Positions 1-64,000 of a stretch of DNA of 64,000 nt are shown one piece after another (the first letter of the stretch is position 1; each line of letters begins with the position of its first letter). The stretch is from an uncultured Thalassolituus sp. (lineage in GTDB: Bacteria; Pseudomonadota; Gammaproteobacteria; Pseudomonadales; Oceanobacteraceae). The notes under the pieces are model-generated. The model saw only the letters and a list, made by a program, of their open reading frames with translations, made no database searches and was not told the origin of the DNA. The stretch covers positions 1 through 64,000 of the forward strand of contig NZ_CATMFB010000012.1 of the NCBI RefSeq assembly GCF_950066645.1. Reading direction: 5' to 3'. The translations under genes and the position numbers were made by a program.

Positions 1-74
1 TGTTACCGCTCGACTTGCATGTGTTAAGCCTGCCGCCAGCGTTCAATCTGAGCCATGATCAAACTCTTCAGTTT
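1..74 (-). rRNA. rrs: 16S ribosomal RNA, 5' end (partial)
   Basis: Read on the minus strand, this stretch begins with AAACTGAAGAGTTTGATCAT and continues into the universal 16S 5' region (GGCTCAG, then the AACGCTGGCGGCAGGC block and the ACACATGCAAGTCGAGCGG block). The mature 5' end is placed at base 74 by analogy with the E. coli 16S start. The rest of the gene lies outside the window to the left, so only the first 74 bases are visible. Confidence 0.97.
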
Positions 75-220
75 AAAAGTTCGACTGATTCGAAAACCAA
101 TCTAAATCTTGCTCAAGAATAAAACTGTCAACATTCACGTAAATGAATTTTCGACGAGTTCTTACTTGAAATTTTGTGTCTCCACGCCATCTCAGTAAGC
201 ACCCACACGAATTACTTAAT

Positions 221-237
221 GCTAATTTTTAAAGAAC
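221..237 (-). promoter_or_regulatory. rrn leader boxA antitermination site
   Basis: The minus strand reads GTTCTTTAAAAATTAGC, close to the boxA element found in the leader of bacterial rRNA operons, where NusB/NusE assemble the antitermination complex. It lies about 150 bases upstream of the 16S 5' end and downstream of four promoters, as expected for an rrn leader. The identification rests on motif and position. Confidence 0.75.
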
Positions 238-281
238 GTTGCCTTGATTTGCCGAAGGCTTTCTCTCAAAGCGGGCTGCAT

Positions 282-309
282 ATTCTACAGCGTTTATTTT
301 CAAGGTCAA
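282..309 (-). promoter_or_regulatory. rrn promoter, most gene-proximal
   Basis: On the minus strand a -35 TTGACC (304-309) and a -10 TAGAAT (282-287) are separated by 16 bases. This is the closest of four similar promoters to the 16S gene. Its discriminator, after the -10, reads ATGCAGCC and is less GC-rich than those upstream. Confidence 0.8.
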
Positions 310-396
310 GAAGTTTTTTTCAACTTTCTTTCTGAGCCGAAGCCCTTTCAAACCTTGCTGACCGTGTCGACTTTGCCACCCCGATCAGTGCGAAGC

Positions 397-424
397 ATTC
401 TATCAGATCGCTTCACTGTGTCAA
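397..424 (-). promoter_or_regulatory. rrn promoter 2
   Basis: On the minus strand a consensus -35 TTGACA (419-424) and a -10 TAGAAT (397-402) are separated by 16 bases, followed by GCTTCGC. It is the second of four tandem promoters for the rRNA operon. Confidence 0.82.
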
Positions 425-515
425 CCGTTAATTTTCAAAAAATCTTTTAAAATCAACAAGTTGCGAACCTTAAACCAGATCACTCCGAGGAGGTCTCTGT
501 CGGATCAGGCGGCGC

Positions 516-543
516 ATTCTACAGTCTTTTCAGACTTGGTCAA
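516..543 (-). promoter_or_regulatory. rrn promoter 3
   Basis: On the minus strand a -35 TTGACC (538-543) and a -10 TAGAAT (516-521) are separated by 16 bases. They are followed by the GC-rich discriminator GCGCCGCC typical of stringently controlled rRNA promoters. Confidence 0.85.
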
Positions 544-609
544 CACCTTTTTTTGACCCGTTTTCCTGGTCGCTGTCAGCGCTTGCTGGGTAACGATCAG
601 GAGCGGCGC

Positions 610-637
610 ATTATAGAGATGCGGCGATTTGGGTCAA
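610..637 (-). promoter_or_regulatory. rrn promoter 4, most distal
   Basis: On the minus strand a -35 TTGACC (632-637) and a consensus -10 TATAAT (610-615) are separated by 16 bases. They are followed by GCGCCGCTCC, a GC-rich discriminator expected for stringent (ppGpp) control. It lies only about 20 bases beyond the end of msrQ. Confidence 0.88.
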
Positions 638-657
638 CCGATTTCTGTAAAAAATTT

Positions 658-1251
658 TCAGAAAGATTTCTTAGTCCGTAACGACAAGAGGATGACCGTC
701 AGGACAGTGTAGGCAACCGGCTCAAACCATCCAGCCCGGATTTGTAATAAATAGTGAACAGAGGCAAGCACCACCACTATATAAGACAAACGATGGAGAG
801 CCTTCCATCTTCGCCCCAGTGAGCGCTGCCATCCTTTGGTAGAGGTTATTGCTAATGGCACCAGCAACAACCACCCCAGTGTCCCGATAAGCAGATAAGG
901 ACGCTCAACAACCTCTTCCGCAAGATCCTGCCAGCGCCAGCCGAGCAGAAACCATAGATAAGCGACTCCATGTAATGTGACGTAGAAGAAGGCATACAGA
1001 CCCAGCATACGCCGATGCGGCATCAACCACTTCTGCCTGCCCAGCCTCACAACCGGAGTAACCGCCAGCGCACCCAGAAGAAAATTAAACGCCCAGGTCC
1101 CACTGAAATGTGTCAGTGTCTTGCCCGGCTCTGGCCCCAACAGGTCCCACTCTCCCAGCTGTACACGCACCATCGCCTGTACCATATAGATAAGAGGAAA
1201 AAGACACAGCAGCCCGATCACCCAGCGACGGATGGTCAGGTTCAGTACCAT
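658..1251 (-). CDS. msrQ: MsrQ, haem-binding membrane subunit of the MsrPQ methionine sulfoxide reductase
   Basis: This 197-residue protein is an integral membrane b-type cytochrome of the YedZ/MsrQ family. It passes electrons from the quinone pool or a flavin reductase to periplasmic MsrP, which repairs oxidised methionines. Five to six hydrophobic helices are visible. Conserved histidines occur in the PHRRMLGLYAF segment, in the YVTLHG segment and near ALHRLSYIVV, as expected for haem ligands. The gene overlaps the end of msrP by ten bases and is read in the same direction, so the two form an operon. It ends just before the rrn promoters. Confidence 0.93.
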   Translation of the reverse strand: MVLNLTIRRWVIGLLCLFPLIYMVQAMVRVQLGEWDLLGPEPGKTLTHFSGTWAFNFLLGALAVTPVVRLGRQKWLMPHRRMLGLYAFFYVTLHGVAYLWFLLGWRWQDLAEEVVERPYLLIGTLGWLLLVPLAITSTKGWQRSLGRRWKALHRLSYIVVVLASVHYLLQIRAGWFEPVAYTVLTVILLSLRTKKSF

Positions 1252-2246
1252 TTACGGAGGTCCATGTTTTTATACATGTGGGCAACCTGTTCTCCATAAC
1301 CGTTAAACATTTCTGTCTTAATGCGATTCGGAGAAAAAAGGCTGTTCGGCAATCGTCTCTCGGAGGCCTGGCTCCAGCGGGGGTGATCAACCTCTGGATT
1401 AACATTTGCGTAGAACCCATATTCCTGCGGCGCCAGTTCATTCCACGTAGTCGCAGGCATCGTCTCTCTGAAACGCAGCTTCACGACCGACTTGATACTT
1501 TTAAAACCGTATTTCCAGGGGACCACGAGCCTGAGTGGCGCGCCATTCTGATTGGGGAGCACGTCGCCATACATGCCTACCGCCATAATGGTTAATGGAT
1601 TCATCGCTTCATCCATCCGCAGCCCTTCCCGATAAGGCCAGTCAATAGTCGAGAACACTGAGCGCTGCCCTGGCATCTCTTCGGGTCTTTCTACCGTAAC
1701 GAACTCAACATACTTTGCGGACGAAAGCGGCTTACATCGCTTAATCAGTTCAGACAACCCGAACCCGACCCAGGGAATAACCATTGACCAGGCTTCGACG
1801 CAGCGCAGACGATAGGTTCGTTCTTCAAGATCAATTCCACGGATAAGATCTTCAAGTGCGAAGCTACCAGTGTTCTCACACTCACCTTCAATTGTGACCA
1901 CCCAGGGTGATGCTTTGAACTCCGAAGCATTCTCATAGGGGTCTGTCTTGCGCATGCCAAACTCATAGAAGTTATTGTATTGAGTCGCAGCGCTATACGG
2001 TGCCGCTTTCTCACCCCGGCCAAACGGAGATTCTTTGGCATTAACGACCATTCGCTCAAGCCACTCGGGTCCTGTCACATTCACTGACGCATCAGCGGGC
2101 CTGACCAGGGCCGATGCCTTCATTGCGCTCAGCCCTGCAGCGGCGGCCAGCCCTCCCTGCATAAACTTACGGCGGTTAAGGAAGACCTCTCTGGGTGTGA
2201 TTTCTGTGGCAGAAATCGAGGGAAACCTGTTTTTACGGATCAACAT
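1242..2246 (-). CDS. msrP: MsrP, periplasmic molybdopterin methionine sulfoxide reductase catalytic subunit
   Basis: MsrP (YedY family) is a Tat-exported Mo-molybdopterin enzyme that reduces methionine sulfoxide in periplasmic proteins. The N-terminus carries a twin-arginine signal (NRRKFMQ followed by an alanine-rich hydrophobic stretch). The Mo-ligating cysteine lies in YRLRCVEAW. The frame is open back to base 2312, but the first 22 codons of that version run through a terminator hairpin. The start is therefore placed at the internal ATG at 2246, preceded by a GGGGTGG ribosome site. Length is then 334 residues, normal for the family. It is translationally coupled to msrQ downstream. Confidence 0.94.
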   Translation of the reverse strand: MLIRKNRFPSISATEITPREVFLNRRKFMQGGLAAAAGLSAMKASALVRPADASVNVTGPEWLERMVVNAKESPFGRGEKAAPYSAATQYNNFYEFGMRKTDPYENASEFKASPWVVTIEGECENTGSFALEDLIRGIDLEERTYRLRCVEAWSMVIPWVGFGLSELIKRCKPLSSAKYVEFVTVERPEEMPGQRSVFSTIDWPYREGLRMDEAMNPLTIMAVGMYGDVLPNQNGAPLRLVVPWKYGFKSIKSVVKLRFRETMPATTWNELAPQEYGFYANVNPEVDHPRWSQASERRLPNSLFSPNRIKTEMFNGYGEQVAHMYKNMDLRKWY

Positions 2247-2279
2247 AACCACCCCGTATCTCGTTGAATAGCTCAGACA

Positions 2280-2309
2280 AAAAAGCCCGGTGAAGTTGCC
2301 GGGCTTTTT
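2280..2309 (-). terminator. Rho-independent terminator after pssA
   Basis: The inverted repeat AAAAGCCCGG / CCGGGCTTTT has a short loop. Read on the minus strand it is followed by a run of T, so it should end transcription coming from pssA. It also lies inside the falsely extended N-terminus of msrP, which supports the shorter msrP start. Confidence 0.85.
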
Positions 2310-2326
2310 CATTTAAAAGTCTGTCG

Positions 2327-3112
2327 TTAATCAAACAGCTTTTCTTTCACTGCGACTGCAGGTCCTGACAGGGCATACAACATGAATACCCCCAGAAGCA
2401 CAGTCGCAGGATCAATAGACACTATAGCGAATCCAAGAACGATCGCTAGCAGTGCCATAAATGGTATCTTCCCGCGCAGATCGAGACCTTTGAAACTGTG
2501 GTATTTGAAGTTGCTGACCATTAAGAGGCCTGCGGCCGGTACAATAATAGCCATCCACCAGGCAACATCAGCCCCCAGAGTCCCGGTTTCGCTGAATACC
2601 CAGACGTTACCCGCGACAATGGCCGCGGCGGAAGGACTGGCCAGTCCGGTGAAGTAATTCTTATCTGCGACCGCCAGCTGAGTATTAAAACGGGCAAGGC
2701 GCAGGGCCGCACCGGCACAGTATACGAAAGCAGCAACCCACCCGACCTTGCCGAGGTCCTGCAGCGCCCAACTGAAGGCCACCAGCGCGGGAGCAACACC
2801 AAACGACACCATATCAGCAAGGCTGTCATACTCGGCGCCAAAGTCACTCTGTGTATTCGTCATCCGGGCGACCCTGCCATCAAGGCCATCGAGCACCATA
2901 GCAACAAAGATCGCTATTGCTGCGTTCTCAAAATGGCCGTTCATGGCTGCGACAACGGCATAAAAGCCAGAGAACAATGCGCCCGTCGTAAACAGATTAG
3001 GAAGCAGGTAGATCCCTTTCCGGTCGCGTTTGACTGGCGTCACTGCCTGTTCTGCCGAAGTACTTTCGTCGTGCTCACTCACATTAACTACCTTCTGATC
3101 CTGTTCGCTCAT
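2327..3112 (-). CDS. pssA: CDP-diacylglycerol-serine O-phosphatidyltransferase (phosphatidylserine synthase)
   Basis: This 261-residue membrane enzyme makes phosphatidylserine from CDP-diacylglycerol and L-serine, the first committed step to phosphatidylethanolamine. The CDP-alcohol phosphotransferase signature DGx2ARx8Gx3Dx3D is complete at residues 78-100 (D78, G79, A82, R83, G92, D96, D100), and further hydrophobic helices follow. It is the membrane-embedded PssA type rather than the E. coli phospholipase D-like type. The hydrophilic N-terminus (about 30 residues) is ordinary for this family. In many gammaproteobacteria this gene sits next to ilvC, as here. Confidence 0.93.
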   Translation of the reverse strand: MSEQDQKVVNVSEHDESTSAEQAVTPVKRDRKGIYLLPNLFTTGALFSGFYAVVAAMNGHFENAAIAIFVAMVLDGLDGRVARMTNTQSDFGAEYDSLADMVSFGVAPALVAFSWALQDLGKVGWVAAFVYCAGAALRLARFNTQLAVADKNYFTGLASPSAAAIVAGNVWVFSETGTLGADVAWWMAIIVPAAGLLMVSNFKYHSFKGLDLRGKIPFMALLAIVLGFAIVSIDPATVLLGVFMLYALSGPAVAVKEKLFD

Positions 3113-3172
3113 TATTCTTACCGGAACCCGAGAGTCCGCCTATTATGGGGGAAACTTGATGACCCTGCCATG

Positions 3173-4048
3173 TCATCGCACAGCGGTATGCCATAAAGCC
3201 TGTAAGAGTGGCTCGTTCAGGCGCTGAGTCTGGGCGCATAAACCAATAGCAAATGGCTCCAGCTCTGGCCTGACGGCAAGCACCCGCACCCGACCAGCCA
3301 GTGGGCTGTTCTGCAATACCAGTTCAGGGACAACCCCGACACCTACCCCCAGAGCCACCATACTGACAATAGCCTCGTGACCTGTTACCTGAGCATAAAT
3401 ATGTGGACGTATGCCCCGGGCGCTGAACCACTGATTTACCCGCGAGCGTGCCAGACCACTTTCAGACAACACCATCGGTACTTCGCTCCAGTCAATATCA
3501 GGCCGGGCGAGTTGTGGCACAGTACCGATAGACCTGGGGGCAATAAACAGCAACGGCGATGACGCCATTGCCCTGAAAGTCAGATCGGAGGGAAGTTGCT
3601 CAGGGCGAGCTGCAATCACGACATCGGCATCCCCCGAATCAGCACGTGGAATCGACTCGGCAGCATCCCCGGTATGAATGCGCAGATCTACACGAGGGTA
3701 GCGCTCGCGGAAGCGGGCAAGCAAGTCAGCAAGAAAGGAGTAGCTCGCCGTTACGGAGCAATAGAGAGTCAGCGATCCTTCCATGTCGCTCACCTCAGAG
3801 TTCACAGCAGACCGCAGCGCCTGGAAGCTTTCAAGAGTCTGCTCCGCATGCTGACGGAACAGCTCGCCTGCCGGGGTAAGAGTCAAAGGCCCACTGTCAC
3901 GAATCAGTAACTGAGCACCCACATCCTTCTCCATACGCGAAAGACGACGGCTCAGTGTCGACGAACTCATATGCAAGTGCTGGCCCGCTCTACCCAGATG
4001 CTGAGCCTCGACCACGCTGAGAAAGACCTGTAAGTCTTTGTATTCCAT
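3173..4048 (-). CDS. ilvY: IlvY, LysR-type activator of ilvC
   Basis: This is a 291-residue LysR-family regulator. The N-terminal winged helix-turn-helix lies at about residues 1-60 (LSVVEAQHLGRAGQHLHMSS). An effector-binding domain of the periplasmic-binding-protein fold follows. The gene is divergent from ilvC, the arrangement in which IlvY senses acetolactate or acetohydroxybutyrate and activates ilvC. A perfect palindrome between the genes fits its operator. The assignment rests on family and position. Confidence 0.9.
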   Translation of the reverse strand: MEYKDLQVFLSVVEAQHLGRAGQHLHMSSSTLSRRLSRMEKDVGAQLLIRDSGPLTLTPAGELFRQHAEQTLESFQALRSAVNSEVSDMEGSLTLYCSVTASYSFLADLLARFRERYPRVDLRIHTGDAAESIPRADSGDADVVIAARPEQLPSDLTFRAMASSPLLFIAPRSIGTVPQLARPDIDWSEVPMVLSESGLARSRVNQWFSARGIRPHIYAQVTGHEAIVSMVALGVGVGVVPELVLQNSPLAGRVRVLAVRPELEPFAIGLCAQTQRLNEPLLQALWHTAVR

Positions 4049-4073
4049 AACCTATTTCCGGGAGAAGAATGTC

Positions 4074-4090
4074 GTTGCAAATTTTGCAAC
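4074..4090. promoter_or_regulatory. Candidate IlvY operator
   Basis: GTTGCAAATTTTGCAAC is a perfect 8-base inverted repeat around one central base, placed 25 bases upstream of ilvY. A second, partial copy (ATTTTACGCAAC, about 4109-4120) lies further toward ilvC. This fits the tandem-operator arrangement known for the IlvY/ilvC control region. The T-N-A core is typical of LysR-type binding sites. The assignment is inferred from sequence and position. Confidence 0.7.
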
Positions 4091-4255
4091 AGATGCGCGC
4101 AATAATAGCATTTTACGCAACGATGCTCATCACCTATCATTCGCCCCGAATTTTTATATCAACCATATAACGAAGCTGCTTTGAACCTATTACTTTCATC
4201 ATCGTATGAGAAGCGTAGGCGAGGCAGGTAGCTTCAACACATAGAGGATAACGAA

Positions 4256-5746
4256 ATGGGTCAGAACTACTTCAACACCCTGAACCTCCAGCAAAAGCTG
4301 GATCAACTCGGCCGCTGCCGTTTCATGGACCGTTCTGAATTCGCTTCTGAAGCTGAATTCCTGAAAGGTAAGAAAGTTGTCATCGTTGGTTGTGGTGCTC
4401 AGGGCCTGAACCAGGGCATGAACATGCGCGACTCTGGTCTGGACGTATCTTACGCTCTGCGTGAAGCTGCGATCGCTGAGAAGCGTCAGTCATGGAAAAA
4501 CGCGTCTGAGAACGGCTTCAACGTTGGTACTTACGAAGAGCTGATCCCGACTGCTGACCTGGTTATGAACCTGACTCCAGACAAGCAGCACACTTCTGTA
4601 GTAACTGCAGTTATGCCTCTGATGAAAGAAGGCGCTTGCCTGGGTTACTCCCACGGCTTCAACATCGTTGAAGAAGGCATGCAGATCCGTGAAGACCTGA
4701 CTGTTGTTATGGTTGCACCTAAGTGCCCAGGTTCTGAAGTACGTGAAGAATACAAGCGTGGTTTCGGTGTTCCGACTCTGATCGCTGTTCACCCAGAAAA
4801 CGACCCTAAAGGCGAAGGCTGGGACATCGCTAAAGCATGGGCTGCAGCAACTGGCGGTCACCGCGCTGGCTGTCTGGAATCTTCTTTCGTTGCTGAAGTT
4901 AAGTCTGACCTCATGGGCGAGCAGACCATTCTGTGCGGTATGCTGCAGACTGGTGCGATCCTGGGCTTCGAGAAAATGGTTGAAGACGGTATCGACGAAG
5001 GCTACGCAGCTAAGCTGATTCAGTACGGTTGGGAAACTGTGACTGAAGCTCTGAAGTACGGCGGCATCACTAACATGATGGACCGTCTGTCTAACCCAGC
5101 GAAAATCGTTGCGTTCGACATGGCTGAAGAACTGAAAGAACTGATGCGCCCTCTGTTCCGCAAGCACCAGGCCGACATCATGGAAGGCGAATTCTCCCGT
5201 ACCATGATGGAAGACTGGGCGAACGACGATGCTAACCTGCTGAAATGGCGTGAAGAGACGGCAGAAACTGGCTTCGAAAAAGCACCAGCGTCTGACGTTC
5301 AGATCGACGAACAGGAATACTTCGACCACGGCATCATGCTGGTTGCTATGATCAAAGCCGGTGTTGAGCTGGCGTTCGAATCTATGGTTGAAAGCGGTAT
5401 CGTTGAAGAGTCTGCTTACTACGAGTCTCTGCACGAAACTCCACTGATCGCGAACACTATTGCACGTCGTAAGCTGTACGAGATGAACGTTGTTATCTCT
5501 GACACGGCTGAATACGGTAACTACCTGTTCTCTCACGCTGCCGTACCTCTGCTGCGCGAGAAGTTCATGCCACACATCAGCACTGACGTGATTGGTAAAG
5601 GCCTGAAGCTGAAGTCTAACTCTGTCGACAACGCTCGTCTGATCGAAGTTAACGAAGCTATCCGTAACCACCCAGTTGAGTGGGTTGGTGCCGAGCTGCG
5701 TGGCTACATGACTGACATGAAGCGTATCGTTGAAGCGTCTAAGTAA
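4256..5746 (+). CDS. ilvC: Ketol-acid reductoisomerase, class II (long form)
   Basis: IlvC converts acetolactate or acetohydroxybutyrate to the dihydroxy-acids of valine and isoleucine synthesis using NADPH and Mg2+. At 496 residues it is the long class II form, like the 491-residue E. coli enzyme, with a duplicated knotted C-terminal domain. The Rossmann motif GCGAQG lies at residues 45-50. The acidic metal-binding segments and DLMGEQ are present. Codon choice is strongly biased (CTG, GGT, CGT, GAA), which suggests high expression. It is divergent from ilvY and followed by a strong terminator. Confidence 0.97.
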
Positions 5747-5770
5747 GACCTGCTTTAACTAGCACATAAA

Positions 5771-5805
5771 AAGCCCCGCCAGTGCAGACTGGCGGGGCTT
5801 TTTTT
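5771..5805 (+). terminator. Rho-independent terminator after ilvC
   Basis: A perfect 13-base stem (AAGCCCCGCCAGT / ACTGGCGGGGCTT) with a four-base loop is followed by a T run. The A run on the other side means it may also work for transcripts arriving on the minus strand. Confidence 0.93.
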
Positions 5806-5825
5806 ATGTCTGAATAAAACACAGA

Positions 5826-8096
5826 TCAGGCTTTCGCCAGCGATACCGGTGTGTACTTGTGCGACGGCGTGCGCGAGAACGGATCACAATGGGTCGACGG
5901 CATCAGACGGTTGAGCGCCGGACCGACTTCTTCGCCATTATCGTAGGTAATGGCATAGCCATGGGGCAAGGCCACAACACGTCTGCGCATGGTGTCGTCG
6001 ATCATGATATCAACCCTGATGTTGGCGTAGCCGGAATCGCAAGTCACCTGATCGCCCGCCACCAGCCCGAGCTCTTGGGCATCCTCAGGGTGAATGCGCA
6101 TGGCACCGGTTTTATCGATTTTGCGCCACTGAGGATCACGGAAAATCTGATTGGCGTTATAGGCACGACGCTCACCCGCGATCAGGGTAAAGGGTTTGTC
6201 GTGGTCTACTGGCTCTCTTAACAGCGCCAACGCTTCATCCAGCATTTCAGGAATACGCAGATGAATTTTCTGATCTTTATTGGCCACCAACGACCAGACG
6301 TCCTCGTAGTTCTGACGGATATACACCAGCCCCGAACGTTCACGCAGAATTGCGCGGAATAGTCGGACGCCTGAGGTAAAGCGATTGCCTTTATAGCCCG
6401 CCCGCTTCACGCCATCGTGATAGCGCATAGAGGTCACAATCGACAGCGGCAACATAATGGCAGCGGCGGCTCCCTTATTCGGCAACGTACTCCCTAACGT
6501 GCGATAGAGAATGGATGCGGCAAACGGCTGCAGCTTTTTATCAGTCATTAACTTCGCTGCCAGCGAAATCAGAAAGCCGAGGTGGAAAGTTCCTTTCGGT
6601 TCTTTTTTCGCAATCGCCTTCATCACCGGGAAGTCTTTGGGAATTTTACCCATAGCTTCGAGAATCCGGGTGTAGATCTCAGGCTCTGGTAAAGTATTCC
6701 CGTGCGCCGGAAATAATGGGTGGCGAAGATGAAACCCATTCACCGGAAACTCGAGATTGAACCCTGTGAACTCCCACTTTTCGAACTGCGATGCCGCCGG
6801 CAGAACGTAATGTGCAAGGCGGGCTGTCTCGGTCAACGCAACATCCGTGACCACCAGCAACTCCAGCGACTTAAAAGCTTCCGTCATGCGGTCACTGTCG
6901 GCCCAGGTATTGATCGGGTTACAGCTGTCGACAAAGATTGAGCGGATGCATTTCTCCCCTGCCAGCAGAATTTCATCAGCCAGAATATTCGGCGGCAGAA
7001 TGCCCGAGACTGCGAACATCTTGTGATAGACGCTGCGGCGATACTTGGGATTACGCTCATCGGTATCCGTAAGAATCGGAACAATGGTGGTGTGCAGGTT
7101 GTTGGCGCCGCACTTACCGAATTGCCCAGTCACCAGATACAGCAGCTTTTCGAAATATCCGTTCAATGTGGTGCGGATAGAGTGTTGAATACCCAGATCA
7201 GCACGCACGCAGCCGGACTTTGCTGTCGCCAGACCTCGTGCTACAGCGTACACGTCGTCGGGGTTTACATCGGCACGGCGGATAAACTCTGCAACAGGCA
7301 CCGATTTCAGGTAACGCTCCACACTGGCAAAACCGGTACAGTGTTCGGCCAGAAATTCTTTTGCCTGAAGGCCTTCATTCACAATGATGGCCAGAATCGC
7401 ACTGAGCAGATAGGCATCCGTACCGGGCTTGAGCTGCAGATGGATATCGGCCATCTTCGCGGTTTCGGTACGGCGCGGATCAATCACCACCATAGTCCGT
7501 GCCGGATCTTTACTGATTTCCTTCAGGGTATGGCGGGCATTAGGTATGCCGTGAGCCTGAAACGGATTACAGCCGAGAAAAATCACAAAATCAGAGTGCT
7601 CGACATCTTCGGTGATGTGGCATGTCTGACTGCCAAACAGTCGACCATTCAGCCAGAAGTCACCGGTCTTCTCCTGCCCCAGTGAGTTGTAATTGAAGTA
7701 ACTCTTCATCGCCGCACGCAGCTGCCCGAGATAACCACCGCCGAGGTGATTCCCCTGTCCGCCACCGCCACAGGTCGCAAAGGCTTCACCACCGTGGGTA
7801 TCACGGATAGCCGTCATTTTTACCGCGATTTCATTGATCGCCTGATCCCATGAGATCTCTTCGAAGGTGCCGTCTTCTTTTCTTTTTAGGGGCTGACTCA
7901 GACGATCCGCGTTGTTCTGATAGTACTCCAGCCGCGCAGCTTTCTGACAGATATAGCCTTGTGACATCGGGTGCGCGTCATCGCCGCGGATTTTCTTAAA
8001 GCCCGTGGCATCAACCTCGACAGACAGCCCGCAGTTGCGCGAACACAGAATGCAGGCCGTCGTGTCTTCCCGGGTTTCCGTCACTGAAATATTCAC
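5826..8096 (-). CDS. Molybdopterin-dependent oxidoreductase with N-terminal 4Fe-4S cluster
   Basis: This 756-residue protein belongs to the DMSO reductase/formate dehydrogenase superfamily. The N-terminus carries the 4Fe-4S pattern C15-x2-C18-x3-C22-x27-C50. The molybdopterin domain follows, and the C-terminal molybdopterin-dinucleotide-binding domain starts near residue 640 (IHPEDAQELGLVAGDQVTC). No signal peptide is visible, so it is probably cytoplasmic. The substrate cannot be told from the sequence. It is divergent from a TetR gene, with a perfect palindrome between them, so the TetR protein may control it. No chaperone or electron-transfer subunit is adjacent. Confidence 0.85.
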   Translation of the reverse strand: MNISVTETREDTTACILCSRNCGLSVEVDATGFKKIRGDDAHPMSQGYICQKAARLEYYQNNADRLSQPLKRKEDGTFEEISWDQAINEIAVKMTAIRDTHGGEAFATCGGGGQGNHLGGGYLGQLRAAMKSYFNYNSLGQEKTGDFWLNGRLFGSQTCHITEDVEHSDFVIFLGCNPFQAHGIPNARHTLKEISKDPARTMVVIDPRRTETAKMADIHLQLKPGTDAYLLSAILAIIVNEGLQAKEFLAEHCTGFASVERYLKSVPVAEFIRRADVNPDDVYAVARGLATAKSGCVRADLGIQHSIRTTLNGYFEKLLYLVTGQFGKCGANNLHTTIVPILTDTDERNPKYRRSVYHKMFAVSGILPPNILADEILLAGEKCIRSIFVDSCNPINTWADSDRMTEAFKSLELLVVTDVALTETARLAHYVLPAASQFEKWEFTGFNLEFPVNGFHLRHPLFPAHGNTLPEPEIYTRILEAMGKIPKDFPVMKAIAKKEPKGTFHLGFLISLAAKLMTDKKLQPFAASILYRTLGSTLPNKGAAAAIMLPLSIVTSMRYHDGVKRAGYKGNRFTSGVRLFRAILRERSGLVYIRQNYEDVWSLVANKDQKIHLRIPEMLDEALALLREPVDHDKPFTLIAGERRAYNANQIFRDPQWRKIDKTGAMRIHPEDAQELGLVAGDQVTCDSGYANIRVDIMIDDTMRRRVVALPHGYAITYDNGEEVGPALNRLMPSTHCDPFSRTPSHKYTPVSLAKA

Positions 8097-8151
8097 TCAA
8101 GCCTCTCTCACCTGACACAGGCAATTGTTTACGATTTGAACTGATGCTAAA

Positions 8152-8169
8152 TTATAACACTCGTTATAA
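8152..8169. promoter_or_regulatory. Candidate TetR operator (inverted repeat)
   Basis: TTATAACACTCGTTATAA is a perfect inverted repeat of 7-base arms with a 4-base centre. It lies in the divergent gap between the molybdopterin oxidoreductase and the TetR gene, about 30 bases before the TetR start. Size and position fit an autoregulatory TetR operator covering both promoters. Confidence 0.65.
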
Positions 8170-8197
8170 CAAGATGATTTTATGAAGGTATGGCTTT

Positions 8198-8782
8198 ATG
8201 GCTAAGAATGATCCCGCCGTGCGACGCCGCCTGGTCGGTGGAGCGGCACTGATGATCTCTCAGCGGGGCGTCAGCCGCACCAGTATCCGTGAAGTCGCCA
8301 AATTTTCTGGCACGCCACTCGGGTCGACATATCACTATTTTCCCAATGGAAAGAATCAACTGATTATCGAGGCAATACAGATGTCAGGTCGCTTTATCGA
8401 GAAACAACTGGAGAAGGCATTTGCGCTGGGTCTGGAGCCAGGGATCCGCGCGTTTGTTCAGTACTGGCGCGACGACGCTGTAAAATCGGATTTTCGTAAT
8501 GGCTGCCCAGTATTAGCTGTCTCGGTAGACGAACCCGCCGATGAAGACGGCTACGCCGCACTTGATGTTGCCGCAGAAACCTTTGCCCGCTGGCGCGCGC
8601 TGCTCGCCGATCAGCTTGAGAAACATGGCGCACCGTCGGCACAGGCACAGTCGCTGGCCACCATGATAGTCGCGTCTATTGAAGGCACCGTGCCTATGTG
8701 TCGTGCGCAGCGTTCAGCTGAACCCCTGGATCATGTCGAAGAGCAATTGCTCGCACTGATCCGCATGTCCATCCCTGCCTGA
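8198..8782 (+). CDS. TetR/AcrR-family regulator (YxaF/LmrA-like)
   Basis: This 194-residue protein has an N-terminal TetR DNA-binding domain at about residues 5-55. The helix-turn-helix contains TSIREVAKFSGTPLGSTYHYF, here split as TSIREVAKFSG and TPLGSTYHYF. The C-terminal ligand domain includes NGCPVLAVS, typical of the LmrA/YxaF subgroup. The start ATG follows a GAAGG ribosome site. It precedes an alpha/beta hydrolase by 20 bases in the same direction and is divergent from the molybdopterin oxidoreductase, so all three may share control. The ligand is unknown. Confidence 0.85.
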   Translation: MAKNDPAVRRRLVGGAALMISQRGVSRTSIREVAKFSGTPLGSTYHYFPNGKNQLIIEAIQMSGRFIEKQLEKAFALGLEPGIRAFVQYWRDDAVKSDFRNGCPVLAVSVDEPADEDGYAALDVAAETFARWRALLADQLEKHGAPSAQAQSLATMIVASIEGTVPMCRAQRSAEPLDHVEEQLLALIRMSIPA

Positions 8783-8802
8783 CCTGATGCCGGAGAAGTA
8801 AT

Positions 8803-9708
8803 ATGGCACTGATAGAACAAACACTGCAGACAACCGACCCAACACGTAAACTTCAGATCCGGTTGTTTAACAAACATGAAAGCAAGCAGGTCGTTGTGAT
8901 TGCCGGCGCAATGGGCGTTCCACAAGCCTGCTACGAAAAGTTCGCGCTCTGGCTGAATGAACAGGGAATGTCTGCCATCACCTTTGATTACTACGGTATG
9001 GGCGCATCTGTTGATAAGCCTCTGAAGCAGATCAAAACGAATATGCTGCAATGGGGCGAATACGACTGCGAAGCCATCATCCGTTTTGTTCGTGCTAATT
9101 ACCCAGACCAGACGTTCTACTGGGTCGGCCACAGTGTTGGCGGCCAGCTACTCGGAATGACACCATCGACCAACTTGATAGATAAAGCGATCACCATGGC
9201 CAGTGGCAGCGGTTACTGGCGCCATAACTCTCCGGCAACCAAACGTTTCGTCTGGGCCCTGTGGTACGGCATCGCCCCCCTGGCGGTGACATTGAAGGGA
9301 TACTTTCCAGGCGATCGCCTGAACATGGTGGGCGACCTGCCCGCGAATGCGATGCGCCAGTGGTGGCGCTGGTGCAAAAACAAAGACTATGCCGTCGGGT
9401 ACGAAGGCCAATGGCTGCGTGATCAGTTTGCCTCGGTGAGCATTCCTATCACTTCTATCTCGTTCAGCGACGATGAAATGATGTCGGCCCGCAATATCGA
9501 AAACCTGCATTCATTCTTCACCAGCAGTGAACGCAAGATGATTCGTATTAACCCGAAAGACATCGGCGAAAAGCGCATCGGCCACCTGAACTGGTTCAGA
9601 GATAAATTCCGCGACAGTTTATGGGAGTCGCAGATACTGCCGCAGCTTAAAAACAACACCATGACTCATAAGACTCAACCTGCGAGCAGCCAGAAAATTT
9701 GTCTCTGA
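8803..9708 (+). CDS. Alpha/beta hydrolase (serine esterase/lipase-like)
   Basis: This 301-residue protein has the alpha/beta-hydrolase fold. The oxyanion strand region is VVVIAGAMGVPQACYEKFA, and the nucleophile elbow GHSVGG lies near residue 109. A late histidine (RIGHLNWF) could complete the triad. No signal peptide is seen, so it is probably cytoplasmic. It follows the TetR gene by 20 bases and is likely co-transcribed. The tail after about residue 285 (MTHKTQPASS) looks like extra, weakly conserved sequence. The substrate is unknown. Confidence 0.8.
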   Translation: MALIEQTLQTTDPTRKLQIRLFNKHESKQVVVIAGAMGVPQACYEKFALWLNEQGMSAITFDYYGMGASVDKPLKQIKTNMLQWGEYDCEAIIRFVRANYPDQTFYWVGHSVGGQLLGMTPSTNLIDKAITMASGSGYWRHNSPATKRFVWALWYGIAPLAVTLKGYFPGDRLNMVGDLPANAMRQWWRWCKNKDYAVGYEGQWLRDQFASVSIPITSISFSDDEMMSARNIENLHSFFTSSERKMIRINPKDIGEKRIGHLNWFRDKFRDSLWESQILPQLKNNTMTHKTQPASSQKICL

Positions 9709-9772
9709 TGGTCACAGGCCTGCGCTCCGGAATGTCGTACAGTCGCTATCTGATGCAATCAAGGAAAGGATC

Positions 9773-11251
9773 ATGTCAGAGCTGCGCATATTTGTTGTCT
9801 TCTGTTTGCTGCTGTCCGGGTGTGGAGGAGAATCGGAATCATCCCCTGGCCCACTCATAGGTGATGATGAGGAAGCTCCGCCAACAGCCATTGCCGATGG
9901 CGGAGAACAGGTTGAAGACGACCCAATCACGGAAACGACGATTCGTCTGAGCGATCATCTCGGCAGCCTGTATCAGGCGTTTGACTGGTCGGGTCCCATA
10001 CGGGATCCAATGCGTGATGAACTTGAAATTCAGAATGCTGCGACCTTCGTTGCTATGACGGAAGCGGAAAAACAGACACTGAGCCAACTCTCATCCGAGC
10101 GCGACATCATCGCTCAAATCGGCGGAATGGGATCCGCCAAACTTGCTCCTGACGCGACACAGGCGAGCGATCAGTTTTCAGACTACATGGACAGTATCAT
10201 TGCAGACCACGGAACACAGTGGCGGGCCGCGGTGCGGGAGAGGGCCACTGAAGTCATCGCGTCTCTGGGAGAAGAAAGCCAGTTTTTCTGGCAAGTAGGT
10301 AACGAAGTAAATGCTTCCAGCTACACCCGTAATGCCGTTTATTACTTTGATGGCGATACCAATGGGCTGAGTGATTCAGAATTTGCTATGCAGACGTACG
10401 TTGAGTACTTTCTCGCGCCAACAGTTCAGGCATTCCAGGAAGCAGAAAACGCCACCGGTGATAGGGTAAACGTCGCGCTGGGATCTGTATCCGCTTTTTC
10501 CGCCCCCTCTTCACAGGCGTTTCTTGATGACCTGCTTACGTACGAAATTGAGGGGACGTATGCACCGGACCTCGCCGGGAAGCAGGTGCACGAAATCATC
10601 GATCTGATCACCATTCATTACCTCGCACACGCTTACGATGCCAACACGCCTGATCACTGGAAATCAACGCTCGAAGGGCTTTATGATCGTTGGGTACACT
10701 CAAACATCCTCGGAGTCTGGACCACAGAAGAAGTGGGGATCAACCTTGCCTCCGGGGGACTGGGGGCAGGCGCTGCTCTCGCAATCGCAGGTCGCTACCT
10801 GGAATGGATCGCCGACCGGCAGCTCTCTCCACAGCAGTCACGCTGGTTTTACTACGGCACTCAGGCAGGCAATGAAGATCACAGAATCAGTGACGCAATG
10901 GCGAGCCTCTATAGCCTCACCGGAGGCCGGGACATCATATATCAAGGAACTCTGACACCGGACGACACGACGGAAGTACGCAGCTTTGCCATCACCACAG
11001 ACAGTGGCGCAGAGGTGTTTGTACTGGCGTCCGTATTTTCCGAAAACAGCCAGACCCTGACACACCTCGAATTGCCTCAGGATATACAGGACCAGTTCGC
11101 CCACCGGGAGGTCGTCGGCGCCACTCTGTATGCCAGAGATTTAACGACGCCTATCGGTGTCACTGTGAGCAATAACAGCGATGAACTGCTCCTCAATCTC
11201 AGTGACATTCAGGTGGCGCGCCTCGAAACAGTTCTGATTCATTTGCGCTGA
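9773..11251 (+). CDS. Lipoprotein resembling a clan A glycoside hydrolase
   Basis: This 492-residue protein starts with a lipoprotein signal (hydrophobic stretch then LLSGC) after a strong AAGGAAAGG ribosome site, so it should be anchored to a membrane through Cys17 or Cys18. A Ser/Glu/Asp-rich linker follows. The body contains WQVGNEVN near residue 178, the Asn-Glu pair typical of the acid/base of clan GH-A barrels. About 150 residues later comes WTTEEVG, a candidate nucleophile strand. A small beta-rich domain ends the protein. No exact family could be named, so a glycosidase role is an inference. It overlaps the convergent small membrane gene by 13 bases. Confidence 0.6.
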   Translation: MSELRIFVVFCLLLSGCGGESESSPGPLIGDDEEAPPTAIADGGEQVEDDPITETTIRLSDHLGSLYQAFDWSGPIRDPMRDELEIQNAATFVAMTEAEKQTLSQLSSERDIIAQIGGMGSAKLAPDATQASDQFSDYMDSIIADHGTQWRAAVRERATEVIASLGEESQFFWQVGNEVNASSYTRNAVYYFDGDTNGLSDSEFAMQTYVEYFLAPTVQAFQEAENATGDRVNVALGSVSAFSAPSSQAFLDDLLTYEIEGTYAPDLAGKQVHEIIDLITIHYLAHAYDANTPDHWKSTLEGLYDRWVHSNILGVWTTEEVGINLASGGLGAGAALAIAGRYLEWIADRQLSPQQSRWFYYGTQAGNEDHRISDAMASLYSLTGGRDIIYQGTLTPDDTTEVRSFAITTDSGAEVFVLASVFSENSQTLTHLELPQDIQDQFAHREVVGATLYARDLTTPIGVTVSNNSDELLLNLSDIQVARLETVLIHLR

Positions 11252-11613
11252 GGGACATACGAGCTCATTCGCCAGATAAGGTATATACCGGTTATCGCAA
11301 AGTTGGCGATTACTCCAGCCCAGTGACTACAGGCACCAGGGTTACCAACAAGCGCGACCAGGTGATTCATACCAAAAAGGAATGACATGAAAGCAAGGCC
11401 GGGGAGTACGGGCGACAGAGTTACACCTACTCGTATTAATGCTACCAGAACGGAAATTATCCCTATGTTCCAAATGGCGAGCTCAGACTGCCATCCGGAA
11501 TTGTAGTCCCAGGTAGAATAGCTTGCGAACGGTTCCGGAAATATGAGCTGAATGCACGCTGAGCCTATAAATCCACACATCCATAAATAAACAATAATAT
11601 TTTCAGCTTTCAC
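11239..11613 (-). CDS. Small four-helix membrane protein of unknown function
   Basis: This 124-residue hydrophobic protein has about four predicted membrane helices, for example around residues 5-25, 45-65, 70-90 and 98-116. No catalytic motif is recognised. Its start overlaps the stop of the upstream alpha/beta hydrolase by 11 bases, so the two are probably translated together. Its end overlaps the convergent lipoprotein gene by 13 bases. The function is unknown. Confidence 0.65.
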   Translation of the reverse strand: MKAENIIVYLWMCGFIGSACIQLIFPEPFASYSTWDYNSGWQSELAIWNIGIISVLVALIRVGVTLSPVLPGLAFMSFLFGMNHLVALVGNPGACSHWAGVIANFAITGIYLIWRMSSYVPQRK

Positions 11614-12550
11614 ATTCGCTCCTGATAAATTTAAGTATGGTTGTTTTCATAACTGAGAGGCCCTCTTCTTCTATTGGGTAATGACCACATTCCGGCAGAA
11701 TGACCCGGAACTTCCGTCCCGGAATCCCAGCAAAGAAATGATCACTTAATGCAACGGGCGTCCACACGTCTTCTGCAGGGTGAATCAGAAGAACAGGGGC
11801 ATCGCCTGATAACGACGAAGGCGGCTGTAAGCGAAAAATAGAGTCAAGGAATGACAATGGGAGGCAGCGGCCACCACCGAGTTTATCCTTGCTCACCATC
11901 AGAGAAAGATCCGGATTATTGGCGATAGCTTTCATTTTACCGAACCACTTTATCGGCAGTTTTATCCGCTGCGCTACACAGCCTGGAATCAGGCGAGAGA
12001 GGGGCCATAGATATCGGGCAATCCATGGCGACCTTACGAACGCTTCACGGACGTCATGCATTTCAGGATTACATAAGGTTGTCGCAATAACTCCGCGGAC
12101 ATCAGGGTTATTTCGCGAAACGGCGTATGCCACCATGCCTCCGAGGCTGGCGCCCATCACAAAAACCGGCGCTTCACTTAGCTCTGCTTCACGTTTTATC
12201 AGGTCGATGACAAGCGCAACCCATCGACGGTAATCGATATCATCGACATCTGCCCGCGTCAGGCCAAACCCGGGCAGATCAGGGACCACGACTTCATGAC
12301 CTTCTTCACACAAGGATTGCGCATACGGTGCAAGTAAGCGGCTGTAACCTCCCCCACCATGAAGCAGGATCGCTTTTACTGGACTCTGAACATCGTTAGT
12401 AGGCACATAGCGGTCCAGATGAATATCTGATCTCCCCCAGCGCCACCATTCTTCCTGAATCTTTTCAGCGTCCATGCGCCTCAAAGCTTCCGGAAAATAC
12501 TTCAGATAGTTTTTCCAATATGAATGATTGCGGTAAGTTAGTTCTTTCAC
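11603..12550 (-). CDS. Alpha/beta hydrolase
   Basis: This protein of about 315 residues has an alpha/beta-hydrolase fold. HGGGGYSR is the oxyanion region, GASLGG the nucleophile elbow (serine), PAEDVWTP a candidate acid and CGHYP the histidine. The frame is open to an ATG at 12577, but a GAGGGGA ribosome site stands about seven bases before the GTG at 12550, which is preferred here. It is divergent from a TetR gene 77 bases away and overlaps a small membrane gene downstream. The substrate is unknown. Confidence 0.8.
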   Translation of the reverse strand: MKELTYRNHSYWKNYLKYFPEALRRMDAEKIQEEWWRWGRSDIHLDRYVPTNDVQSPVKAILLHGGGGYSRLLAPYAQSLCEEGHEVVVPDLPGFGLTRADVDDIDYRRWVALVIDLIKREAELSEAPVFVMGASLGGMVAYAVSRNNPDVRGVIATTLCNPEMHDVREAFVRSPWIARYLWPLSRLIPGCVAQRIKLPIKWFGKMKAIANNPDLSLMVSKDKLGGGRCLPLSFLDSIFRLQPPSSLSGDAPVLLIHPAEDVWTPVALSDHFFAGIPGRKFRVILPECGHYPIEEEGLSVMKTTILKFIRSECES

Positions 12551-12627
12551 GTTCGTTCCCCTCAAAGTGGAGAACATATTAACGTCCGCCCCGGAAGCGG
12601 TTTACTCGCATTTTATGGAAGATCCAG

Positions 12628-13260
12628 ATGACCGGAAGCACACACTCAAAGCCCCGCCGACGCCCATCTCAAGCGCGCTCACAGGACACAGTAAATTGCA
12701 TCCTGGAAGCTACTGCTCACATTCTGAGAAGCGAAGGTTTCAGAAAAGCCACCACCAACCACATTGCAGAACGCGCTGGAGTCAGCATTGGCAGCCTGTA
12801 TCAGTATTTTCCCAACAAGCAGGCTCTGCTTCGGGCACTGACGGAAAAGCATCTTAGTGAAATGCAGCAGCAGATTGCCGTTCGACTGAGTGATAGCCTT
12901 TCTATGCCCGTACCCGAAGCCATCGCCAGCATGGTGGACGTCATGCTGGACGCACATGCACTGGACCCAGCCCTGCATGCGGTGCTGACGGAGCATGCAT
13001 CGCAGATACTCCCCAGAGAAGAACAGAATCGACTTGAAAACCTGTATACCGACTTGGTGCTGGGCTATCTGAATCAGCGCTCAGCAGAGATCTGCTGTGA
13101 TGACCTGAAACTGGCCAGCTTTATACTCGTACACTCACTCGAAACGCTGACTCACAGAGCCATTGCATCAACCGATCCACAACAAAATGAGTGGATATCG
13201 AACGCCTCACTTCGCAGACACCTCATCAGATTGTTCACAAACTACCTCTCAGGCCAGTGA
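12628..13260 (+). CDS. TetR/AcrR-family regulator
   Basis: This 210-residue protein has an N-terminal TetR domain at about residues 18-65, with the helix-turn-helix TTNHIAERAGVSIGSLYQYF. The C-terminal ligand domain is of the AcrR type. The basic N-terminus (KPRRRPSQARS) is typical of regulators that control alpha/beta hydrolases. It is divergent from the hydrolase at 11603-12550 and probably represses it. The intergenic region has a weak inverted repeat (GTTCTCC / GGGGAAC) that could be the operator. Confidence 0.87.
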   Translation: MTGSTHSKPRRRPSQARSQDTVNCILEATAHILRSEGFRKATTNHIAERAGVSIGSLYQYFPNKQALLRALTEKHLSEMQQQIAVRLSDSLSMPVPEAIASMVDVMLDAHALDPALHAVLTEHASQILPREEQNRLENLYTDLVLGYLNQRSAEICCDDLKLASFILVHSLETLTHRAIASTDPQQNEWISNASLRRHLIRLFTNYLSGQ

Positions 13261-13305
13261 GACCGGGCACTTAGTGAGGCCTGTCCGCTGTCGTTCCAAA
13301 GGGGG

Positions 13306-13311
13306 TATAAT
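13306..13311 (+). promoter_or_regulatory. Promoter -10 element upstream of dapC
   Basis: A consensus TATAAT lies 36 bases before the dapC start, after a GGGGG tract and before GCGCGC. No clear -35 is seen at the usual spacing. Confidence 0.5.
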
Positions 13312-13347
13312 GCGCGCTCTCTGAATAACAGGTACTCCGGACGCGGC

Positions 13348-14541
13348 ATGAACCCAAATCTGAGCAAACTCCAGCCCTACCCCTTTGAAAAACTGGCTAA
13401 ACTGAAAGGCGCAGTCACCCCACCGGCAGATCTTGAGCATATTGCCTTGTCGATTGGTGAGCCCAAACACCCCGCGCCTGAGTTTGTACTCAATACCCTG
13501 CGCACCGAGCTTCAGCGCGTCGAAAACTACCCAACGACAAAGGGTCTGCCTGAGCTGAACTCAACGATCGCCAGCTGGCTGGAGCGTCGCTTCTCGCTGG
13601 AGCACGTGGATCCGGTATCTCAGGTCATCCCCGTCAACGGCACCCGCGAAGCTATATTCGCGTTCACCCAGGCAGCCGTTAACCGTAGCGAGTACCGCCC
13701 ATTGGTTGTTTCTCCGAATCCCTTCTATCAGATCTACGAAGGAGCTGCCTACCTGTCCGGCGCTGAACCCCACTTTCTTCCTTGTCTCGAAGAGAATGGC
13801 TTTAACCCCGACTTTGATGCCGTGCCCACCGATGTCTGGCAACGCTGTCAGTTGCTGTTTGTCTGCACACCAGGCAACCCAACGGGCTCGACTCTGAAGC
13901 TGGATGATTTCAAAAAACTGATTGAGCTGGCCGACGAGCATGACTTTATCCTTGCCAGCGATGAATGCTATTCAGAAATTTATGTGGATGGCGCAGATGC
14001 ACCGATGGGCCTGCTGGAAGCTTGCGAACAGCTCGGCCGCCATGATTATAAGCGCTGCGTCGTTTTCCACTCGTTGTCGAAACGCTCGAACCTGCCAGGT
14101 CTGCGCTCCGGGTTTATAGCGGGGGATGCAGATCTGCTGAAGCCCTTCCTCCTGTACCGTACCTATCATGGCTGTGCTATGCCGGTTCACACCCAACTGG
14201 CGAGCATCACTGCCTGGAACGATGAAGAACATGTCATCGCTAACCGCGTTGAGTACACCCAGAAATTCCGCTCCGTACTGGAAATCCTCAGCCCTGTACT
14301 GGATGTAAAACAGACTGAAGCCAGCTTCTACCTGTGGCCGCGAACACCAATCAACGAAGAAACGTTTGCACAACAACTGTTTGCGCAGCAGAACGTGACT
14401 GTATTACCGGGCTCATACCTGTCCCGGACGGTTGACGGTATTAATCCGGGCGCTGATCGCATCCGGATGGCTCTGGTTGCAGAAACATCCGAGTGCATCG
14501 AGGCCGCCCGCCGTATCCGCTCATTCATCGAAACGCTGTAA
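13348..14541 (+). CDS. dapC: Succinyldiaminopimelate aminotransferase
   Basis: This 397-residue fold-type I PLP aminotransferase fits the proteobacterial DapC group. That enzyme makes N-succinyl-LL-diaminopimelate from succinyl-amino-ketopimelate and glutamate in lysine and peptidoglycan synthesis. Visible motifs include the N-terminal PYPFEKLAKLKG block, CTPGNPTG in the PLP pocket, SDECYSEIY, and SLSKRSNLPGLRSGF with the PLP lysine. The arginine that binds substrate carboxylate lies in RIRMALV. It is followed within nine bases by sufE, so the two may be co-transcribed. DapC is also called ArgD-like in some genomes; this sequence is not the ArgD type. Confidence 0.9.
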   Translation: MNPNLSKLQPYPFEKLAKLKGAVTPPADLEHIALSIGEPKHPAPEFVLNTLRTELQRVENYPTTKGLPELNSTIASWLERRFSLEHVDPVSQVIPVNGTREAIFAFTQAAVNRSEYRPLVVSPNPFYQIYEGAAYLSGAEPHFLPCLEENGFNPDFDAVPTDVWQRCQLLFVCTPGNPTGSTLKLDDFKKLIELADEHDFILASDECYSEIYVDGADAPMGLLEACEQLGRHDYKRCVVFHSLSKRSNLPGLRSGFIAGDADLLKPFLLYRTYHGCAMPVHTQLASITAWNDEEHVIANRVEYTQKFRSVLEILSPVLDVKQTEASFYLWPRTPINEETFAQQLFAQQNVTVLPGSYLSRTVDGINPGADRIRMALVAETSECIEAARRIRSFIETL

Positions 14542-14550
14542 GGAGCCAAC

Positions 14551-14988
14551 ATGTCCTTCGAAAGTCCTTTTGGTAAAAGCATTACCAGCGAAGATATCGT
14601 AGATACCCTCAGCTTCTTCGACGACTGGGAAGAGAGATACAAATACATCATCGATCTTGGCAAAGAATTACCAGCAATGGATGACGCCAAAAAGACGGAT
14701 GACTACCTGCTACGCGGTTGTCAGAGTCAGGTCTGGATCGACTCATCAGCAGAGAACGGAGCACTGGTGTTTGAAGCTGATTCGGATGCCCACATTGTGC
14801 GGGGACTGCTCGGCATGGTGTTAGCGGCCTTTAACTATAAGACTCCTGCCGAGATTATTGCCTTTGATGTCGACGAATATTTCTCTCAGGTTGATCTCGT
14901 CAAGCACCTTAGTCCGACGCGGGGCAATGGCTTACGGGCGATGGTACAGAAGATTAAAGATACTGCGGCAGCGGCCTCTCACGAGTGA
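14551..14988 (+). CDS. sufE: SufE-family sulfur acceptor protein
   Basis: This 145-residue protein receives sulfane sulfur from a cysteine desulfurase (SufS or CsdA) and stimulates it. The acceptor cysteine lies in LLRGCQSQVW. The rest matches the compact SufE/CsdE fold, including DDAKKTDDYL and the C-terminal HLSPTRGNGLRAMV. An AAGGAG ribosome site precedes the start. No suf or csd desulfurase gene is adjacent, so SufE versus CsdE cannot be settled. The stop overlaps the GTG start of creB by three bases. Confidence 0.92.
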   Translation: MSFESPFGKSITSEDIVDTLSFFDDWEERYKYIIDLGKELPAMDDAKKTDDYLLRGCQSQVWIDSSAENGALVFEADSDAHIVRGLLGMVLAAFNYKTPAEIIAFDVDEYFSQVDLVKHLSPTRGNGLRAMVQKIKDTAAAASHE

Positions 14989-15709
14989 GTACAGAACTGG
15001 TGAAGGGTTACCACTCGAAACTCCAGATTCTGATCGTCGAAGATGAGGCTTCGATCGCGGAAAGCCTTGAGTTTGTACTCCAGAACGAGGGGTTTTCTAC
15101 CCACTGGGTTAACCTGGCAGAAGCCGCACTAAAATATCTTCTCCAACATCCGGTAGCGCTTGTAATTTTAGATATTGGCTGCCAGACATCAGTGGGCTTG
15201 AGGCTCTGAAACAGCTGCGCAAGACCTCAGATGTTCCGGTAATTTTCCTGACTGCCAGATCCGATGAAATAGACCGAATCGTCGGTCTGGAAGTTGGGGC
15301 AGACGACTATGTAGTTAAGCCTTTCAGTCCTCGTGAAGTTGCCGCAAGAGTTAAGACAATCCTGAAGCGTGTCACTATCGCCCCGCCAACTCTGACGGAT
15401 GACACTGAAGCTAAGGCGAAATTCGAGATCAATGATGCCAATAAAAGCATCTCTTTCTGTCAGCAGACAGTCCCGCTCACCCGCTCCGAATATGAAATAC
15501 TGCATACGTTGCTCGCTCATCCGGGCAGAGTGTTTAGCCGGCAAAAGCTACTCAACACGCTCAATATTCCTTGCGACGTAAACTACGAGAGAAGTATCGA
15601 CACTCACATTAAAGAGATTCGCTCGAAACTACGAACCATTAATCCTGAGCTGTCGCCGATCAAAACCCAACGGGGTTTTGGATACATGTATCAGGAAAGC
15701 GAGAGATGA
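14985..15709 (+). pseudogene. creB: CreB response regulator, interrupted by a one-base frameshift
   Basis: The first frame (GTG at 14985 to 15209) encodes the start of an OmpR-type receiver domain with the acidic pair VEDEAS and the strand ending VILDIG, where the phosphorylated aspartate sits. At 15177-15181 (GGCTGCC) the frame breaks. Supplying one base restores LPDISGLEALKQLR, then FLTAR, VGADDYVVKPFS and a complete winged-helix DNA-binding domain to 15709. The repaired product would be about 241 residues, normal for CreB. The rest of the gene is undamaged and creC and creD are intact, so this is either a sequencing error or a very recent mutation. The stop overlaps the creC start. Confidence 0.85.
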
Positions 15710-17133
15710 AATCTCTGACATCGCGCATCTTTGCTTGCTATGTCGTCTTTATCATTGTCTGTGGGTATTTTGTGCTACATACCATACAGAAAGAAATCGA
15801 ACCAGGAGTCCGTCAGTCGACGGAAGAAACTCTCGTAGATACCGCAAACCTCCTGGCTGAATTTCTGAAAGAGCCAGTCAGCAACGGTAGTATCGCCTCT
15901 GAGCAGTTAACCGCCCTTCTCAAGAAATACGGAATGAGACAACCCGGAGCATCCATCTGGGGCGTCGCGAAATCACAGGTCAACCATCGTATTTATGTCA
16001 CTGACGCGCATGGCATCGTCTTGCTCGATTCAGCAAACACGGCAGTCGGGGAAGACTACTCTCAGTGGAATGACGTTTATTTAACGCTTCAGGGGAAGTA
16101 CGGAGCTAGATCTACGCGGGATAATCCTGATGACGATACGTCCAGCGTGATGTATGTAGGCGCACCAATTAAAGATGACGATAAAATCATAGGTGTCGTC
16201 AGTGTAGGAAAGCCAACCCGCACACTACAGCCATATATCGATAAAGCAGAGAAACGTCTGATGACCACAGGCGTATTCATTATTGCGCTTGGAATAACAT
16301 TTGGCTGGGTGTTTTCACTCTGGCTTAGCAAAGAACTCAAAAGGCTGACCTCATACGCTCATCAGGTTGCCAGTGGTCAGAAAGTATCTCTGGCGGCCTC
16401 TAAAGTGCATAGCAACGAACTTAGAAAACTCGCAGGTGCTCTTGAGTCAATGAGAATAGAGCTCGATGGCAAAGCCTATATCGAGCGCTACATACAAACA
16501 CTGACCCATGAACTGAAAAGTCCCCTGGCAGGTATTCACGCAGCATCTGAACTCTTGCAGGAGCCCATGCCACGTGAGAAGCAGATAAAATTTATCAGAA
16601 ACATTAACAGCGAAACGATCAGGCTCGAACATCTGATCGGAAAGCTGCTCAGGTTATCTCAGCTTGAGCAGCAGCAACATCTGGAAAATGCGAAGGACGT
16701 TCTTATCAACGATGTAGCAGATCGTCTGATACGTAGCTATTCATCGCGTACCACGCTGGGAAACATCAGCATAAAGAAAGCCTACATGGGTGATCTTTAT
16801 GTGAAAGGAGAAGAATTTCTTCTGGAACAGTGCCTGAGTAACCTGCTGGATAATGCCATCGAGTTTACCCCTCCATACCGGAAAATAGTGGTAACTATCA
16901 ATCCTGACAGAAAGTGTGTAACTGTATTCAACGAAGGTGAGAACATCCCCGACTATGCACTTAAACGTCTTACCGAGCGTTTTTACTCACTGCCACGCCC
17001 CGGCACAAGCAAAAAAAGTACAGGGTTAGGTCTCAATTTTGTCGCTGAAATTATGGCGCTGCATAGGGGGGATGTGACCGTAGAGAACACCAGTGAGGGG
17101 GTAATCGCGACACTTAGATTTCACCTGACATAA
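15706..17133 (+). CDS. creC: CreC sensor histidine kinase
   Basis: This 475-residue membrane kinase matches the 474-residue E. coli CreC. It has a membrane helix at residues 6-26, a periplasmic sensor region of about 150 residues, a second helix near 183-205 and a HAMP segment. The HisKA box is HELKSPLAG with His268. The ATPase domain has NLLDNAIEF and STGLGLNFV. It should phosphorylate CreB. Its start overlaps the creB stop (ATGA-type coupling), and creD follows after a gap with a candidate control site. Confidence 0.92.
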   Translation: MKSLTSRIFACYVVFIIVCGYFVLHTIQKEIEPGVRQSTEETLVDTANLLAEFLKEPVSNGSIASEQLTALLKKYGMRQPGASIWGVAKSQVNHRIYVTDAHGIVLLDSANTAVGEDYSQWNDVYLTLQGKYGARSTRDNPDDDTSSVMYVGAPIKDDDKIIGVVSVGKPTRTLQPYIDKAEKRLMTTGVFIIALGITFGWVFSLWLSKELKRLTSYAHQVASGQKVSLAASKVHSNELRKLAGALESMRIELDGKAYIERYIQTLTHELKSPLAGIHAASELLQEPMPREKQIKFIRNINSETIRLEHLIGKLLRLSQLEQQQHLENAKDVLINDVADRLIRSYSSRTTLGNISIKKAYMGDLYVKGEEFLLEQCLSNLLDNAIEFTPPYRKIVVTINPDRKCVTVFNEGENIPDYALKRLTERFYSLPRPGTSKKSTGLGLNFVAEIMALHRGDVTVENTSEGVIATLRFHLT

Positions 17134-17145
17134 GCTCATTAATTC

Positions 17146-17172
17146 TCCACACAACCCTCATATAAACCTCAC
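17146..17172 (+). promoter_or_regulatory. Candidate CreB-binding direct repeats before creD
   Basis: Three five-base units (TCCAC at 17146, CTCAT at 17157, CTCAC at 17168) recur at exactly 11-base spacing. The known enterobacterial cre-tag is TTCAC-N6-TTCAC, which has the same geometry. They lie 45-70 bases before the creD start, between creC and creD, the expected place for an activator site. The sequence match is partial. Confidence 0.5.
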
Positions 17173-17216
17173 GTTCTACTGGCACTATCCTCTTAACAAT
17201 GAAAGAGGAGAACTCC

Positions 17217-18605
17217 ATGCGTACATTAACGATTAAGATACTGACCATCGCGGCTATATCTTTGTTTCTCATGCTGCCAATAAGCATGATCAATAGTAAG
17301 GTTTACGAGCGCCAGACCTTCAAGGCATCTGTACTTCACAACATTTCCCAAAGCTCAAGCGAAGCTCAGATTATTACGGGACCGATAGTAGTCGTCCCGT
17401 ATGTAAAGAGGTCCAGCACGACTTACTTCAACAAAGATGGTGGTAAACAGATCTCTTACACCTACACCGACGGTCAGCTTTATTTTTCTCCCGACGACCT
17501 GGAAATCGAGTCAGCCCTCTGGACAGAAGAGCGTTACCGGGGAATCTACTCAGCACGACTGTACCACTCCGATAACACAATAAGAGCAAAGTTCGTCATT
17601 CCTGCTAACTTCGGAATTACAGAAGAGCTGGATGACTATCAGTTCAAAACCGCTATCGTATCTTTGGGTATAAGCGATGTCCGTGGAATCGAAAGCCTCC
17701 CCGGCCTCACGGTTAACAGCAAGTCACTGGCTATCATCCCTGGCAGCCATCTGCCACAGCTATCAGAAGGAGTGCACTCCATATTGCCACTGAACAGTGA
17801 CAGCGCATCCCAGACTCTGGATATACTAATTCCACTTAAATTACAGGGCACATCCAGCCTAAGTATTTCACCGACAGGAAAAGAAACCCACGTGTCTATG
17901 ACATCAGACTGGCCACATCCAAGCTTTCAGGGACAACTATTACCAAGAGCGTCAGATGTTTCCCCGGATGGTTTCTCCGCTGACTGGGCAACCAGCTACC
18001 TTTCGAATAGTTATCAAGATACATTTGATAAATGCTTTATCCACGAGACCTGCGAGGCATTTAAATCAAATAATCTCAGTGTCAGCTTTATTGAACCAGT
18101 AGATGAGTATGTAAAAACCGAACGTGCAACTAAATACGCTGTTCTTTTTATTGTGTTGATATTTACTGGCTTCTTTTTGTTTGAAGTGCTTAAAAGCATC
18201 CAGATACATCCGGTGCAATACGTTCTCGTAGGGCTGGCACTGGCGGTGTTCTATCTTCTGCTTCTGTCACTATCTGAACACTTTGGTTTCGCCTTTTCTT
18301 ACCTGCTTGCTTCGCTGGCATCAACCCTGCTCATTTCAAGCTACCTGTCATCATTACTCGCAAGTTGGAAGGGAGTTGTTAGTTTCACCACAATGATCAC
18401 AATCTTGTATGGATTGCTGTACGGGATCATATCCGCAGAGGACTATGCGTTACTTATGGGAAGTATACTTCTCTTTATGATGCTTAGTGTGTTTATGATT
18501 ATGACAAGGCGGATTGACTGGTATGAGATAGGAGATACGATCTCGCTGAAACAGACTCAAAGTAAATCTCAACTGATCTGCGACGCACATTCAGGGCGAA
18601 ATTAA
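17217..18605 (+). CDS. creD: CreD inner membrane protein
   Basis: CreD is a membrane protein of the CreBC regulon, linked to envelope stress and beta-lactam or colicin tolerance; its molecular activity is unclear. This copy has one N-terminal helix (residues about 4-24), a large periplasmic domain and five to six helices from about residue 300 on, the family layout. The frame opens at 17199, but AGAGGAG stands six bases before the ATG at 17217. That start gives 462 residues, against 450 in E. coli. No Rho-independent terminator for this strand follows directly. Confidence 0.88.
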   Translation: MRTLTIKILTIAAISLFLMLPISMINSKVYERQTFKASVLHNISQSSSEAQIITGPIVVVPYVKRSSTTYFNKDGGKQISYTYTDGQLYFSPDDLEIESALWTEERYRGIYSARLYHSDNTIRAKFVIPANFGITEELDDYQFKTAIVSLGISDVRGIESLPGLTVNSKSLAIIPGSHLPQLSEGVHSILPLNSDSASQTLDILIPLKLQGTSSLSISPTGKETHVSMTSDWPHPSFQGQLLPRASDVSPDGFSADWATSYLSNSYQDTFDKCFIHETCEAFKSNNLSVSFIEPVDEYVKTERATKYAVLFIVLIFTGFFLFEVLKSIQIHPVQYVLVGLALAVFYLLLLSLSEHFGFAFSYLLASLASTLLISSYLSSLLASWKGVVSFTTMITILYGLLYGIISAEDYALLMGSILLFMMLSVFMIMTRRIDWYEIGDTISLKQTQSKSQLICDAHSGRN

Positions 18606-18616
18606 GAAAAAGTGCT

Positions 18617-18650
18617 CCCGAAGTTGAGGCGCAGTGCAATCAACTTCGGG
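18617..18650 (-). terminator. Probable terminator of the GAF-EAL gene
   Basis: An 11-base perfect stem (CCCGAAGTTGA / TCAACTTCGGG) with a 12-base loop lies between the convergent creD and GAF-EAL genes. On the minus strand it is followed after a few bases by TTTTT, so it most likely serves the GAF-EAL gene. The gap between stem and T run makes its strength uncertain. Confidence 0.6.
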
Positions 18651-18657
18651 GCAGGTA

Positions 18658-19890
18658 CTACTTACGGAATGTATCTAAAGGCTGAGGCCGTGACAGAAGG
18701 TAACCCTGGCCACAGCAGACATTAAGGGTTTCGAGCTCGGCCAGTTCGGCTTCGGTTTCGATTCCCTCTGCCACCACCTTATAACCCTGCACCTGAGCAA
18801 ACCCACGAAGTGCTGCAACAAGCGATTGTTTGTCTCTGTCCTGATCGATGTCCCGGATCAGGCTCATATCAAGCTTAAGCATATCCGGACTGAGAAGCAG
18901 GATGTGACGCATACTTGCGTAGCCAGCACCCGCATCGTCAATCGCCAGACGCATACCGGATTCCCGTAATGGGCGGAGCTTCTCATTGAGCAGATCGTAA
19001 TCTGCGATTTCTTCGTGCTCTGTCAGCTCAAGAACAATGCGCTGACTCTCTTCTGGGGAATATATCCCGGTAATATCGCATGCCTCGAGAAACGCTGGCG
19101 TGACATTGATTGAGACATACGCATCTTCGGGCAGAACAGCAAGAGCATGGCGGGATTTCTCAATCACCCGCATTCCAATGGCTGCTGACAAACCGAGACG
19201 GTCAGCATCAATAAATAGCTGAGCGGGAGAAAGATCCAGATCCGTTGAGAGGCGGGCCAGAAGCTCAAACCCCTGGATACCCTTATCATGCAAGCCACAG
19301 ATGGGTTGGGCATGCAGTAGTAATTCATCGCGCTCCAGCAGCCCAAGAATCATATCCTGACGCTTGCGGTTCTCTTCACTGCCCTTCCGCGCATCTTCTA
19401 TCAGCGCAGCGATGACATCGGCAAAGACCCGCACCAGCAACAGGCTTTTATTGTTTAACTCAGGTTTTACTTCGCGGCTGAAAATACAGAAAGTTCCGAA
19501 CGTGTGACCATCAGATAATACGACGGGCACGCTCACATGAGATTTCACAGGAATCAAAGAAAATTCTGGCACGAGATCCATCTCACCGCTGGCTGCGGTG
19601 TCAGGCACTAACTGACTGAGGCGGCCGTCGGCAATCATCTCGCAGAAACTGTCTTTCAGCGGTCCACAGCTGCCCGCAGACACCAGGTTGGCATCCCGCG
19701 CGCAATCAACAAACCTGAAAACCCGCTGGTCTTCATTGAATTCTGAAAGGAAACCGACTTCCATATCCAGACGGTCACGTACCGAGCGTATCAGGCTCGA
19801 TATTGCCGTTTTCAAAGTCTCCGCACTCTGTGGAGACTGGTCATTGATCACCTCCGCGAGTTGCCTCGCGACATCGGGGTGTCTGTCCAT
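18658..19890 (-). CDS. GAF-EAL protein, probable active c-di-GMP phosphodiesterase
   Basis: This 410-residue cytoplasmic protein has an N-terminal GAF-like sensor domain (about residues 25-170) and a C-terminal EAL domain (about 185-405). The EAL catalytic set looks complete: Glu in GFELLAR, Asn in SINVTP, Glu in LELTEHE, the Asp pair in IDDAGAGYAS, Lys in LKLDMSLI, Glu in AEGIE and Gln in GQGYLL. It should hydrolyse c-di-GMP in response to a ligand bound by GAF. It has a paralogue immediately upstream in the same orientation. The two also share a similar promoter element (TGCTATA). Confidence 0.87.
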   Translation of the reverse strand: MDRHPDVARQLAEVINDQSPQSAETLKTAISSLIRSVRDRLDMEVGFLSEFNEDQRVFRFVDCARDANLVSAGSCGPLKDSFCEMIADGRLSQLVPDTAASGEMDLVPEFSLIPVKSHVSVPVVLSDGHTFGTFCIFSREVKPELNNKSLLLVRVFADVIAALIEDARKGSEENRKRQDMILGLLERDELLLHAQPICGLHDKGIQGFELLARLSTDLDLSPAQLFIDADRLGLSAAIGMRVIEKSRHALAVLPEDAYVSINVTPAFLEACDITGIYSPEESQRIVLELTEHEEIADYDLLNEKLRPLRESGMRLAIDDAGAGYASMRHILLLSPDMLKLDMSLIRDIDQDRDKQSLVAALRGFAQVQGYKVVAEGIETEAELAELETLNVCCGQGYLLSRPQPLDTFRK

Positions 19891-20286
19891 CTTACGTTGC
19901 CCTCGGACTGTGTTACTGGAGAACTATAGCACTCTGTCGTAATTAAACATGTGCCACAAGCGCCCAATTCTTACCGAGACGAAGTCAGATCAAAAAATGG
20001 TGGATGGCGCAAAGAGTCAGCCGATGAGGCTAAAAGGGCTACAAATCACGACATTAGAGAGAAATTGCTCAGACTGTGGATGGCATAGTGTCCGAATACG
20101 ACTGAAGTAGGGGGTTGTCGTGACATATTCGCGTCATTTTGTTGTCACATAAGCCGACTAGGACCGGCCAGAGAAACATCCCTCATGCCCATACAGCAAT
20201 AACAAAAAAGCGCCACAGATATCATCTTGTCGCAAAATACCACATAAATGACCGGATAATTCCCCATCTGAACGGAACTTTCTGGC
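19891..20286. other. Non-coding gap between the GAF-EAL paralogues
   Basis: No convincing gene is seen in these 396 bases. Near the left end, on the minus strand, TGCTATAGT (19923-19931) looks like an extended -10 promoter for the downstream GAF-EAL gene. It resembles the element before the upstream paralogue. The rest shows no recognised motif. Confidence 0.5.
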
Positions 20287-21498
20287 TCAGGAGAAATAAG
20301 GTCCCTGCCCAGTGCTGAGTCCGGCGTGAATCAGGTATTCTAAATCCCTATTATCGTCAATACCCTCAGCGAGAAGTTCACACCCCTGACTCCTCGCAAA
20401 AAGCAGTACCGCCTCAACAAGCGCCTGTTGATCACGATTTTCTGATACTCCCCTGATCAGACTGGAATCAAGCTTAATGAACTCGGGACGCAGTTGTAAT
20501 ATATGACGAAGGCTCGCATATCCAGCCCCTGCACCATCGACAGAAACCCGCATCCCCGCATCACGAAGTTCCTGAAGTCGCTGATTAATTTCCAGGTACC
20601 CGGATATCTGATCATGCTCCGAAAACTCAAGAACTACCCTTCGGCTCACTTCAGGGGAAAGCCATTCTGTAAAATCAAACTTCAGCAGCATGGCCGGTGT
20701 AATATTGATCACGAAATACGCAGAGCTCTCTAGGCGCGCGATCTCCGCTGACATGCTTTCCATCAGAACAACGCCGGTCATGCTGGATAACCCAAGCCGG
20801 TCCGCCTCACGAATCATGAGCTCTGCACAGCGCAGACTCCCGCCACTGTGGCTCAGCACCGGCTTCAGCTCGTAGCCCAGTACCTTCCTGGTATTCAGGT
20901 CGAGTATTGCCTGCGGCTCAAAAGTGAGCGCTTTCTCTGCAAATAACCCTGTAATTTCATGCCTGAGGTGTACCGATTGAGGGTCACTGTTCGAGGCTTT
21001 ATCGACCAGCTCAGCAATAATGTCGGCAAATATCCTTACCATCGCCAGACTGCGATGATTCAATCCGGGAATCGCATAACGGCTGAACAGACAGAAGGTC
21101 CCGAAAACTGACCCATCTGACAGAGTTACAGGAACACTGATATGTGCTCCGACAGGCATCTCCTGCGTCGCTTTCAGTTTAGATGCGGCAGGATGTGCTC
21201 TGGCATCGGGCATAAGCTGAGGAAGCCGGCCGTCGATGACCCGCTGACAGAAGCTTTCTTCCAGAAAGTTAGCGTCTCCGGGATGAATCACAGACACTGA
21301 CATAGCAGCGTCGACATAACGGAATACGCGCATACCACTGACCAGCTGCGAAACAAAACCGACTTCCATCCGGAGCTTTTCTCGCGCTGAACGAATCAGA
21401 CTGGTAATCACCACAGCAATAGCCTGCTCACCTTTGAGAGCAAGACTGGCATCCAGCAAATCCGCCAGATTAACCGAATCATCGTTTAGCGACGCCAT
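20287..21498 (-). CDS. GAF-EAL paralogue with a degenerate EAL site
   Basis: This 403-residue protein has the same GAF-EAL layout as its downstream neighbour and clear similarity along its length (GYASLRHIL, LIRSAREKLRMEVGF). The EAL site is damaged. The conserved Asp pair is changed to Asp-Gly (VSVDGAGAGYAS), which removes a metal ligand, and the protein ends nine residues after the start of STGQGPYFS, before the usual last strand. Glu in GYEL, Asn, Lys and the later Glu remain. It may bind c-di-GMP without cutting it, or be decaying. A tandem duplication is the simplest origin. Confidence 0.8.
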   Translation of the reverse strand: MASLNDDSVNLADLLDASLALKGEQAIAVVITSLIRSAREKLRMEVGFVSQLVSGMRVFRYVDAAMSVSVIHPGDANFLEESFCQRVIDGRLPQLMPDARAHPAASKLKATQEMPVGAHISVPVTLSDGSVFGTFCLFSRYAIPGLNHRSLAMVRIFADIIAELVDKASNSDPQSVHLRHEITGLFAEKALTFEPQAILDLNTRKVLGYELKPVLSHSGGSLRCAELMIREADRLGLSSMTGVVLMESMSAEIARLESSAYFVINITPAMLLKFDFTEWLSPEVSRRVVLEFSEHDQISGYLEINQRLQELRDAGMRVSVDGAGAGYASLRHILQLRPEFIKLDSSLIRGVSENRDQQALVEAVLLFARSQGCELLAEGIDDNRDLEYLIHAGLSTGQGPYFS

Positions 21499-21527
21499 CC
21501 GAATGGCTCCAGATCAGACTTTACTGA

Positions 21528-21533
21528 AATATA
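21528..21533 (-). promoter_or_regulatory. Extended -10 promoter of the upstream GAF-EAL gene
   Basis: The minus strand reads GTGCTATATT, an extended -10 (TGC then TATATT) 30 bases before the start of the gene. The context GACAGcGTGCTATA matches GACAGaGTGCTATA before the paralogue at 19923-19936, so the promoter was duplicated with the gene. No clear -35 is present. Confidence 0.5.
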
Positions 21534-21607
21534 GCACGCTGTCCCGATAGGAAAACCAGACAAACCTCAAACTGGCATTTCTTTTCTTAGTTATTACCTG
21601 CCAGCTA

Positions 21608-21973
21608 TCATGGTGCTCGGTTATCGTACTCTGACTGAGCTGCGAGCACCGCATCCATATTATGTTCGGCCCAGTGAGCCAGCGCAGAGACACTCTCGTT
21701 CAGGGTGGTCCCGAGTTCCGACAGCGAATACTCAACGGTCACTGGAACGGTTGGAAATACCTCCCGTACCAACAGTCCATCCCGCTCCAGCTTTTTAAGT
21801 GTCTGCGACAATACCTTCTGTGAGATTCCTTTGATATCTCGCTTCAATTGATTGAAGCGCACCGGGCCTGACTGGAGCCGGTCGAGAATCAGCAATGCCC
21901 ATTTATCCGCAAGCCGGTCCAGTACTAACCGCGTTGGGCAGCGGTTTTCGTATATATCGTAAGCAAATTCCAA
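21608..21973 (-). CDS. HxlR-family winged-helix regulator
   Basis: This is an HxlR/YodB-type regulator, a family that often controls redox or aldehyde-stress genes through cysteines. The family hallmark ENRCPTRLVLDRLADKWALLIL is present in pieces (NRCP, LADKWALLIL), followed by FNQLKRDIKGISQKVLSQTLKKLERDGL. The frame opens at an ATG at 22000, but GAGGAG lies seven bases before a TTG at 21973, giving a 121-residue protein with the usual short N-terminus. Cys12 or so is the single sensing-type cysteine. It is divergent from an NmrA-like oxidoreductase, its likely target. Confidence 0.88.
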   Translation of the reverse strand: MEFAYDIYENRCPTRLVLDRLADKWALLILDRLQSGPVRFNQLKRDIKGISQKVLSQTLKKLERDGLLVREVFPTVPVTVEYSLSELGTTLNESVSALAHWAEHNMDAVLAAQSEYDNRAP

Positions 21974-22059
21974 GTGATAACTCCTCAGTCTGCATCTCAC
22001 CCTGGGTTACCCAGAGGAAACCATGTTACGTAAAAGTGCCTTCTTACGTTCGAGTCTGC

Positions 22060-22078
22060 ATGAGTATACATTACTCAT
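22060..22078. promoter_or_regulatory. Candidate HxlR operator
   Basis: ATGAGTATACATTACTCAT is a perfect 7-base inverted repeat with a 5-base centre, about 45 bases before the NmrA-like gene. A second inverted repeat (ACGTAA / TTACGT, 22028-22049) lies beside it. Both sit in the divergent gap, where an HxlR dimer would be expected to bind. Confidence 0.6.
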
Positions 22079-22122
22079 ATGGTTTCTTTTAGATACTTAC
22101 TTAACCAATAGAGGATACTTCT

Positions 22123-22953
22123 ATGACAAACGTACTCGTACTCGGCGCAACCGGCCATGTTGGCCAGCCATTGGTCAGCGCACTGCTGGAGAAGGGCGTC
22201 ACTGTTAAAGCGGCTTCACGCTCAGGTAGAGATATCGGTGCAGCAAAGGGCGTCGTGTTTGATTATTTCGATCCGGCAACGATTGGTCCGGCCTTCGAAG
22301 GCATTGACGCTGCTTACGTCATGCTCGCTGGCGGCTATACCGGTGCCGACACACTGCTGCTACCCGTCATTGCCGCGGCAAAAGAACATGGTGTGAAAGT
22401 CGTGCTTCAGACCGCCTTCGGCGTGAACGCCGACGACAGCATCCCATACCGTAAAGTTGAACTGGCCTTAGAAGCCGCAGGTATTCCTTACGTGATCCTG
22501 CGTCCGAACTGGTTTATGGATAACTTCCATACCTTCTGGAAAGCTGGCATTGATCAGGGCGTCATTGCGTTGCCCGCAGGTGAAGGCAAATCAGCCTTTA
22601 TTGATGTACGCGATATCGCAGCGGTCGCAGCTCGAGCCCTCACCAGCGATGCCTTCGATAACCAGGCGCTGGATCTCACCGGGCCCGAAGCACTGTCTTA
22701 CGCGGAATCGGCAAGCATGATTAGTGAAGCAACCGGCAAAGCCGTCAGCTACAACGCCATCAGCGATGCAGACTTTATCGACGGCATGGTCGATGCCGGA
22801 CTGCCGAAGGATTACGCCGAATTCCTGACCTCAATCTTCTATCCGGTCCGTGAAGGCTGGACGGCAACCGTAACCGATGCTGTTGAAAAGGTCACAGGCA
22901 ATGCGCCACGTTCACTGGCACAGTACCTCGCAGATCATAAAACTGCGTTGTAA
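22123..22953 (+). CDS. NmrA-like NAD(P)-binding oxidoreductase
   Basis: This 276-residue Rossmann protein of the atypical short-chain dehydrogenase type starts with VLVLGATGHVGQPL (Gly-x2-Gly-x2-Gly nucleotide site). It continues with the NmrA/quinone-oxidoreductase-2-like pattern, including YVILRPNWFMDN and FIDVRDIAAVAARAL. Such proteins (QorB/YtfG-like) bind NADPH and often reduce quinones or act as redox sensors. The pairing with a divergent HxlR gene is common and suggests electrophile- or quinone-inducible expression. The substrate is not known. Confidence 0.85.
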   Translation: MTNVLVLGATGHVGQPLVSALLEKGVTVKAASRSGRDIGAAKGVVFDYFDPATIGPAFEGIDAAYVMLAGGYTGADTLLLPVIAAAKEHGVKVVLQTAFGVNADDSIPYRKVELALEAAGIPYVILRPNWFMDNFHTFWKAGIDQGVIALPAGEGKSAFIDVRDIAAVAARALTSDAFDNQALDLTGPEALSYAESASMISEATGKAVSYNAISDADFIDGMVDAGLPKDYAEFLTSIFYPVREGWTATVTDAVEKVTGNAPRSLAQYLADHKTAL

Positions 22954-22983
22954 CGCTCGTACCAGAGCTTTAGACCAAGCAAT

Positions 22984-23004
22984 AAAAAAGGCGCCGAGGC
23001 GCCT
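22984..23004 (-). terminator. Rho-independent terminator after fba
   Basis: The stem AGGCGCC / GGCGCCT has a two-base loop. On the minus strand it is followed by TTTTT, so it ends fba transcription. On the plus strand the following CTTT is a weaker tract, so it may also serve the convergent NmrA-like gene. Confidence 0.85.
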
Positions 23005-23029
23005 CTTTCAGTTCAGATCGAAAGCCGGA

Positions 23030-24094
23030 TTAACCGATCTTTGGATCCAGTGCACCGCTCTGGTACTTCTCAAACATATCGTCGAGAGAGATCGCTTTGA
23101 TCTTAGAAGCGTTGCCCGCAGTACCGAACGCTTCGTAACGTGCGATACAGATCTCAGTCATCGCTTTCACAGATTCTTTCAGGTACTTACGTGGGTCAAA
23201 CTCAGATGGGTTCTGAGCCATAAAGCGACGGATCGCACCAGTAGACGCCAGGCGCAGGTCGGTGTCGATGTTCACTTTACGAACGCCGTACTTAATACCT
23301 TCAACAATCTGCTCAACCGGCACACCGTAAGTTTCTGGAATCTCACCACCAAACTCGTTGATCACCGCCAGCCACTCCTGAGGCACAGAAGAAGAACCGT
23401 GCATCACCAGGTGAGTACCCGGAATACGCTTGTGGATCTCTTTGATACGGTCAATAGCCAGAATGTCACCCGTTGGTGGACGAGTGAACTTATAGGCACC
23501 GTGAGACGTACCGCAAGCAATCGCCAGCGCATCAACGCCAGTTTTCTTAACAAAGTCAGCCGCTTCTTCAGGGTCAGTCAGCATCTGGTCGTGAGACAGG
23601 ATACCTTCCGCACCGATACCGTCTTCCTCACCGGCCTGACCGGTTTCCAGAGAACCCAGACAACCCAGCTCACCTTCTACCGATACGCCACACGCGTGAG
23701 CCATATCCACAGTGCGCTTAGTCACATCAACGTTGTACTCGTAGGAAGTCGGAGTTTTACCGTCTTCACCCAGAGAACCGTCCATCATTACCGAGCTGAA
23801 GCCCAGCTGGATAGAGCGCTGACATACCGCCGGAGAGGTGCCGTGATCCTGGTGCATACATACCGGGATATGCGGGAATTCTTCGATGGCAGCCAGAATC
23901 AGGTGGCGCAGAAACGGAGCACCTGCGTACTTACGAGCACCTGCAGAGGCCTGTACGATTACAGGAGAGTCCGTTTTGTCTGCCGCTTCCATGATGGCGC
24001 GCATCTGTTCGAGGTTGTTTACGTTGAACGCTGGTACGCCGTAGCCGAACTCGGCTGCGTGATCCAGCATCTGACGCATACTGATTAATGCCAT
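23030..24094 (-). CDS. fba: Class II fructose-bisphosphate aldolase
   Basis: Fba is the zinc-dependent aldolase that splits or forms fructose 1,6-bisphosphate from dihydroxyacetone phosphate and glyceraldehyde 3-phosphate. The 354-residue length and sequence ([19 protein letters not shown] with Zn-binding histidine, [37 protein letters not shown]) match the class IIB group named the Calvin-cycle subtype in annotation. Codon use is biased toward high expression. In many relatives it directly follows pgk; here about 8.8 kb of Rhs-related DNA separates them. Confidence 0.96.
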
Positions 24095-24579
24095 GAGAGT
24101 TACCTTAACCGGTTTTGAAATCTGGGCGTATTCTAACCACTAAAGGATGGGATAGAAACCTCAGGGGAGGAATGTCGGGCGGCAAGGTGGTCAAAGAGCG
24201 GAAGCGCTACTGTGACACAGAGTCATTGAATCTGACCGTTCTTTTAAGATCGACGAGAGCTGCTGATATTGCGGCCCGCGAAATACGCCTGTACTGAAGT
24301 AATCCCTCACTCCGTATGATCATCAGGTGAGTCTGAGACGTTTACTCGCTTCCAATTCGAGATTTCCGCTGGGAAGACACAAAACGCCGACAGCAGTTGA
24401 ATGTTCAACAATCAATTTGTTCTCGGTAAGTGTTAGGTTACAGAAGCCGGTCACGCTCGCTAACAGCCTAACTATGGCTATCTTCTGCGACATGCTTCCC
24501 CATGAAAATAACTATGGTATTCGCTCGCCTGACCAAGGCTATTGAATAATTTCCTTTAAATATATGGATAATATGATAC
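24095..24579. other. Non-coding left edge of the Rhs island
   Basis: These 485 bases between fba and the first small island gene show no credible gene. The right half (from about 24252) is an imperfect copy of a segment found again at 25291-25530. The left part contains the fba promoter region, with nothing else recognised. Confidence 0.55.
24252..24498. repeat. Duplicated non-coding segment, copy A
   Basis: This stretch aligns with 25291-25530. Shared blocks include ACGAGA near the left end, ATTGC-GCC, CCTGAAG-like sequence, ATCATCAG, TCTGAG, TTACTCGCTTCC-ATTCG, ACACAAAA, TCGGTAAGT and CAGAA-CC. Identity is imperfect and both copies have small gaps, so the duplication is old. Neither copy has a clear reading frame. 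They flank the first two small genes of the island. Confidence 0.7.
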
Positions 24580-24837
24580 TTAAACACTAACCCCCTCTAC
24601 TAGATTCGCAAACCTCCCGTAGCATTCAAAAAGATTCTTATCGTCACTAAGATCGGTTTCCATGAATAGTCTGACTAATCTTACTCTTCCTAGTGGCTCA
24701 TAATGATCCATAGATTGAATTTTTGAAAAATATGGCTTGAGTGATTCATATGCTTCGGGCGCAAAGCTACTTTTACTTGCCAAGAGCATCTTCTCTAAAG
24801 TTTTCGCTTCAAGCTTAAGCTTCTCTATACTTAACAT
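24580..24837 (-). CDS. Small island protein of unknown function, possible immunity protein
   Basis: This gene encodes about 85 residues from an ATG at 24837, preceded by GGAAG at eight bases. An in-frame ATG at 24885 would add 16 residues but has no ribosome site. The protein is helical and charged (KLKLEAKTLEKMLLASKSS, RLVRLFMETDLSDDKN). No family is recognised. It follows the Tsi6-like gene directly and is AT-rich like its neighbours, so an immunity or orphan cassette role is inferred from context only. Confidence 0.5.
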   Translation of the reverse strand: MLSIEKLKLEAKTLEKMLLASKSSFAPEAYESLKPYFSKIQSMDHYEPLGRVRLVRLFMETDLSDDKNLFECYGRFANLVEGVSV

Positions 24838-24872
24838 TGCCCGTCTTCCGCTGCCGTCAGAATGATACCACT

Positions 24873-25175
24873 CTAATCGTCCCATACATTTTGCAAATTT
24901 TCGGTCACATCATCCAACTTGTCTTTCAAGACCTCCTCATCTGGCGAGGTCAAATTCCGGGAAGACACAATACCGTAATTGAAGGTTTTACCATTACCCA
25001 ATTCTTTTACGGGGTTCTTTCTATTTTCGGCATGGGTCTTAATGAATTCGATCTGATTCTTTATAGATTCAACCCAAGGGTAAGAAGAACCTTGATTCTC
25101 AAATTTCTTTAGTTCTTCTAGGGCAGCTACCGCAGAGGATACCAGTAAATCGTACTTTTCATTGTAATCACTCAT
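24873..25175 (-). CDS. Putative Tsi6-like immunity protein
   Basis: This 100-residue helical protein starts at an ATG at 25175 with a weak GAGA ribosome site; an 18-residue upstream extension is unlikely to be real. The pattern YPWVESIKNQIEFI, then NYGIVSSRNL and a helical end resembles the Tsi6 immunity family (pairs of helices and a 'G-x-I-A-x-R-E'-like turn). Tsi6 blocks the NAD(P)+-hydrolysing T6SS toxin Tse6. The match is by eye and distant. No toxin gene lies directly upstream, so it would be an orphan immunity gene. Confidence 0.45.
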   Translation of the reverse strand: MSDYNEKYDLLVSSAVAALEELKKFENQGSSYPWVESIKNQIEFIKTHAENRKNPVKELGNGKTFNYGIVSSRNLTSPDEEVLKDKLDDVTENLQNVWDD

Positions 25176-25200
25176 ATAGATCTCACAATGCCAGCTGTAA

Positions 25201-25290
25201 ACTAGCCAAAATTTCGAATCGGAGTTCAAAGGTATTGTCGGTGCCGCTCACGAAGTAAAATCTAAAATCACAAAATTCTGGGACGACTAA
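25201..25290 (+). pseudogene. C-terminal remnant of an unknown coding sequence
   Basis: On the plus strand a short open frame after a TAA stop encodes 29 residues ending ESEFKGIVGAAHEVKSKI, then TKFWDD and a stop. It has no start codon and looks like the tail of a protein rather than random sequence. The duplicated segment copy B starts right after its stop. It may be what is left of a displaced toxin or effector gene. This is weak evidence from composition and position. Confidence 0.3.
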
Positions 25291-25530
25291 CGAGAACGCA
25301 GGCGGGCTGCTGGCATTGCCGCCTGTAAATTGCGTCTTTCCTGAAGCAAAAAACCTAAGCCGCAACATCATCAGATACTCTGAGAATTTTACTCGCTTCC
25401 TATTCGTAATTTCTGTTCAAAACAACACAAAAAGTTGCCAGCACTTTAGTTTTCCATAAACTATTTTCTATCGGTAAGTTTTACGCTTCAGAAACCAGCC
25501 ATTCTCTCTTACTATGACTGTCTCAGTAGT
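25291..25530. repeat. Duplicated non-coding segment, copy B
   Basis: This is the partner of 24252-24498. It includes a perfect small inverted repeat CAGGCGG / CCGCCTG at its left part (about 25299-25325), and blocks such as CATCATCAGAT, TCTGAGAA, TTTACTCGCTTCC and TCGGTAAGTTTTA. Its right end merges with the last codons of the truncated ADP-ribosylglycohydrolase gene. That suggests the duplication or a deletion at its edge removed the rest of that gene. Confidence 0.7.
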
Positions 25531-25919
25531 TCCAGTAGTTTCCTGAATGCGCCTTCCTTCCACCATTTTACGTAGAGTTCAATCTGATCCTGCAAATTAA
25601 ACCCACGACTTCTCGTCAGACTGTGGGCCAGACATAGAAGCATACTGGAATCGTCAGTCCACTCTCCGGGCTGCAAATTGAATGGGCCACCACCGACGAT
25701 ATCGCTGATAGGATCGAATGTGCCTGGCTGTGTAAATTCGAGAGTCGTCCCTAAGGCGTCGCCAACCGCACAGCCGATCATTGCCCCTCGGGCTCTATCC
25801 AACAGAGTCCCCTGGCCGACTTCACTACCCACTATATTTTCAGACGAATGAGGAAACCATAGGCCTTGATTAGCGAGGTGCGTGATTCTTTCTTGGATAC
25901 TGACGTTCGACAAAACCAA
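25512..25919 (-). pseudogene. Truncated ADP-ribosylglycohydrolase (DraG/ARH-like), N-terminal part only
   Basis: This 135-residue frame has the N-terminal hallmark of ADP-ribosylglycohydrolases: DRARGAMIGCAVGDALGT followed by GEWTDDSSMLLCLA, with the Thr-Asp-Asp that binds Mg2+. Full-length members have about 300 residues and a second Asp-rich metal site near the end, which is absent here. After VKWWKEGAF the sequence turns into unrelated RKLLELLRQS and stops at the edge of duplicated segment B. Such enzymes remove ADP-ribose from proteins and some serve as immunity to ADP-ribosylating toxins. It is probably inactive. Confidence 0.7.
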
Positions 25920-25972
25920 TCCTGTTTATTTTAAATATTTGTAATTACTCTCAAGATAGATACAACGCAGCT

Positions 25973-26425
25973 TCATTTCAATGTCAGATCATCAAGCATT
26001 TCTTTAGATTTTACATGCCCGTTTGAGGATGAGATATTGGCCCACTTAATCGCTTCCTCTCGATCACCTTCTTCTAATAGATACAATGAGTAGTTGTATT
26101 GCAAGGTAGCATTACCAAGCTCAGAAGATATTTTCATCCAAAATAATCGTTCATTATTATTAACTTCCGAGAATGTATAGAATTCATACAATTTCACAGC
26201 ACTATCTACGTCACCTTGCAATGCCCTATCCCGGCAAGCCAACAACTGCTGAGGGCTTAAATGAAACATTGATCCTGTCGAGACAGGTTCGCCTTGATGC
26301 TCCTTTGTCGCTTCAAATATTACCTCGTTTGCAGGCACAGGCTTTGGCGGTTCATATCCCATACACGTTATCCTCCGCTTTGCAGCACCACTGGAGACAT
26401 CTATATATGTCTTAATAGTTGCCAC
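25973..26425 (-). CDS. Sel1/TPR-like small protein, island gene
   Basis: This frame gives 150 residues from a GTG at 26425; an alternative ATG at 26362 has a better-spaced GGAGG site. The C-terminal half has Sel1-like helical repeats (GDVDSAVKLYEFY, LGNATLQYNYSLYLLEEGDREEAIKWANISS). A decayed copy of its first 17 codons lies at 27107-27190, with changes mostly conserving the protein, which supports the longer start. It follows the membrane gene by six bases. Sel1-like proteins occur beside Rhs and T6SS effectors, so an immunity or accessory role is possible but unproven. Confidence 0.55.
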   Translation of the reverse strand: MATIKTYIDVSSGAAKRRITCMGYEPPKPVPANEVIFEATKEHQGEPVSTGSMFHLSPQQLLACRDRALQGDVDSAVKLYEFYTFSEVNNNERLFWMKISSELGNATLQYNYSLYLLEEGDREEAIKWANISSSNGHVKSKEMLDDLTLK

Positions 26426-26431
26426 TTCCCT

Positions 26432-26980
26432 TCAAGAGGTACGCGTCAGCCCAATATTCACAGCTGCCAAGATGGGAACTGAGGCGATCGCAAAAATGAA
26501 TGGCGCATACCATGATATTTTATACGGATAATCTAAAATAATCGGAATTGAAATATACATAACAATAGGGACTAACCATTGAAGCCACGCAACACCCGAA
26601 GATGAAGAGGTCAAAAGCAACAAAACAAAAAATGCGGAAATATAATTAATAGACAAAAGCAATCTACTTTTAACAGAAATTTCAGAAATCATAAAAACAG
26701 AATAAATTGAGGATAAGTATAAAACACCAATAAAAATCAAGTAATCAACAACTTGAACACTTCTTTCAAAACCAACATAAAAAAGAGCCTCTCGAAACCA
26801 AAATTGTACGCCTGTCCGATAAAACTCAACTCCTGATAAAATAAAACCTTTCCATTGAAAAACAGAATCAGAAATAGATGCCAAAGGTGCCATAGCGAAA
26901 GAGAAAGATAAAATCTTATAAACCAAGGATGATCTCCTCCAAAGTTCGAACGTATCCTCAATATCCTTTAAAAGCCCCAT
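26432..26980 (-). CDS. Island membrane protein of unknown function
   Basis: This AT-rich 182-residue gene encodes a protein with about five hydrophobic segments (near residues 22-40, 78-98, 108-125, 130-150 and 155-176). No family is recognised. It is probably co-transcribed with the Sel1-like gene six bases downstream. Membrane immunity proteins protect against toxins acting from the periplasm or on membranes, so this could be one, but nothing in the sequence proves it. Confidence 0.5.
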   Translation of the reverse strand: MGLLKDIEDTFELWRRSSLVYKILSFSFAMAPLASISDSVFQWKGFILSGVEFYRTGVQFWFREALFYVGFERSVQVVDYLIFIGVLYLSSIYSVFMISEISVKSRLLLSINYISAFFVLLLLTSSSSGVAWLQWLVPIVMYISIPIILDYPYKISWYAPFIFAIASVPILAAVNIGLTRTS

Positions 26981-27106
26981 AACGCTCCAAAACTCACTAA
27001 AAAACTCGCAACGACTGCTACATGCATCTAGAAACTAGGAGTAACCTTAAAAGACGGATTACTTTCAACAACAAAAACGAGATTATCAAAGGTAATATTC
27101 AACATC

Positions 27107-27190
27107 TTACTCGAGAACGAGCCAAGATCTAACTGTAACTCGCTTAGTAGTTTCCGGTGGAGCGTCCATATATGCCTTAGCAGTTATCTT
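27107..27190 (-). pseudogene. Decayed copy of the 5' end of the Sel1-like gene
   Basis: The minus strand encodes ITAKAYMDAPPETTKRVT in frame, matching TIKTYIDVSSGAAKRRIT at the start of the gene at 25973-26425. Several codon differences are at third positions (ATA/ATG, GAT/GAC, CGG/CGA). No start codon remains where the GTG should be, and the frame stops after 28 codons. A second short frame just beyond it (ends FDNLVFVVESNPSFK) may be another tail remnant. Both suggest loss of an older cassette gene here. Confidence 0.5.
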
Positions 27191-27203
27191 CCGGATTTCA
27201 GAT

Positions 27204-27599
27204 TTATCGGTAAATTCCTAGATAACTTCCCAGCAACGTCTCCTCTACAGGCACCAACTCGTACTGCTCAATCTCCCGCCATTCACTGCCAACATCTTTC
27301 CTGACCGGGTAAAAAAGAAGTGAAACACCCGTTTTAGACTTAAGATTCTTATTTATCCCTCTGTATTTGTATCCATCCAACTCTGGAATAGAAAATGAGT
27401 TACTAAGAATCCCATTTAAATCATAGAAATTTATAACCCCATCATCGAAAACTTCCACTACAACCTTGTTCATTGACTCTGAAAAAACTGCAGAAATAGG
27501 CTTGTAAAAATCAATCTCAACCTCCGATTCATCACAACTCCAAGCAACTGAGATAGGATCATAATCATCTGAATACTTCGGATAAGTAATCTTCGTCAT
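27204..27599 (-). CDS. Candidate immunity protein, second in the array
   Basis: This AT-rich 131-residue protein is rich in beta strands and acidic residues and has no signal peptide. The segment KVVVEVFDDGVINFYDLNG resembles DYIVVVEPD...AIIFNPDG in the next gene upstream, so the two may be distant relatives. It lies 60 bases after that gene in the same direction, as expected for stacked immunity genes behind an Rhs toxin. No named family is recognised. Confidence 0.5.
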   Translation of the reverse strand: MTKITYPKYSDDYDPISVAWSCDESEVEIDFYKPISAVFSESMNKVVVEVFDDGVINFYDLNGILSNSFSIPELDGYKYRGINKNLKSKTGVSLLFYPVRKDVGSEWREIEQYELVPVEETLLGSYLGIYR

Positions 27600-27659
27600 T
27601 TCAAATAGGACTCACATCCACAACGTGTAAACAAGGGAAAGGAATATTCCCTGTAGTTA

Positions 27660-28025
27660 CTATCTCGTCTCGTGAAAGCTCGTAATTCCACCATCACTAT
27701 CTATAACGCAAACATAATTTGCACGAGGACATATAGACACAAGAACAATTGATCCTCGCTCACGATATACGTCACCAAAACATATAGCACCGTCATTCGA
27801 CAATGGATTAATTATTCTCTTTCGCTCCGTCCCATCCGGGTTGAATATTATCGCATTATTTGGGCTAAATTCATTATCAGGTTCAACAACCACAATATAA
27901 TCCCCGGCCCCTCCAATCTCAAAATAAACTTGGTAGTCGTATTTTTTTACAATCTTACGAGAGTTAAACTCCCACTCGATAGTCTTGCCTGAGTCAGTAG
28001 AAATACAGTTATCTATCATATTCAC
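27660..28025 (-). CDS. Probable cognate immunity protein of the Rhs toxin
   Basis: This 121-residue protein is encoded three bases after the stop of the Rhs gene, in the same direction, which is the standard place for the immunity gene of an Rhs toxin. It is acidic, beta-rich, has no signal peptide and no recognised domain. The cytosolic location would suit a toxin acting inside the cell. The role is inferred from position; the sequence itself gives no mechanism. Confidence 0.65.
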   Translation of the reverse strand: MNMIDNCISTDSGKTIEWEFNSRKIVKKYDYQVYFEIGGAGDYIVVVEPDNEFSPNNAIIFNPDGTERKRIINPLSNDGAICFGDVYRERGSIVLVSICPRANYVCVIDSDGGITSFHETR

Positions 28026-28028
28026 ACC

Positions 28029-31000
28029 CTATTTAATTGGAGTTTCATCACCTACAAACTCAACAAATGGATTATTCCGATCATACTCCAGAACATCAAT
28101 CTGAGATCCGCCGCCCGGATATACAACACCATCTTGAACTTGCGGGCCAACTGTACTCATTTGAGCTCGAACTGGGCGCTTAACCCTAACCGTCCGCACA
28201 CCAGATATCTCCGCTTTAAAATCGGGAATAACAGCTAGTTCGTTTCGAACATAGTCAACATTTGGTATATTGTCTGTCGTACCGAATTTTCCGGGGGCTT
28301 TTTGCCCTGGAGATACAGCTTGATTGAAGGTAAATCCTTCAGGAAGAATATCACTAACAATTTCCGCACCTGGCATCTCGGGGGTCAATGAGTTTGGCGC
28401 CGGAAGCAACCTGGACGGATCAGTAATCGGCATCTCCTTACAACTCAACCCTAGCGGATCCACCCAAGTCACTGGGTTAGGCACATACAGGTAGTTATTA
28501 TCCCCACCCAACAGCCCAATCGGGTCCTGGTTGATAAACCGGCCGCATTCCGGGTCGTAGTAACGGTGGCGGTTGTAGTGCAGGCCACTTTCTTCGTCGT
28601 AGTACTGCCCCTGGAATCGGAGGTTGTTCTCTACCTGCTGCACGGCGGCAAGCGCTAACGAGCCGTAGGCTTTGTATTGTGCGGTCCAGACCAGTTCGCC
28701 ATTGGCGTTGGTGATTTCCTGTGGTGTGCCCAGGTGGTCAAGGTGGTAGTGGTTGATCTTACTACCTTGAACAAACGCCAGCGGCTTAAAGGTGCCAGGC
28801 TCGAAAACGTACACCTTGGTGGTGCCTTGCTGTTCAGCACTGATGCCTGCCGGTTGTTCACTCAGGAGTACGTCGTCATTCCAGTAGAATTCAGTACCGC
28901 CGGTGACGTTGCCTGATTCGTCTTTATTTACCTTACGGATACGGCGGCCCAGTGCGTCGTACTGATATTCAGTAATGCGCATGGTGTCGCCAATGGTTTT
29001 GGCTACGCCGGTTAGTCGGTTCTGATGGTCGTAGCGGTAACGCGTGGTCTGGCGGCCGTCTTTACCACGGCGTTCTTCAACGCGGTTGCCCTGGTCGTCG
29101 TAGCTGTAATGGCGGTCTCCCTGAAAATTAAGGCGGTTACCAGTGACCTGCCCACTACGGTTCTGGCCATTTACTTCGTCCGGTGAGCCAAGCAGGTTGC
29201 CCGCCGGGTCGTGTACAAACTGTTCTGGCTGCGGGCCACTGACCTCTATCAGGCGATCAATCTGATCGTAGTGATATTGGGTGCTGCCGCGCAATTGATC
29301 ATCGATCTGGCTGATCTGCCCTGCTGCACTGTAGTGGTAGCTACGTTTGTTCAGTGGTTGCTGGTGACCGTCGGTGGCGCCCGCTTTCATCAGGGTCTGT
29401 TGTTGTAAACGCCCCTGCGGATCAAAACTCTGAGTTTGCTGTAAGCCATTACCTAACTGACGCAGCGCTTCGCGGCCCGCATCGTCGTGAGTGAAGCTGG
29501 CGATCAGCTGGTCATTCCAGTGAACCGATGCGGTCTGACCTAACGGATTAAAGCCGTAATGGATGGCATCACCACCCGGCAATTGCGTCGCACTGCGACG
29601 ACCGGAGCTGTCGTAATTATGAATCAGCTCGTGCTTGTCCTGCATCGCACTGATCACCTGCCCCGTCGGGCTATACGCCCAGCTAAGCTGACGGTGCGGG
29701 TTATTGGCGCTGAGCAGTCGGCCTACCGGGTCGTAGCCGTATTCGGCAATCAGCTCGTTTACTTCTTTTCCTCGGCCCAGCTCCTGCCATTGAGACAGCA
29801 ATTTACCTTCGGCATCACGACGGTAGGCAATACGGGTTACCGGCAGAATTTCGCTGTTAATGTAGCGGTATTCTTCGCTCTGAATCAGGTGACCCGCAAT
29901 ATTGTATTGGTAACGCTGTACCCGGCCATCGAAGCCAATTTCTTCGATCAGGCGTTCGTTGCCATCGTATTTCAGCTGGTAACGTTCGCCATTTTCGTTA
30001 GTTAAACCAACAAGGTTCCGCTCAGCATCGTAGTGGTAATTAAATGCCTGGCCGCTGGCGTCTACACGACGGCTGACCTGAGATAGCCAGTCGTATTCGT
30101 AGCGGGTGGTTCGACCCGTATGATCTGACACAGCCGCGAGCTGGCCATGTGGCGTGTACTGGTAATTGGTCTGGCTGCCGTCGCTGTTAGTTACCGCAAT
30201 GCACTGACCTGCATCGTTATATTCAAAGTTCTGCGATTGCTGGTTCGGGTAAACCACCCGCGTAACCTGTCCACGTTCGTTGTAGGAGTAACGGGTATGC
30301 GAACCCAATGGATTGCGCACGGCAGTAATACGGCGGTGGTTATCCCAGACATAACTGGTTTTATTGCCGTCAGCATCTGTGACACCCGCAAGAAGCCCTT
30401 CTGGGGTGTAATCCATTCGCACGGAGCGCCCGGCTGGATCAGCGGTACTGATCAGACGGCCTTGCGCGTCGTATTTACGCTGCCATGTTGCTCCGGTCGG
30501 ATCTTTGGCTTCGATTAATTGGCCAGTACCATTAACGCGGAAATTCTGCGTGTAACCCAGTTTATTGGTGTGGCTGATCAGGTGACCATTGTGGTTGTAC
30601 TGGAACAGCTCTGTGTTGCCGGCCGGATCAGTCAGTTTGATCAGGTTACCGCTGCGGTCGTATTCGTAACGTGTTTCGTCGCCTTCTGGCTGACGAATCC
30701 AGACAGGCAAACCCAAGCGGTTAAATTTGTAAGAAAGGCGGCCACCACGGGAGTCGGTCGCATGGCTGGTGCGGTTATCCAGATCCCACTCGAATTTATA
30801 GTCGTAGACGTGCTCGCCATTAATTTTGTCGCCCCAGTTACGCAGGCAGCGTGCATCCGGACCGATATGCGTCCATTCGAAGTAATAACTGAAGCCAGAC
30901 TTAAGCGTACGCTGTTGAATCAGGTGCTGCTCGTAGCGGAAGTGCTGGGTATGCCCCATTTCATCAAATGAGGTAATCAGATCTGAGCTTTCATTAAACT

Positions 31001-32720
31001 CATAGGCAACCTGACGGCTCACATATTGTGGGCGGCTTTCAGGGCGGAATACGCGATCTACGGCCGTTACATGACCTTTGTTATCGTGGGTCAGCTGTAA
31101 CTCTTCGCCTTCAGAGGTCGTGATGCGCTTAACCAGATTATTCTGATATTCAAAATTCACCTGATGGCCGCTATTATCCGTCCAGCGCGTCACGCGATAG
31201 GTAGCGCGCGCAGCGCCTGAGGCAAAGTGGTAAGTAATGCCCTGGCCGTTGGCATTGGCTACCTGATATTCATCTTCTGCAGTGCGGGTCAGGATTAACT
31301 TTTCAGTTCTGTTGCGACAACTGCCGCCGACATTTACCGGGTTGAAATTAATGGATCGACCCTGGTCATCGAAGTACTGAATATCCTGTTGGCCTACAAA
31401 TAAGCGGCGATTTAATGGTGAGCTCCAGCCATAGCCGAGGCCATTATTCTGTTTGAGATTGCTGCTGCGGTAGACACGTTTCCAGGTGAAAGGAATCGGG
31501 CCTGCCATTTCGAAGTCGACCAGTTCCAGTAATTCTTCACCGTTAACCATGCTGATCGGACAGCCATTGGTGCAGGTTTTACTGGCTTCGGTATGGCTTG
31601 CGCCTTCGGCATCCGGGGATGACTTCGCCGCCTCGGCATCGGCGTGGCTGCTTTTTCCGGAATTTGCGCCGTCGGTGTTTGTTTTATTGACCGCAACTGG
31701 ACTCTGTTCCAGTTGTTTAAAGTCCGCTTTACCGGTTTTCGCCTTACGCTTTTTACCCTGCAATTTGAGCTTGCGGCTGACTTTAGCGAAATCACTTAAT
31801 GAGTCACCGACTTTGCGGAATTTACGGATCAATGCCGTCTTGCTACCAACAGCAGCAACAACACCAACGCCGCCGGTCGCTGCTGCCAGAATTATCGTGA
31901 GGATGAGTTCAAATGCACCGGACCCCGCGACCTCGGTAACTTCAATTGCATGCTGAGCTTCGGCGTAGTCTTTAACAAAGCGATAGAGCATGTCACGCAA
32001 GGTTGGATCATCGAGCACCAGCTGCGCCATGGCGATGGCTTCGTCAATCTGTTGTTCGGTAATGGCAGTTGGATCAAAGCCCAGTACCTCCACCAACTCA
32101 CGCTTCTGCGCTGTGAGCACACTGTCGCGGTATTTGTCGTAGAAACTATCGGACTCCCAACCTTCCTGAATGGCTTTCGCCTGCTGGTTGATGAGTAATA
32201 CGGGATTAACAAGATCGCTGACTTCTTTCGCCCAGAGCACTGCTCCCCAAGCGGAACTGCCGATCCCCTGCATAAAGGCACCGGTATAAATCAGGCCTTT
32301 GGTGACCGCTCCTTCTTTGTCCATCTGGCGCTGGTGCATAGCAGCTTCGGCGCGTTCCCCCGCGATGATCTCAGTAAGCGCCTGTTGAATCTGAATACGC
32401 AGGATTGGTCGGGTATCCGCTACATCGTCATCCACGGCCAGCGCGGTATCGAGCTTTTCAACGGTCAGATAAGACCCGGCGACCGCAGTAGACAGTGCGT
32501 CTTTGGGTGGAAGAGGGAGATCAGGTATTTTGCTCAGAACATCGAACCAGAAGTGGTTGCCTGCTCCGGCTACAGATTGAAATGGAACATCACGGAAGAT
32601 ATCCGATGCGACTAAGGTGCTTCCGGCGCCGATATTCTCGGGATGAACATACCCGGGGCCAGCTCCTTTGGTGATCCGGTAGCGGTTTCCTTTGTCGTCT
32701 TCAAACTCATAGCCAGACAT
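28029..32720 (-). CDS. Rhs-repeat polymorphic toxin, 1563 residues
   Basis: The N-terminal region (1-385) has one hydrophobic segment at about 270-292 and a basic linker. No PAAR domain is evident. A DUF6531-type segment follows (387-470, from CPISMVNGEELLELVDFEM). Many YD repeats (GxxxxYxYDxxGxL) then build the Rhs shell to about residue 1425. The core ends with NQDPIGL, then NPVTWVDPLGL, the conserved site of aspartate-dependent self-cleavage. The last 138 residues are the variable toxin (from SCKEMP; about 28032-28445). It contains TVGPQ and YPGGGSQIDVLE, vaguely like the GGG-Q motif of TNT-type NAD hydrolases, but no family is certain. Delivery would need a T6SS or similar system, not seen in this window. 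Confidence 0.92.
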   Translation of the reverse strand: MSGYEFEDDKGNRYRITKGAGPGYVHPENIGAGSTLVASDIFRDVPFQSVAGAGNHFWFDVLSKIPDLPLPPKDALSTAVAGSYLTVEKLDTALAVDDDVADTRPILRIQIQQALTEIIAGERAEAAMHQRQMDKEGAVTKGLIYTGAFMQGIGSSAWGAVLWAKEVSDLVNPVLLINQQAKAIQEGWESDSFYDKYRDSVLTAQKRELVEVLGFDPTAITEQQIDEAIAMAQLVLDDPTLRDMLYRFVKDYAEAQHAIEVTEVAGSGAFELILTIILAAATGGVGVVAAVGSKTALIRKFRKVGDSLSDFAKVSRKLKLQGKKRKAKTGKADFKQLEQSPVAVNKTNTDGANSGKSSHADAEAAKSSPDAEGASHTEASKTCTNGCPISMVNGEELLELVDFEMAGPIPFTWKRVYRSSNLKQNNGLGYGWSSPLNRRLFVGQQDIQYFDDQGRSINFNPVNVGGSCRNRTEKLILTRTAEDEYQVANANGQGITYHFASGAARATYRVTRWTDNSGHQVNFEYQNNLVKRITTSEGEELQLTHDNKGHVTAVDRVFRPESRPQYVSRQVAYEFNESSDLITSFDEMGHTQHFRYEQHLIQQRTLKSGFSYYFEWTHIGPDARCLRNWGDKINGEHVYDYKFEWDLDNRTSHATDSRGGRLSYKFNRLGLPVWIRQPEGDETRYEYDRSGNLIKLTDPAGNTELFQYNHNGHLISHTNKLGYTQNFRVNGTGQLIEAKDPTGATWQRKYDAQGRLISTADPAGRSVRMDYTPEGLLAGVTDADGNKTSYVWDNHRRITAVRNPLGSHTRYSYNERGQVTRVVYPNQQSQNFEYNDAGQCIAVTNSDGSQTNYQYTPHGQLAAVSDHTGRTTRYEYDWLSQVSRRVDASGQAFNYHYDAERNLVGLTNENGERYQLKYDGNERLIEEIGFDGRVQRYQYNIAGHLIQSEEYRYINSEILPVTRIAYRRDAEGKLLSQWQELGRGKEVNELIAEYGYDPVGRLLSANNPHRQLSWAYSPTGQVISAMQDKHELIHNYDSSGRRSATQLPGGDAIHYGFNPLGQTASVHWNDQLIASFTHDDAGREALRQLGNGLQQTQSFDPQGRLQQQTLMKAGATDGHQQPLNKRSYHYSAAGQISQIDDQLRGSTQYHYDQIDRLIEVSGPQPEQFVHDPAGNLLGSPDEVNGQNRSGQVTGNRLNFQGDRHYSYDDQGNRVEERRGKDGRQTTRYRYDHQNRLTGVAKTIGDTMRITEYQYDALGRRIRKVNKDESGNVTGGTEFYWNDDVLLSEQPAGISAEQQGTTKVYVFEPGTFKPLAFVQGSKINHYHLDHLGTPQEITNANGELVWTAQYKAYGSLALAAVQQVENNLRFQGQYYDEESGLHYNRHRYYDPECGRFINQDPIGLLGGDNNYLYVPNPVTWVDPLGLSCKEMPITDPSRLLPAPNSLTPEMPGAEIVSDILPEGFTFNQAVSPGQKAPGKFGTTDNIPNVDYVRNELAVIPDFKAEISGVRTVRVKRPVRAQMSTVGPQVQDGVVYPGGGSQIDVLEYDRNNPFVEFVGDETPIK

Positions 32721-32904
32721 TGCTGATTCGTCCCTGATTTGTACAGGTGCTTAATGTAGCAATTTGTCCTCTCAGACTTAAGTAGAAATTACCGATATTG
32801 CTAAGCAGGTCCCGACTGCACAGAGCGTCACTTCAGCATCAGGGCGGTAGATGACGCAAACTGGCAAAGAGAGAACTCCCACTCTGATTGTCAGGCACAA
32901 AAAA

Positions 32905-32930
32905 CCCCAGCCTGGCTGGGGTCTCCTGAG
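32905..32930 (-). terminator. Rho-independent terminator after pgk
   Basis: The stem CCCCAGC / GCTGGGG has a short loop at 32905-32921 and, on the minus strand, is followed by TTTTTT (32899-32904). It ends pgk transcription at the edge of the Rhs island, so pgk and fba no longer share a transcript. Confidence 0.88.
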
Positions 32931-32950
32931 GTTAAGAAGGGAACCCTCTC

Positions 32951-34117
32951 TTACTTCGCGCGCTCTTCCAGAATCGCTACTGCTGGCAATACTTTGCCTT
33001 CAACGAATTCAAGGAATGCACCACCACCGGTAGAGATGTAAGACACCTGCTCAGCGATGTTGTACTTGTCTACTGCCGCGAGGGTGTCACCGCCACCTGC
33101 GATGGAGAAAGAGTCAGACGCAGCAATCGCCAGAGACAGCGCCTTGGTGCCTTCGCCGAACTGGTCGAATTCGAATACACCCACCGGGCCGTTCCAGATG
33201 ATGGTTTTCGCTTCTTTCAACTGTTCAGCCAGTGCTTTGGCGGAATCCGGGCCGATGTCGAAGATCATGTCGTCGGCTTCTACTTCATCTGCAGACTTCA
33301 GAGTCGCTGCTGCGGTTTCGGAGAATTCTTTACCACACACAACGTCGGTTGGTACTGGAATAGAGACTTTTTCCATCAGCTTTTTCGCCGCTGGAATCAG
33401 GTCTTCTTCGTACAGTGACTTACCGACTGGCTTGCCTGCTGCCGCCAGGAAGGTGTTAGCGATACCACCGCCCACGATGATCTGATCACAGATGTCAGAC
33501 AGGCTTTCGAGTACTTCCAGCTTGGTCGACACTTTAGAACCACCCACAATGGCGACCAGCGGGCGAGCTGGTTTATCCAGTGCTTTGCCGAGTGCATCGA
33601 GTTCTGCCGCCAGCAGAGGACCTGCACAGGCAACCGGTGCGAACTTAGCGACACCGTGAGTTGATGCCTGAGCGCGGTGTGCAGTACCGAAAGCGTCCAT
33701 CACGAAGATATCGCACAGTTCGGCATAGGCTTTAGCCAGTTCGTCTTCGTCTTTCTTTTCGCCTTTGTTAAAGCGCACGTTATCGAGCAGTGCCAGTTCA
33801 CCGTCAGCCAGTTCGATGCCAGCGCGGAAGTCTTTAACAACGTCGACGTCGCGACCCAGAAGGCCAGCGAGGTGATCAGCCACAGGCTGCATTGAGAATT
33901 CTTCAGCGTATTCGCCTTCGGTCGGACGACCCAGGTGAGACATCACAATGACTTTGGCACCGGCTTCAAGCGCGTGCTGAATGGTTGGCAGTGACGCGCG
34001 GATACGCACATCAGAAGTCACCTTGCCGTCTTTTACCGGCACGTTCAGGTCTTCGCGGATCAGAACCCGTTTTCCTTTCAGGTCCAGGTCGGTCATTTTC
34101 AAAACAGTCATAGTCAT
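32951..34117 (-). CDS. pgk: Phosphoglycerate kinase
   Basis: Pgk transfers phosphate between 1,3-bisphosphoglycerate and ADP in glycolysis. The 388-residue length is typical. Motifs include [50 protein letters not shown] and the C-terminal [11 protein letters not shown] and [10 protein letters not shown] nucleotide-binding loops. The first ATG is close to a GGGA sequence, and the third residue (also Met) has the better spacing, so the true start may be six bases further in. It lies between epd and fba in the common gammaproteobacterial order, but both neighbours are displaced. Confidence 0.96.
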
Positions 34118-34361
34118 GTCCCAGATAATGGAGTCGTTTGTTTATCAGGCGTTGCGGATAAGCCTTCTTGACCTGGCGGTGCCTGTTCCAGAACCAGCCA
34201 GATCGATCAAAATTCGCGCGGGAGTATACCAGCATGAACAGTGCGTTTCATCGGCACACACATGACAATCACCGCCCAGAACTGACCTTTACCTTGTTTA
34301 CCTCGGTCAGTGCCGATAGCCTGCTTACCCTTTTGTGTAATTACGGTTCAGAGGATCTCTG

Positions 34362-36095
34362 ATGCTGCGCTGGCTCTGGCAATTTATCCGCCCTTACAAA
34401 CTTCGTCTGATCATCGCCATCATTGCCCTGGTCACCACGGCCGGGCTGACGCTGAGTCTGGGGCAGGGCGTGCGCCTGATGGTGGATGAGGGCTTTGCCG
34501 CAAGTTCCGTAGAGGGCTTGAAGGACGCCGTCGTTTTCTTCTCGATTTTAGTAGTCGCCGTGTCTGTCGGTGCCTACTTCCGGTTTTATATGGTGTCCTG
34601 GCTCGGCGAGCGGGTGGTCGCGGATATCCGTAAAACGCTCTACCGGCACTTAGTCACGCTGCCACCGTCGTTTTTTGAGGACAATCTGTCCGGCGAAATC
34701 CAGAGCCGCATCACCACCGACACCACCCTGCTGCAAACCGTGATTGGCTCGTCGTTTTCCTTTGCTCTGCGCAATGCCCTCACGTTTGTGGGCGGCATTA
34801 CCCTGATGTTTATCACCAACCTCAAACTCAGCCTGATCGTGCTAGTAGCCGTGCCTCTGGTGGTGTTTCCTATGGTGTTTTTCGGGCGCAAAGTGAAAAA
34901 ACTCTCGCGCGAAAGCCAGGACAAAGTCGCCAGCGTCGGCGCCTGGGCCGGGGAAAGCCTGCAACACATCAAGGTCGTGCAGGCCTTTACTCGTGAAGAC
35001 AGCGTGAATAAACAGTTTGGCGACGCGGCAGAATCCGCGTTTGATGTCGCCTTACTGCGCATTCGCCAACGCGCGTTTATGATCGCGCTGGTGATGATTC
35101 TGGTGATGGGATCGGTCGCTGGCATGTTGTACGTCGGCGGTCACGATGTGATTACCGGCAGCCTGAGTGGCGGCGATCTGGCCGCGTTTGTTTTTTACGC
35201 CATCATGGTCGGCGGCTCGCTGGCGGCAGTGACCGAAGTCTACGGAGAAGTGCAGCGCGCGGCGGGCGCGGCGGAGCGTATTCGTGAACTGATGGCAGCG
35301 GAATCGGACATACAGTCACCCACCAACAATATGACGCCTGCCATAAAGCAAAGCGATACTCAGATTGCGTTTCAAGAGGTCAGTTACCACTACCCTTCCC
35401 GCCCCGACAAAGCAGCTTTAACCGAGCTCAATCTCGAGGTACGCGCTGGCGAGCGCATTGCCTTGGTCGGGCCATCCGGGGCGGGCAAATCCACACTGTT
35501 CGATATGCTGCTGCGCTTTCGTGATCCGCAACATGGGCAAATTCTGGTGGAAGGCACACCATTACCTGAATGGCAGTTACAAAGCCTGCGCAGTCAGTTT
35601 GCTCTGGTGCCTCAGCAGCCGGTGCTGTTCAGCACTAACGTGTTGGAAAACCTGCGCTACGGCCAACCTAGTGCCACCGAAGCAGACATTCTCGCGGCTG
35701 CTCAGGCCGCACATGCCGATGAATTCATTCAGCAGCTGCCAGAACAATACGAATCGTATCTGGGAGAAGGCGGCGTAAAACTATCGGGTGGTCAGAAGCA
35801 ACGGCTAGCCATCGCACGAGCGATTCTGCACGATCCGAAAATACTCCTGCTTGATGAAGCCACCAGCGCCTTAGACGCCCAGAGCGAATACCTTGTGCAA
35901 CAGGCGTTAGATAAACTGATGCAGAACCGCACCAGTTTTGTGATCGCGCATCGCCTGTCGACCATTAAGCACGTCGACCGCATCGTCGTCATGGATCAAG
36001 GGCGTATCGTGGCTGTCGGCACGCACGAAGAGCTTCTCGAGTGCTCGCCCTTGTATAAGCGGCTGGCCGAGTTGCAGTTCAGTGATCGGAGTTAA
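34362..36095 (+). CDS. ABC exporter, fused permease and ATPase (MsbA-related)
   Basis: This 577-residue half-transporter has six membrane helices in the first 310 residues (type I exporter, LVTLPPSFFEDNLSGEIQSRITTD coupling region). A nucleotide-binding domain follows, with Walker A GPSGAGKST, signature LSGGQKQR and Walker B ILLLDEATSALD. It should act as a homodimer in the inner membrane. It resembles the MsbA-related exporter group often found near glycolytic genes, but the substrate is unknown. An AGAGGAT site precedes the start. Its end overlaps the convergent lipoprotein gene by four bases. Confidence 0.88.
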   Translation: MLRWLWQFIRPYKLRLIIAIIALVTTAGLTLSLGQGVRLMVDEGFAASSVEGLKDAVVFFSILVVAVSVGAYFRFYMVSWLGERVVADIRKTLYRHLVTLPPSFFEDNLSGEIQSRITTDTTLLQTVIGSSFSFALRNALTFVGGITLMFITNLKLSLIVLVAVPLVVFPMVFFGRKVKKLSRESQDKVASVGAWAGESLQHIKVVQAFTREDSVNKQFGDAAESAFDVALLRIRQRAFMIALVMILVMGSVAGMLYVGGHDVITGSLSGGDLAAFVFYAIMVGGSLAAVTEVYGEVQRAAGAAERIRELMAAESDIQSPTNNMTPAIKQSDTQIAFQEVSYHYPSRPDKAALTELNLEVRAGERIALVGPSGAGKSTLFDMLLRFRDPQHGQILVEGTPLPEWQLQSLRSQFALVPQQPVLFSTNVLENLRYGQPSATEADILAAAQAAHADEFIQQLPEQYESYLGEGGVKLSGGQKQRLAIARAILHDPKILLLDEATSALDAQSEYLVQQALDKLMQNRTSFVIAHRLSTIKHVDRIVVMDQGRIVAVGTHEELLECSPLYKRLAELQFSDRS

Positions 36096-37762
36096 TCGCG
36101 TCTGCGAACATAACCCGCCTGCATATTGATGTCGGCAAGGCCGCTGGTTTCGTCGAAACCACGGACAACCCCGTAAACAAAGAACATCACCTCGTCGCCA
36201 TCGATGGTCCCCACCGTAGGTTCACCAATGGCGATGATATTCCCGACTTCCTGATCTGAGCTCGCTGCCAGTACCTTAACGGGTGTCGCCCAGAGCGCCG
36301 TATTGCCGAAGTCCGCTTGCGTGTGCGTACCGCTGTATTGCGACATCCAGACCGCGGGTAACTCAGTGTCGTCTGAGCGGGTAAAATACAGTTCGGAGCC
36401 AGTAAAAAACGGCTGTATTTCCTGCGAAGGGTCAGCCAGATTAACCGGTGCAGGTAGCACCACCTTCTGCCAGCTGGAAGAGGGGTAGCTGTCCGTCAGA
36501 TTCACATATACCGAAAGCTCGCCGTGATCGCTGCCCGGGCCCTTCGCATCGTATTCGTCATCAGTCCAGATACTACTGACCGTCGATGATTCACGATATA
36601 AATGCGGATTTCCCTGCGTTCCTGCTATGCCCTCGATGCCTACATCAGAAAAGCCTACTTTGGTCAGACCAAAGCTACTGTCCCGCTGGGGTGGCGTACC
36701 GGGCGTGCCCGAATAATTAAAATTACCGAGATTGACAGGGTCTCCCAGAGCGCTCTGAAGCGTATAGACATCGAGCAGGCTTTCGGCATCGGCGGTTCCG
36801 TTGTCATCAAAATCTACTGATTCGGTATCGTCTGGGGCGTTAAACGACAAGGCTAATAGGTAATTATCTGAACTGCCGTAATCAGGTAAGACACTCAATC
36901 CAAACGGGCTGCTGATGCCATCGCCTTCATCATCAAAAGCGATCATAAACGGCTCCCGGTAGCTACCGTCGAGCTGGCGTTTAAAACCGTAAAATACATT
37001 CGACACGCTGAACAGGTTCAGTGTGTCATCGCCCATTCCCCAGGAGACAGAGTTATGGCGCCAGGTACCATCACTACTGATACGCGCGGTGTAAAAGTCC
37101 GGACGTTCTGGAGCACTGACCGGACCAATGGTGTTATCTATCCAGGGGTGTGTGCAACGTTCAGGAGACAGGCGATCTCCGCCGCAACCGCCGTCTCCAC
37201 GAGAAAAATTAAAGAGAATTAATCCACTGAAGTACGCGGGCGAATATTGCACAAACAGATATTCGCCATCAGGCGATATCGCAATACCGTCTTCGTAGCC
37301 TTCAGTATTAACCAGGCCTTCAACCGTCATGGGCTGGCCCCAGTCTTCATGAACGTCGGCCAGTACCAGTGGATGAAGGGTTTCTGAAATTCCAAATACG
37401 GTGTTCTCGCTGACGGTAATTTCAAACTCACCGGTGCGGGAAGGCGTCAGCAGTGTTTGGTAAATACCATCCTCAGTTTCAGAAAAATCAGACGCCGTCA
37501 TGTCTGCTGGCAGAGTAAGCTCCAGTGAGCTTTCCAGACCGGTAGCGGGCTGTGAACCACGTAATAACTCAACCGTGACTGATATATTGTCGAGGCCTTC
37601 GATACTGTCCTGACGATTAAGCTGAACGGACATGAAGAGATCATCAATAACAATAACTCCGTCATCTGACGATGAAGGCGCACTGTCACACCCAGTCAAC
37701 AGAAGCACGGCACCGGACAGGCACCAAACAGCTGCATTACCGACGATTCCCTTACCTCTCAT
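36092..37762 (-). CDS. Lipoprotein of unknown function, probable beta-propeller
   Basis: This 556-residue protein starts with a lipoprotein signal ending LLLTGC (Cys about 25). An N-terminal immunoglobulin-like region (about 40-130) follows, and then repeated segments such as GIAISPDGEYLFVQY and ARISSDGTWRHNSV, typical of TolB/PD40-like propeller blades. It is rich in Asp, Ser and Gly, as in secreted marine proteins. No enzyme motif is seen. It follows epd by 20 bases on the same strand, but a functional link is not apparent. Confidence 0.6.
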   Translation of the reverse strand: MRGKGIVGNAAVWCLSGAVLLLTGCDSAPSSSDDGVIVIDDLFMSVQLNRQDSIEGLDNISVTVELLRGSQPATGLESSLELTLPADMTASDFSETEDGIYQTLLTPSRTGEFEITVSENTVFGISETLHPLVLADVHEDWGQPMTVEGLVNTEGYEDGIAISPDGEYLFVQYSPAYFSGLILFNFSRGDGGCGGDRLSPERCTHPWIDNTIGPVSAPERPDFYTARISSDGTWRHNSVSWGMGDDTLNLFSVSNVFYGFKRQLDGSYREPFMIAFDDEGDGISSPFGLSVLPDYGSSDNYLLALSFNAPDDTESVDFDDNGTADAESLLDVYTLQSALGDPVNLGNFNYSGTPGTPPQRDSSFGLTKVGFSDVGIEGIAGTQGNPHLYRESSTVSSIWTDDEYDAKGPGSDHGELSVYVNLTDSYPSSSWQKVVLPAPVNLADPSQEIQPFFTGSELYFTRSDDTELPAVWMSQYSGTHTQADFGNTALWATPVKVLAASSDQEVGNIIAIGEPTVGTIDGDEVMFFVYGVVRGFDETSGLADINMQAGYVRRRD

Positions 37763-37782
37763 GTCATCCCTCTTATGCTCTT

Positions 37783-38802
37783 TTACTGATAGCAGTTAAG
37801 CATCTCGCTGGCCGTATCCAGCATACGGTTGGCAAAGCCCCACTCGTTATCAAACCAGACCAACAATTTTAGCAAGCGACCGCCGCTGACCCGGGTCTGA
37901 GTGGCATCGACAATCGCCGAACGAGGATCATGGTTAAAATCGATAGAGGCGTGGGCTTCCCGGGTGAGTCCCAGAATGCCGTCGAAGCGCTCATTCGACG
38001 CTCCGGCCAATAGGGCGTTAACGGCGTTGGCGTCGGTGGCGTCAGTCAGTTGCAGGCTGATATCCAGTGCTGAGACATTAATCGTCGGCACACGCACGTG
38101 CAGGCTCTCTATTTTGCCGGCCAGTTGCGGCATCAGACGCTCGATCCCCGCTGGCAGGCCGGTATCTACCGGAATAATGCTCTGCACCGCCGAACGGGTG
38201 CGGCGCATGTCCGAATGGTAGGCATCAATCACGGGCTGATCATTCATGGCCGAGTGAATCGTGGTCGTCACACCCGCTTCAATGCCGTAGGCCTGATCGA
38301 TTAACGTCAGCACCGGAATCAGCGCATTGGTCGAACAGGAGCCGTTAGACACAATACGTTGATCTGCCGAAAGCGAATCGTGGTTATGACCGTAAATCAC
38401 GGTATTGTCGACCGCGCTGTCGGCTGGGTTTGAAATAAGCACTTTTTTCGCGCCGCGACTGAGGTGCAGCTCAGCATCTTCGCGCGAGCGGATCTGACCA
38501 CTGCACTCCAACACCAGGTCGACATCCAACGCGGCCCAGTCGAGCTCTGCCGGATCACCGATATGGCATACCCGGATACGATCGCCATTGACCATCAGGT
38601 GCTGCTCATCCGCGATACTGACGGTGCCGTTAAAACGACCGTGGGTACTGTCGTAACGTAGCATGTAGCTCAGTGAATCAATGTCAGCGAGTTCATTGAT
38701 CACGACCACTTCCATGTCCTGCCGGTAACCGTTTTCATAAAGCGCACGCAGCACACAGCGGCCGATACGTCCAAAACCGTTGATGGCGATACGGGTTGTC
38801 AT
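37783..38802 (-). CDS. epd: D-erythrose-4-phosphate dehydrogenase (Gap-like)
   Basis: This 339-residue protein belongs to the glyceraldehyde-3-phosphate dehydrogenase family. The Rossmann start is INGFGRIGR, the catalytic cysteine is C156 in SNGSCSTN, and the histidine lies in TTIHSAMND. The pattern AMNDQPVIDAYHSDMRRTRSA and TQTRVSGGRLLKLLVWFDNEWGFANRMLD matches Epd, which oxidises erythrose 4-phosphate for pyridoxal phosphate synthesis, more closely than glycolytic GapA. In relatives epd, pgk and fba form one run, which is interrupted here. A GAPDH activity cannot be excluded. Confidence 0.85.
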   Translation of the reverse strand: MTTRIAINGFGRIGRCVLRALYENGYRQDMEVVVINELADIDSLSYMLRYDSTHGRFNGTVSIADEQHLMVNGDRIRVCHIGDPAELDWAALDVDLVLECSGQIRSREDAELHLSRGAKKVLISNPADSAVDNTVIYGHNHDSLSADQRIVSNGSCSTNALIPVLTLIDQAYGIEAGVTTTIHSAMNDQPVIDAYHSDMRRTRSAVQSIIPVDTGLPAGIERLMPQLAGKIESLHVRVPTINVSALDISLQLTDATDANAVNALLAGASNERFDGILGLTREAHASIDFNHDPRSAIVDATQTRVSGGRLLKLLVWFDNEWGFANRMLDTASEMLNCYQ

Positions 38803-38922
38803 GGGTTGGTGCGCCTCACTGATGTCTCATGATTGCCGGGCTTCTCAGAAGCTGGATACTATGTGCTCTATTGTCGCGGAATTACGGGCCGTAGGCAAAA
38901 CGCACTCAACGGAATACGCGAC

Positions 38923-39570
38923 ATGACTTCCCCAGCCTGCCCTTTATGTCAGGAAACAGCGAAACTTACCGATCTCAATAGCGCCATGCCGCGCCGCTAC
39001 CTGAGCTGCGGGCACTGCCATCTGGCATTTATGCATCCTGACGACTACCTGAGCGCAGAGGACGAGAAGGCCTACTACGCCACCCATAAGAACAGTATTG
39101 AAGACGAAGGCTACGTCGGCTTTCTGAATATTCTTCTGGAGCCACTGCTGAACCTCATTGAGCCGAAGAAAGCACTCAACGCTCTGGATTATGGCTGTGG
39201 GCCGGGGCCGACGCTGTCTCTTTTGCTGGAACAAAAGGGGATTCACTGCGACAACTACGACCCTTTCTTCTTTCCAGAAGCATTAACACCGCCCTACGAC
39301 GTGATCACAGCCACAGAATGCTTTGAACACTTTCATCAGCCGGAGAAAGAGCTGGAGAAACTGGTCTCGCTATTGAACCCAGGAGGCTGTCTGGCACTGA
39401 TGACCAGCCGCTGGAGCACTGCTGAAAAATTCATGCACTGGCACTACAACCGGGACCCGACTCACGTCATTTTCCTGCACGATAAAACACTGGAATTCAT
39501 CGCAGATAAATACGGTTTATTCTGCGTTTTTTCAGACGAAAAACGAGTCGTGATTTTCAGAAAGCCATGA
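38923..39570 (+). CDS. Class I SAM-dependent methyltransferase with N-terminal zinc ribbon
   Basis: This protein of about 215 residues from the ATG at 38923 (a longer frame begins at 38833) has a small zinc-binding knuckle (CPLC then CGHC). The methyltransferase core follows, with ALDYGCGPGPTLSLL (SAM site), NYDPFF, ITATECFEHF and LNPGGCLALMT. The target is unknown; related proteins are annotated as methyltransferases of small molecules. It is divergent from epd with about 120 bases between. Confidence 0.82.
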   Translation: MTSPACPLCQETAKLTDLNSAMPRRYLSCGHCHLAFMHPDDYLSAEDEKAYYATHKNSIEDEGYVGFLNILLEPLLNLIEPKKALNALDYGCGPGPTLSLLLEQKGIHCDNYDPFFFPEALTPPYDVITATECFEHFHQPEKELEKLVSLLNPGGCLALMTSRWSTAEKFMHWHYNRDPTHVIFLHDKTLEFIADKYGLFCVFSDEKRVVIFRKP

Positions 39571-39581
39571 TCATCAGATGA

Positions 39582-40043
39582 TTATTCACCACCTTCAAAC
39601 TGGGATGGAATATCTGGTTCAACCAGTTGCGCAAGTAACTGCAGTGATTCCTGCCAGCCAACGTAACAGAACTCCAGAGGGATTTCTTCGGGAATACCAC
39701 TTTGCGTAATATGTAAGGCAGTGCCGTTCAGAACCGGGGTAAAGCTCACAGTAGTCACCATCTGGCCCGGCAGATCCGGATTATCGAACTGATCGTCAAA
39801 GACCAGTTTTTCACCCGGGATCATCTCGCGATAAGTACCACCAAAACTGTGTTCTTCTCCACATGAAAGATTTACAAATGACATTTTATAGGTACCGCCT
39901 ACCCGCGAATCCATGTGATATATCTTTGCAAAAAATCCATGCGGCGGATTCCACTTCACTAATGCTTCAGGAATAACAAAGGCGTCATAAATACGCTGCG
40001 CAGGCGCTTTAATAACCCGATGCAGAGAAACTTCGTTAGCCAT
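39582..40043 (-). CDS. SRPBCC/AHSA1-family protein
   Basis: This 153-residue START-like protein belongs to the AHSA1 (Hsp90 ATPase activator homologue) branch. It shows the typical order: VIKAPAQRIYDAFVIPEALVKWNPP, YHMDSRVGGTYKMSF, GTYREMIPGEKLVF and the final helix GWQESLQLLAQLVE. Such proteins have a hydrophobic cavity and are often stress-linked, but this group has no fixed function. An AGGAGG-like sequence precedes the start. It sits about 100 bases downstream of the AraC gene, on the same strand. Confidence 0.8.
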   Translation of the reverse strand: MANEVSLHRVIKAPAQRIYDAFVIPEALVKWNPPHGFFAKIYHMDSRVGGTYKMSFVNLSCGEEHSFGGTYREMIPGEKLVFDDQFDNPDLPGQMVTTVSFTPVLNGTALHITQSGIPEEIPLEFCYVGWQESLQLLAQLVEPDIPSQFEGGE

Positions 40044-40141
40044 ACCTGGCCTCCTTATAAAAATTACGAGTTAATTTCAGATTGCAGAGCAGAAATACAT
40101 AACGGTCGATCAAGTCAGAACTGAGAAAAGAGAGGCGCTGA

Positions 40142-41068
40142 TTAGCGGGCTGCAAATTCTCTCGGCGTCATTCCATATTGCTGATGAAAACGACGGGAAA
40201 AATGACTGGGGTTAGAAAAGCCTAACTCATAGCAGGTGCTGGTGATACTTTGCCCACTACGAATCAGTTTGCAGGCGTGTTCGAGGCGACGCTGCTGCTG
40301 ATACTGCGCGGGGCTACAGCCCAGGCTGCTTTTGAATTGCTGAAACAACTTCGTACGCGACATACAGGCGATCCGCGCAAGATGATCAATATCTACCGGC
40401 TGAGCAAGGTTTTCTTCAATGTAGGCCACTGCATTCGTCAGACCCGACTGAGTCGGATTCTGCTGCACACAACGCAGTAAAAAGTCACGCCCCTGCTGGC
40501 GTAACATGCGCGCCACCAGCTCGTTAACCCCAAAGTTCAGCACCAGGTCACAGTCATCTTCTTTGTGTACGTGGCTGGCAACAATACGCTCCAGTAGCTG
40601 CTGAGTGGCATCCGTATGCGACAGATGCCACTGACGGGTTTCTACCTCCCACTCGCCCAACTCTCTCGGGCGCTCGCTGACCGTGTTCAGCTGGTCACAT
40701 ACCTTCAGCAGAGTTTCGCGCGGTATCTCGAGCGTCATGCAGGTCGTCGGTGTGGTCATTGATGCTTCAGGAAAGTCGATTTCGACGTATTCACCCGGTG
40801 CTACAACAAATGACTCATGAGGAAGAAAACCGGTCGAAAAACCGTCCATACCGTGCATGACTTTACGTCCCGTCATCATACCGCAGTAGAGCAGCTCACC
40901 GGCATCAAGACGAACGCGCTCAGCCTGCTCATAGGTGTCATACACAGAAAGTTCTGCCAGCTGACTGGCATAGACAGTGCGGTTTTCCACCAACTGACCC
41001 GGCGCTACCTTCTGACGGTGTGCGCTGGCCAGCGATGCGAAACTGTGAGGTTTTGTACTGGTCGTCAT
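40142..41068 (-). CDS. AraC-family transcriptional regulator
   Basis: This 308-residue regulator has a C-terminal pair of AraC helix-turn-helix motifs (IDHLARIACMSRTKLFQQF and ITSTCYELGFSNPSHFSRRF, then GMTPREF). The N-terminal domain is of the AraC_binding_1 type found in regulators of aldehyde and alcohol metabolism. It is divergent from the exaC-type aldehyde dehydrogenase, with a palindrome in the gap, so it probably controls that gene in response to an aldehyde or alcohol. Confidence 0.87.
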   Translation of the reverse strand: MTTSTKPHSFASLASAHRQKVAPGQLVENRTVYASQLAELSVYDTYEQAERVRLDAGELLYCGMMTGRKVMHGMDGFSTGFLPHESFVVAPGEYVEIDFPEASMTTPTTCMTLEIPRETLLKVCDQLNTVSERPRELGEWEVETRQWHLSHTDATQQLLERIVASHVHKEDDCDLVLNFGVNELVARMLRQQGRDFLLRCVQQNPTQSGLTNAVAYIEENLAQPVDIDHLARIACMSRTKLFQQFKSSLGCSPAQYQQQRRLEHACKLIRSGQSITSTCYELGFSNPSHFSRRFHQQYGMTPREFAAR

Positions 41069-41235
41069 AAGCAGGGCCTGTGTCCGGGGTGTGCTGTTTC
41101 AGGCCAGTGACACATTCTGACAATGGCGGGACTCAGAGAACATTGATCCGGACTCTCGTGCAAGTCATCGAACCAATAGACCACATACTCTGGAGTCACA
41201 CAACACAAAACACCGGAAGAGCGGACAGCCTTCGA

Positions 41236-41248
41236 CTTTAGTCTAAAG
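41236..41248. promoter_or_regulatory. Palindrome in the AraC-exaC intergenic region
   Basis: CTTTAGTCTAAAG is a perfect 6-base inverted repeat with one central base, about 40 bases before the exaC start. It is a plausible regulator site. AraC proteins usually bind direct repeats, so the assignment is uncertain. Confidence 0.4.
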
Positions 41249-41288
41249 CGTCCATTCAGCCGGCAAGAATAACAACGGAGATACCCTG

Positions 41289-42809
41289 ATGATCTATGCA
41301 AATCCAGGACAGCCAGGCGCTGTCGTCACTTTCAAAGAGAAGTACGGTAACTACATCAACGGCGAATTCGCTGCCCCTGTAAACGGTAATTACATGGACA
41401 ACGTCAGCCCGGTAAACGGAGAAGTATTCTGTCGTGTTGCCCGCTCCGACAGCGCAGACATAGAAAAAGCCCTCGACGCAGCTCACGCAGCCGCACCGGC
41501 CTGGGGAAAAACCTCAGTTCAGGAACGCTCAAATGTCCTGCTGAGAATCGCCGACCGCATCGAGCAGAACCTTGAGATGCTGGCCGTGGCCGAGACGTGG
41601 GACAACGGCAAAGCCGTGCGCGAAACCCTCGCTGCAGACATCCCGCTGGCCGTTGATCATTTCCGGTATTTCGCAGGTTGCCTGCGTGCACAGGAAGGCA
41701 GCATGGCCGAGCTGGACGAGACCACAGTGTCCTACCACGTGCATGAACCGCTGGGTGTTGTTGGCCAGATCATCCCGTGGAACTTCCCACTGTTGATGGC
41801 CGCCTGGAAACTCGGTCCCGCACTGGCCGCGGGTAACTGCGTGGTGATGAAGCCTGCAGAGCAGACCCCTGCCTCTATTCTGGTTCTGATGGAACTGATC
41901 GGTGATCTGCTGCCAGCGGGTGTCGTGAATATCGTCAACGGCCTGGGCGAAGAAGCAGGTCAGGCTCTGGCCACCAGCAAGCGGATCGCTAAGCTGGCGT
42001 TTACTGGCTCAACACCGGTTGGCCAGCACATTCTGCGCTGCGCGGCAGAAACCCTGATTCCAAGCACCGTCGAGTTGGGCGGCAAGTCGCCTAACGTCTA
42101 TTTCGAAGACGTGATGCAGATGGAAGATGACTACCTGAGTAAGGCGGTCGAAGGCACTGTGCTCGCCTTCTTTAACCAGGGTGAAGTCTGTACCTGCCCA
42201 TCCCGCGCTCTGATTCAGGAAAGTATTTACGACGAATTTATCGCCAAGGTCGTTGAGCGTGCTCAGACTATCAAGCGCGGTAATCCACTGGATACGGACG
42301 TTCAGGTCGGTGCTCAGGCCTCGCAGGAACAATACGAGCGCATCATGAAGTACATTGAAATCGGTAAACAGGAAGGCGCTGAAGTTCTGATCGGTGGCGC
42401 GCCAGAGAAACTCGAAGGCGATCTGCAGACAGGTTTCTATATCCAGCCGACCGTATTCAAAGGCAACAATAAAATGCGCGTTTTCCAGGAAGAAATCTTT
42501 GGTCCGGTGATCAGTGTTACCACCTTCAAAGACGAAGCCGAAGCCCTGGAAATCGCCAACGATACTGAATTCGGCCTGGGCGCCGGCGTCTGGACCCGCG
42601 ACATGAACCGCGCCTACCGCATGGGGCGTGGTATTCAGGCCGGTCGTGTCTGGACCAACTGTTACCACGCTTACCCTGCGCACGCGGCGTTCGGTGGTTA
42701 CAAGAAATCCGGTATCGGGCGTGAAACACACAAGGTGGCCCTTGAGCACTATCAGCAGACCAAAAACCTGCTGGTGAGCTACGCCACCAGTCCACTGGGC
42801 TTCTTCTGA
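41289..42809 (+). CDS. exaC: NAD+-dependent aldehyde dehydrogenase (ExaC/AcoD type)
   Basis: This 506-residue enzyme oxidises acetaldehyde or other short aldehydes to acids with NAD+. The length and ends ([11 protein letters not shown], then [15 protein letters not shown]) are those of Pseudomonas ExaC. Motifs include [21 protein letters not shown], the general-base glutamate in ELGGKSPN, and the catalytic cysteine in [12 protein letters not shown]. It is divergent from an AraC regulator and followed by two hairpins, the second a strong terminator. It most likely works in ethanol or choline-type alcohol use. Confidence 0.93.
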
Positions 42810-42915
42810 TTCTCACTCCGTAAGTCTGTTGCCCGGGAATCTCTTGTTCCGGGCGCGTCTCCTCAGGACTGGTACCTGCTTTATTGGGAGGGCAGGTATC
42901 GCGAAAGTCCTTTTT

Positions 42916-42942
42916 CGCACCCCGCTCGGGGTGCGCTTTTTT
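42916..42942 (+). terminator. Rho-independent terminator after exaC
   Basis: A perfect stem CGCACCCCG / CGGGGTGCG with a two-base loop is followed by C and six T residues. A weaker hairpin (GCCCGGGAA / TTCCGGGC) lies 80 bases earlier. Confidence 0.9.
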
Positions 42943-43033
42943 GCCTACTGTAAAACGGATTGTCTCATCAGCCTGGCTTGCCGCCGTTCGCGGGCTTCCG
43001 TAATCTCACCCCACAAACCGTGAGGGATTACTG

Positions 43034-43612
43034 ATGACATTACTACTGGCAGGGATTGTTCTCTTTATTGGCGGACACTCAATCAACCTCGTTGCTCCGC
43101 AATTCCGGCAACGCATGATCTCATCGTTGGGGCTGCTCCCCTGGAAAGGAATATATTCGCTGGTTGCTGCTGCAGGTCTGGCACTGATGATTTTCGGCTA
43201 CGCAGAAGCGCGATCAGCAGGTCAATGGCTCTGGACACCTCCACTCTGGACACGGCACCTGGCCGTCCTGATTACTCTGCCAGCACTCCTGCTTCTGTTT
43301 GCCAGTCAGATACCCGGCAACCGCCTTCAGGTGGCTGTCGGTCACCCGATGTACCTTGGCATAAAACTCTGGGCGTTCGCTCACCTGCTGGCCAATGGCG
43401 CCCTGCCCGACCTGATACTGTTCGGCAGTTTCCTCATCTGGGGAATCGCTGGATTTGCGATATCACGACGACGCGACCGAGCGTTGCAGATTCGGGCTGA
43501 GTACAAAGGGCTCGGGCGTGACCTGGCAACACTCGCCGTATCAGTCGGTGTCTGGGCGCTGTTTACCTTCTGGCTGCATCAGCTATTAATCGGTGTCGCG
43601 CCTTTGGGCTGA
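43034..43612 (+). CDS. NnrU-family membrane protein
   Basis: This 192-residue integral membrane protein has five to six helices and belongs to the NnrU/methanethiol S-methyltransferase-like family. The family hallmark is the N-terminal GIVLFIGGHSINLV and the motif VGHPMYLGIKLWAFAHLLANG. NnrU itself is linked to denitrification, but no denitrification genes are near, and many bacteria carry this family for unknown reasons. A GAGGGATT site precedes the start. It ends directly at the convergent asparaginase gene. Confidence 0.85.
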   Translation: MTLLLAGIVLFIGGHSINLVAPQFRQRMISSLGLLPWKGIYSLVAAAGLALMIFGYAEARSAGQWLWTPPLWTRHLAVLITLPALLLLFASQIPGNRLQVAVGHPMYLGIKLWAFAHLLANGALPDLILFGSFLIWGIAGFAISRRRDRALQIRAEYKGLGRDLATLAVSVGVWALFTFWLHQLLIGVAPLG

Positions 43613-44635
43613 TCAGGCGATCAGCTCACCGGCGATATTCAGTACATACCGGTCGCGGGCTGTGGCAATCACGCTCTCCCGCTCGCCCTCCTGACTGAGC
43701 AGAAACATCAGCTTGGTCATAGCGGCTTCGAGCGTCATATTGCCTGCAGGGATAGCCCCGGCCTGCTGCAATGCCGAACTGCCGGCATAGATACCCACGT
43801 CGACGCCACCACCAAGGCACTGACTGTGATTGATGAGGATGCCTCCAGCGAGGGTATAGCGTCTCAGCACCTTCATCAGATCATCGCTTTGTGAAGAGTT
43901 GCCACTGCCGAACGTCCTCAGAATGGCGCCGTCCGGCATCGCCGTCAGCATGGTTTCAATCTGCTCAACTGAAATACCCGGGAAGAGCGTGATCACACCA
44001 CATTTCACCGGCTGTATTGGAGTAAACGTCACCGTCGCCTGTTGATCCGCCGCCGGGGCCGGGCTGGCGTCATCGGCCCGGATATCCGACAGCGCCGGAC
44101 TGTCTGGAGAGGAAAACGCTGAGAATTTCCGGCTGTGGGTCTTAACCGTACGATTGCCGCGCAGCAATTGCCCATCAAAGAAAACCGTCACGCCGGCAAA
44201 CTCCGGGCAACTGGCCAGGCGTAATGCACCGCTGAGGTTAGCAAAAGCATCGGAACCCTCATCCACCAGCGGGATCTGCGACCCTGTCAGGATGACGGGC
44301 TTGCCAAGGTGTTGCAGCATGAACGACAAAGCAGAGGCGGTCCAGGCCATGGTGTCAGTGCCATGCACGACAACAAAACCATCGTAATCGCGGTAACGGC
44401 TGCAGATATCCCCAGCGATGCGATTCCAGTCATCAGGTGCCATGTCTGAAGAATCCAGCAACGGCTCATATTCGACGACGTCAATCCGGGGAAAGCCTTC
44501 ACTATGAAAAACCGGACTGTCACGCAGAACACCCGAAAGAAATCCCGGCTCTGGTCTTAATCCGGCCTCAGAATGCACCATACCAATGGTGCCACCTGTA
44601 TAAATCACGCAGACATTTTTCTTATCGTTATCCAT
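43613..44635 (-). CDS. ansA: Type I (cytoplasmic) L-asparaginase
   Basis: This 340-residue asparaginase hydrolyses L-asparagine to aspartate and ammonia. The two catalytic threonine regions are YTGGTIGM and VVHGTDTMAWTAS, followed by VILTGSQIPL. There is no signal peptide, which fits the cytoplasmic AnsA type. The frame opens at 44668, but GGAGGG stands eight bases before the ATG at 44635. It is divergent from selO and convergent with the NnrU-like gene, so it is probably monocistronic. Confidence 0.9.
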   Translation of the reverse strand: MDNDKKNVCVIYTGGTIGMVHSEAGLRPEPGFLSGVLRDSPVFHSEGFPRIDVVEYEPLLDSSDMAPDDWNRIAGDICSRYRDYDGFVVVHGTDTMAWTASALSFMLQHLGKPVILTGSQIPLVDEGSDAFANLSGALRLASCPEFAGVTVFFDGQLLRGNRTVKTHSRKFSAFSSPDSPALSDIRADDASPAPAADQQATVTFTPIQPVKCGVITLFPGISVEQIETMLTAMPDGAILRTFGSGNSSQSDDLMKVLRRYTLAGGILINHSQCLGGGVDVGIYAGSSALQQAGAIPAGNMTLEAAMTKLMFLLSQEGERESVIATARDRYVLNIAGELIA

Positions 44636-44778
44636 GGCGTACGCCCTCCGGCCCGAGATTCTTAACATACTCCGACATTAAGGGGCATTTCAAAAGTGCT
44701 TTATGCACTTCCAGCCCTGTTCAATCGCTTTCGTTCATCCTATTCTGGTAGCCCGCTGATGCTGACTGGGGGTCTGTT

Positions 44779-46260
44779 ATGTCGGTCAATATCCCATTTA
44801 TTAATGAATTTTCGCAGCTGCCTGAGGCCTGCTTTTCCCGCGTATTACCCACGCCGGTAAGCCAGCCGACGCTCGTTGCGTTTAATCATCTGCTGGCCGA
44901 CAGTCTGGGAATATCCAGCGAACACGACGCAGGTCTGGCCGCGGTGTTCTCGGGGAATCAGGTACCCGCCAACGCAGACCCGCTCGCCATGGCATACAGT
45001 GGCCATCAGTTCGGACACCTGAACCCACAGCTCGGTGACGGCCGCGCCATTCTGCTGGGCGATGTGCGCGACAACCGCAACCAACTGCGTGATATCCAGT
45101 TAAAAGGCAGTGGCCGTACGCCGTATTCCCGCAACGGTGATGGTCGCTCTCCTCTTGGCCCTGCAATGCGCGAATATCTTCTCTGCGAGGCGATGCATGC
45201 GTTAGGCGTGCCCACGACCCGCGCGCTCGCACTGGTGACCACCGGCGATACTGTCTACCGCGAGCGACGTGAACCCGGTGCGGTATTTACCCGGGTTGCT
45301 GCCAGCCATATCCGTGTGGGGACTTTTCAGTACCTTGCCCTGCGTCGTGATGAGGAATCCCTGCGCGCACTGGCAGATCACACTCTGGCGCGCCACTTTC
45401 CGGACATTTCACCGGAATCCGAATCGCGCTATCTGGAACTCTTCACTGAGATCGTACGCCAGCAGGCTGAACTGATCGCACGCTGGATGTTACTCGGCTT
45501 TATCCATGGCGTAATGAATACCGACAATATGACAGTCAGTGGTGAAACCATCGACTACGGCCCATGCGCGTTTATGGATAATTTCAGTCGCAGCAAAGTC
45601 TTCAGCTCCATTGATCAGCAGGGCCGCTACGCCTATCAGAACCAACCAGCGATTGGTCAGTGGAATCTCGCCCGTCTGGCCGAGGCGCTGCTGGGGTTAT
45701 TTCCGGGCGATGAAGACGACGCAGTGGCCGCGGCCACGCAGGTTCTGAACGACTATTCCCAGTGGCATCAACAGGCCTGGGAATCAGGAATGAGTGAAAA
45801 GCTCGGGCTGGGCACAACAGCAGAGCAGGACCGGCAACTGGCGGAAGACCTGCTCACGCTGCTGGAACAAGGTCGCATAGATTACAGTCACTTTTTCCAT
45901 GCGCTGGCACAGTGCACCGAACAGGATGCCGACCGGACACCGCTGTTTCTGCTGATTGATCCTGCCATCCCCGGTGACGCCACCAGGCAACAGCTGGAAG
46001 AATGGTTAAACCGCTGGCAGGACGAAGTCAGCAACCGGACGTCGCCAGAAACCGCCGCACAGAAAATGCGCTCGGTGAATCCTGCCGTGATTCCCCGCAA
46101 TCATCGGATTGCTGAGGCGATTAACGCAGGTGAACAGGGGGACTTCTCCGTATTTTATGCGCTTGCCGACGCCCTCAGATCACCGTACCAGGAACACCCT
46201 GAATTCAGTAAGGGGCCCCGGTCTGGTGAGGAAGTACTGCGGACATTCTGCGGAACCTGA
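44779..46260 (+). CDS. selO: SelO, protein adenylyltransferase (pseudokinase)
   Basis: SelO (YdiU) uses ATP to AMPylate Ser, Thr or Tyr of redox-related proteins. At 493 residues it has the normal length. The segment YSGHQFGHLNPQLGDGRAILLG, the ATP lysine in IQLKGSGRTPYSRNGDG, the metal-binding GVMNTDNM and the DYGP motif are present. The C-terminus ends TFCGT with a cysteine where eukaryotic homologues have selenocysteine. It is divergent from asparaginase. Confidence 0.93.
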   Translation: MSVNIPFINEFSQLPEACFSRVLPTPVSQPTLVAFNHLLADSLGISSEHDAGLAAVFSGNQVPANADPLAMAYSGHQFGHLNPQLGDGRAILLGDVRDNRNQLRDIQLKGSGRTPYSRNGDGRSPLGPAMREYLLCEAMHALGVPTTRALALVTTGDTVYRERREPGAVFTRVAASHIRVGTFQYLALRRDEESLRALADHTLARHFPDISPESESRYLELFTEIVRQQAELIARWMLLGFIHGVMNTDNMTVSGETIDYGPCAFMDNFSRSKVFSSIDQQGRYAYQNQPAIGQWNLARLAEALLGLFPGDEDDAVAAATQVLNDYSQWHQQAWESGMSEKLGLGTTAEQDRQLAEDLLTLLEQGRIDYSHFFHALAQCTEQDADRTPLFLLIDPAIPGDATRQQLEEWLNRWQDEVSNRTSPETAAQKMRSVNPAVIPRNHRIAEAINAGEQGDFSVFYALADALRSPYQEHPEFSKGPRSGEEVLRTFCGT

Positions 46261-46263
46261 AGA

Positions 46264-47088
46264 TCAGACGGCCTCCGGGTGCGGCACCGGTGGCAGATCA
46301 TCCGGATTGTCCGGGTCATTTCCGCATGCCGTCCGGCTCAGGTAGTCGACAATCGCCTGACTGATCACTCTCCCTTTACCTTCCAGCCCCTGATTTCCGA
46401 AGAGACGATTAAACTCGAACACATACGGGTGATGCCCAACCATTGCGATATCAAAGCCGCCATGGTCAATCCCCAGCGCGGTTGCCAGACGCTCCACCAG
46501 CGCACAGGCTTCTGCAGGCAGAATCCCGGACTCAATCTGCCCTCCTTTCGCAACGTTATTGTGAAAGCTACGGTCTGACTGAATTCGCCAGTAACCGCCG
46601 ACGATGCGGTCACCAATCCAGACGATTCGCAGGTCACGGTCGATGGGTAGATATTCCTGCGCGTAGATAACCGACGTCTGATTCAGATACGCCTGCCAGT
46701 CTTTCTGGGTGTCGATCAGAAACACCCCATCCCCCATACTGCTGCGCGGTATCTTTGCCACAAACGGTAACGGCATTGCCGCCCAGACACGTGCGGCAGA
46801 TTCCGGAGTATTCGGTTCTATCAGGGTAAAAGGCAGATTGTGTGGAGCAACGAGCCTGAAGGCGCGTGTCATTTCAATTTTGTCATGCCCCAGGTGATAG
46901 CTCGCAGGGCTGGGAAATACCCGGGCTTTGAGACCGTATAGCAGCGTATTGATCTGCCAGTATTCAGGGAAAAGAACGACATCTGCCGCAGTAATGGTAT
47001 CGGTGTGATCAAAGAAGTGATCGGGTTTGATATAACCTGCACCCGCAATGTGTAGCGTCCGGGTGGCATCAAAGGAAACGAGCTTCAT
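46264..47088 (-). CDS. RimK-like ATP-grasp protein
   Basis: This 274-residue protein has an ATP-grasp fold related to RimK/glutathione synthetase ligases. Visible parts are the ATP-binding VAKIPRSSMGDGVFLI, QEYLPIDRDLRIVWIGDRIVGGYWRI and the metal-binding FEFNRLFGNQGL. Such enzymes join an acid to an amine by an acyl-phosphate. The substrate is unknown and the short N-terminal domain is unusual for RimK. It is convergent with selO, with three bases between. Confidence 0.8.
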   Translation of the reverse strand: MKLVSFDATRTLHIAGAGYIKPDHFFDHTDTITAADVVLFPEYWQINTLLYGLKARVFPSPASYHLGHDKIEMTRAFRLVAPHNLPFTLIEPNTPESAARVWAAMPLPFVAKIPRSSMGDGVFLIDTQKDWQAYLNQTSVIYAQEYLPIDRDLRIVWIGDRIVGGYWRIQSDRSFHNNVAKGGQIESGILPAEACALVERLATALGIDHGGFDIAMVGHHPYVFEFNRLFGNQGLEGKGRVISQAIVDYLSRTACGNDPDNPDDLPPVPHPEAV

Positions 47089-47182
47089 ACGGGCGTTCAG
47101 TTAACAAAAGAACGCCGCATGATAATGACGGATCAGGCGCTGAAAAATGAAATTTTCTGCCCCTGATCAGCAAAAGTTTTTA

Positions 47183-47722
47183 TCAGAGTACGGCAGCGAA
47201 AACCACAAAGACCAGAATACCCGCAGCGGTAATACCCACGGTCGGCTTTTTCAGCATCGGCGACTTAAGACCAATGATGAGTCCGGTGATCAGCAGCAGA
47301 ACCAGACCAATGGCCGTGATCTGCTCAAGAATACGGAACAGACCCGGGCCATGCCCCATGTGCAGTTCCATCAGTGCCGAAACCAGATCAGGGGACACCG
47401 GAGTCACTTCAATGCCCTCGGCGACCGGTTTGATTTCATAGTAGTCGCGGCTGGTTGGGCGGGTCTGCATCATAGGACCACGCTCTTTCAGGTATTCAAA
47501 GTCAGAATCGAGACCTGCCTGTTCGAGCAGTGCTTTCACCTGAGCGACCTTGTCGCCTTCTTCTGAGAGAGCAGCGCCTGCAATCGTGATCGTCTCACCT
47601 TTTTCCACACTGCCCTTGATACCGAACAGGTACAGGCCACCAGAGGTCGCCAGGATTAACATTACCGGTGCGAAAAACGCGGCCAGATAAAGGTGGATAG
47701 TAACTAATGTTTTACGGTTCAT
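47183..47722 (-). CDS. PepSY-associated membrane protein
   Basis: This 179-residue protein has an N-terminal helix (residues 7-30, TIHLYLAAFFAPVMLILATSGG), a periplasmic region and two C-terminal helices, the layout of single PepSY-TM proteins. The HLYLA motif and GHGP with histidines resemble the PepSY iron/haem reductase group. The role is not known. The start has a strong upstream -10-like TAGAAT on the minus strand. Confidence 0.75.
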   Translation of the reverse strand: MNRKTLVTIHLYLAAFFAPVMLILATSGGLYLFGIKGSVEKGETITIAGAALSEEGDKVAQVKALLEQAGLDSDFEYLKERGPMMQTRPTSRDYYEIKPVAEGIEVTPVSPDLVSALMELHMGHGPGLFRILEQITAIGLVLLLITGLIIGLKSPMLKKPTVGITAAGILVFVVFAAVL

Positions 47723-47840
47723 GACCTGCTCCAGGTTTATAATTAGAATCAGGCGCGATTCTACACGCCCGCTTTGCTTGCGGGTGTAAAGAAACGTCCC
47801 AGACGGGTGCGGTAATGGGAAAATTCGTGCCTTTGTCAGA

Positions 47841-48704
47841 TCAATCCTGGGAGGCTGACCAAGTGCGCATCAACGTCTGACCGTCGACCACTCCCATCTG
47901 ATAGGCTTCGTCCAGTATCTGCATGTCGGTGGTGAACTGGCCGGCAGAAAATGCTTCTGGCGGACAAAGCTCGGTAATACGACAGTCAGCAGGCGGATTA
48001 CGGATGAAATCGAGCGCCTCGTTGTATTCACTGTGCCGCTCCTGGAGCCGTCGGGCAACCGCCGGATAACGTCGCAGGATGACCGGAAACAGGTGCCGCA
48101 TCCGGTACGCCTGTTTACGGTAAGAGGCAGGGTTGGAGCGGATCACCACAATATTTCTGGCTCCACGCTCGTAGGCCTCCCGCACGGGCAGTGAGTCAGC
48201 AACGCCACCATCGAGCCATTGCCGTCCATACAGGCTGACGGCATTACGAAACGCAATAGGCATCGCAGCGGAACATTTTATCGCCTGAAAAATATCGTTC
48301 TTTTCAGGTGTAAGATACTCAGGCTGGCCAGTTTCTGCATCTGTCGCGACGACAATAAAACGACCGTGTACGGCATCAATATGATCCAGGCCAAGATCCA
48401 GTTCTTTCTCAGTAATATCCCAGAGCCAGTCGATATCAATTAAATGCCCACCCCGTAAGAAACGACGCAGTGATTTAAACTGAGGGCGACGACAATAATC
48501 CGTGATTACGCGATAATTCCGTCCATGTTTTCTACCGAGATACGCTGCCGCATTTGAAGCGCCTGCAGACACTCCGTAGACCTGATAAAAAGGATAAAAC
48601 CCCGCAGCAATAAACTCATCGAGCACGCCGGCACTGTATATACCGCGCATTGCACCACCTTCGACAATCAGTGCGGTGTCAGTCTTTGTTGTAGCCATGT
48701 CCAT
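47841..48704 (-). CDS. Patatin-like phospholipase
   Basis: This 287-residue patatin-fold acyl hydrolase resembles YjjU. It has the oxyanion loop EGGAMRGIYSAG, nucleophile Ser in GVSAGAS and the catalytic Asp in DGGVADSLP, giving the Ser-Asp dyad. No signal peptide is present, so it acts in the cytoplasm or at the inner membrane. Its start overlaps the upstream thioesterase gene by 26 bases. A second ATG two codons later is also possible, and neither has a strong ribosome site. Confidence 0.88.
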   Translation of the reverse strand: MDMATTKTDTALIVEGGAMRGIYSAGVLDEFIAAGFYPFYQVYGVSAGASNAAAYLGRKHGRNYRVITDYCRRPQFKSLRRFLRGGHLIDIDWLWDITEKELDLGLDHIDAVHGRFIVVATDAETGQPEYLTPEKNDIFQAIKCSAAMPIAFRNAVSLYGRQWLDGGVADSLPVREAYERGARNIVVIRSNPASYRKQAYRMRHLFPVILRRYPAVARRLQERHSEYNEALDFIRNPPADCRITELCPPEAFSAGQFTTDMQILDEAYQMGVVDGQTLMRTWSASQD

Positions 48705-49194
48705 AATCGTGTGATTCTGAAAAAGTAATCGTCATGGAATCCAGGTCGTCTTCCCCCACCAACCCCAGCTTAAGAAACTGCGCCTTATCGAACATCGCAA
48801 ATTCTGATGATGAGCTGGCCAGAAGTTCATCATTTTCATCTCGAAGTTCTCCGACCATCAGGAATTTACGGGCATTTTTCTGCTCCTTAATCCAGCCGGT
48901 TGCAACCACTGTCTGACCGATATAGACAGGCTTGCGGAATGTCACATTAAGATCCCGGGTAAGAGGATATTTATTCAGAAAATACATGCTGGCCCAGCCC
49001 ATAACTTCGTCGAGAATCGTTGAGGTTACGCCACCATGAGCCAGGCGGGCCCAGCCACGGAGATGCTCGGGAATGGTAACGACCGTTCTGACCTTCTCGC
49101 CGTCGGTTTCAAAGTTCAGATTCAGGCCATGGGGGTTCTCAGTGCCACAGCCAAAACAACGATGATCTGCCTTACTGACCGGGTGCCAGCTCAT
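48679..49194 (-). CDS. PaaI-type hotdog thioesterase
   Basis: This 171-residue hotdog-fold protein has the family pattern: CFGCGTENPHGLNL, then LAHGGVTSTILDEVMGWA with the catalytic acidic residue, then FRKPVYIGQTVVATGWI. Members hydrolyse acyl-CoA thioesters, but the acyl group is not predictable. It overlaps the patatin gene and follows the alcohol dehydrogenase by 15 bases, so all three may be co-transcribed as an acyl/alcohol module. Confidence 0.85.
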   Translation of the reverse strand: MSWHPVSKADHRCFGCGTENPHGLNLNFETDGEKVRTVVTIPEHLRGWARLAHGGVTSTILDEVMGWASMYFLNKYPLTRDLNVTFRKPVYIGQTVVATGWIKEQKNARKFLMVGELRDENDELLASSSSEFAMFDKAQFLKLGLVGEDDLDSMTITFSESHDYGHGYNKD

Positions 49195-49209
49195 GTCTGT
49201 TTTCTCCGT

Positions 49210-50214
49210 TTATTTCATTTTCAACACAACACGATAACGTGGGCTGCCGTGTTCGAGACGCTCAACGGCTTTATTCACGTCAGCCAGATCAAATACTTCG
49301 ACCTTAGGTTCAATGTGGTGACGCGCAGCAAATTCCAGCATGTCAGCAATGACGGCTGGGCTTCCCACCGGAGACGATGAAACCGAGCGCTGCGCCCCCA
49401 TCAGAGACATCACATTGATCGCCATTGGCTCCAGAACTGCACCGACCAGATGCAGCCGCCCCTTCGGCTTCAGGGTTGCCAGATAGGCGCCCCAGTTAAG
49501 CGAGACATTGACTGTCGAAATAATAAAATCGAAAGAGTTCGCTGCCGCTTTAAGGGCCTCTGCGTCGCGGGAATCGAGCGTCTTATGTGCCCCTAACTCC
49601 AGAGCTTCAGTACGCTTCGCTTCCGATGAGGTGAATGCTGTTACCTCGCAGCCCCATTTATTAAGAAACTGCACAGCCATGTGTCCGAGGCCACCGATGC
49701 CAATCACACCGACACGGGCGGTTGGCGTCACATCAAACTGCACAATCGGATTAAACACCGTAACACCGCCACAGAAGAGCGGGCCGGCAACTTCGCTGCT
49801 GATATTATCCGGCAGTTTTACAACCGCAGCAGACTGCGCCCGTACTTTATCGGCAAAGCCACCGTGACGGCCGACAATCGTACCCTGCGCATGGTCACAC
49901 AGGTTATGGTCACCGCCCATGCAGGTGGCGCACTCCATACAGTAACCGGAGTGCCAACCCAGGCCGACCCGGTCACCTACCTTCAGAGATTTTACCTGCG
50001 CACCGGCGGCTGCGATCCGACCTGCGACCTCGTGCCCGGGCACAAATGGATAGCGGGTAATCCCCCATTCGTTGTTTAACATGGAGAGATCGCTGTGGCA
50101 GATTCCACAGTATTCGACGTCGATTTCAACGTCGTGATCGCCCAATGGGCCTGCGTCGTATTCAAAGGGTTCGAGCTGGGCACCCGGTGCCTTGGCAGCG
50201 TAAGCTTTTATCAT
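49210..50214 (-). CDS. Zinc-dependent alcohol dehydrogenase (CAD/YahK family)
   Basis: This 334-residue medium-chain dehydrogenase has the catalytic zinc ligand in CGICHSD, the GHE motif, the structural zinc cysteines in [17 protein letters not shown] and the NADP-binding [15 protein letters not shown]. These match the cinnamyl-alcohol/YahK aldehyde reductase group, which prefers NADPH. An ATG at 50214 preceded by GGAGG is preferred over the ATG at 50268. It is the first gene of a likely run with a thioesterase and a patatin. Confidence 0.92.
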
Positions 50215-50339
50215 GGAGCCTCCGGTAAACAGATTGATGCGCTGGCATGCCGGAATAACCTCCGGCACCCGGGCATTATGCTGCTGCGCAGATTACTTTT
50301 CATGCACTGCACTGTTCCAGTGGTTGTCTTAAAAAGCTA

Positions 50340-51410
50340 CTACTGAAGATTCGTTCGTGGAACTCTGGGAGTCAGGCGGCAATACAGTTCATAGCTGATG
50401 GTGCCGGCCAGAGCGGCAACCTCATCTATGTCCACCAGCTCACCCCACAATTCAACCGGCGATCCGATGCAGGCCTCCGGCGCGTCCGTAATATCGACGG
50501 TAATCATGTCCATTGAAACCCGGCCAATCAGCGGACACCTGACGCCAGCAACATTTACCGGAGTCCCCGCTGGTGCATGTCGTGGATAGCCATCACCGTA
50601 CCCGATCGCAACTACCCCCACCCGTGTTTCGCGGGCAGCCGTCCAGCTACCACCATAACCAACGGATTCTCCGGCAGGCACGGAGTGAGTACTGATCAGA
50701 GCGGACTGCAGCGTCATCACCGGGCGCAGCCCGGCCTCTCTGGCCGTAACTCCCTCGAGTGGCGAGCTGCCGTAGAGCATAATTCCCGGACGCAGAACGC
50801 GCTCGCCTTCAACACCGCCACGCAACACAGAGGCACTGTTACTGAGGCTAAGTGGTACAGGCCAGGCCTGCCCCAGCATGCGGGTTTTCTGCGCTTCGTA
50901 ACAGGCGGTGTCTGCCTCATCTGACGATGAGAAATGACTCATCACATGCCGCAGTATCAGCCCCTGATCATTACGGATACGGGCAATCATTTCCGGTGCG
51001 TCGCTGAAGCGTACCCCCAGACGGTTCATACCGCTGTTGATTTTTAGCCAGACGGCAACGGCCTCGTCGAACACGACCGCTGCACGGTCCCGCAACTGCT
51101 GAGGATGATGAATTGCCAGCTGAAGATGGTAGCGCGACGCCAGCTGCCACTCGGCAGGCTCCATCGCACCTTCAAGAACAAGAATCGGCTGGCGGATACC
51201 CGCGTCGCGCAAACGCACTGCTTCATCAACACACGCCACGGCGAAACCATCCGCCTCTCCTGCCAGTGCATCCGCGCAGGCCGTCATACCATGCCCATAG
51301 CCATCGGCTTTGATCACGGCGTAAGCCTCATGGCGTGTACGTTGACGGGCGATGCGATAGTTGTGGCGCAGGTTTGACCACTTGAGCAAAGCTCGGGCAG
51401 GTCGGGTCAT
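50340..51410 (-). CDS. alr: Alanine racemase
   Basis: This 356-residue PLP enzyme interconverts L- and D-alanine for the cell wall. The PLP lysine is in AVIKADGYGHG (about residue 34), and the second catalytic base, tyrosine, lies in ESVGYGGSW. The C-terminal domain has IGRVSMDMITVD. In Pseudomonas and relatives alr lies directly after dnaB; here it is about 8 kb away on the other side of the DnaT-like operon. It is divergent from that operon by about 100 bases. Confidence 0.94.
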   Translation of the reverse strand: MTRPARALLKWSNLRHNYRIARQRTRHEAYAVIKADGYGHGMTACADALAGEADGFAVACVDEAVRLRDAGIRQPILVLEGAMEPAEWQLASRYHLQLAIHHPQQLRDRAAVVFDEAVAVWLKINSGMNRLGVRFSDAPEMIARIRNDQGLILRHVMSHFSSSDEADTACYEAQKTRMLGQAWPVPLSLSNSASVLRGGVEGERVLRPGIMLYGSSPLEGVTAREAGLRPVMTLQSALISTHSVPAGESVGYGGSWTAARETRVGVVAIGYGDGYPRHAPAGTPVNVAGVRCPLIGRVSMDMITVDITDAPEACIGSPVELWGELVDIDEVAALAGTISYELYCRLTPRVPRTNLQ

Positions 51411-51517
51411 AAGCGTGGGAAGATTCCTGAAAATGAGTACAATGTCGGAAGGCCTCTGTCGGTTCCCGGCAGTTGTCTGTCATTATGTCAGCCCAAACCA
51501 TCAGCCGGAAGTCATTC

Positions 51518-52690
51518 ATGCCCAGCCACCCGCTGTTCAGCGACCACACGATCAGCCTCTCTGCGACACTGGCCGCCACCATCGGTCTGGAAGAAGCAGT
51601 GCTACTGACGGTTCTGAACGACGCTGCACGGCTGCAGAGCCAGCCACAGGCCAGGCTGAATAACGATATTCTGCGTCAGCAGTTACCTTTCTGGGATGAC
51701 GTTACCATCCGACGTGTGCTGCGCAGCCTGACCGATAAAGGTCTGCTGAGAATTCAGGGGCCGATGTTCCCGGATGCCGGCGGTATTATTTTTCATTTCG
51801 GTGATGAGGCGGCTACCCCGGCAAGCCGTCCGGCGACCACCCCGCAACCGGCGAGATCACAGTCCGGCACTCCGACCAGCGCCCAGCCAGCACCTGCACG
51901 CCCAGCCCCGATGCCACAGAAATGGCAACCGGCTGAAGACACTCTGCAGCGCCTGGAGCAACATGGTGTGCCCCGGGCATTCAGTTGTGCCCAGCTGGAT
52001 GCTTTTGTCCTGCAGGGGCAGGAACAGGGCAGCAACCGTAACGACTGGAATACCCGCTTCTTCCGTCATGTGAAGAACCAATGGGTTTATACACAGAATG
52101 ATGCCAGCCGCTTCCGCAGAGAACAGGAGCGTACGGCCTTTAACCCGGTACAGGACGAAGCCAGGCCCATCACCGGCGACTGGCGCCCGAGTCCGGATGC
52201 GCACCAGATACTCAGCCGCGCCGGCATCGATCCACAGTTTATTGATGATGCAGTTCCGGAGTTTATTCTCTACTGGAGTGAGCGCGGCGACGTGTTTAAA
52301 ACCTGGAACAGCAAATTTATTCAGCATGTCCGTCAACAATGGGCGCGGTATACTGCTGCGGTAGAGCATTCGCCCATGCCTGTGCGCATAGATGCTCAAT
52401 GGCAGCCCGCTGAAGACTGCTACGACATACTTAAGATGGGCCATATCCCCCGGGATTTTGCCAGTTCACTGGTGCCGGAATTTGTTCTTTACTGGCGCGA
52501 TTCCAATCAGGTGCACAACAGCTGGAACAGCCGCTTTCTGCAGTACGTAAAACAGCAGTGGGGTAAACGTCTGGCTCAGAAAGATCAGCCAACAGGAGAA
52601 GCAAATGGACAGCAAACAGGTGCTCAACCGGGTTACACAACAGCTCAGGCAAGCGTCCACCGACTCAGTGACACAAGCTGGGCAAAATAA
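51518..52690 (+). CDS. DnaT-like replication protein with three DnaT domains
   Basis: This 390-residue protein has an N-terminal winged-helix-like domain (about residues 1-80, LEEAVLLTVL then RRVLRSLTDKGLL) and a Pro/Ala-rich linker (95-134). Three copies of the DnaT ssDNA-binding domain follow, at about 135-191, 221-277 and 294-351. Each starts W-x-P and ends with a W-N-x-x-F-x-x-(H/Y)-V-x-x-Q-W motif. E. coli DnaT, which helps load DnaB during replication restart, has one such domain. The ATG at 51518, with GGAAG before it, is chosen over 51473. Its end overlaps the lambda P-like gene by 86 bases. Confidence 0.82.
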   Translation: MPSHPLFSDHTISLSATLAATIGLEEAVLLTVLNDAARLQSQPQARLNNDILRQQLPFWDDVTIRRVLRSLTDKGLLRIQGPMFPDAGGIIFHFGDEAATPASRPATTPQPARSQSGTPTSAQPAPARPAPMPQKWQPAEDTLQRLEQHGVPRAFSCAQLDAFVLQGQEQGSNRNDWNTRFFRHVKNQWVYTQNDASRFRREQERTAFNPVQDEARPITGDWRPSPDAHQILSRAGIDPQFIDDAVPEFILYWSERGDVFKTWNSKFIQHVRQQWARYTAAVEHSPMPVRIDAQWQPAEDCYDILKMGHIPRDFASSLVPEFVLYWRDSNQVHNSWNSRFLQYVKQQWGKRLAQKDQPTGEANGQQTGAQPGYTTAQASVHRLSDTSWAK

Positions 52691-53255
52691 CGCGACTCCG
52701 ACTGACGGCCAGATGGCAGCCATCAATCAGATTTTTGAGCTGTTCCGCTTTAATTATCACAACCAGTTTCTGAAAGCCTTTCCGGATCTGGACACCCTGA
52801 ATATGGCCAAACGCCTGTGGCTGAGACTGCTGGGTGACTACAGTGGCGAAGTCATCATGCGTGCCGCCGAACGCGCAGTAAAAGAAAACAGCTGGCTGCC
52901 AAACGTTCATGAGGTGCTGTCGCGCTGCGATGTCGCCGAGGTGCTGGGGCTACCTTCAGCCCACGCTGCGTACGTAGAAGCCTGCCGCGCCCCGTCGCCG
53001 AAAAAAGACTACCGCTGGAGCCATCCGGCTGTGTATTTTGCCGGGCGCGCCACGGACTGGTTTTTTATTGCTAATGAGCCCGAAGAAAAAGTCTTTCCGG
53101 TATTTAAGCGCAACTACGATATCCTGCTGCACCGACTGCAGAATGGTGAAACGCTGGAAGTGGATATTCCGGTTGCCCTCCCTGAAAACGTCAGTATTCC
53201 GGTCAGTCGCGACGAACAGAAAAAGCGGATGGAACATCTGCTGAGTTCACTCTGA
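52605..53255 (+). CDS. Lambda P-like replication protein, candidate DnaB loader
   Basis: This 216-residue protein resembles the phage lambda P/replication protein P family. Residues 38-105 (INQIFELFRFNYHNQFL, LNMAKRLWLRLLGDYSGEVIMRAAERAV and LPNVHEVLSRC) match the family core. P proteins bind DnaB and open its ring onto DNA. There is no Walker motif, so it is not a DnaC-type ATPase. It overlaps the DnaT-like gene by 86 bases (another frame) and precedes the CPXCG gene by four bases, so these are one operon. No phage genes surround it. Confidence 0.75.
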   Translation: MDSKQVLNRVTQQLRQASTDSVTQAGQNNATPTDGQMAAINQIFELFRFNYHNQFLKAFPDLDTLNMAKRLWLRLLGDYSGEVIMRAAERAVKENSWLPNVHEVLSRCDVAEVLGLPSAHAAYVEACRAPSPKKDYRWSHPAVYFAGRATDWFFIANEPEEKVFPVFKRNYDILLHRLQNGETLEVDIPVALPENVSIPVSRDEQKKRMEHLLSSL

Positions 53256-53259
53256 ATCT

Positions 53260-53454
53260 ATGTTTCAGTCAGAAGCTGATATCGCCTGCCCTTATTGCGG
53301 CGAACACCTGACGGTCCTTATTGATCCGTCTGAGCCGGAACAGGAATACATCGAAGACTGTCAGGTCTGCTGCCGGCCGATTGTATTGAGGGTGACGACA
53401 GACCCTGAGACCGATGAACCTCTGGTCATGGCATTTCACGAAAACGACGCCTGA
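53260..53454 (+). CDS. CPXCG-motif cysteine-rich small protein
   Basis: This 64-residue protein belongs to the CPXCG small protein family: CPYCGEHLTVLID at residues 10-22 and CQVCCRP about 25 residues later form a zinc-ribbon pair. The function of this conserved gammaproteobacterial family is unknown. It starts four bases after the lambda P-like gene and is probably in its operon. Confidence 0.85.
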   Translation: MFQSEADIACPYCGEHLTVLIDPSEPEQEYIEDCQVCCRPIVLRVTTDPETDEPLVMAFHENDA

Positions 53455-53531
53455 CTGCGACATCCTGTCACACGCCAGTGAGCAGCGGGTTTGCTAATCT
53501 GCAGCGGTTTTCATCAACCGACTCTGCCAGA

Positions 53532-55541
53532 ATGCTACGTACTTCATCCCTACTCTCTGCTGTTGCTGTTTTATCTTCATCGCCGGTCATGGCAGAACAC
53601 ACTCTCGATAACGTGGTGATTACCGCACCCCAAAGCGATTCCGTGCTGACGGTAACGACCGACCCTAAAGCGCCCCGCCAGCCCGTTCCTGCTCACGATG
53701 GCGCCGATCTGCTGAAGAATATCCCGGGCTTCGCTGTTATCCGTAAGGGGGGTACCGACGGCGATCCTGTTTTCCGGGGAATGGCGGGATCGCGCCTCAG
53801 TATCCTGCTGGACGGTGATACCGTACTCGGAGGTTGTGGTAACCGCATGGACCCGCCAACCGCCTACGTATTTCCACAGGCGTACGACAGCGTCACTGTC
53901 CTGAAAGGACCACAGTCGGTTCAGCATGGACCCGGCAGCAGCGCAGGCACCGTATTATTTGAACGCCACAAACCCGATTTTTCTGTTGCTAAGATTCAGG
54001 GCGACGCCAGCCTGTTAGCGGCCAGTGCCGACCGTAATGATCAGATGGCGCACCTGCTCTCCGGCAACCAGCGCGGTTACCTCGACCTCAGCGGCACACG
54101 CTCAGATGCCAATAACTACCGCGATGGAAACGGTGACGAAGTGCATTCCGCCTATACCCGCTGGAGCGGCAATGCCGCCATCGGCTGGACCCCTCACACA
54201 GATTCACGCATCGAGCTCAGTGGCGGGCGCAGCGACGGTGAAGCCCGCTACGCAGATCGTGCCATGGACGGTGCGCTGTTCGACAGAAGCAACGCAGCCC
54301 TCATGTTCGAACAACAGAATATCAGTGACAGCCTGGCCAGCGTAAAGGCACGCATCTACCGTCAGTATGTCGATCACGTAATGGATAACTTCAGCCTGCG
54401 CAGTACGTCAGGAATGAAAATGGTCAGTAATCCAGACCGCGAAACCACAGGCGCAAGCCTGACAGGCCTCTGGACGCCGGGGCTGGCAACCGACGTCCGC
54501 ACTGGCATTGATTATCAGAAAAACCAGCATCGCATCCGCAATGCGAACAACATGATGGATATGATGCAGACGCCCGATGCTGATCAACTGCACCGGAACG
54601 AAGACATGCGCTTCGAGACCCAGGGCGCCTTCGTCGAACTGGACCACAAATACTCAGACGGCAGCAGCCTGCACACTGGCCTACGGATTAACCGGGATGA
54701 GGCAGAAGACCTGAGAGCGAACCGCACCACAAGCAGCGACAAAGACATTAACCTGTTACACAGCATGTTTGCCCGTTATGAGTGGCAGATCTCCCCTGAT
54801 CAACGATTGTATGCCGGCCTGGGCCACAGTGAACGTGCGGCAGATTATTGGGAGCGGAATAAAAATCCTGCAGCGCAGTCACCTATGATGACGGGCAGTG
54901 CAAGCACCTTTGATGTCCGCCCGGAACGCACAACTCAGCTGGATACCGGCCTGCTCTTCAACAGAGGGCCATTGACCGGTTCAGTCTCCGCATTTTATGC
55001 GCTGCATCAGGACTACATTCTGATCGAACAACTCCCGGACGTCAGTGCCGCCGCAAGCAATGCCCGTAACATCCGCGCCATCAGCTATGGCACGGAAGCG
55101 GAAGCAACCTACCAACTGAGCCCCCACTGGAACACGCAGTCGTCGTTCGCCTGGGTGCGCGGTGAGAACGACACTGACAACACAGCGCTGGGGCAGATCG
55201 CTCCGCCTCAGGCGACCTTCAGCCTGAACTATGTTGAAACAACCTGGTCTGCCGGTGCCCTTCTGCGCGTAGTCGGTGATCAGAACCGGGTTGCACCCGG
55301 TACCGGAAATATCGTCGGACAGGACATCGGACGCTCCCCCGGCTTTGCTGTTTTCTCCGTCAATTCAGGTTGGCAGGCCGGTGACAACCTTCGCATAAAT
55401 GCGGGCATAGACAACCTGTTTGACCGGGCTTATGCAGAGCATATTTCCAGAAGCGGCGCCGACATCAGCGGCTATGAAACCACCACCAGAGTCTTCGAGC
55501 CAGGGCGGACCTGGTGGCTGCAGTTGCAGGCTTCGCTCTGA
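53532..55541 (+). CDS. TonB-dependent copper receptor (OprC-like)
   Basis: This outer-membrane receptor has about 669 residues from the ATG at 53532, which gives a normal signal peptide (MLRTSSLLSAVAVLSS, cut near VMA-EHT). A GTG-started longer frame at 53478 is less likely. A TonB-box-like TLDNVVIT follows, then the plug domain with LGGCGNRMDPPTAYVFPQAYD and LKGPQSVQHGPGSSAGTV, characteristic of the OprC/NosA copper receptors. The methionine-rich NNMMDMMQTPD near residue 340 may bind copper. The last residue pattern (phenylalanine/tyrosine-type beta signal) is a weaker fit: it ends LQLQASL. Confidence 0.88.
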   Translation: MLRTSSLLSAVAVLSSSPVMAEHTLDNVVITAPQSDSVLTVTTDPKAPRQPVPAHDGADLLKNIPGFAVIRKGGTDGDPVFRGMAGSRLSILLDGDTVLGGCGNRMDPPTAYVFPQAYDSVTVLKGPQSVQHGPGSSAGTVLFERHKPDFSVAKIQGDASLLAASADRNDQMAHLLSGNQRGYLDLSGTRSDANNYRDGNGDEVHSAYTRWSGNAAIGWTPHTDSRIELSGGRSDGEARYADRAMDGALFDRSNAALMFEQQNISDSLASVKARIYRQYVDHVMDNFSLRSTSGMKMVSNPDRETTGASLTGLWTPGLATDVRTGIDYQKNQHRIRNANNMMDMMQTPDADQLHRNEDMRFETQGAFVELDHKYSDGSSLHTGLRINRDEAEDLRANRTTSSDKDINLLHSMFARYEWQISPDQRLYAGLGHSERAADYWERNKNPAAQSPMMTGSASTFDVRPERTTQLDTGLLFNRGPLTGSVSAFYALHQDYILIEQLPDVSAAASNARNIRAISYGTEAEATYQLSPHWNTQSSFAWVRGENDTDNTALGQIAPPQATFSLNYVETTWSAGALLRVVGDQNRVAPGTGNIVGQDIGRSPGFAVFSVNSGWQAGDNLRINAGIDNLFDRAYAEHISRSGADISGYETTTRVFEPGRTWWLQLQASL

Positions 55542-55696
55542 ATGAAGTGCCGCCTGTGCGGCCTTCCCCTAATGCCTGAGTACCAGTTTTATTAAGTGTT
55601 CTGTAAATAAATAAAGGTGTCGCCTCCGGCAAGTTTCAGTGAAATTTCAGGCAGGTAAGCTAACGCTTCAATAATAACAAACAGAAGGATTCTGTT

Positions 55697-58078
55697 ATGA
55701 AGCGTTCAGCTCTCGCCCTTGCCATACTCGCCGGAACTCTTATCCCCACCGCTTATGCCTCACATGTTGTCAGCTTCAGTGCTGGTACCGATATTCAACA
55801 GGTAAAAACTGGTCATCTGCGGATGGCAATGCCGGTCATTCCTCTTATTGAAGATCAACGCACCGCCGTGATCAGCATTGATATTTCAACCGCATCAGAC
55901 TTCGCAGCAGCGGTCGGTATTATTCAGAGCAGCGCTCCCGATGCAGACGCTGCCCTCATGCTGGAAAATTATCCGGCGGCACCCACCAGTGCAGAAGGCA
56001 TTCAGGCCTATCAGGCGGTGACGGGCGCCACACTCTCCACTGATGCTGAGTTTCTCACTACCGTTGAGGCATGGCTGACCGAAAACAAATACAGCGGGAT
56101 TGAAATTGCTCCGGTTACCCGCCAGTCGGTTCTGACTCAGACAGCCGATCACCTGGTTCTGATTGATGCAACCGTAAGCAGTGCTGAAGATATTTACCTG
56201 TGCGCGACAGAGTCATTCAGCCCTATGCTGCGCGCGACTGAACAGGAAGCCTGTCAGGTGTTCAGCACGGGAGTACGCACCGATAACCATGAATATATGT
56301 CAGCACCGAATGGTCGCTTCACCAGCAACAAATTTGTATTTACCGATACACTGAGTGATACCGCGACTTTCTATAATGGGAGCAACTCATCGCAGCTGAC
56401 ACTGCGCGGAACCGGCAGCACGCTGGCAGTACATCAGTTCCTGAATCCTCTGTTTATCGGAGATGTCTATGATCACACCGCCACGCAGGGAGACTTCAAC
56501 GGTTATACCAACAGCGCATCGGATGAAATGACTTCTTTTTCCCTGTTGAGCGGCTATGACCTCGATCCGGAATCCTTCCTGTTTATCTCCGGCTGGACAG
56601 GATTTTCAGACTTTACCAACGTGAACGGTGAGAAAATTCTGGTGCGGAATTCAGCTGCACTCCCACCGTATTACGACTGGGGGTTCGAAGAGCTTCCGAT
56701 CAGACTGAAGTCCGGCGTGCCGTACGGTTTTGTCAAAAACGTAGACTACCTGGAAACAGAAAGCGGGGGCTGGTTCAACCGGGAAAGTAAGCGCTGGCTC
56801 GCGCTTGGATACACAGGTGGTGGGGAACTGAATGTCACAACGCCGGTGATTTATAACCTCGACAACGAGCGCTTTATTTATCTGTCTCAGATTGCGGTTA
56901 AACAGCTGGAGGCTACCACTCCTGAAGGCTTTATTCCTGCCGTCAGAGCTGCCGTTCTCGACAGCCTTCCTGCGGCTCTTGCAGACAGCTATCCTGCCCT
57001 GCCGGACGACCTGAGCGCTCTGGGCGTTGACCCGGATATGACGCCTCAGGCTTTTGCCGCACTTGTGAACGAGAAGATTGTACGTGTAGCAACGTCTGGC
57101 GCTCTTGAGGAGTTCCTTCGCGGTGAAACGATTTCAGTCTCACCAGGACTGATTGGATCTATCGCCTCCGACGTGCGCTGGCAGTCGAATGAACTGCAGT
57201 TTCTTTCTGAAGATACCCTGCGTGCACCGTATGTCACTTATAGCCTGAGCAGTGAAGTCGCCAAACCAGACATGAACATCAGCGTCTCTGCCACTGAGCT
57301 GTCATCCGCGGCCCGGGATTCTGCCGGTATCAGCATCGCTGCCAGTGGACTGTACAGTCGGGTTACCGCGAGCTGCCGGATTCTCTCTGGCGATGCTGCA
57401 GGAACACTCTCTGAGCCTCTGCCAGGAACCTGGGGGGAAGGGAGCACGGCATCTACCCGCCTGATCCAGGAGCAACAGTATGCAAGTGCGACGCTTACTG
57501 CAGCAGAGGAAACCGCCGACGATTCTGAAGTGATGTCCACCACGCTGACCGCTACCAGTGGCACGGGCGAACTGACTCTGCACTGCCAGGTCACTGGCGA
57601 AAATATCTTCGGCGAGAGTGACTCAGTCAGTGAGAGAATTACTTTCAACGTGACGACGCCTACCACCATCACTGGGCAGTTTGCCGCCGTGGGTAACCAG
57701 CTGACCAACACCATAATTGAATCCGCGGTATTGCTCGATGCAGATGGAAACCAGTATCCGCTGGCGATTAATGATGACCTGAGCTTCAGCCAGCCTGCGG
57801 GGTTCCCTGGCGACTACCGGATTTCTGCCAGCGCCGAGGGCTATGTCTTTCCTTGTGCAGACTTTAATGCTCCACTGGGTACGACAGATGCCGGCACGCT
57901 GGAATTCCTGCGCGGTGACCTGAACGGAGACGGAGCAATCACCAACTCGGACCTGTGGCGTTTCTACTTCCGCAGCTTCCTCAGTGGTGACTTTGACGTG
58001 AATCTGGATGGTACAGTCAATAACGCCGACCGTGACATGATCCGGGCCAACCGGGGCGCTGCACAGTGTGAACTGTAA
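55697..58078 (+). CDS. Secreted protein of unknown function with dockerin-like C-terminus
   Basis: This 793-residue protein has a clear signal peptide (MKRSALALAILAGTLIPTAYA, cut after AYA). The long middle part is acidic and Ser/Thr-rich with no recognised enzyme motif, and cysteines are few. Near the end, GDLNGDGAITNSDLWRF and FDVNLDGTVNNADRDMI are two calcium-binding dockerin-type I loops. Dockerins bind cohesins, but in many marine bacteria the pair acts as a fold or anchor without cellulosomes. A GAAGGATT site precedes the start and a strong terminator follows. Confidence 0.65.
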   Translation: MKRSALALAILAGTLIPTAYASHVVSFSAGTDIQQVKTGHLRMAMPVIPLIEDQRTAVISIDISTASDFAAAVGIIQSSAPDADAALMLENYPAAPTSAEGIQAYQAVTGATLSTDAEFLTTVEAWLTENKYSGIEIAPVTRQSVLTQTADHLVLIDATVSSAEDIYLCATESFSPMLRATEQEACQVFSTGVRTDNHEYMSAPNGRFTSNKFVFTDTLSDTATFYNGSNSSQLTLRGTGSTLAVHQFLNPLFIGDVYDHTATQGDFNGYTNSASDEMTSFSLLSGYDLDPESFLFISGWTGFSDFTNVNGEKILVRNSAALPPYYDWGFEELPIRLKSGVPYGFVKNVDYLETESGGWFNRESKRWLALGYTGGGELNVTTPVIYNLDNERFIYLSQIAVKQLEATTPEGFIPAVRAAVLDSLPAALADSYPALPDDLSALGVDPDMTPQAFAALVNEKIVRVATSGALEEFLRGETISVSPGLIGSIASDVRWQSNELQFLSEDTLRAPYVTYSLSSEVAKPDMNISVSATELSSAARDSAGISIAASGLYSRVTASCRILSGDAAGTLSEPLPGTWGEGSTASTRLIQEQQYASATLTAAEETADDSEVMSTTLTATSGTGELTLHCQVTGENIFGESDSVSERITFNVTTPTTITGQFAAVGNQLTNTIIESAVLLDADGNQYPLAINDDLSFSQPAGFPGDYRISASAEGYVFPCADFNAPLGTTDAGTLEFLRGDLNGDGAITNSDLWRFYFRSFLSGDFDVNLDGTVNNADRDMIRANRGAAQCEL

Positions 58079-58093
58079 TTAAGCAGCAGCGAT

Positions 58094-58120
58094 AAAAAAG
58101 GCCGCATCGCGGCCTTTTTT
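58094..58120. terminator. Bidirectional Rho-independent terminator
   Basis: The stem AAAAAAGGCCGC / GCGGCCTTTTTT has a three-base loop and symmetrical A and T tracts, so it can stop both the secreted-protein gene on the plus strand and the acetyltransferase operon on the minus strand. The stop codon of the latter overlaps its T run. Confidence 0.92.
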
Positions 58121-58649
58121 ATTTCTGGGAAATAATGGAATACACATCCAGATGGATATCATCACCACCGTATTCAAATTGCGACGGCAAAGTTCCCTCG
58201 GCATCAAAACCGAGCGCACTCAGGATGTCTTTCTGCTCTGCATGTCCGGAGCGCACTCTGACTTCCAGTCGATGCAAGCGGAGCTCGGTAAAAATAAAAT
58301 CAATAATTGCCGGAATAAATTCCTGAATTGCCTGTTGATCGCAGGCCGGAGCAAACTCCCACTGGAGCTGTGCATTCAGCATCATCCAATTGATGTGCTG
58401 AACACCTACACGGGCAATCAATTCACCTGTCGATTCCTTTTCGATCAACCAGAAAGCAGCCTCCCGCGTTTCAAAGCGCATCGCGATCCGGCGCAGCTCA
58501 TCAGTAGCCTGGGTTTCCACAGCCAGTGCCAGTCGTGGAATATGATCACTGACTGACTGCTGACGAAGAAGATTAAAGAGTGCAGCACCGTCTGTCTCTG
58601 ACACAGGCAGACGAATAAGAAAATTATCGGTTACGAAATTCCAGTTCAT
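58119..58649 (-). CDS. GNAT-family acetyltransferase (RimJ/RimL type)
   Basis: This 176-residue protein has the RimJ/RimL-type GNAT layout, with an N-terminal strand FLIRLPVSETD, a central GELIARVGVQHI and the C-terminal helix LRLHRLEVRVRSGHAEQKDILSALGFDAEG. It should acetylate an amine using acetyl-CoA, but the target (protein N-terminus, amino acid or drug) is unknown. Its start touches the stop of the upstream GNAT gene by one base, so they are co-translated. Confidence 0.8.
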   Translation of the reverse strand: MNWNFVTDNFLIRLPVSETDGAALFNLLRQQSVSDHIPRLALAVETQATDELRRIAMRFETREAAFWLIEKESTGELIARVGVQHINWMMLNAQLQWEFAPACDQQAIQEFIPAIIDFIFTELRLHRLEVRVRSGHAEQKDILSALGFDAEGTLPSQFEYGGDDIHLDVYSIISQK

Positions 58650-59245
58650 CAGTGCTTCACTCCAGCATCCAGATTCTGCCCCGGATTATCATCGTCACCC
58701 AGTCGCTTAGGTACCGGCTTCGCTTTATCAGACACATAGTGGTACTGGTGCACATCAGCGAACGTACTGTCGCCAGTGCGCCAGGCGTGCCGCAATACCG
58801 CTGCAGGCTGGAAGCCCAATGCCTGAATCGCTGCAGTAATAGAAGGCTTCTGCCCTTCAATCCACTGGTAGCCGAAATTACGGACATGGTATTTGCTCTG
58901 CAGAAATTCGATACACACAGACAACGCCGCAGTACGATGCTCGTCACTGAGTGATGGCAGGCCGTCGACACGCATCATGATCCGCAGGTGCGAAGGCTGC
59001 CAGTCGAAGCCACTGACCATACCCTGTATTTCGCCACCCACTTCAATGGCCCACATCATACCCCGCTGAGTGGCCGCCATCTGTACGCTGTAGTCGACCA
59101 TACGAGTCAGGTGCTCTTTGTTATCGAGTGGTCGCTGCCCGGGAATTTCCGGGTGTTGATACAACTCATAAAGTGCGTCGATATCGTCATAGTGCAGAGG
59201 CTTGACTCTGCCACCCTCGAAACTAATTTCTGGAGTAAATTTCAT
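58649..59245 (-). CDS. GNAT-family N-acetyltransferase
   Basis: This 198-residue GNAT protein has the RimJ/RimL-type N-terminus (VKPLHYDDIDALYELYQHPE), a membrane-free core and the late SAM-unlike helix ITAAIQALGFQPAAV typical of GNAT motif B. It lies five bases after dnaB and directly before the second GNAT gene, so all are likely one transcript. The substrate is unknown. Confidence 0.78.
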   Translation of the reverse strand: MKFTPEISFEGGRVKPLHYDDIDALYELYQHPEIPGQRPLDNKEHLTRMVDYSVQMAATQRGMMWAIEVGGEIQGMVSGFDWQPSHLRIMMRVDGLPSLSDEHRTAALSVCIEFLQSKYHVRNFGYQWIEGQKPSITAAIQALGFQPAAVLRHAWRTGDSTFADVHQYHYVSDKAKPVPKRLGDDDNPGQNLDAGVKH

Positions 59246-59250
59246 TCAGA

Positions 59251-60642
59251 TCAGTACTCATCATCTCCGCCCTCGTAGCCGTGGGCGAGATTTTCAAATC
59301 GTGTGTATTTACCGATAAAGGCAAGACGGTCGATACCAATAGGGCCGTTACGGTGTTTACCGGTAATAATTTCCGCAATGCCCTTATCCGGAGAATCTTC
59401 GTTATAAACCTCATCCCGGTAAATAAACTGAATAATATCGGCGTCCTGCTCGATCGCGCCCGATTCACGCAGGTCAGAGTTTACCGGGCGTTTGTTCGGT
59501 CGCTGCTCAAGCGAGCGGTTAAGCTGAGACAGTGCCACCATAGGGCAGTTGAATTCTTTAGCGATGATCTTCAGTGTCCGCGAAATCTCCGAGATTTCCT
59601 GTGTACGACCTTCCGATGGACCAGAAACCCGCATCAGCTGAAGGTAATCGACCATGATCAGTGCCAGGTCGTTGTTGTTCTCACGATACACTTTGCGCGC
59701 ACGGGCACGCATTTCCTGAGGTGTCAGCGCCGCAGTGTCATCAATATAAAGCGGCAGATCCTTGAGCAGGTTGACCGCCGCCGAGAGCTTAGGCCAGTCT
59801 TCATCGATTAATTTACCGGAGCGGATCCGGGTCTGATCGATTTTGCCGATGGAGGACAGCATCCGCATCACAATAGATTCAGACGGCATCTCAAGGCTGA
59901 ATACCAGCACCGGACGCTTGGTGGCCAGCAGCGCATTCTCGACCAGATTCATCGCGTAGGTCGTTTTACCCATGGAAGGACGGGCAGCGACGATGACCAG
60001 GTCAGCTTTCTGGAGACCCGACGTACGATTGTCGATTTCGGTGAAGCCCGTGGTAAGACCCGTCAGACCTTCAGGCTGATTGAACATCTGGTCGAGCTGT
60101 TCGAGTGTATTCTTAAGGATAGGGGCCACCAGCTCAGGGCCGCCATCTTTCCGGCTGCCTTCCGCAATCTGAGCAATGGACTTTTCGGCATCAGAGATCA
60201 GCGTCAGTGCATCATCTCCTGCCGGTTCGAACGCCCGTTCGATGATATCGGAGGCGGCTTCAATCAGGCGACGCTGCTGCGAGCGCTCAGCGACAATCGT
60301 AGCGTAAGCAGCGCAGTTCTCGATGGAGGGGGTCATATCGACCAGACGACTGAGATACGCCGCACCGCCGGCTTTTTCCAGCTGAGCCCGCTCTTCCAGT
60401 TCCTCGGCAACCGTCACCACGTCAACGGGTTGCTCCTGGTCTACGAGATGACGGATTGCCCGGAAAATGATCCGGTGGTCCTGGCGGTAAAAATCGACAT
60501 CGAGTACGGTTTCAGCAACCGATTCCCATGCACGGTCATCCAGCATCAGTGAACCCAGGACAGATTGCTCCGCCTCTACTGAATGGGGGGGAACCCGTAC
60601 GCTACCAGTCTCTTCTGCTCCGTGGCTGTAGTCGTCGCTCAT
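59251..60642 (-). CDS. dnaB: Replicative DNA helicase DnaB
   Basis: DnaB is the hexameric 5'-3' helicase of the replication fork. At 463 residues it is full-length. The N-terminal primase-binding domain (PHSVEAEQSVLGSLMLDD) is followed by a RecA-type core: Walker A ARPSMGKTTYAMN, Walker B ALIMVDYLQLM and ALSQLNRSLEQRPNKRPVNSDLRESGAIEQDAD. It is the last replication gene of the rpsF-rpsR-rplI-dnaB block. A lambda P-like candidate loader lies 6 kb away on the opposite strand. Confidence 0.97.
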   Translation of the reverse strand: MSDDYSHGAEETGSVRVPPHSVEAEQSVLGSLMLDDRAWESVAETVLDVDFYRQDHRIIFRAIRHLVDQEQPVDVVTVAEELEERAQLEKAGGAAYLSRLVDMTPSIENCAAYATIVAERSQQRRLIEAASDIIERAFEPAGDDALTLISDAEKSIAQIAEGSRKDGGPELVAPILKNTLEQLDQMFNQPEGLTGLTTGFTEIDNRTSGLQKADLVIVAARPSMGKTTYAMNLVENALLATKRPVLVFSLEMPSESIVMRMLSSIGKIDQTRIRSGKLIDEDWPKLSAAVNLLKDLPLYIDDTAALTPQEMRARARKVYRENNNDLALIMVDYLQLMRVSGPSEGRTQEISEISRTLKIIAKEFNCPMVALSQLNRSLEQRPNKRPVNSDLRESGAIEQDADIIQFIYRDEVYNEDSPDKGIAEIITGKHRNGPIGIDRLAFIGKYTRFENLAHGYEGGDDEY

Positions 60643-60663
60643 GTTTTCCTGATCCGAAAATAA

Positions 60664-60699
60664 TTAAGGCACTATCAGTGGGAACCAATAGTGCCTTAA
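60664..60699 (-). terminator. Hairpin between rplI and dnaB
   Basis: TTAAGGCACTAT and ATAGTGCCTTAA form a perfect 12-base inverted repeat with a 12-base loop in the gap between rplI and dnaB. The following minus-strand sequence is TTATTTTCGG, a poor T tract. It is either a weak terminator/attenuator that lowers dnaB expression relative to the ribosomal genes, or an RNA processing site. Confidence 0.6.
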
Positions 60700-60756
60700 A
60701 CAGGAGTTATGAACCAGTTTGGCTCAGACTCCGGACTGATCAACTGTCGTCAGTGC

Positions 60757-61203
60757 TTATTCAGCAACAACGTGCAGTGTCAGAGTCGCTTCTACTTCAG
60801 GGTGCAGGCGAATAGCGATGTCGTATTCACCAACCTGACGCAGTGGGCCTTCTGGCAGCAGAACTTCAGCTTTTGCCAGAGTCACGCCAGCAGCAGTAGC
60901 CAGCTCAGCAACATCACGGTTACCCAGAGAGCCGAACAGCTTGCCTTCGTCACCCGCTTTAACTGCTGCAGACAGTTCCAGAGCATCGATCTGCTCTTTA
61001 CGTGCCTGAGCGTCAGCCAGCTTAGCAGCAGCCTGAGCTTCCAGCTCAGCGCGACGAGCTTCGAACTGCTCAACGTTTGCTTTGGTCGCAGGTACAGCCT
61101 TGCCCTGTGGGAACAGGAAGTTACGAGCGTAACCAGGACGTACAGTAACCTGTTGGCCCAGTGAGCCCAGGTTTGCGATTTTTTCCAGCAGAATGATTTG
61201 CAT
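60757..61203 (-). CDS. rplI: 50S ribosomal protein L9
   Basis: L9 has 148 residues with the N-terminal globular domain [40 protein letters not shown], the long connecting helix and the C-terminal domain. Codon use is biased as in ribosomal genes. It lies 115 bases downstream of rpsR, and no further gene is seen in that gap. Confidence 0.97.
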
Positions 61204-61318
61204 AATGATTCCTCATTACAGGGCCACCCGCCTGAGCCGGCAGCCGTGTCTTTTTGTCACGCCAGTCAATCACCGGCGCTACGAAAATTAGTAATGGATA
61301 CAGTACGGACCGTATCTA

Positions 61319-61549
61319 TTAATTGTCGTGCTGATCAGTGTATGGCAGCAGTGCGATGTAGCGCGCACGCTTGATCGCAGTAGACAGCTGACGCTGATAC
61401 TTAGCACGGGTACCAGTGATACGGCTTGGTACGATTTTGCCAGTTTCAGTGATGTAGCCTTTCAGTGTGTCCAGATCTTTGTAATCGATCTCAGAAACAC
61501 CTTCAGCAGTGAAACGGCAGAACTTACGACGACGGAAAAAACGTGCCAT
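61319..61549 (-). CDS. rpsR: 30S ribosomal protein S18
   Basis: S18 has 76 residues with the expected [47 protein letters not shown] order and the basic [21 protein letters not shown] end. It begins only 14 bases after rpsF, so the priB gene found at this place in E. coli is absent. Confidence 0.97.
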
Positions 61550-61563
61550 GACTAAATCCCCTA

Positions 61564-61992
61564 TTACTCAGCGTTGTCTTCAGCAGACTGTTCTTCAGTC
61601 TCATCTTCATCGTTAGCATTGTCTGCTTTAGCTTCTGCTTCAGCGCGCTCTGCACGACGACGGTCTTCACGGCTTTCAGCAGCCTTGATTGGAGACATTT
61701 CAGTAACAGCCTCATCACGACGGATCACCATGTTACGCAGAACAGCATCGTTGTAACGGAAGTTGGTGGTCAGCTCGTCGAGAGCTTCCTGAGTACATTC
61801 AACGTTCATCAGGATGTAGTGTGCTTTATGCACGTCGTTGATCGGGTATGCCAGGTGACGGCGGCCCCAATCTTCGAAGCGGTTGATTTTACCGCCAGCG
61901 GATTCGATGGTGTTGGTGTAACGCTCAACCATCGCAGGAACCTGTTCGCTCTGATCCGGGTGAACCAGGAAAACGATTTCGTAGTGACGCAT
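61564..61992 (-). CDS. rpsF: 30S ribosomal protein S6
   Basis: S6 begins [17 protein letters not shown] at an ATG at 61992, preceded by AAGGAGC; the 22-codon upstream extension is not real. The central [16 protein letters not shown] block is typical. The tail after residue 105 is a long acidic extension ([20 protein letters not shown]), the glutamate-rich end that RimK modifies in E. coli. Total length is 142 residues. It heads the operon with rpsR, rplI and probably dnaB. Confidence 0.96.
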
Positions 61993-62078
61993 TGTCAGCT
62001 CCTTATGGGTATTCAGCCTTCCGGCCCATCCGGTAAGGCAAGGAGTTCGCCTAAGCACAGCTTTGACGAAGGGCGGGC

Positions 62079-62107
62079 ATTCTACAAGAAAGTCCAGGCA
62101 TGTTCAA
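62079..62107 (-). promoter_or_regulatory. Promoter of the rpsF operon
   Basis: On the minus strand a -35 TTGAAC (62102-62107) and a -10 TAGAAT (62079-62084) are separated by 17 bases, followed by a GC-rich GCCCGCCC discriminator expected of ribosomal operons under stringent control. It lies about 85 bases before rpsF. Confidence 0.82.
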
Positions 62108-62138
62108 ACTATGATCACATCTGCCTTCTCTGGCGAAT

Positions 62139-62443
62139 TGTGAACAACTTCTATGATAAATCGTGTTTTTTCACAGATTCTGTGGATAACTCTGTGAGTA
62201 GTCTGGAGTTAAGTGTTTCATACGCCCGTTTGATGGGGGCTGAGATAAACTGATCAGAAACAGAACAGTCACATCAAAAACAGAAAAAGTCTTTATTTTT
62301 CAATGATTAATTCAAAAGCATCGTGATTTCTTATGCACCTGTCAGATTTATGACCCTTATCCTGAAGGGCCGGCAGAGCGCGGAGATTCTGACGTTTCTG
62401 ATTGTGGGTAGTTTCAGTGGATAACCACACACCCTGTGGATAT
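62139..62443. promoter_or_regulatory. Cluster of DnaA-box-like sites upstream of rpsF
   Basis: Within about 300 non-coding bases there are five 9-mers close to the DnaA box TTATCCACA: a perfect one in reverse (TGTGGATAA, 62181-62189), and one-mismatch versions at 62139-62147 (TTGTTCACA in reverse), 62331-62339 (TTATGCACC), 62416-62424 and 62435-62443. The region between is AT-rich, for example AAAAAGTCTTTATTTTTCAA. It may be a DnaA-controlled promoter region or a DnaA-titrating site. No gene is recognised here. Confidence 0.5.
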
Positions 62444-62552
62444 TTCTGTGCATAGCCCTGTGAGAATGCAGTATTTACGGGGCTTATCGGGGAGTGAAGA
62501 AGTTCAGAAGGCGCTCTGCTATGCTTGCGTCAGGAAAATGACGAGATCAACG

Positions 62553-62813
62553 ATGTCTCTTAAGACCTGGATAAATCAACGGGCCATGCACGAGCGACGC
62601 TACCTCACCCGCTTTGCGATTGGTGCCACCCTGTTCTTCGGGGGCGCCGGCGGAATGCTGTACGCCGAGCACCTGATTCTGCCGTCACTGCAACAGGAGA
62701 TCGTCGCCCTGATTGCATTACTCATCTCAGGCGCAGGTGCTCTTGCTGCAGCGAGCGGGTATATTATGCTGCTTCTTATCCGGATATTCAGAGCCCCGCC
62801 CCGACATGACTGA
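62553..62813 (+). CDS. Small membrane protein of unknown function
   Basis: This is an 86-residue protein with two hydrophobic segments (about residues 20-42 and 48-72), a basic N-terminus (SLKTWINQRAMHERRYLTRF) and a basic tail. The start at 62553 is preferred; an ATG 15 bases earlier stands close to an AGGAAA site and is also possible. It overlaps the next gene by eight bases. No family is recognised. Confidence 0.55.
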   Translation: MSLKTWINQRAMHERRYLTRFAIGATLFFGGAGGMLYAEHLILPSLQQEIVALIALLISGAGALAAASGYIMLLLIRIFRAPPRHD

Positions 62814-63174
62814 GCGCTTCCCCGACCTCGAAATCTATCTGCTGAAACCCGACATCAAGGCCGTCGGCGAGTGGCTGACCTCCCTGTTCTCTGATCTGGA
62901 GGCACTGGTTCATAGCGAAAGTCGCTGCCACTGGCGTGCAGGGACAATGGATATCTTCCTCAACGACAAAGCAGAGAAAAACTTTGCCAGCCTCTGGTTC
63001 CGCAGCAACAACACAGCGTGGAATAACGATCTCGAGCTGGGCCGTGCAGCATTCGCCGCGTTAGGCTGCGAAGTCCGCTGCAGTGACAGTAGCTGGCAGG
63101 AAGGTGAGGAAGAAAGCCCGGATGAGGGCTGGGTCAAGATAAACCGCAACGGCGAAAAGCCCTGTCACTGGTAA
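62806..63174 (+). CDS. Conserved hypothetical protein
   Basis: This 122-residue soluble protein starts MTERFPDLEIYLLK at an ATG that overlaps the stop of the small membrane gene (ATGACTGA), so the two are translationally coupled. It is acidic with several aromatic residues and two cysteines (GCEVRCSDS). It resembles conserved hypothetical proteins of marine gammaproteobacteria, but no function can be assigned. Confidence 0.65.
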   Translation: MTERFPDLEIYLLKPDIKAVGEWLTSLFSDLEALVHSESRCHWRAGTMDIFLNDKAEKNFASLWFRSNNTAWNNDLELGRAAFAALGCEVRCSDSSWQEGEEESPDEGWVKINRNGEKPCHW

Positions 63175-63228
63175 GCTATCAATTTCTCTTGCGTGATAGT
63201 AAAAATCAAACACCCTCATAGTTGTTTT

Positions 63229-63243
63229 TGATAATCATTCTCA
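63229..63243 (+). promoter_or_regulatory. Fur box
   Basis: TGATAATCATTCTCA matches the 7-1-7 Fur site TGATAATnATTATCA at 14 of 15 positions, 34 bases before the start of the next gene. Iron-loaded Fur should repress the two genes downstream, including the cysteine-rich one at the window edge. Confidence 0.75.
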
Positions 63244-63276
63244 TTAATGTATTCTTCTGACTGGAGGATACATGCA

Positions 63277-63693
63277 ATGCGACATATCACAGTACCTGAA
63301 AAGGCGATTCTAAGCGCATCGCGCCTGTCGATTGCGCACGAGCACATGGACCGTTTTGACTCACTGGATAATATGATCCGCAACTACCATGGCGAGCAGT
63401 TGCGCAGTGACCTGCTGAACGATTTTATTGATACCGGTCTTGAACTGGCAACGGACGCAGGAAATAAAGGACTGTCCCGTCTGCAAGAAAGCTGGCTACG
63501 GCGGATCTATACCACCCTGCGGGACTCCGGAATTAATTCTGAACTTCCAGCGCACTGGCGCCAGGCATGCCTGGAATCACTCTATCAGCCATTTTTTGCG
63601 CTACAGCATATTTACCAGAGCCGCCGCGACGGACGTTATGCCCTACGCTACCTGAGCCGGGAAATGCAGGTAATTTCAGGATACCTGCTATGA
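63277..63693 (+). CDS. Fur-controlled protein of unknown function
   Basis: This 138-residue protein from the ATG at 63277 (GGAGGA eight bases before) is mostly helical, with DLLNDFIDTGLELATDAG and the basic C-terminus QHIYQSRRDGRYALRYLSRE. It has no membrane segment. A Fur box directly upstream places it under iron control. It overlaps the next gene by four bases (ATGA). No family is recognised; a role in iron or haem homeostasis is inferred only from the Fur box. Confidence 0.6.
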   Translation: MRHITVPEKAILSASRLSIAHEHMDRFDSLDNMIRNYHGEQLRSDLLNDFIDTGLELATDAGNKGLSRLQESWLRRIYTTLRDSGINSELPAHWRQACLESLYQPFFALQHIYQSRRDGRYALRYLSREMQVISGYLL

Positions 63694-64000
63694 AAGCCCC
63701 GTCAGGCAAATGCGGCAACTGTGCATACCTGCTGAGCAGTGGAAAATGCCCGCTGGCAAATATGGAAGCGCTGGAAAAAAAATTTCCGCAGCTGGCGTTT
63801 CAGCACCTCGATACATACAGTTGTCACAGCGATGAGTTGTGCGGTGCGGGAGATGTTTTTCTGATGTTACGGGCCGAGGAAATTATTGGCATTGAAGACT
63901 GCTGGTTAGAAAATTCGCCTCTTCAGCAAGGCCTGAGCCTGAATAAACGCCGCATTTTTATCGATTTTGTACAGAACGAAAAAATGGATACTCCCGACTG
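63690..64000 (+). CDS. Cysteine-rich protein, partial at window edge
   Basis: An open frame starts at the ATG at 63690, overlapping the previous stop, and is still open after 103 codons at the window end. The visible part has CGNC at residues 8-11, then CPLANMEALEKK, YSCHSDELCGAGD and ED-CWLENS, so it has at least six cysteines that could bind a metal or iron-sulfur cluster. It is in the Fur-controlled operon. The function is unknown and the end is missing. Confidence 0.6.
   Translation, partial: MKAPSGKCGNCAYLLSSGKCPLANMEALEKKFPQLAFQHLDTYSCHSDELCGAGDVFLMLRAEEIIGIEDCWLENSPLQQGLSLNKRRIFIDFVQNEKMDTPD

Follow-up and report, generated by a model that had tools for sequence, protein, structure and literature searches.

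The window analysed here, a stretch of 64,000 nucleotides, contains an overlapping pair of genes, dopC and dopE, whose features are collected in Table 1. The dopC ORF as listed opens at a TTG further upstream; its start is placed here at the ATG that yields a protein of 390 aa. The alanine racemase gene alr lies 107 bp upstream of dopC in divergent orientation, and dnaB lies 6.0 kb downstream in convergent orientation. Coordinates and Pfam matches confirm what was originally predicted, an overlapping operon that encodes a triple-DnaT protein and a lambda-P-like protein, adjoins alr and sits 6 kb from dnaB. That prediction had carried the locus on to position 53454 and so included the small CPXCG gene, a neighbour of dopE in just 6 of 80 named loci (E 1e-6), and we rejected this gene as a third member of the module. 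Beyond it, the ORF at 53478-55541, named from reading of its sequence, resembles a TonB-dependent receptor.

Table 1. Features of the dopC-dopE locus and its surroundings in the window.
Feature	Position	Strand	Remark
alr (alanine racemase)	50340..51410	-	divergent neighbour, outside the mechanism
dopC	51518..52690	+	390 aa; winged helix, three DnaT domains and C-terminal D-x-S-W tail
DopC winged helix	51563..51799	+	residues 16-94 of the AlphaFold2 model
DnaT domain D1	51905..52111	+	Q/G in place of the stacking Y/W in this organism
DnaT domain D2	52163..52369	+	Y and W retained
DnaT domain D3	52382..52588	+	Y and W retained; near-constant distance from D2
dopE	52605..53255	+	216 aa, predicted lambda-P-like helicase loader
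dopC/dopE overlap	52605..52690	+	86 nt; codes for DopC tail and DopE start in different frames
DopC C-terminal tail RLSDTSWAK	52661..52687	+	candidate DopE-docking peptide
small CPXCG gene	53260-53454		PF14255; directly past dopE
dnaB	59251..60642	-	presumed client; K285 in loader-binding determinant helix
rpsR + rpsF	61319..62058	-	adjacent, 14 bp apart

In the window dopCE is surrounded by alr, dnaB and genes for ribosomal proteins, and does not qualify as prophage by gene content. In relatives, alr or radA stands divergently upstream of dopE in 51 of 80 named loci and dnaB downstream in 27 of 80, so that the predicted lack of a phage context holds both here and across the lineage. Both proteins do have phage relatives: DopE matches 16 phage records and the D2-D3 piece of DopC matches 7, 4 of them at E 1e-5. 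These relatives, together with the multiple P-type copies found in some genomes (f201), are what could be expected of a prophage remnant or phage-defence relic that has no cellular role. However, the conserved host neighbourhood, the many invariant positions and the near exclusion of DciA described below all argue against a relic, as does the failure of whole DopC to match any of 50,697 phage records at E 1e-5. We regard this disfavoured reading as extremely improbable. A Foldseek comparison of DopC with models of viral proteins yielded nothing beyond whole-chain matches of low TM, and a nucleotide search of plasmids found nothing.

DopE belongs to the lambda P family. It scores 37.4 bits against PF06992 (Phage_lambda_P; cut-off 26), and this domain is recognised in 60 of 61 aligned DopE proteins, the window's included. 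A DopE profile finds lambda P in the PDB (8v9t, E 1.5e-8) over positions 26-218 of 220, and the DopE model matches DnaB-bound lambda P (9oa1, E 7e-5 to 6e-4). The model's match to G39P is weaker (1no1, probability 1.00, E 0.29). A PF06992 search over the class returned 5 of 229 and missed the window's own gene; this tally was not used, and the DopE distributions given below come from searches with DopE proteins and alignments.

DopC combines two kinds of domain. Its winged helix (block means of 85-97 over residues 11-90 of the AlphaFold2 model) finds its best PDB matches in the N-terminal domains of replication initiators (4pt7, 4pql and 5kbj; probability 0.94-0.99, E 0.12-0.33). Behind it, Pfam detects three PF17948 DnaT stretches (E 4e-66 for the whole protein). 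Three DnaT-type ssDNA-binding domains had been predicted; all three are there as domains, but D1 has Q and G at the places of the ssDNA-stacking Y127 and W128 of E. coli DnaT. Across 90 triple DopC proteins, every D2 and D3 (100%) has W at the W128 place and 99% of them have Y or F at the Y127 place, whereas D1 has W in 56% and Y in 51%. D2 and D3 keep both their stacking aromatics and a spacing of 73-74 residues in 86 of these 90. In E. coli DnaT, single changes at Y127, W128, K133, F135, K143 and R146 are described as weakening binding in the accessible part of PMC4132743; the K133, F135 and R146 places are unconserved in the DopC domains. The same part of that source gives 2 nt bound per C-terminal domain, so that three DnaT domains would cover about 6 nt in total. 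The idea that the triplet spans a long stretch of ssDNA, as a kind of ruler, was rejected on these grounds: the small footprint per domain in E. coli, the degeneracy of D1 here and the presence of a single DnaT domain in 17 of 112 distinct DopC proteins.

Variants with one, two or four DnaT domains occur. In some single-DnaT proteins a profile search detects no winged helix (short-DopC loci L036, L037, L042, L043, L044 and L051), but this profile is incomplete: it also found none in L050 and L054, where DopC is longer and could include a diverged copy, and absence from the short proteins is thus unproved. On a poorly resolved DnaT-domain tree of 69 columns, its root unplaced, D1, D2 and D3 cluster by position, with 6, 3 and 3 position changes, respectively, against about 23 when shuffled. 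Because of this clustering the triplication looks old. Pfam Phage_rep_O matched 0 of 63 DopC proteins, and any descent from phage O would therefore rest on the winged helix and the tail.

The C-terminal tail of DopC is conserved. D385 and W388 are invariant in 63 aligned sequences, and in 106 of 112 distinct DopC proteins the final 30 residues include the pattern D-x-[SD]-W, compared with 1 of 765 other ORFs. A looser form of the pattern, widened after tails had been inspected, occurs in 11 of 15 phage rows for an O protein encoded ahead of P, one of the 11 being lambda O, versus 0 of 37 other CDS, which were a hand-listed subset of all CDS. Without lambda the count is 10 of 14. Lambda O itself ends in N-T-D-W, which fits the loose form and not the strict one; the strict tail is found in 6 of the 15 rows, and 4 have no tail even in the loose form. 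PAE2 duplicates Ab31 and OQ658365 duplicates BR153a, and among the 13 distinct rows the loose form is found in 9 and the strict in 4. The phage records were hand-picked (8 of the 16 DopE matches, 8 from the 40 listed of 182 lambda-P-matching records, plus lambda). Of these 17 records with a P-type gene, 15 were scored; in QHHSV-1 no upstream O-type ORF was identified, and FBPa19, whose annotated O runs into P, was placed among the controls.

The position of the tail inside the gene overlap raises the question of which protein selection acts on. In most loci the tail and the DopE N-terminal motif S-x-T-x-A-G share the same bases. The DopE frame is open from 40 nt or more ahead of the dopC stop in 118 rows; the tail is present in 114 of them and the DopE motif in 96. 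The tail could on this account be a mere by-product of selection on the DopE N-terminus. Against this, the overlap is shorter in nine rows (six genomes), and there the DopE motif is lost in 9 of 9, while the strict DopC tail is kept in 6 of 9 (4 of 6 genomes, from three lineages), and phage O genes that overlap P by only 1-4 nt still encode a similar tail. A by-product thus seems very improbable. A second question is what the tail binds. Its disorder in the DopC model (pLDDT < 50) would be compatible with direct docking on DnaB or another replisome protein in place of DopE. Yet the tail reappears in phage O proteins whose genes precede a P-type loader, it is missing from a DopC relative in phage StM171 that has no adjacent P, and in one ORF two DopC-type winged helices are fused to the N-terminal half of DopE. 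These three observations favour DopE as the partner and leave direct docking on the replisome as the less likely, though still sizeable, alternative.

Conservation in relatives, to which the original prediction had looked for support, is broad: all 4 genomes sampled from the family have DopE, as do 89 of the 144 from the order. By these searches DciA is present in 45 of the 144, both loaders in 1 and neither in 11, an exclusion that is strong by Fisher's test without tree correction (2e-25). In the sole genome of the order with both, DopE is part of an O-P pair that, on reading of the sequence, adjoins a transposase gene and looks like a mobile remnant. Outside the order, four genomes (G176, G423, G003 and G046) carry DopE and a DopC with two or three DnaT domains, and no DciA was found in them. 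Another genome, G409, has DopE, a tailed DnaT-type partner and DciA, with the genes amid apparent prophage genes.

In E. coli, priB lies between rpsF and rpsR. In the genome studied here these two genes are separated by a 14-bp gap with no priB between them, PriA is present (588 bits), and neither PriC nor DciA (PF05258) was found. PF01695 gave two matches, DnaA and a sub-threshold match inside an 831-aa ORF, and no DnaC/I was recognised. A Pfam scan up to E 1 likewise found no PF05258 (DUF721) in DopC or DopE. The inventory of restart factors would also suit a module confined to restart, in which DopC-DopE acts after PriA in place of PriB-DnaT-DnaC, and oriC uses some other, unrecognised factor. 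PriA-dependent restart is a known setting for DnaT domains (PMC13377028, in the part available), and dopCE is not near dnaA-dnaN, which is on a different contig. But DciA almost never accompanies DopE, so that oriC would need another loader, and none was found; moreover, the best fold matches of the DopC winged helix are replication initiators. Confinement to restart is in our judgment improbable.

If DopE acts on DnaB, the helicase might bear a trace of it. DnaB residue 285 is K in 45 of 51 DopE genomes and R in 36 of 37 DciA genomes; two of the 51 are repeats, and the 49 distinct DnaB proteins divide into 43 K and 6 R. With DopE genomes pooled, no other of the 463 DnaB columns separates the loader types as well as residue 285; taken alone, triple-DnaT genomes rank it third and single-DnaT genomes fourth. 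In DopCE genomes from outside the order, K is found at this place in 1 of 4. A DnaB tree built without the determinant helix yields 2 well-supported independent pairs (7 on all branches), and K accompanies DopE in an average of 1.7 of these 2 pairs, a number with which a sign test is unable to reach significance. The co-change of K285 with loader type is thus suggestive, and does not reach significance once the tree is controlled for. The counts of 51 and 37 exclude short DnaB sequences (L253, L248, L141, L132 and L145), L252 of G331 (30% match), pieces (G230 and G282), genomes with no DnaB match (G247, G279 and G345), genomes with both loaders (G286, and G409, which was aligned) and the four rows from outside the order.

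Taken together, we put at roughly 0.8 the probability that dopCE is a chromosomal helicase-loading module that replaces DciA in this lineage, with DopE as the loader and DopC as an adaptor that docks it by its tail. The DnaT domains of DopC would bind ssDNA and so mark it, D2-D3 corresponding to a two-protomer piece of a DnaT filament. The D-x-S-W tail would then dock DopE-DnaB on this ssDNA, in the way that phage O does for P. Judging from its fold and sequence, DopE would bind the DnaB hexamer at the linker-helix/determinant-helix (LH-DH) module and open the ring. Such loading could take place at oriC, at restart or at both. A bolder version, which we consider doubtful, is that DopC, as a pre-assembled, covalent piece of DnaT filament, acts at oriC as well as in PriA-dependent restart and hands DopE-DnaB over to ssDNA through a tail tryptophan retained from phage O-P. 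If so, a single adaptor would cover the work of DnaT and PriB as well as the part that DnaA plays in recruiting the loader, and loaders could be swapped as tail-plus-loader cassettes, with compensating changes in the DnaB determinant helix.

For bacteria other than the E. coli and Bacillus models, helicase loading is only partly understood. The locus links a large marine lineage to a loading solution that appears to be phage-derived, and it names the parts to alter: a tail of nine residues, two intact ssDNA sites separated by a near-constant distance, and a single helix of DnaB. The similar tail of lambda O may also provide a handle on the O-P contact, the residues of which we did not find described in the accessible portions of the openly licensed literature, including PMC6022878 and PMC3640518.

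It is useful to set the module beside known systems. E. coli DnaT (PF17948; PDB 4ou7 and 9zbu) shares the domain family and the stacking Y/W places; it has one such domain and an N-terminal domain (PMC13377028, in the part available), whereas in DopC a winged helix is followed by three tandem copies. The initiation protein of Stenotrophomonas phage StM171 has a DopC-type winged helix (E 4.5e-19) and a DnaT domain, and it aligns with DopC at an hhalign probability of 99.2; it differs in having one DnaT domain, no D-x-S-W tail and no P among its annotated neighbours. With DciA, the likeness is one of presumed task, the loading of DnaB at the LH-DH module, and the difference is that PF05258 is missing from DopC and DopE and from their genome. 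Lambda O-P offers the same order, with the gene of an initiator-type protein preceding that of the P-type loader; DopE is like lambda P in fold and sequence, and lambda O ends in the loose DopC-type tail. It differs in that DopC has DnaT domains, lacks Phage_rep_O and resides in a conserved chromosomal neighbourhood. Closest of all is the DopC/DopE pair, a lambda-P-like protein and its upstream partner, which was reportedly proposed by Brezellec et al. in 2017 (Genome Biol Evol, evx111) and is said to be chromosomal and to occur in lineages without DciA and DnaC/I; later literature names DopE as one of the loader families. We take the window's operon to be this pair. That Cellvibrionales have neither DciA nor DnaC/I had been noted in 2016 (PMC5109545, in the part available). 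The operon fits the pair in its chromosomal PF06992 protein outside a prophage, in a genome where no DciA was found and no DnaC/I was recognised. The module as a whole is thus not new and was known in outline; what stands of the original prediction of a distinct, domesticated P-type loader is its fixation in the chromosome, with DopE accompanied by DciA in 1 of 89 genomes of the order.

The overlapping operon of a DnaT-type and a lambda-P-type gene described in the original prediction is present, as two genes on the + strand that share 86 nt. DopC, the product of dopC, combines a winged helix, three DnaT domains (D1-D3) and a C-terminal D-x-S-W tail; DopE, the product of dopE, is a putative DnaB loader that PHROGs assigns to the P-like helicase loaders (E 5e-20). 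NCBIfam returned no entry for either product at E 0.01. The predicted neighbors are also in place: alr is divergent, 107 bp upstream, and dnaB is convergent, 6.0 kb downstream, with rplI, rpsR, and rpsF beyond it. A CPXCG gene that follows dopE directly adjoins it in 6 of 80 named loci, those of near relatives.

Features and loci referred to in the text
Feature	Locus	Position	Strand	Description
dopC	window	51518-52690	+	390 aa; three DnaT stretches by Pfam
dopE	window	52605-53255	+	216 aa; Phage_lambda_P by Pfam
CPXCG gene	window	53260-53454		immediately 3′ of dopE
DopCE outside the order	L159 (G176), L160 (G423), L164 (G003), L163 (G046)			three of the four genomes are 1.2-1.5 Mb
O-P pair	L275 (G409:C67:9000-24000)	6506-7471, 7362-8042		in apparent prophage
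ORF at P-like locus	L257 (IMG/VR contig, 42,299 bases)	3401-4315		viral
Long dnaB frame	L069 (G303)	9157-11808		interrupted DnaB match
Long dnaB frame	L253 (G300:C12:61762-64596)			interrupted DnaB match

We take the DopC/DopE module as such to be already known; a 2017 paper on the pair reportedly gave the genes their names. A 2016 paper (PMC5109545) describes Cellvibrionales without both dciA and dna[CI] and asks whether another loader was acquired, and a 2026 paper treats DopE as a loader family alongside DciA. A literature search for DopE with helicase terms gave only the 2026 paper and one other in which the word occurs. As a known module the operon is ordinary; its value to specialists lies in the tail, the pattern of intact versus degenerate ssDNA sites, and a lead in DnaB.

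DopE and DciA, the loader of most other bacteria, exclude each other almost completely. In an evenly drawn sample of 144 Pseudomonadales genomes, 89 match DopE by protein search and 88 match DnaT (PF17948), the DnaT set being the DopE set minus G286. DciA occurs in 45 at E 0.001, 42 of them exceeding the family cut-off, and neither loader was matched in 11. Only G286 has both (Fisher's exact 2e-25 over the 144 genomes, kinship ignored). Because its DopE-like gene follows that of a phage-type replication protein and adjoins a transposase gene, both named from sequence, we did not count that pair as chromosomal dopCE. At E 1e-8, DopE has matches in 18 of the 369 genomes of a class sample, one of them the window's own. 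Four of the 17 others, all outside the order, have a DopC in which two or three DnaT domains are combined with a D-x-S-W-type tail, deviating from the strict form in G003 and G176; DciA was found in none of the four. DciA is present in 9 of the 17. Two of these nine, G100 and G409, have a one-domain DnaT match adjoining the P-type gene, without the tail in G100 and with it in G409, where repressor-like, holin-like, and terminase-like ORFs (named from sequence) give the surroundings the look of a prophage. Separately, genomes of family f201 (G261, G297, G326, G354) carry 3 to 10 P-type loader matches each; in G261, one locus (L051) holds a short DopC with tail and another (L052) is apparently phage-type. 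Three f105 genomes (G103, G220, G460) have no DciA match, and their P-type genes lack a DnaT match in the scanned loci.

In the window's own genome, GCF_950066645.1, searches for other loading and restart genes found PriA and neither dciA nor priC. The DnaC/I profile (PF01695) matched DnaA beside dnaN and, below threshold, part of an 831-aa ORF. The three DnaT matches in the genome equal the number in DopC, and the two places listed are both inside it. In E. coli, priB sits between rpsF and rpsR; here these genes stand only 14 bp apart, so priB is absent from that place.

Relatives confirm the predicted lack of phage context. Of 141 stretches that encode a DopE relative in named genomes, the best 80 were retained. 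In these 80, the window groups by DopE with Thalassolituus and Oceanobacter (top identity 83%), and further sources include Cellvibrio, Zhongshania, Gilvimarinus, Marinimicrobium, Bermanella, Oleispira, and kin. The divergent upstream gene is alr in at least 24 loci and radA in at least 27, and dnaB lies downstream in at least 27, within flanks fetched to a maximum of 6 kb; these are lower bounds because flanks are incomplete at some loci. Thus, across the named loci, the neighborhood is of host type rather than prophage.

In the AlphaFold2 model of DopC (mean pLDDT 82.5, pTM 0.40), residues 16-94 form a winged helix of high confidence; a low-confidence linker and three helical domains follow, and the tail is disordered. 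For the winged helix, the closest structural matches are N-domains of replication initiators (4pt7, 4pql, 5kbj; probability 0.94-0.99, E 0.12-0.33), which we take to be of the plasmid RepA type. DnaT domains number three in 104, one in 17, two in 4, and four in 2 of 127 DopC frames including duplicates, and three in 90, one in 17, two in 3, and four in 2 of the 112 distinct sequences. D2 and D3 start 73 or 74 residues apart in 86 of the 90 distinct triple forms, and the D1-to-D2 spacing ranges from 70 to 103. For E. coli DnaT, one study (PMC4132743) reports that ssDNA binding depends on Y127, W128, K133, F135, K143, and R146, that it is almost abolished in Y127A/W128A, and that 2 nt are bound per domain. 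Across the 90 triple DopC, W fills the W128 place in 100%, 100%, and 56% of D2, D3, and D1, respectively, Y or F the Y127 place in 99%, 99%, and 55%, and K or R the K143 place in 98%, 98%, and 71%; the K133, F135, and R146 places are not conserved. The window's own D1 carries Q and G at the Y127 and W128 places. DnaT C-terminal domains form a filament on lagging-strand ssDNA, according to another report (PMC13377028), and the near-constant spacing makes the D2-D3 tandem look like two linked protomers of such a filament.

Shorter forms exist. Sampled f169 and f175 loci and one f201 locus have a single DnaT domain behind 49-90 residues, in which the winged-helix profile found no match (it also misses two longer DopC), and f212 DopC has two domains preceded by 25 to about 40 residues. 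Therefore, the DnaT domain and the tail are the most widely kept parts. In G161 (L170 and L254, G161:C133), a 397-aa ORF joins two DopC-type winged-helix matches to the N-terminal half of DopE; the ORF has no DnaT match and the genome no DciA match.

By profile, DopE matches lambda P (8v9t, E 1.5e-8), and its model (mean pLDDT 77, pTM 0.50) matches DnaB-bound lambda P (9oa1, E 7e-5). The linker-helix/determinant-helix module of DnaB is described as the contact of lambda P, DnaC, and DciA (PMC9912922, PMC6391071). When 51 DnaB sequences from genomes with DopE were aligned with 37 from genomes with DciA, the best discriminator was position 285 of the determinant helix, which is K in 45 of the 51 and R in 36 of the 37; it is K, N, N, and S in the four outside-order DopCE genomes. 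Position 288, when aligned on a conserved W, matches the serine termed determinant in PMC9825169, and is S in 34/37 DciA, 9/35 triple-DnaT, and 9/16 single-DnaT genomes. On a DnaB tree built without that helix, loader type takes 7 changes. Because well-supported branches force only 2, we regard the link to position 285 as a lead. Two dnaB frames in DopE genomes (884 and 965 aa) probably contain inteins, judging from their interrupted DnaB matches.

We propose that DopC would reach ssDNA exposed either at oriC, by DnaA, or at a fork, by PriA, with D2-D3 covering about 4 nt in filament geometry. Its flexible tail would catch DnaB-bound DopE, which would keep the DnaB ring open during ssDNA entry and then depart. 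Conserved residues suggest the first half of this scheme, and homology to lambda P the second.

D385 and W388 in the tail are invariant in 63 aligned sequences. Of the 112 distinct DopC, 106 have the strict form D-x-[SD]-W within their final 30 residues, versus 1 of the 765 other ORFs at the named loci; for a looser form the counts are 110 and 9. The same bases encode the tail and an S-x-T-x-A-G motif of DopE. Where the genes overlap little or not at all (9 rows, 6 genomes), the DopE motif is lost in 9/9 and the strict tail is kept in 6 of the rows (4 genomes); the remaining rows comprise a near variant, in G176, and L052, the phage-type copy.

Among the phage proteins examined, that of StM171, a winged helix plus one DnaT, is closest in build to DopC; it lacks the tail, and no P gene is annotated in the fetched stretch. 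The viral P-like protein of L257 shares 49% identity with the DopE query across 98 C-terminal residues, and the ORF upstream of its gene has no D-x-S-W tail. The O protein of L275, encoded in an apparent prophage, matches DnaT weakly and has D-T-S-W at its C-terminus; this O-P pair is possibly related to the source of dopC. Phage O proteins encoded upstream of P carry a loose tail, [DN]-x-[SDGNH]-W, in 11/15 rows (9/13 distinct) and the strict one in 6/15, versus a loose tail in 0/37 controls. The O proteins of Pm34, Meifeng, 587AP2, and MD8 lack the loose tail and have other tryptophans close to the C-terminus. Those of lambda and phi80 end in N-T-D-W, those of Ab31 and SC_8 in D-T-S-W, and that of BR153a in D-D-D-W.
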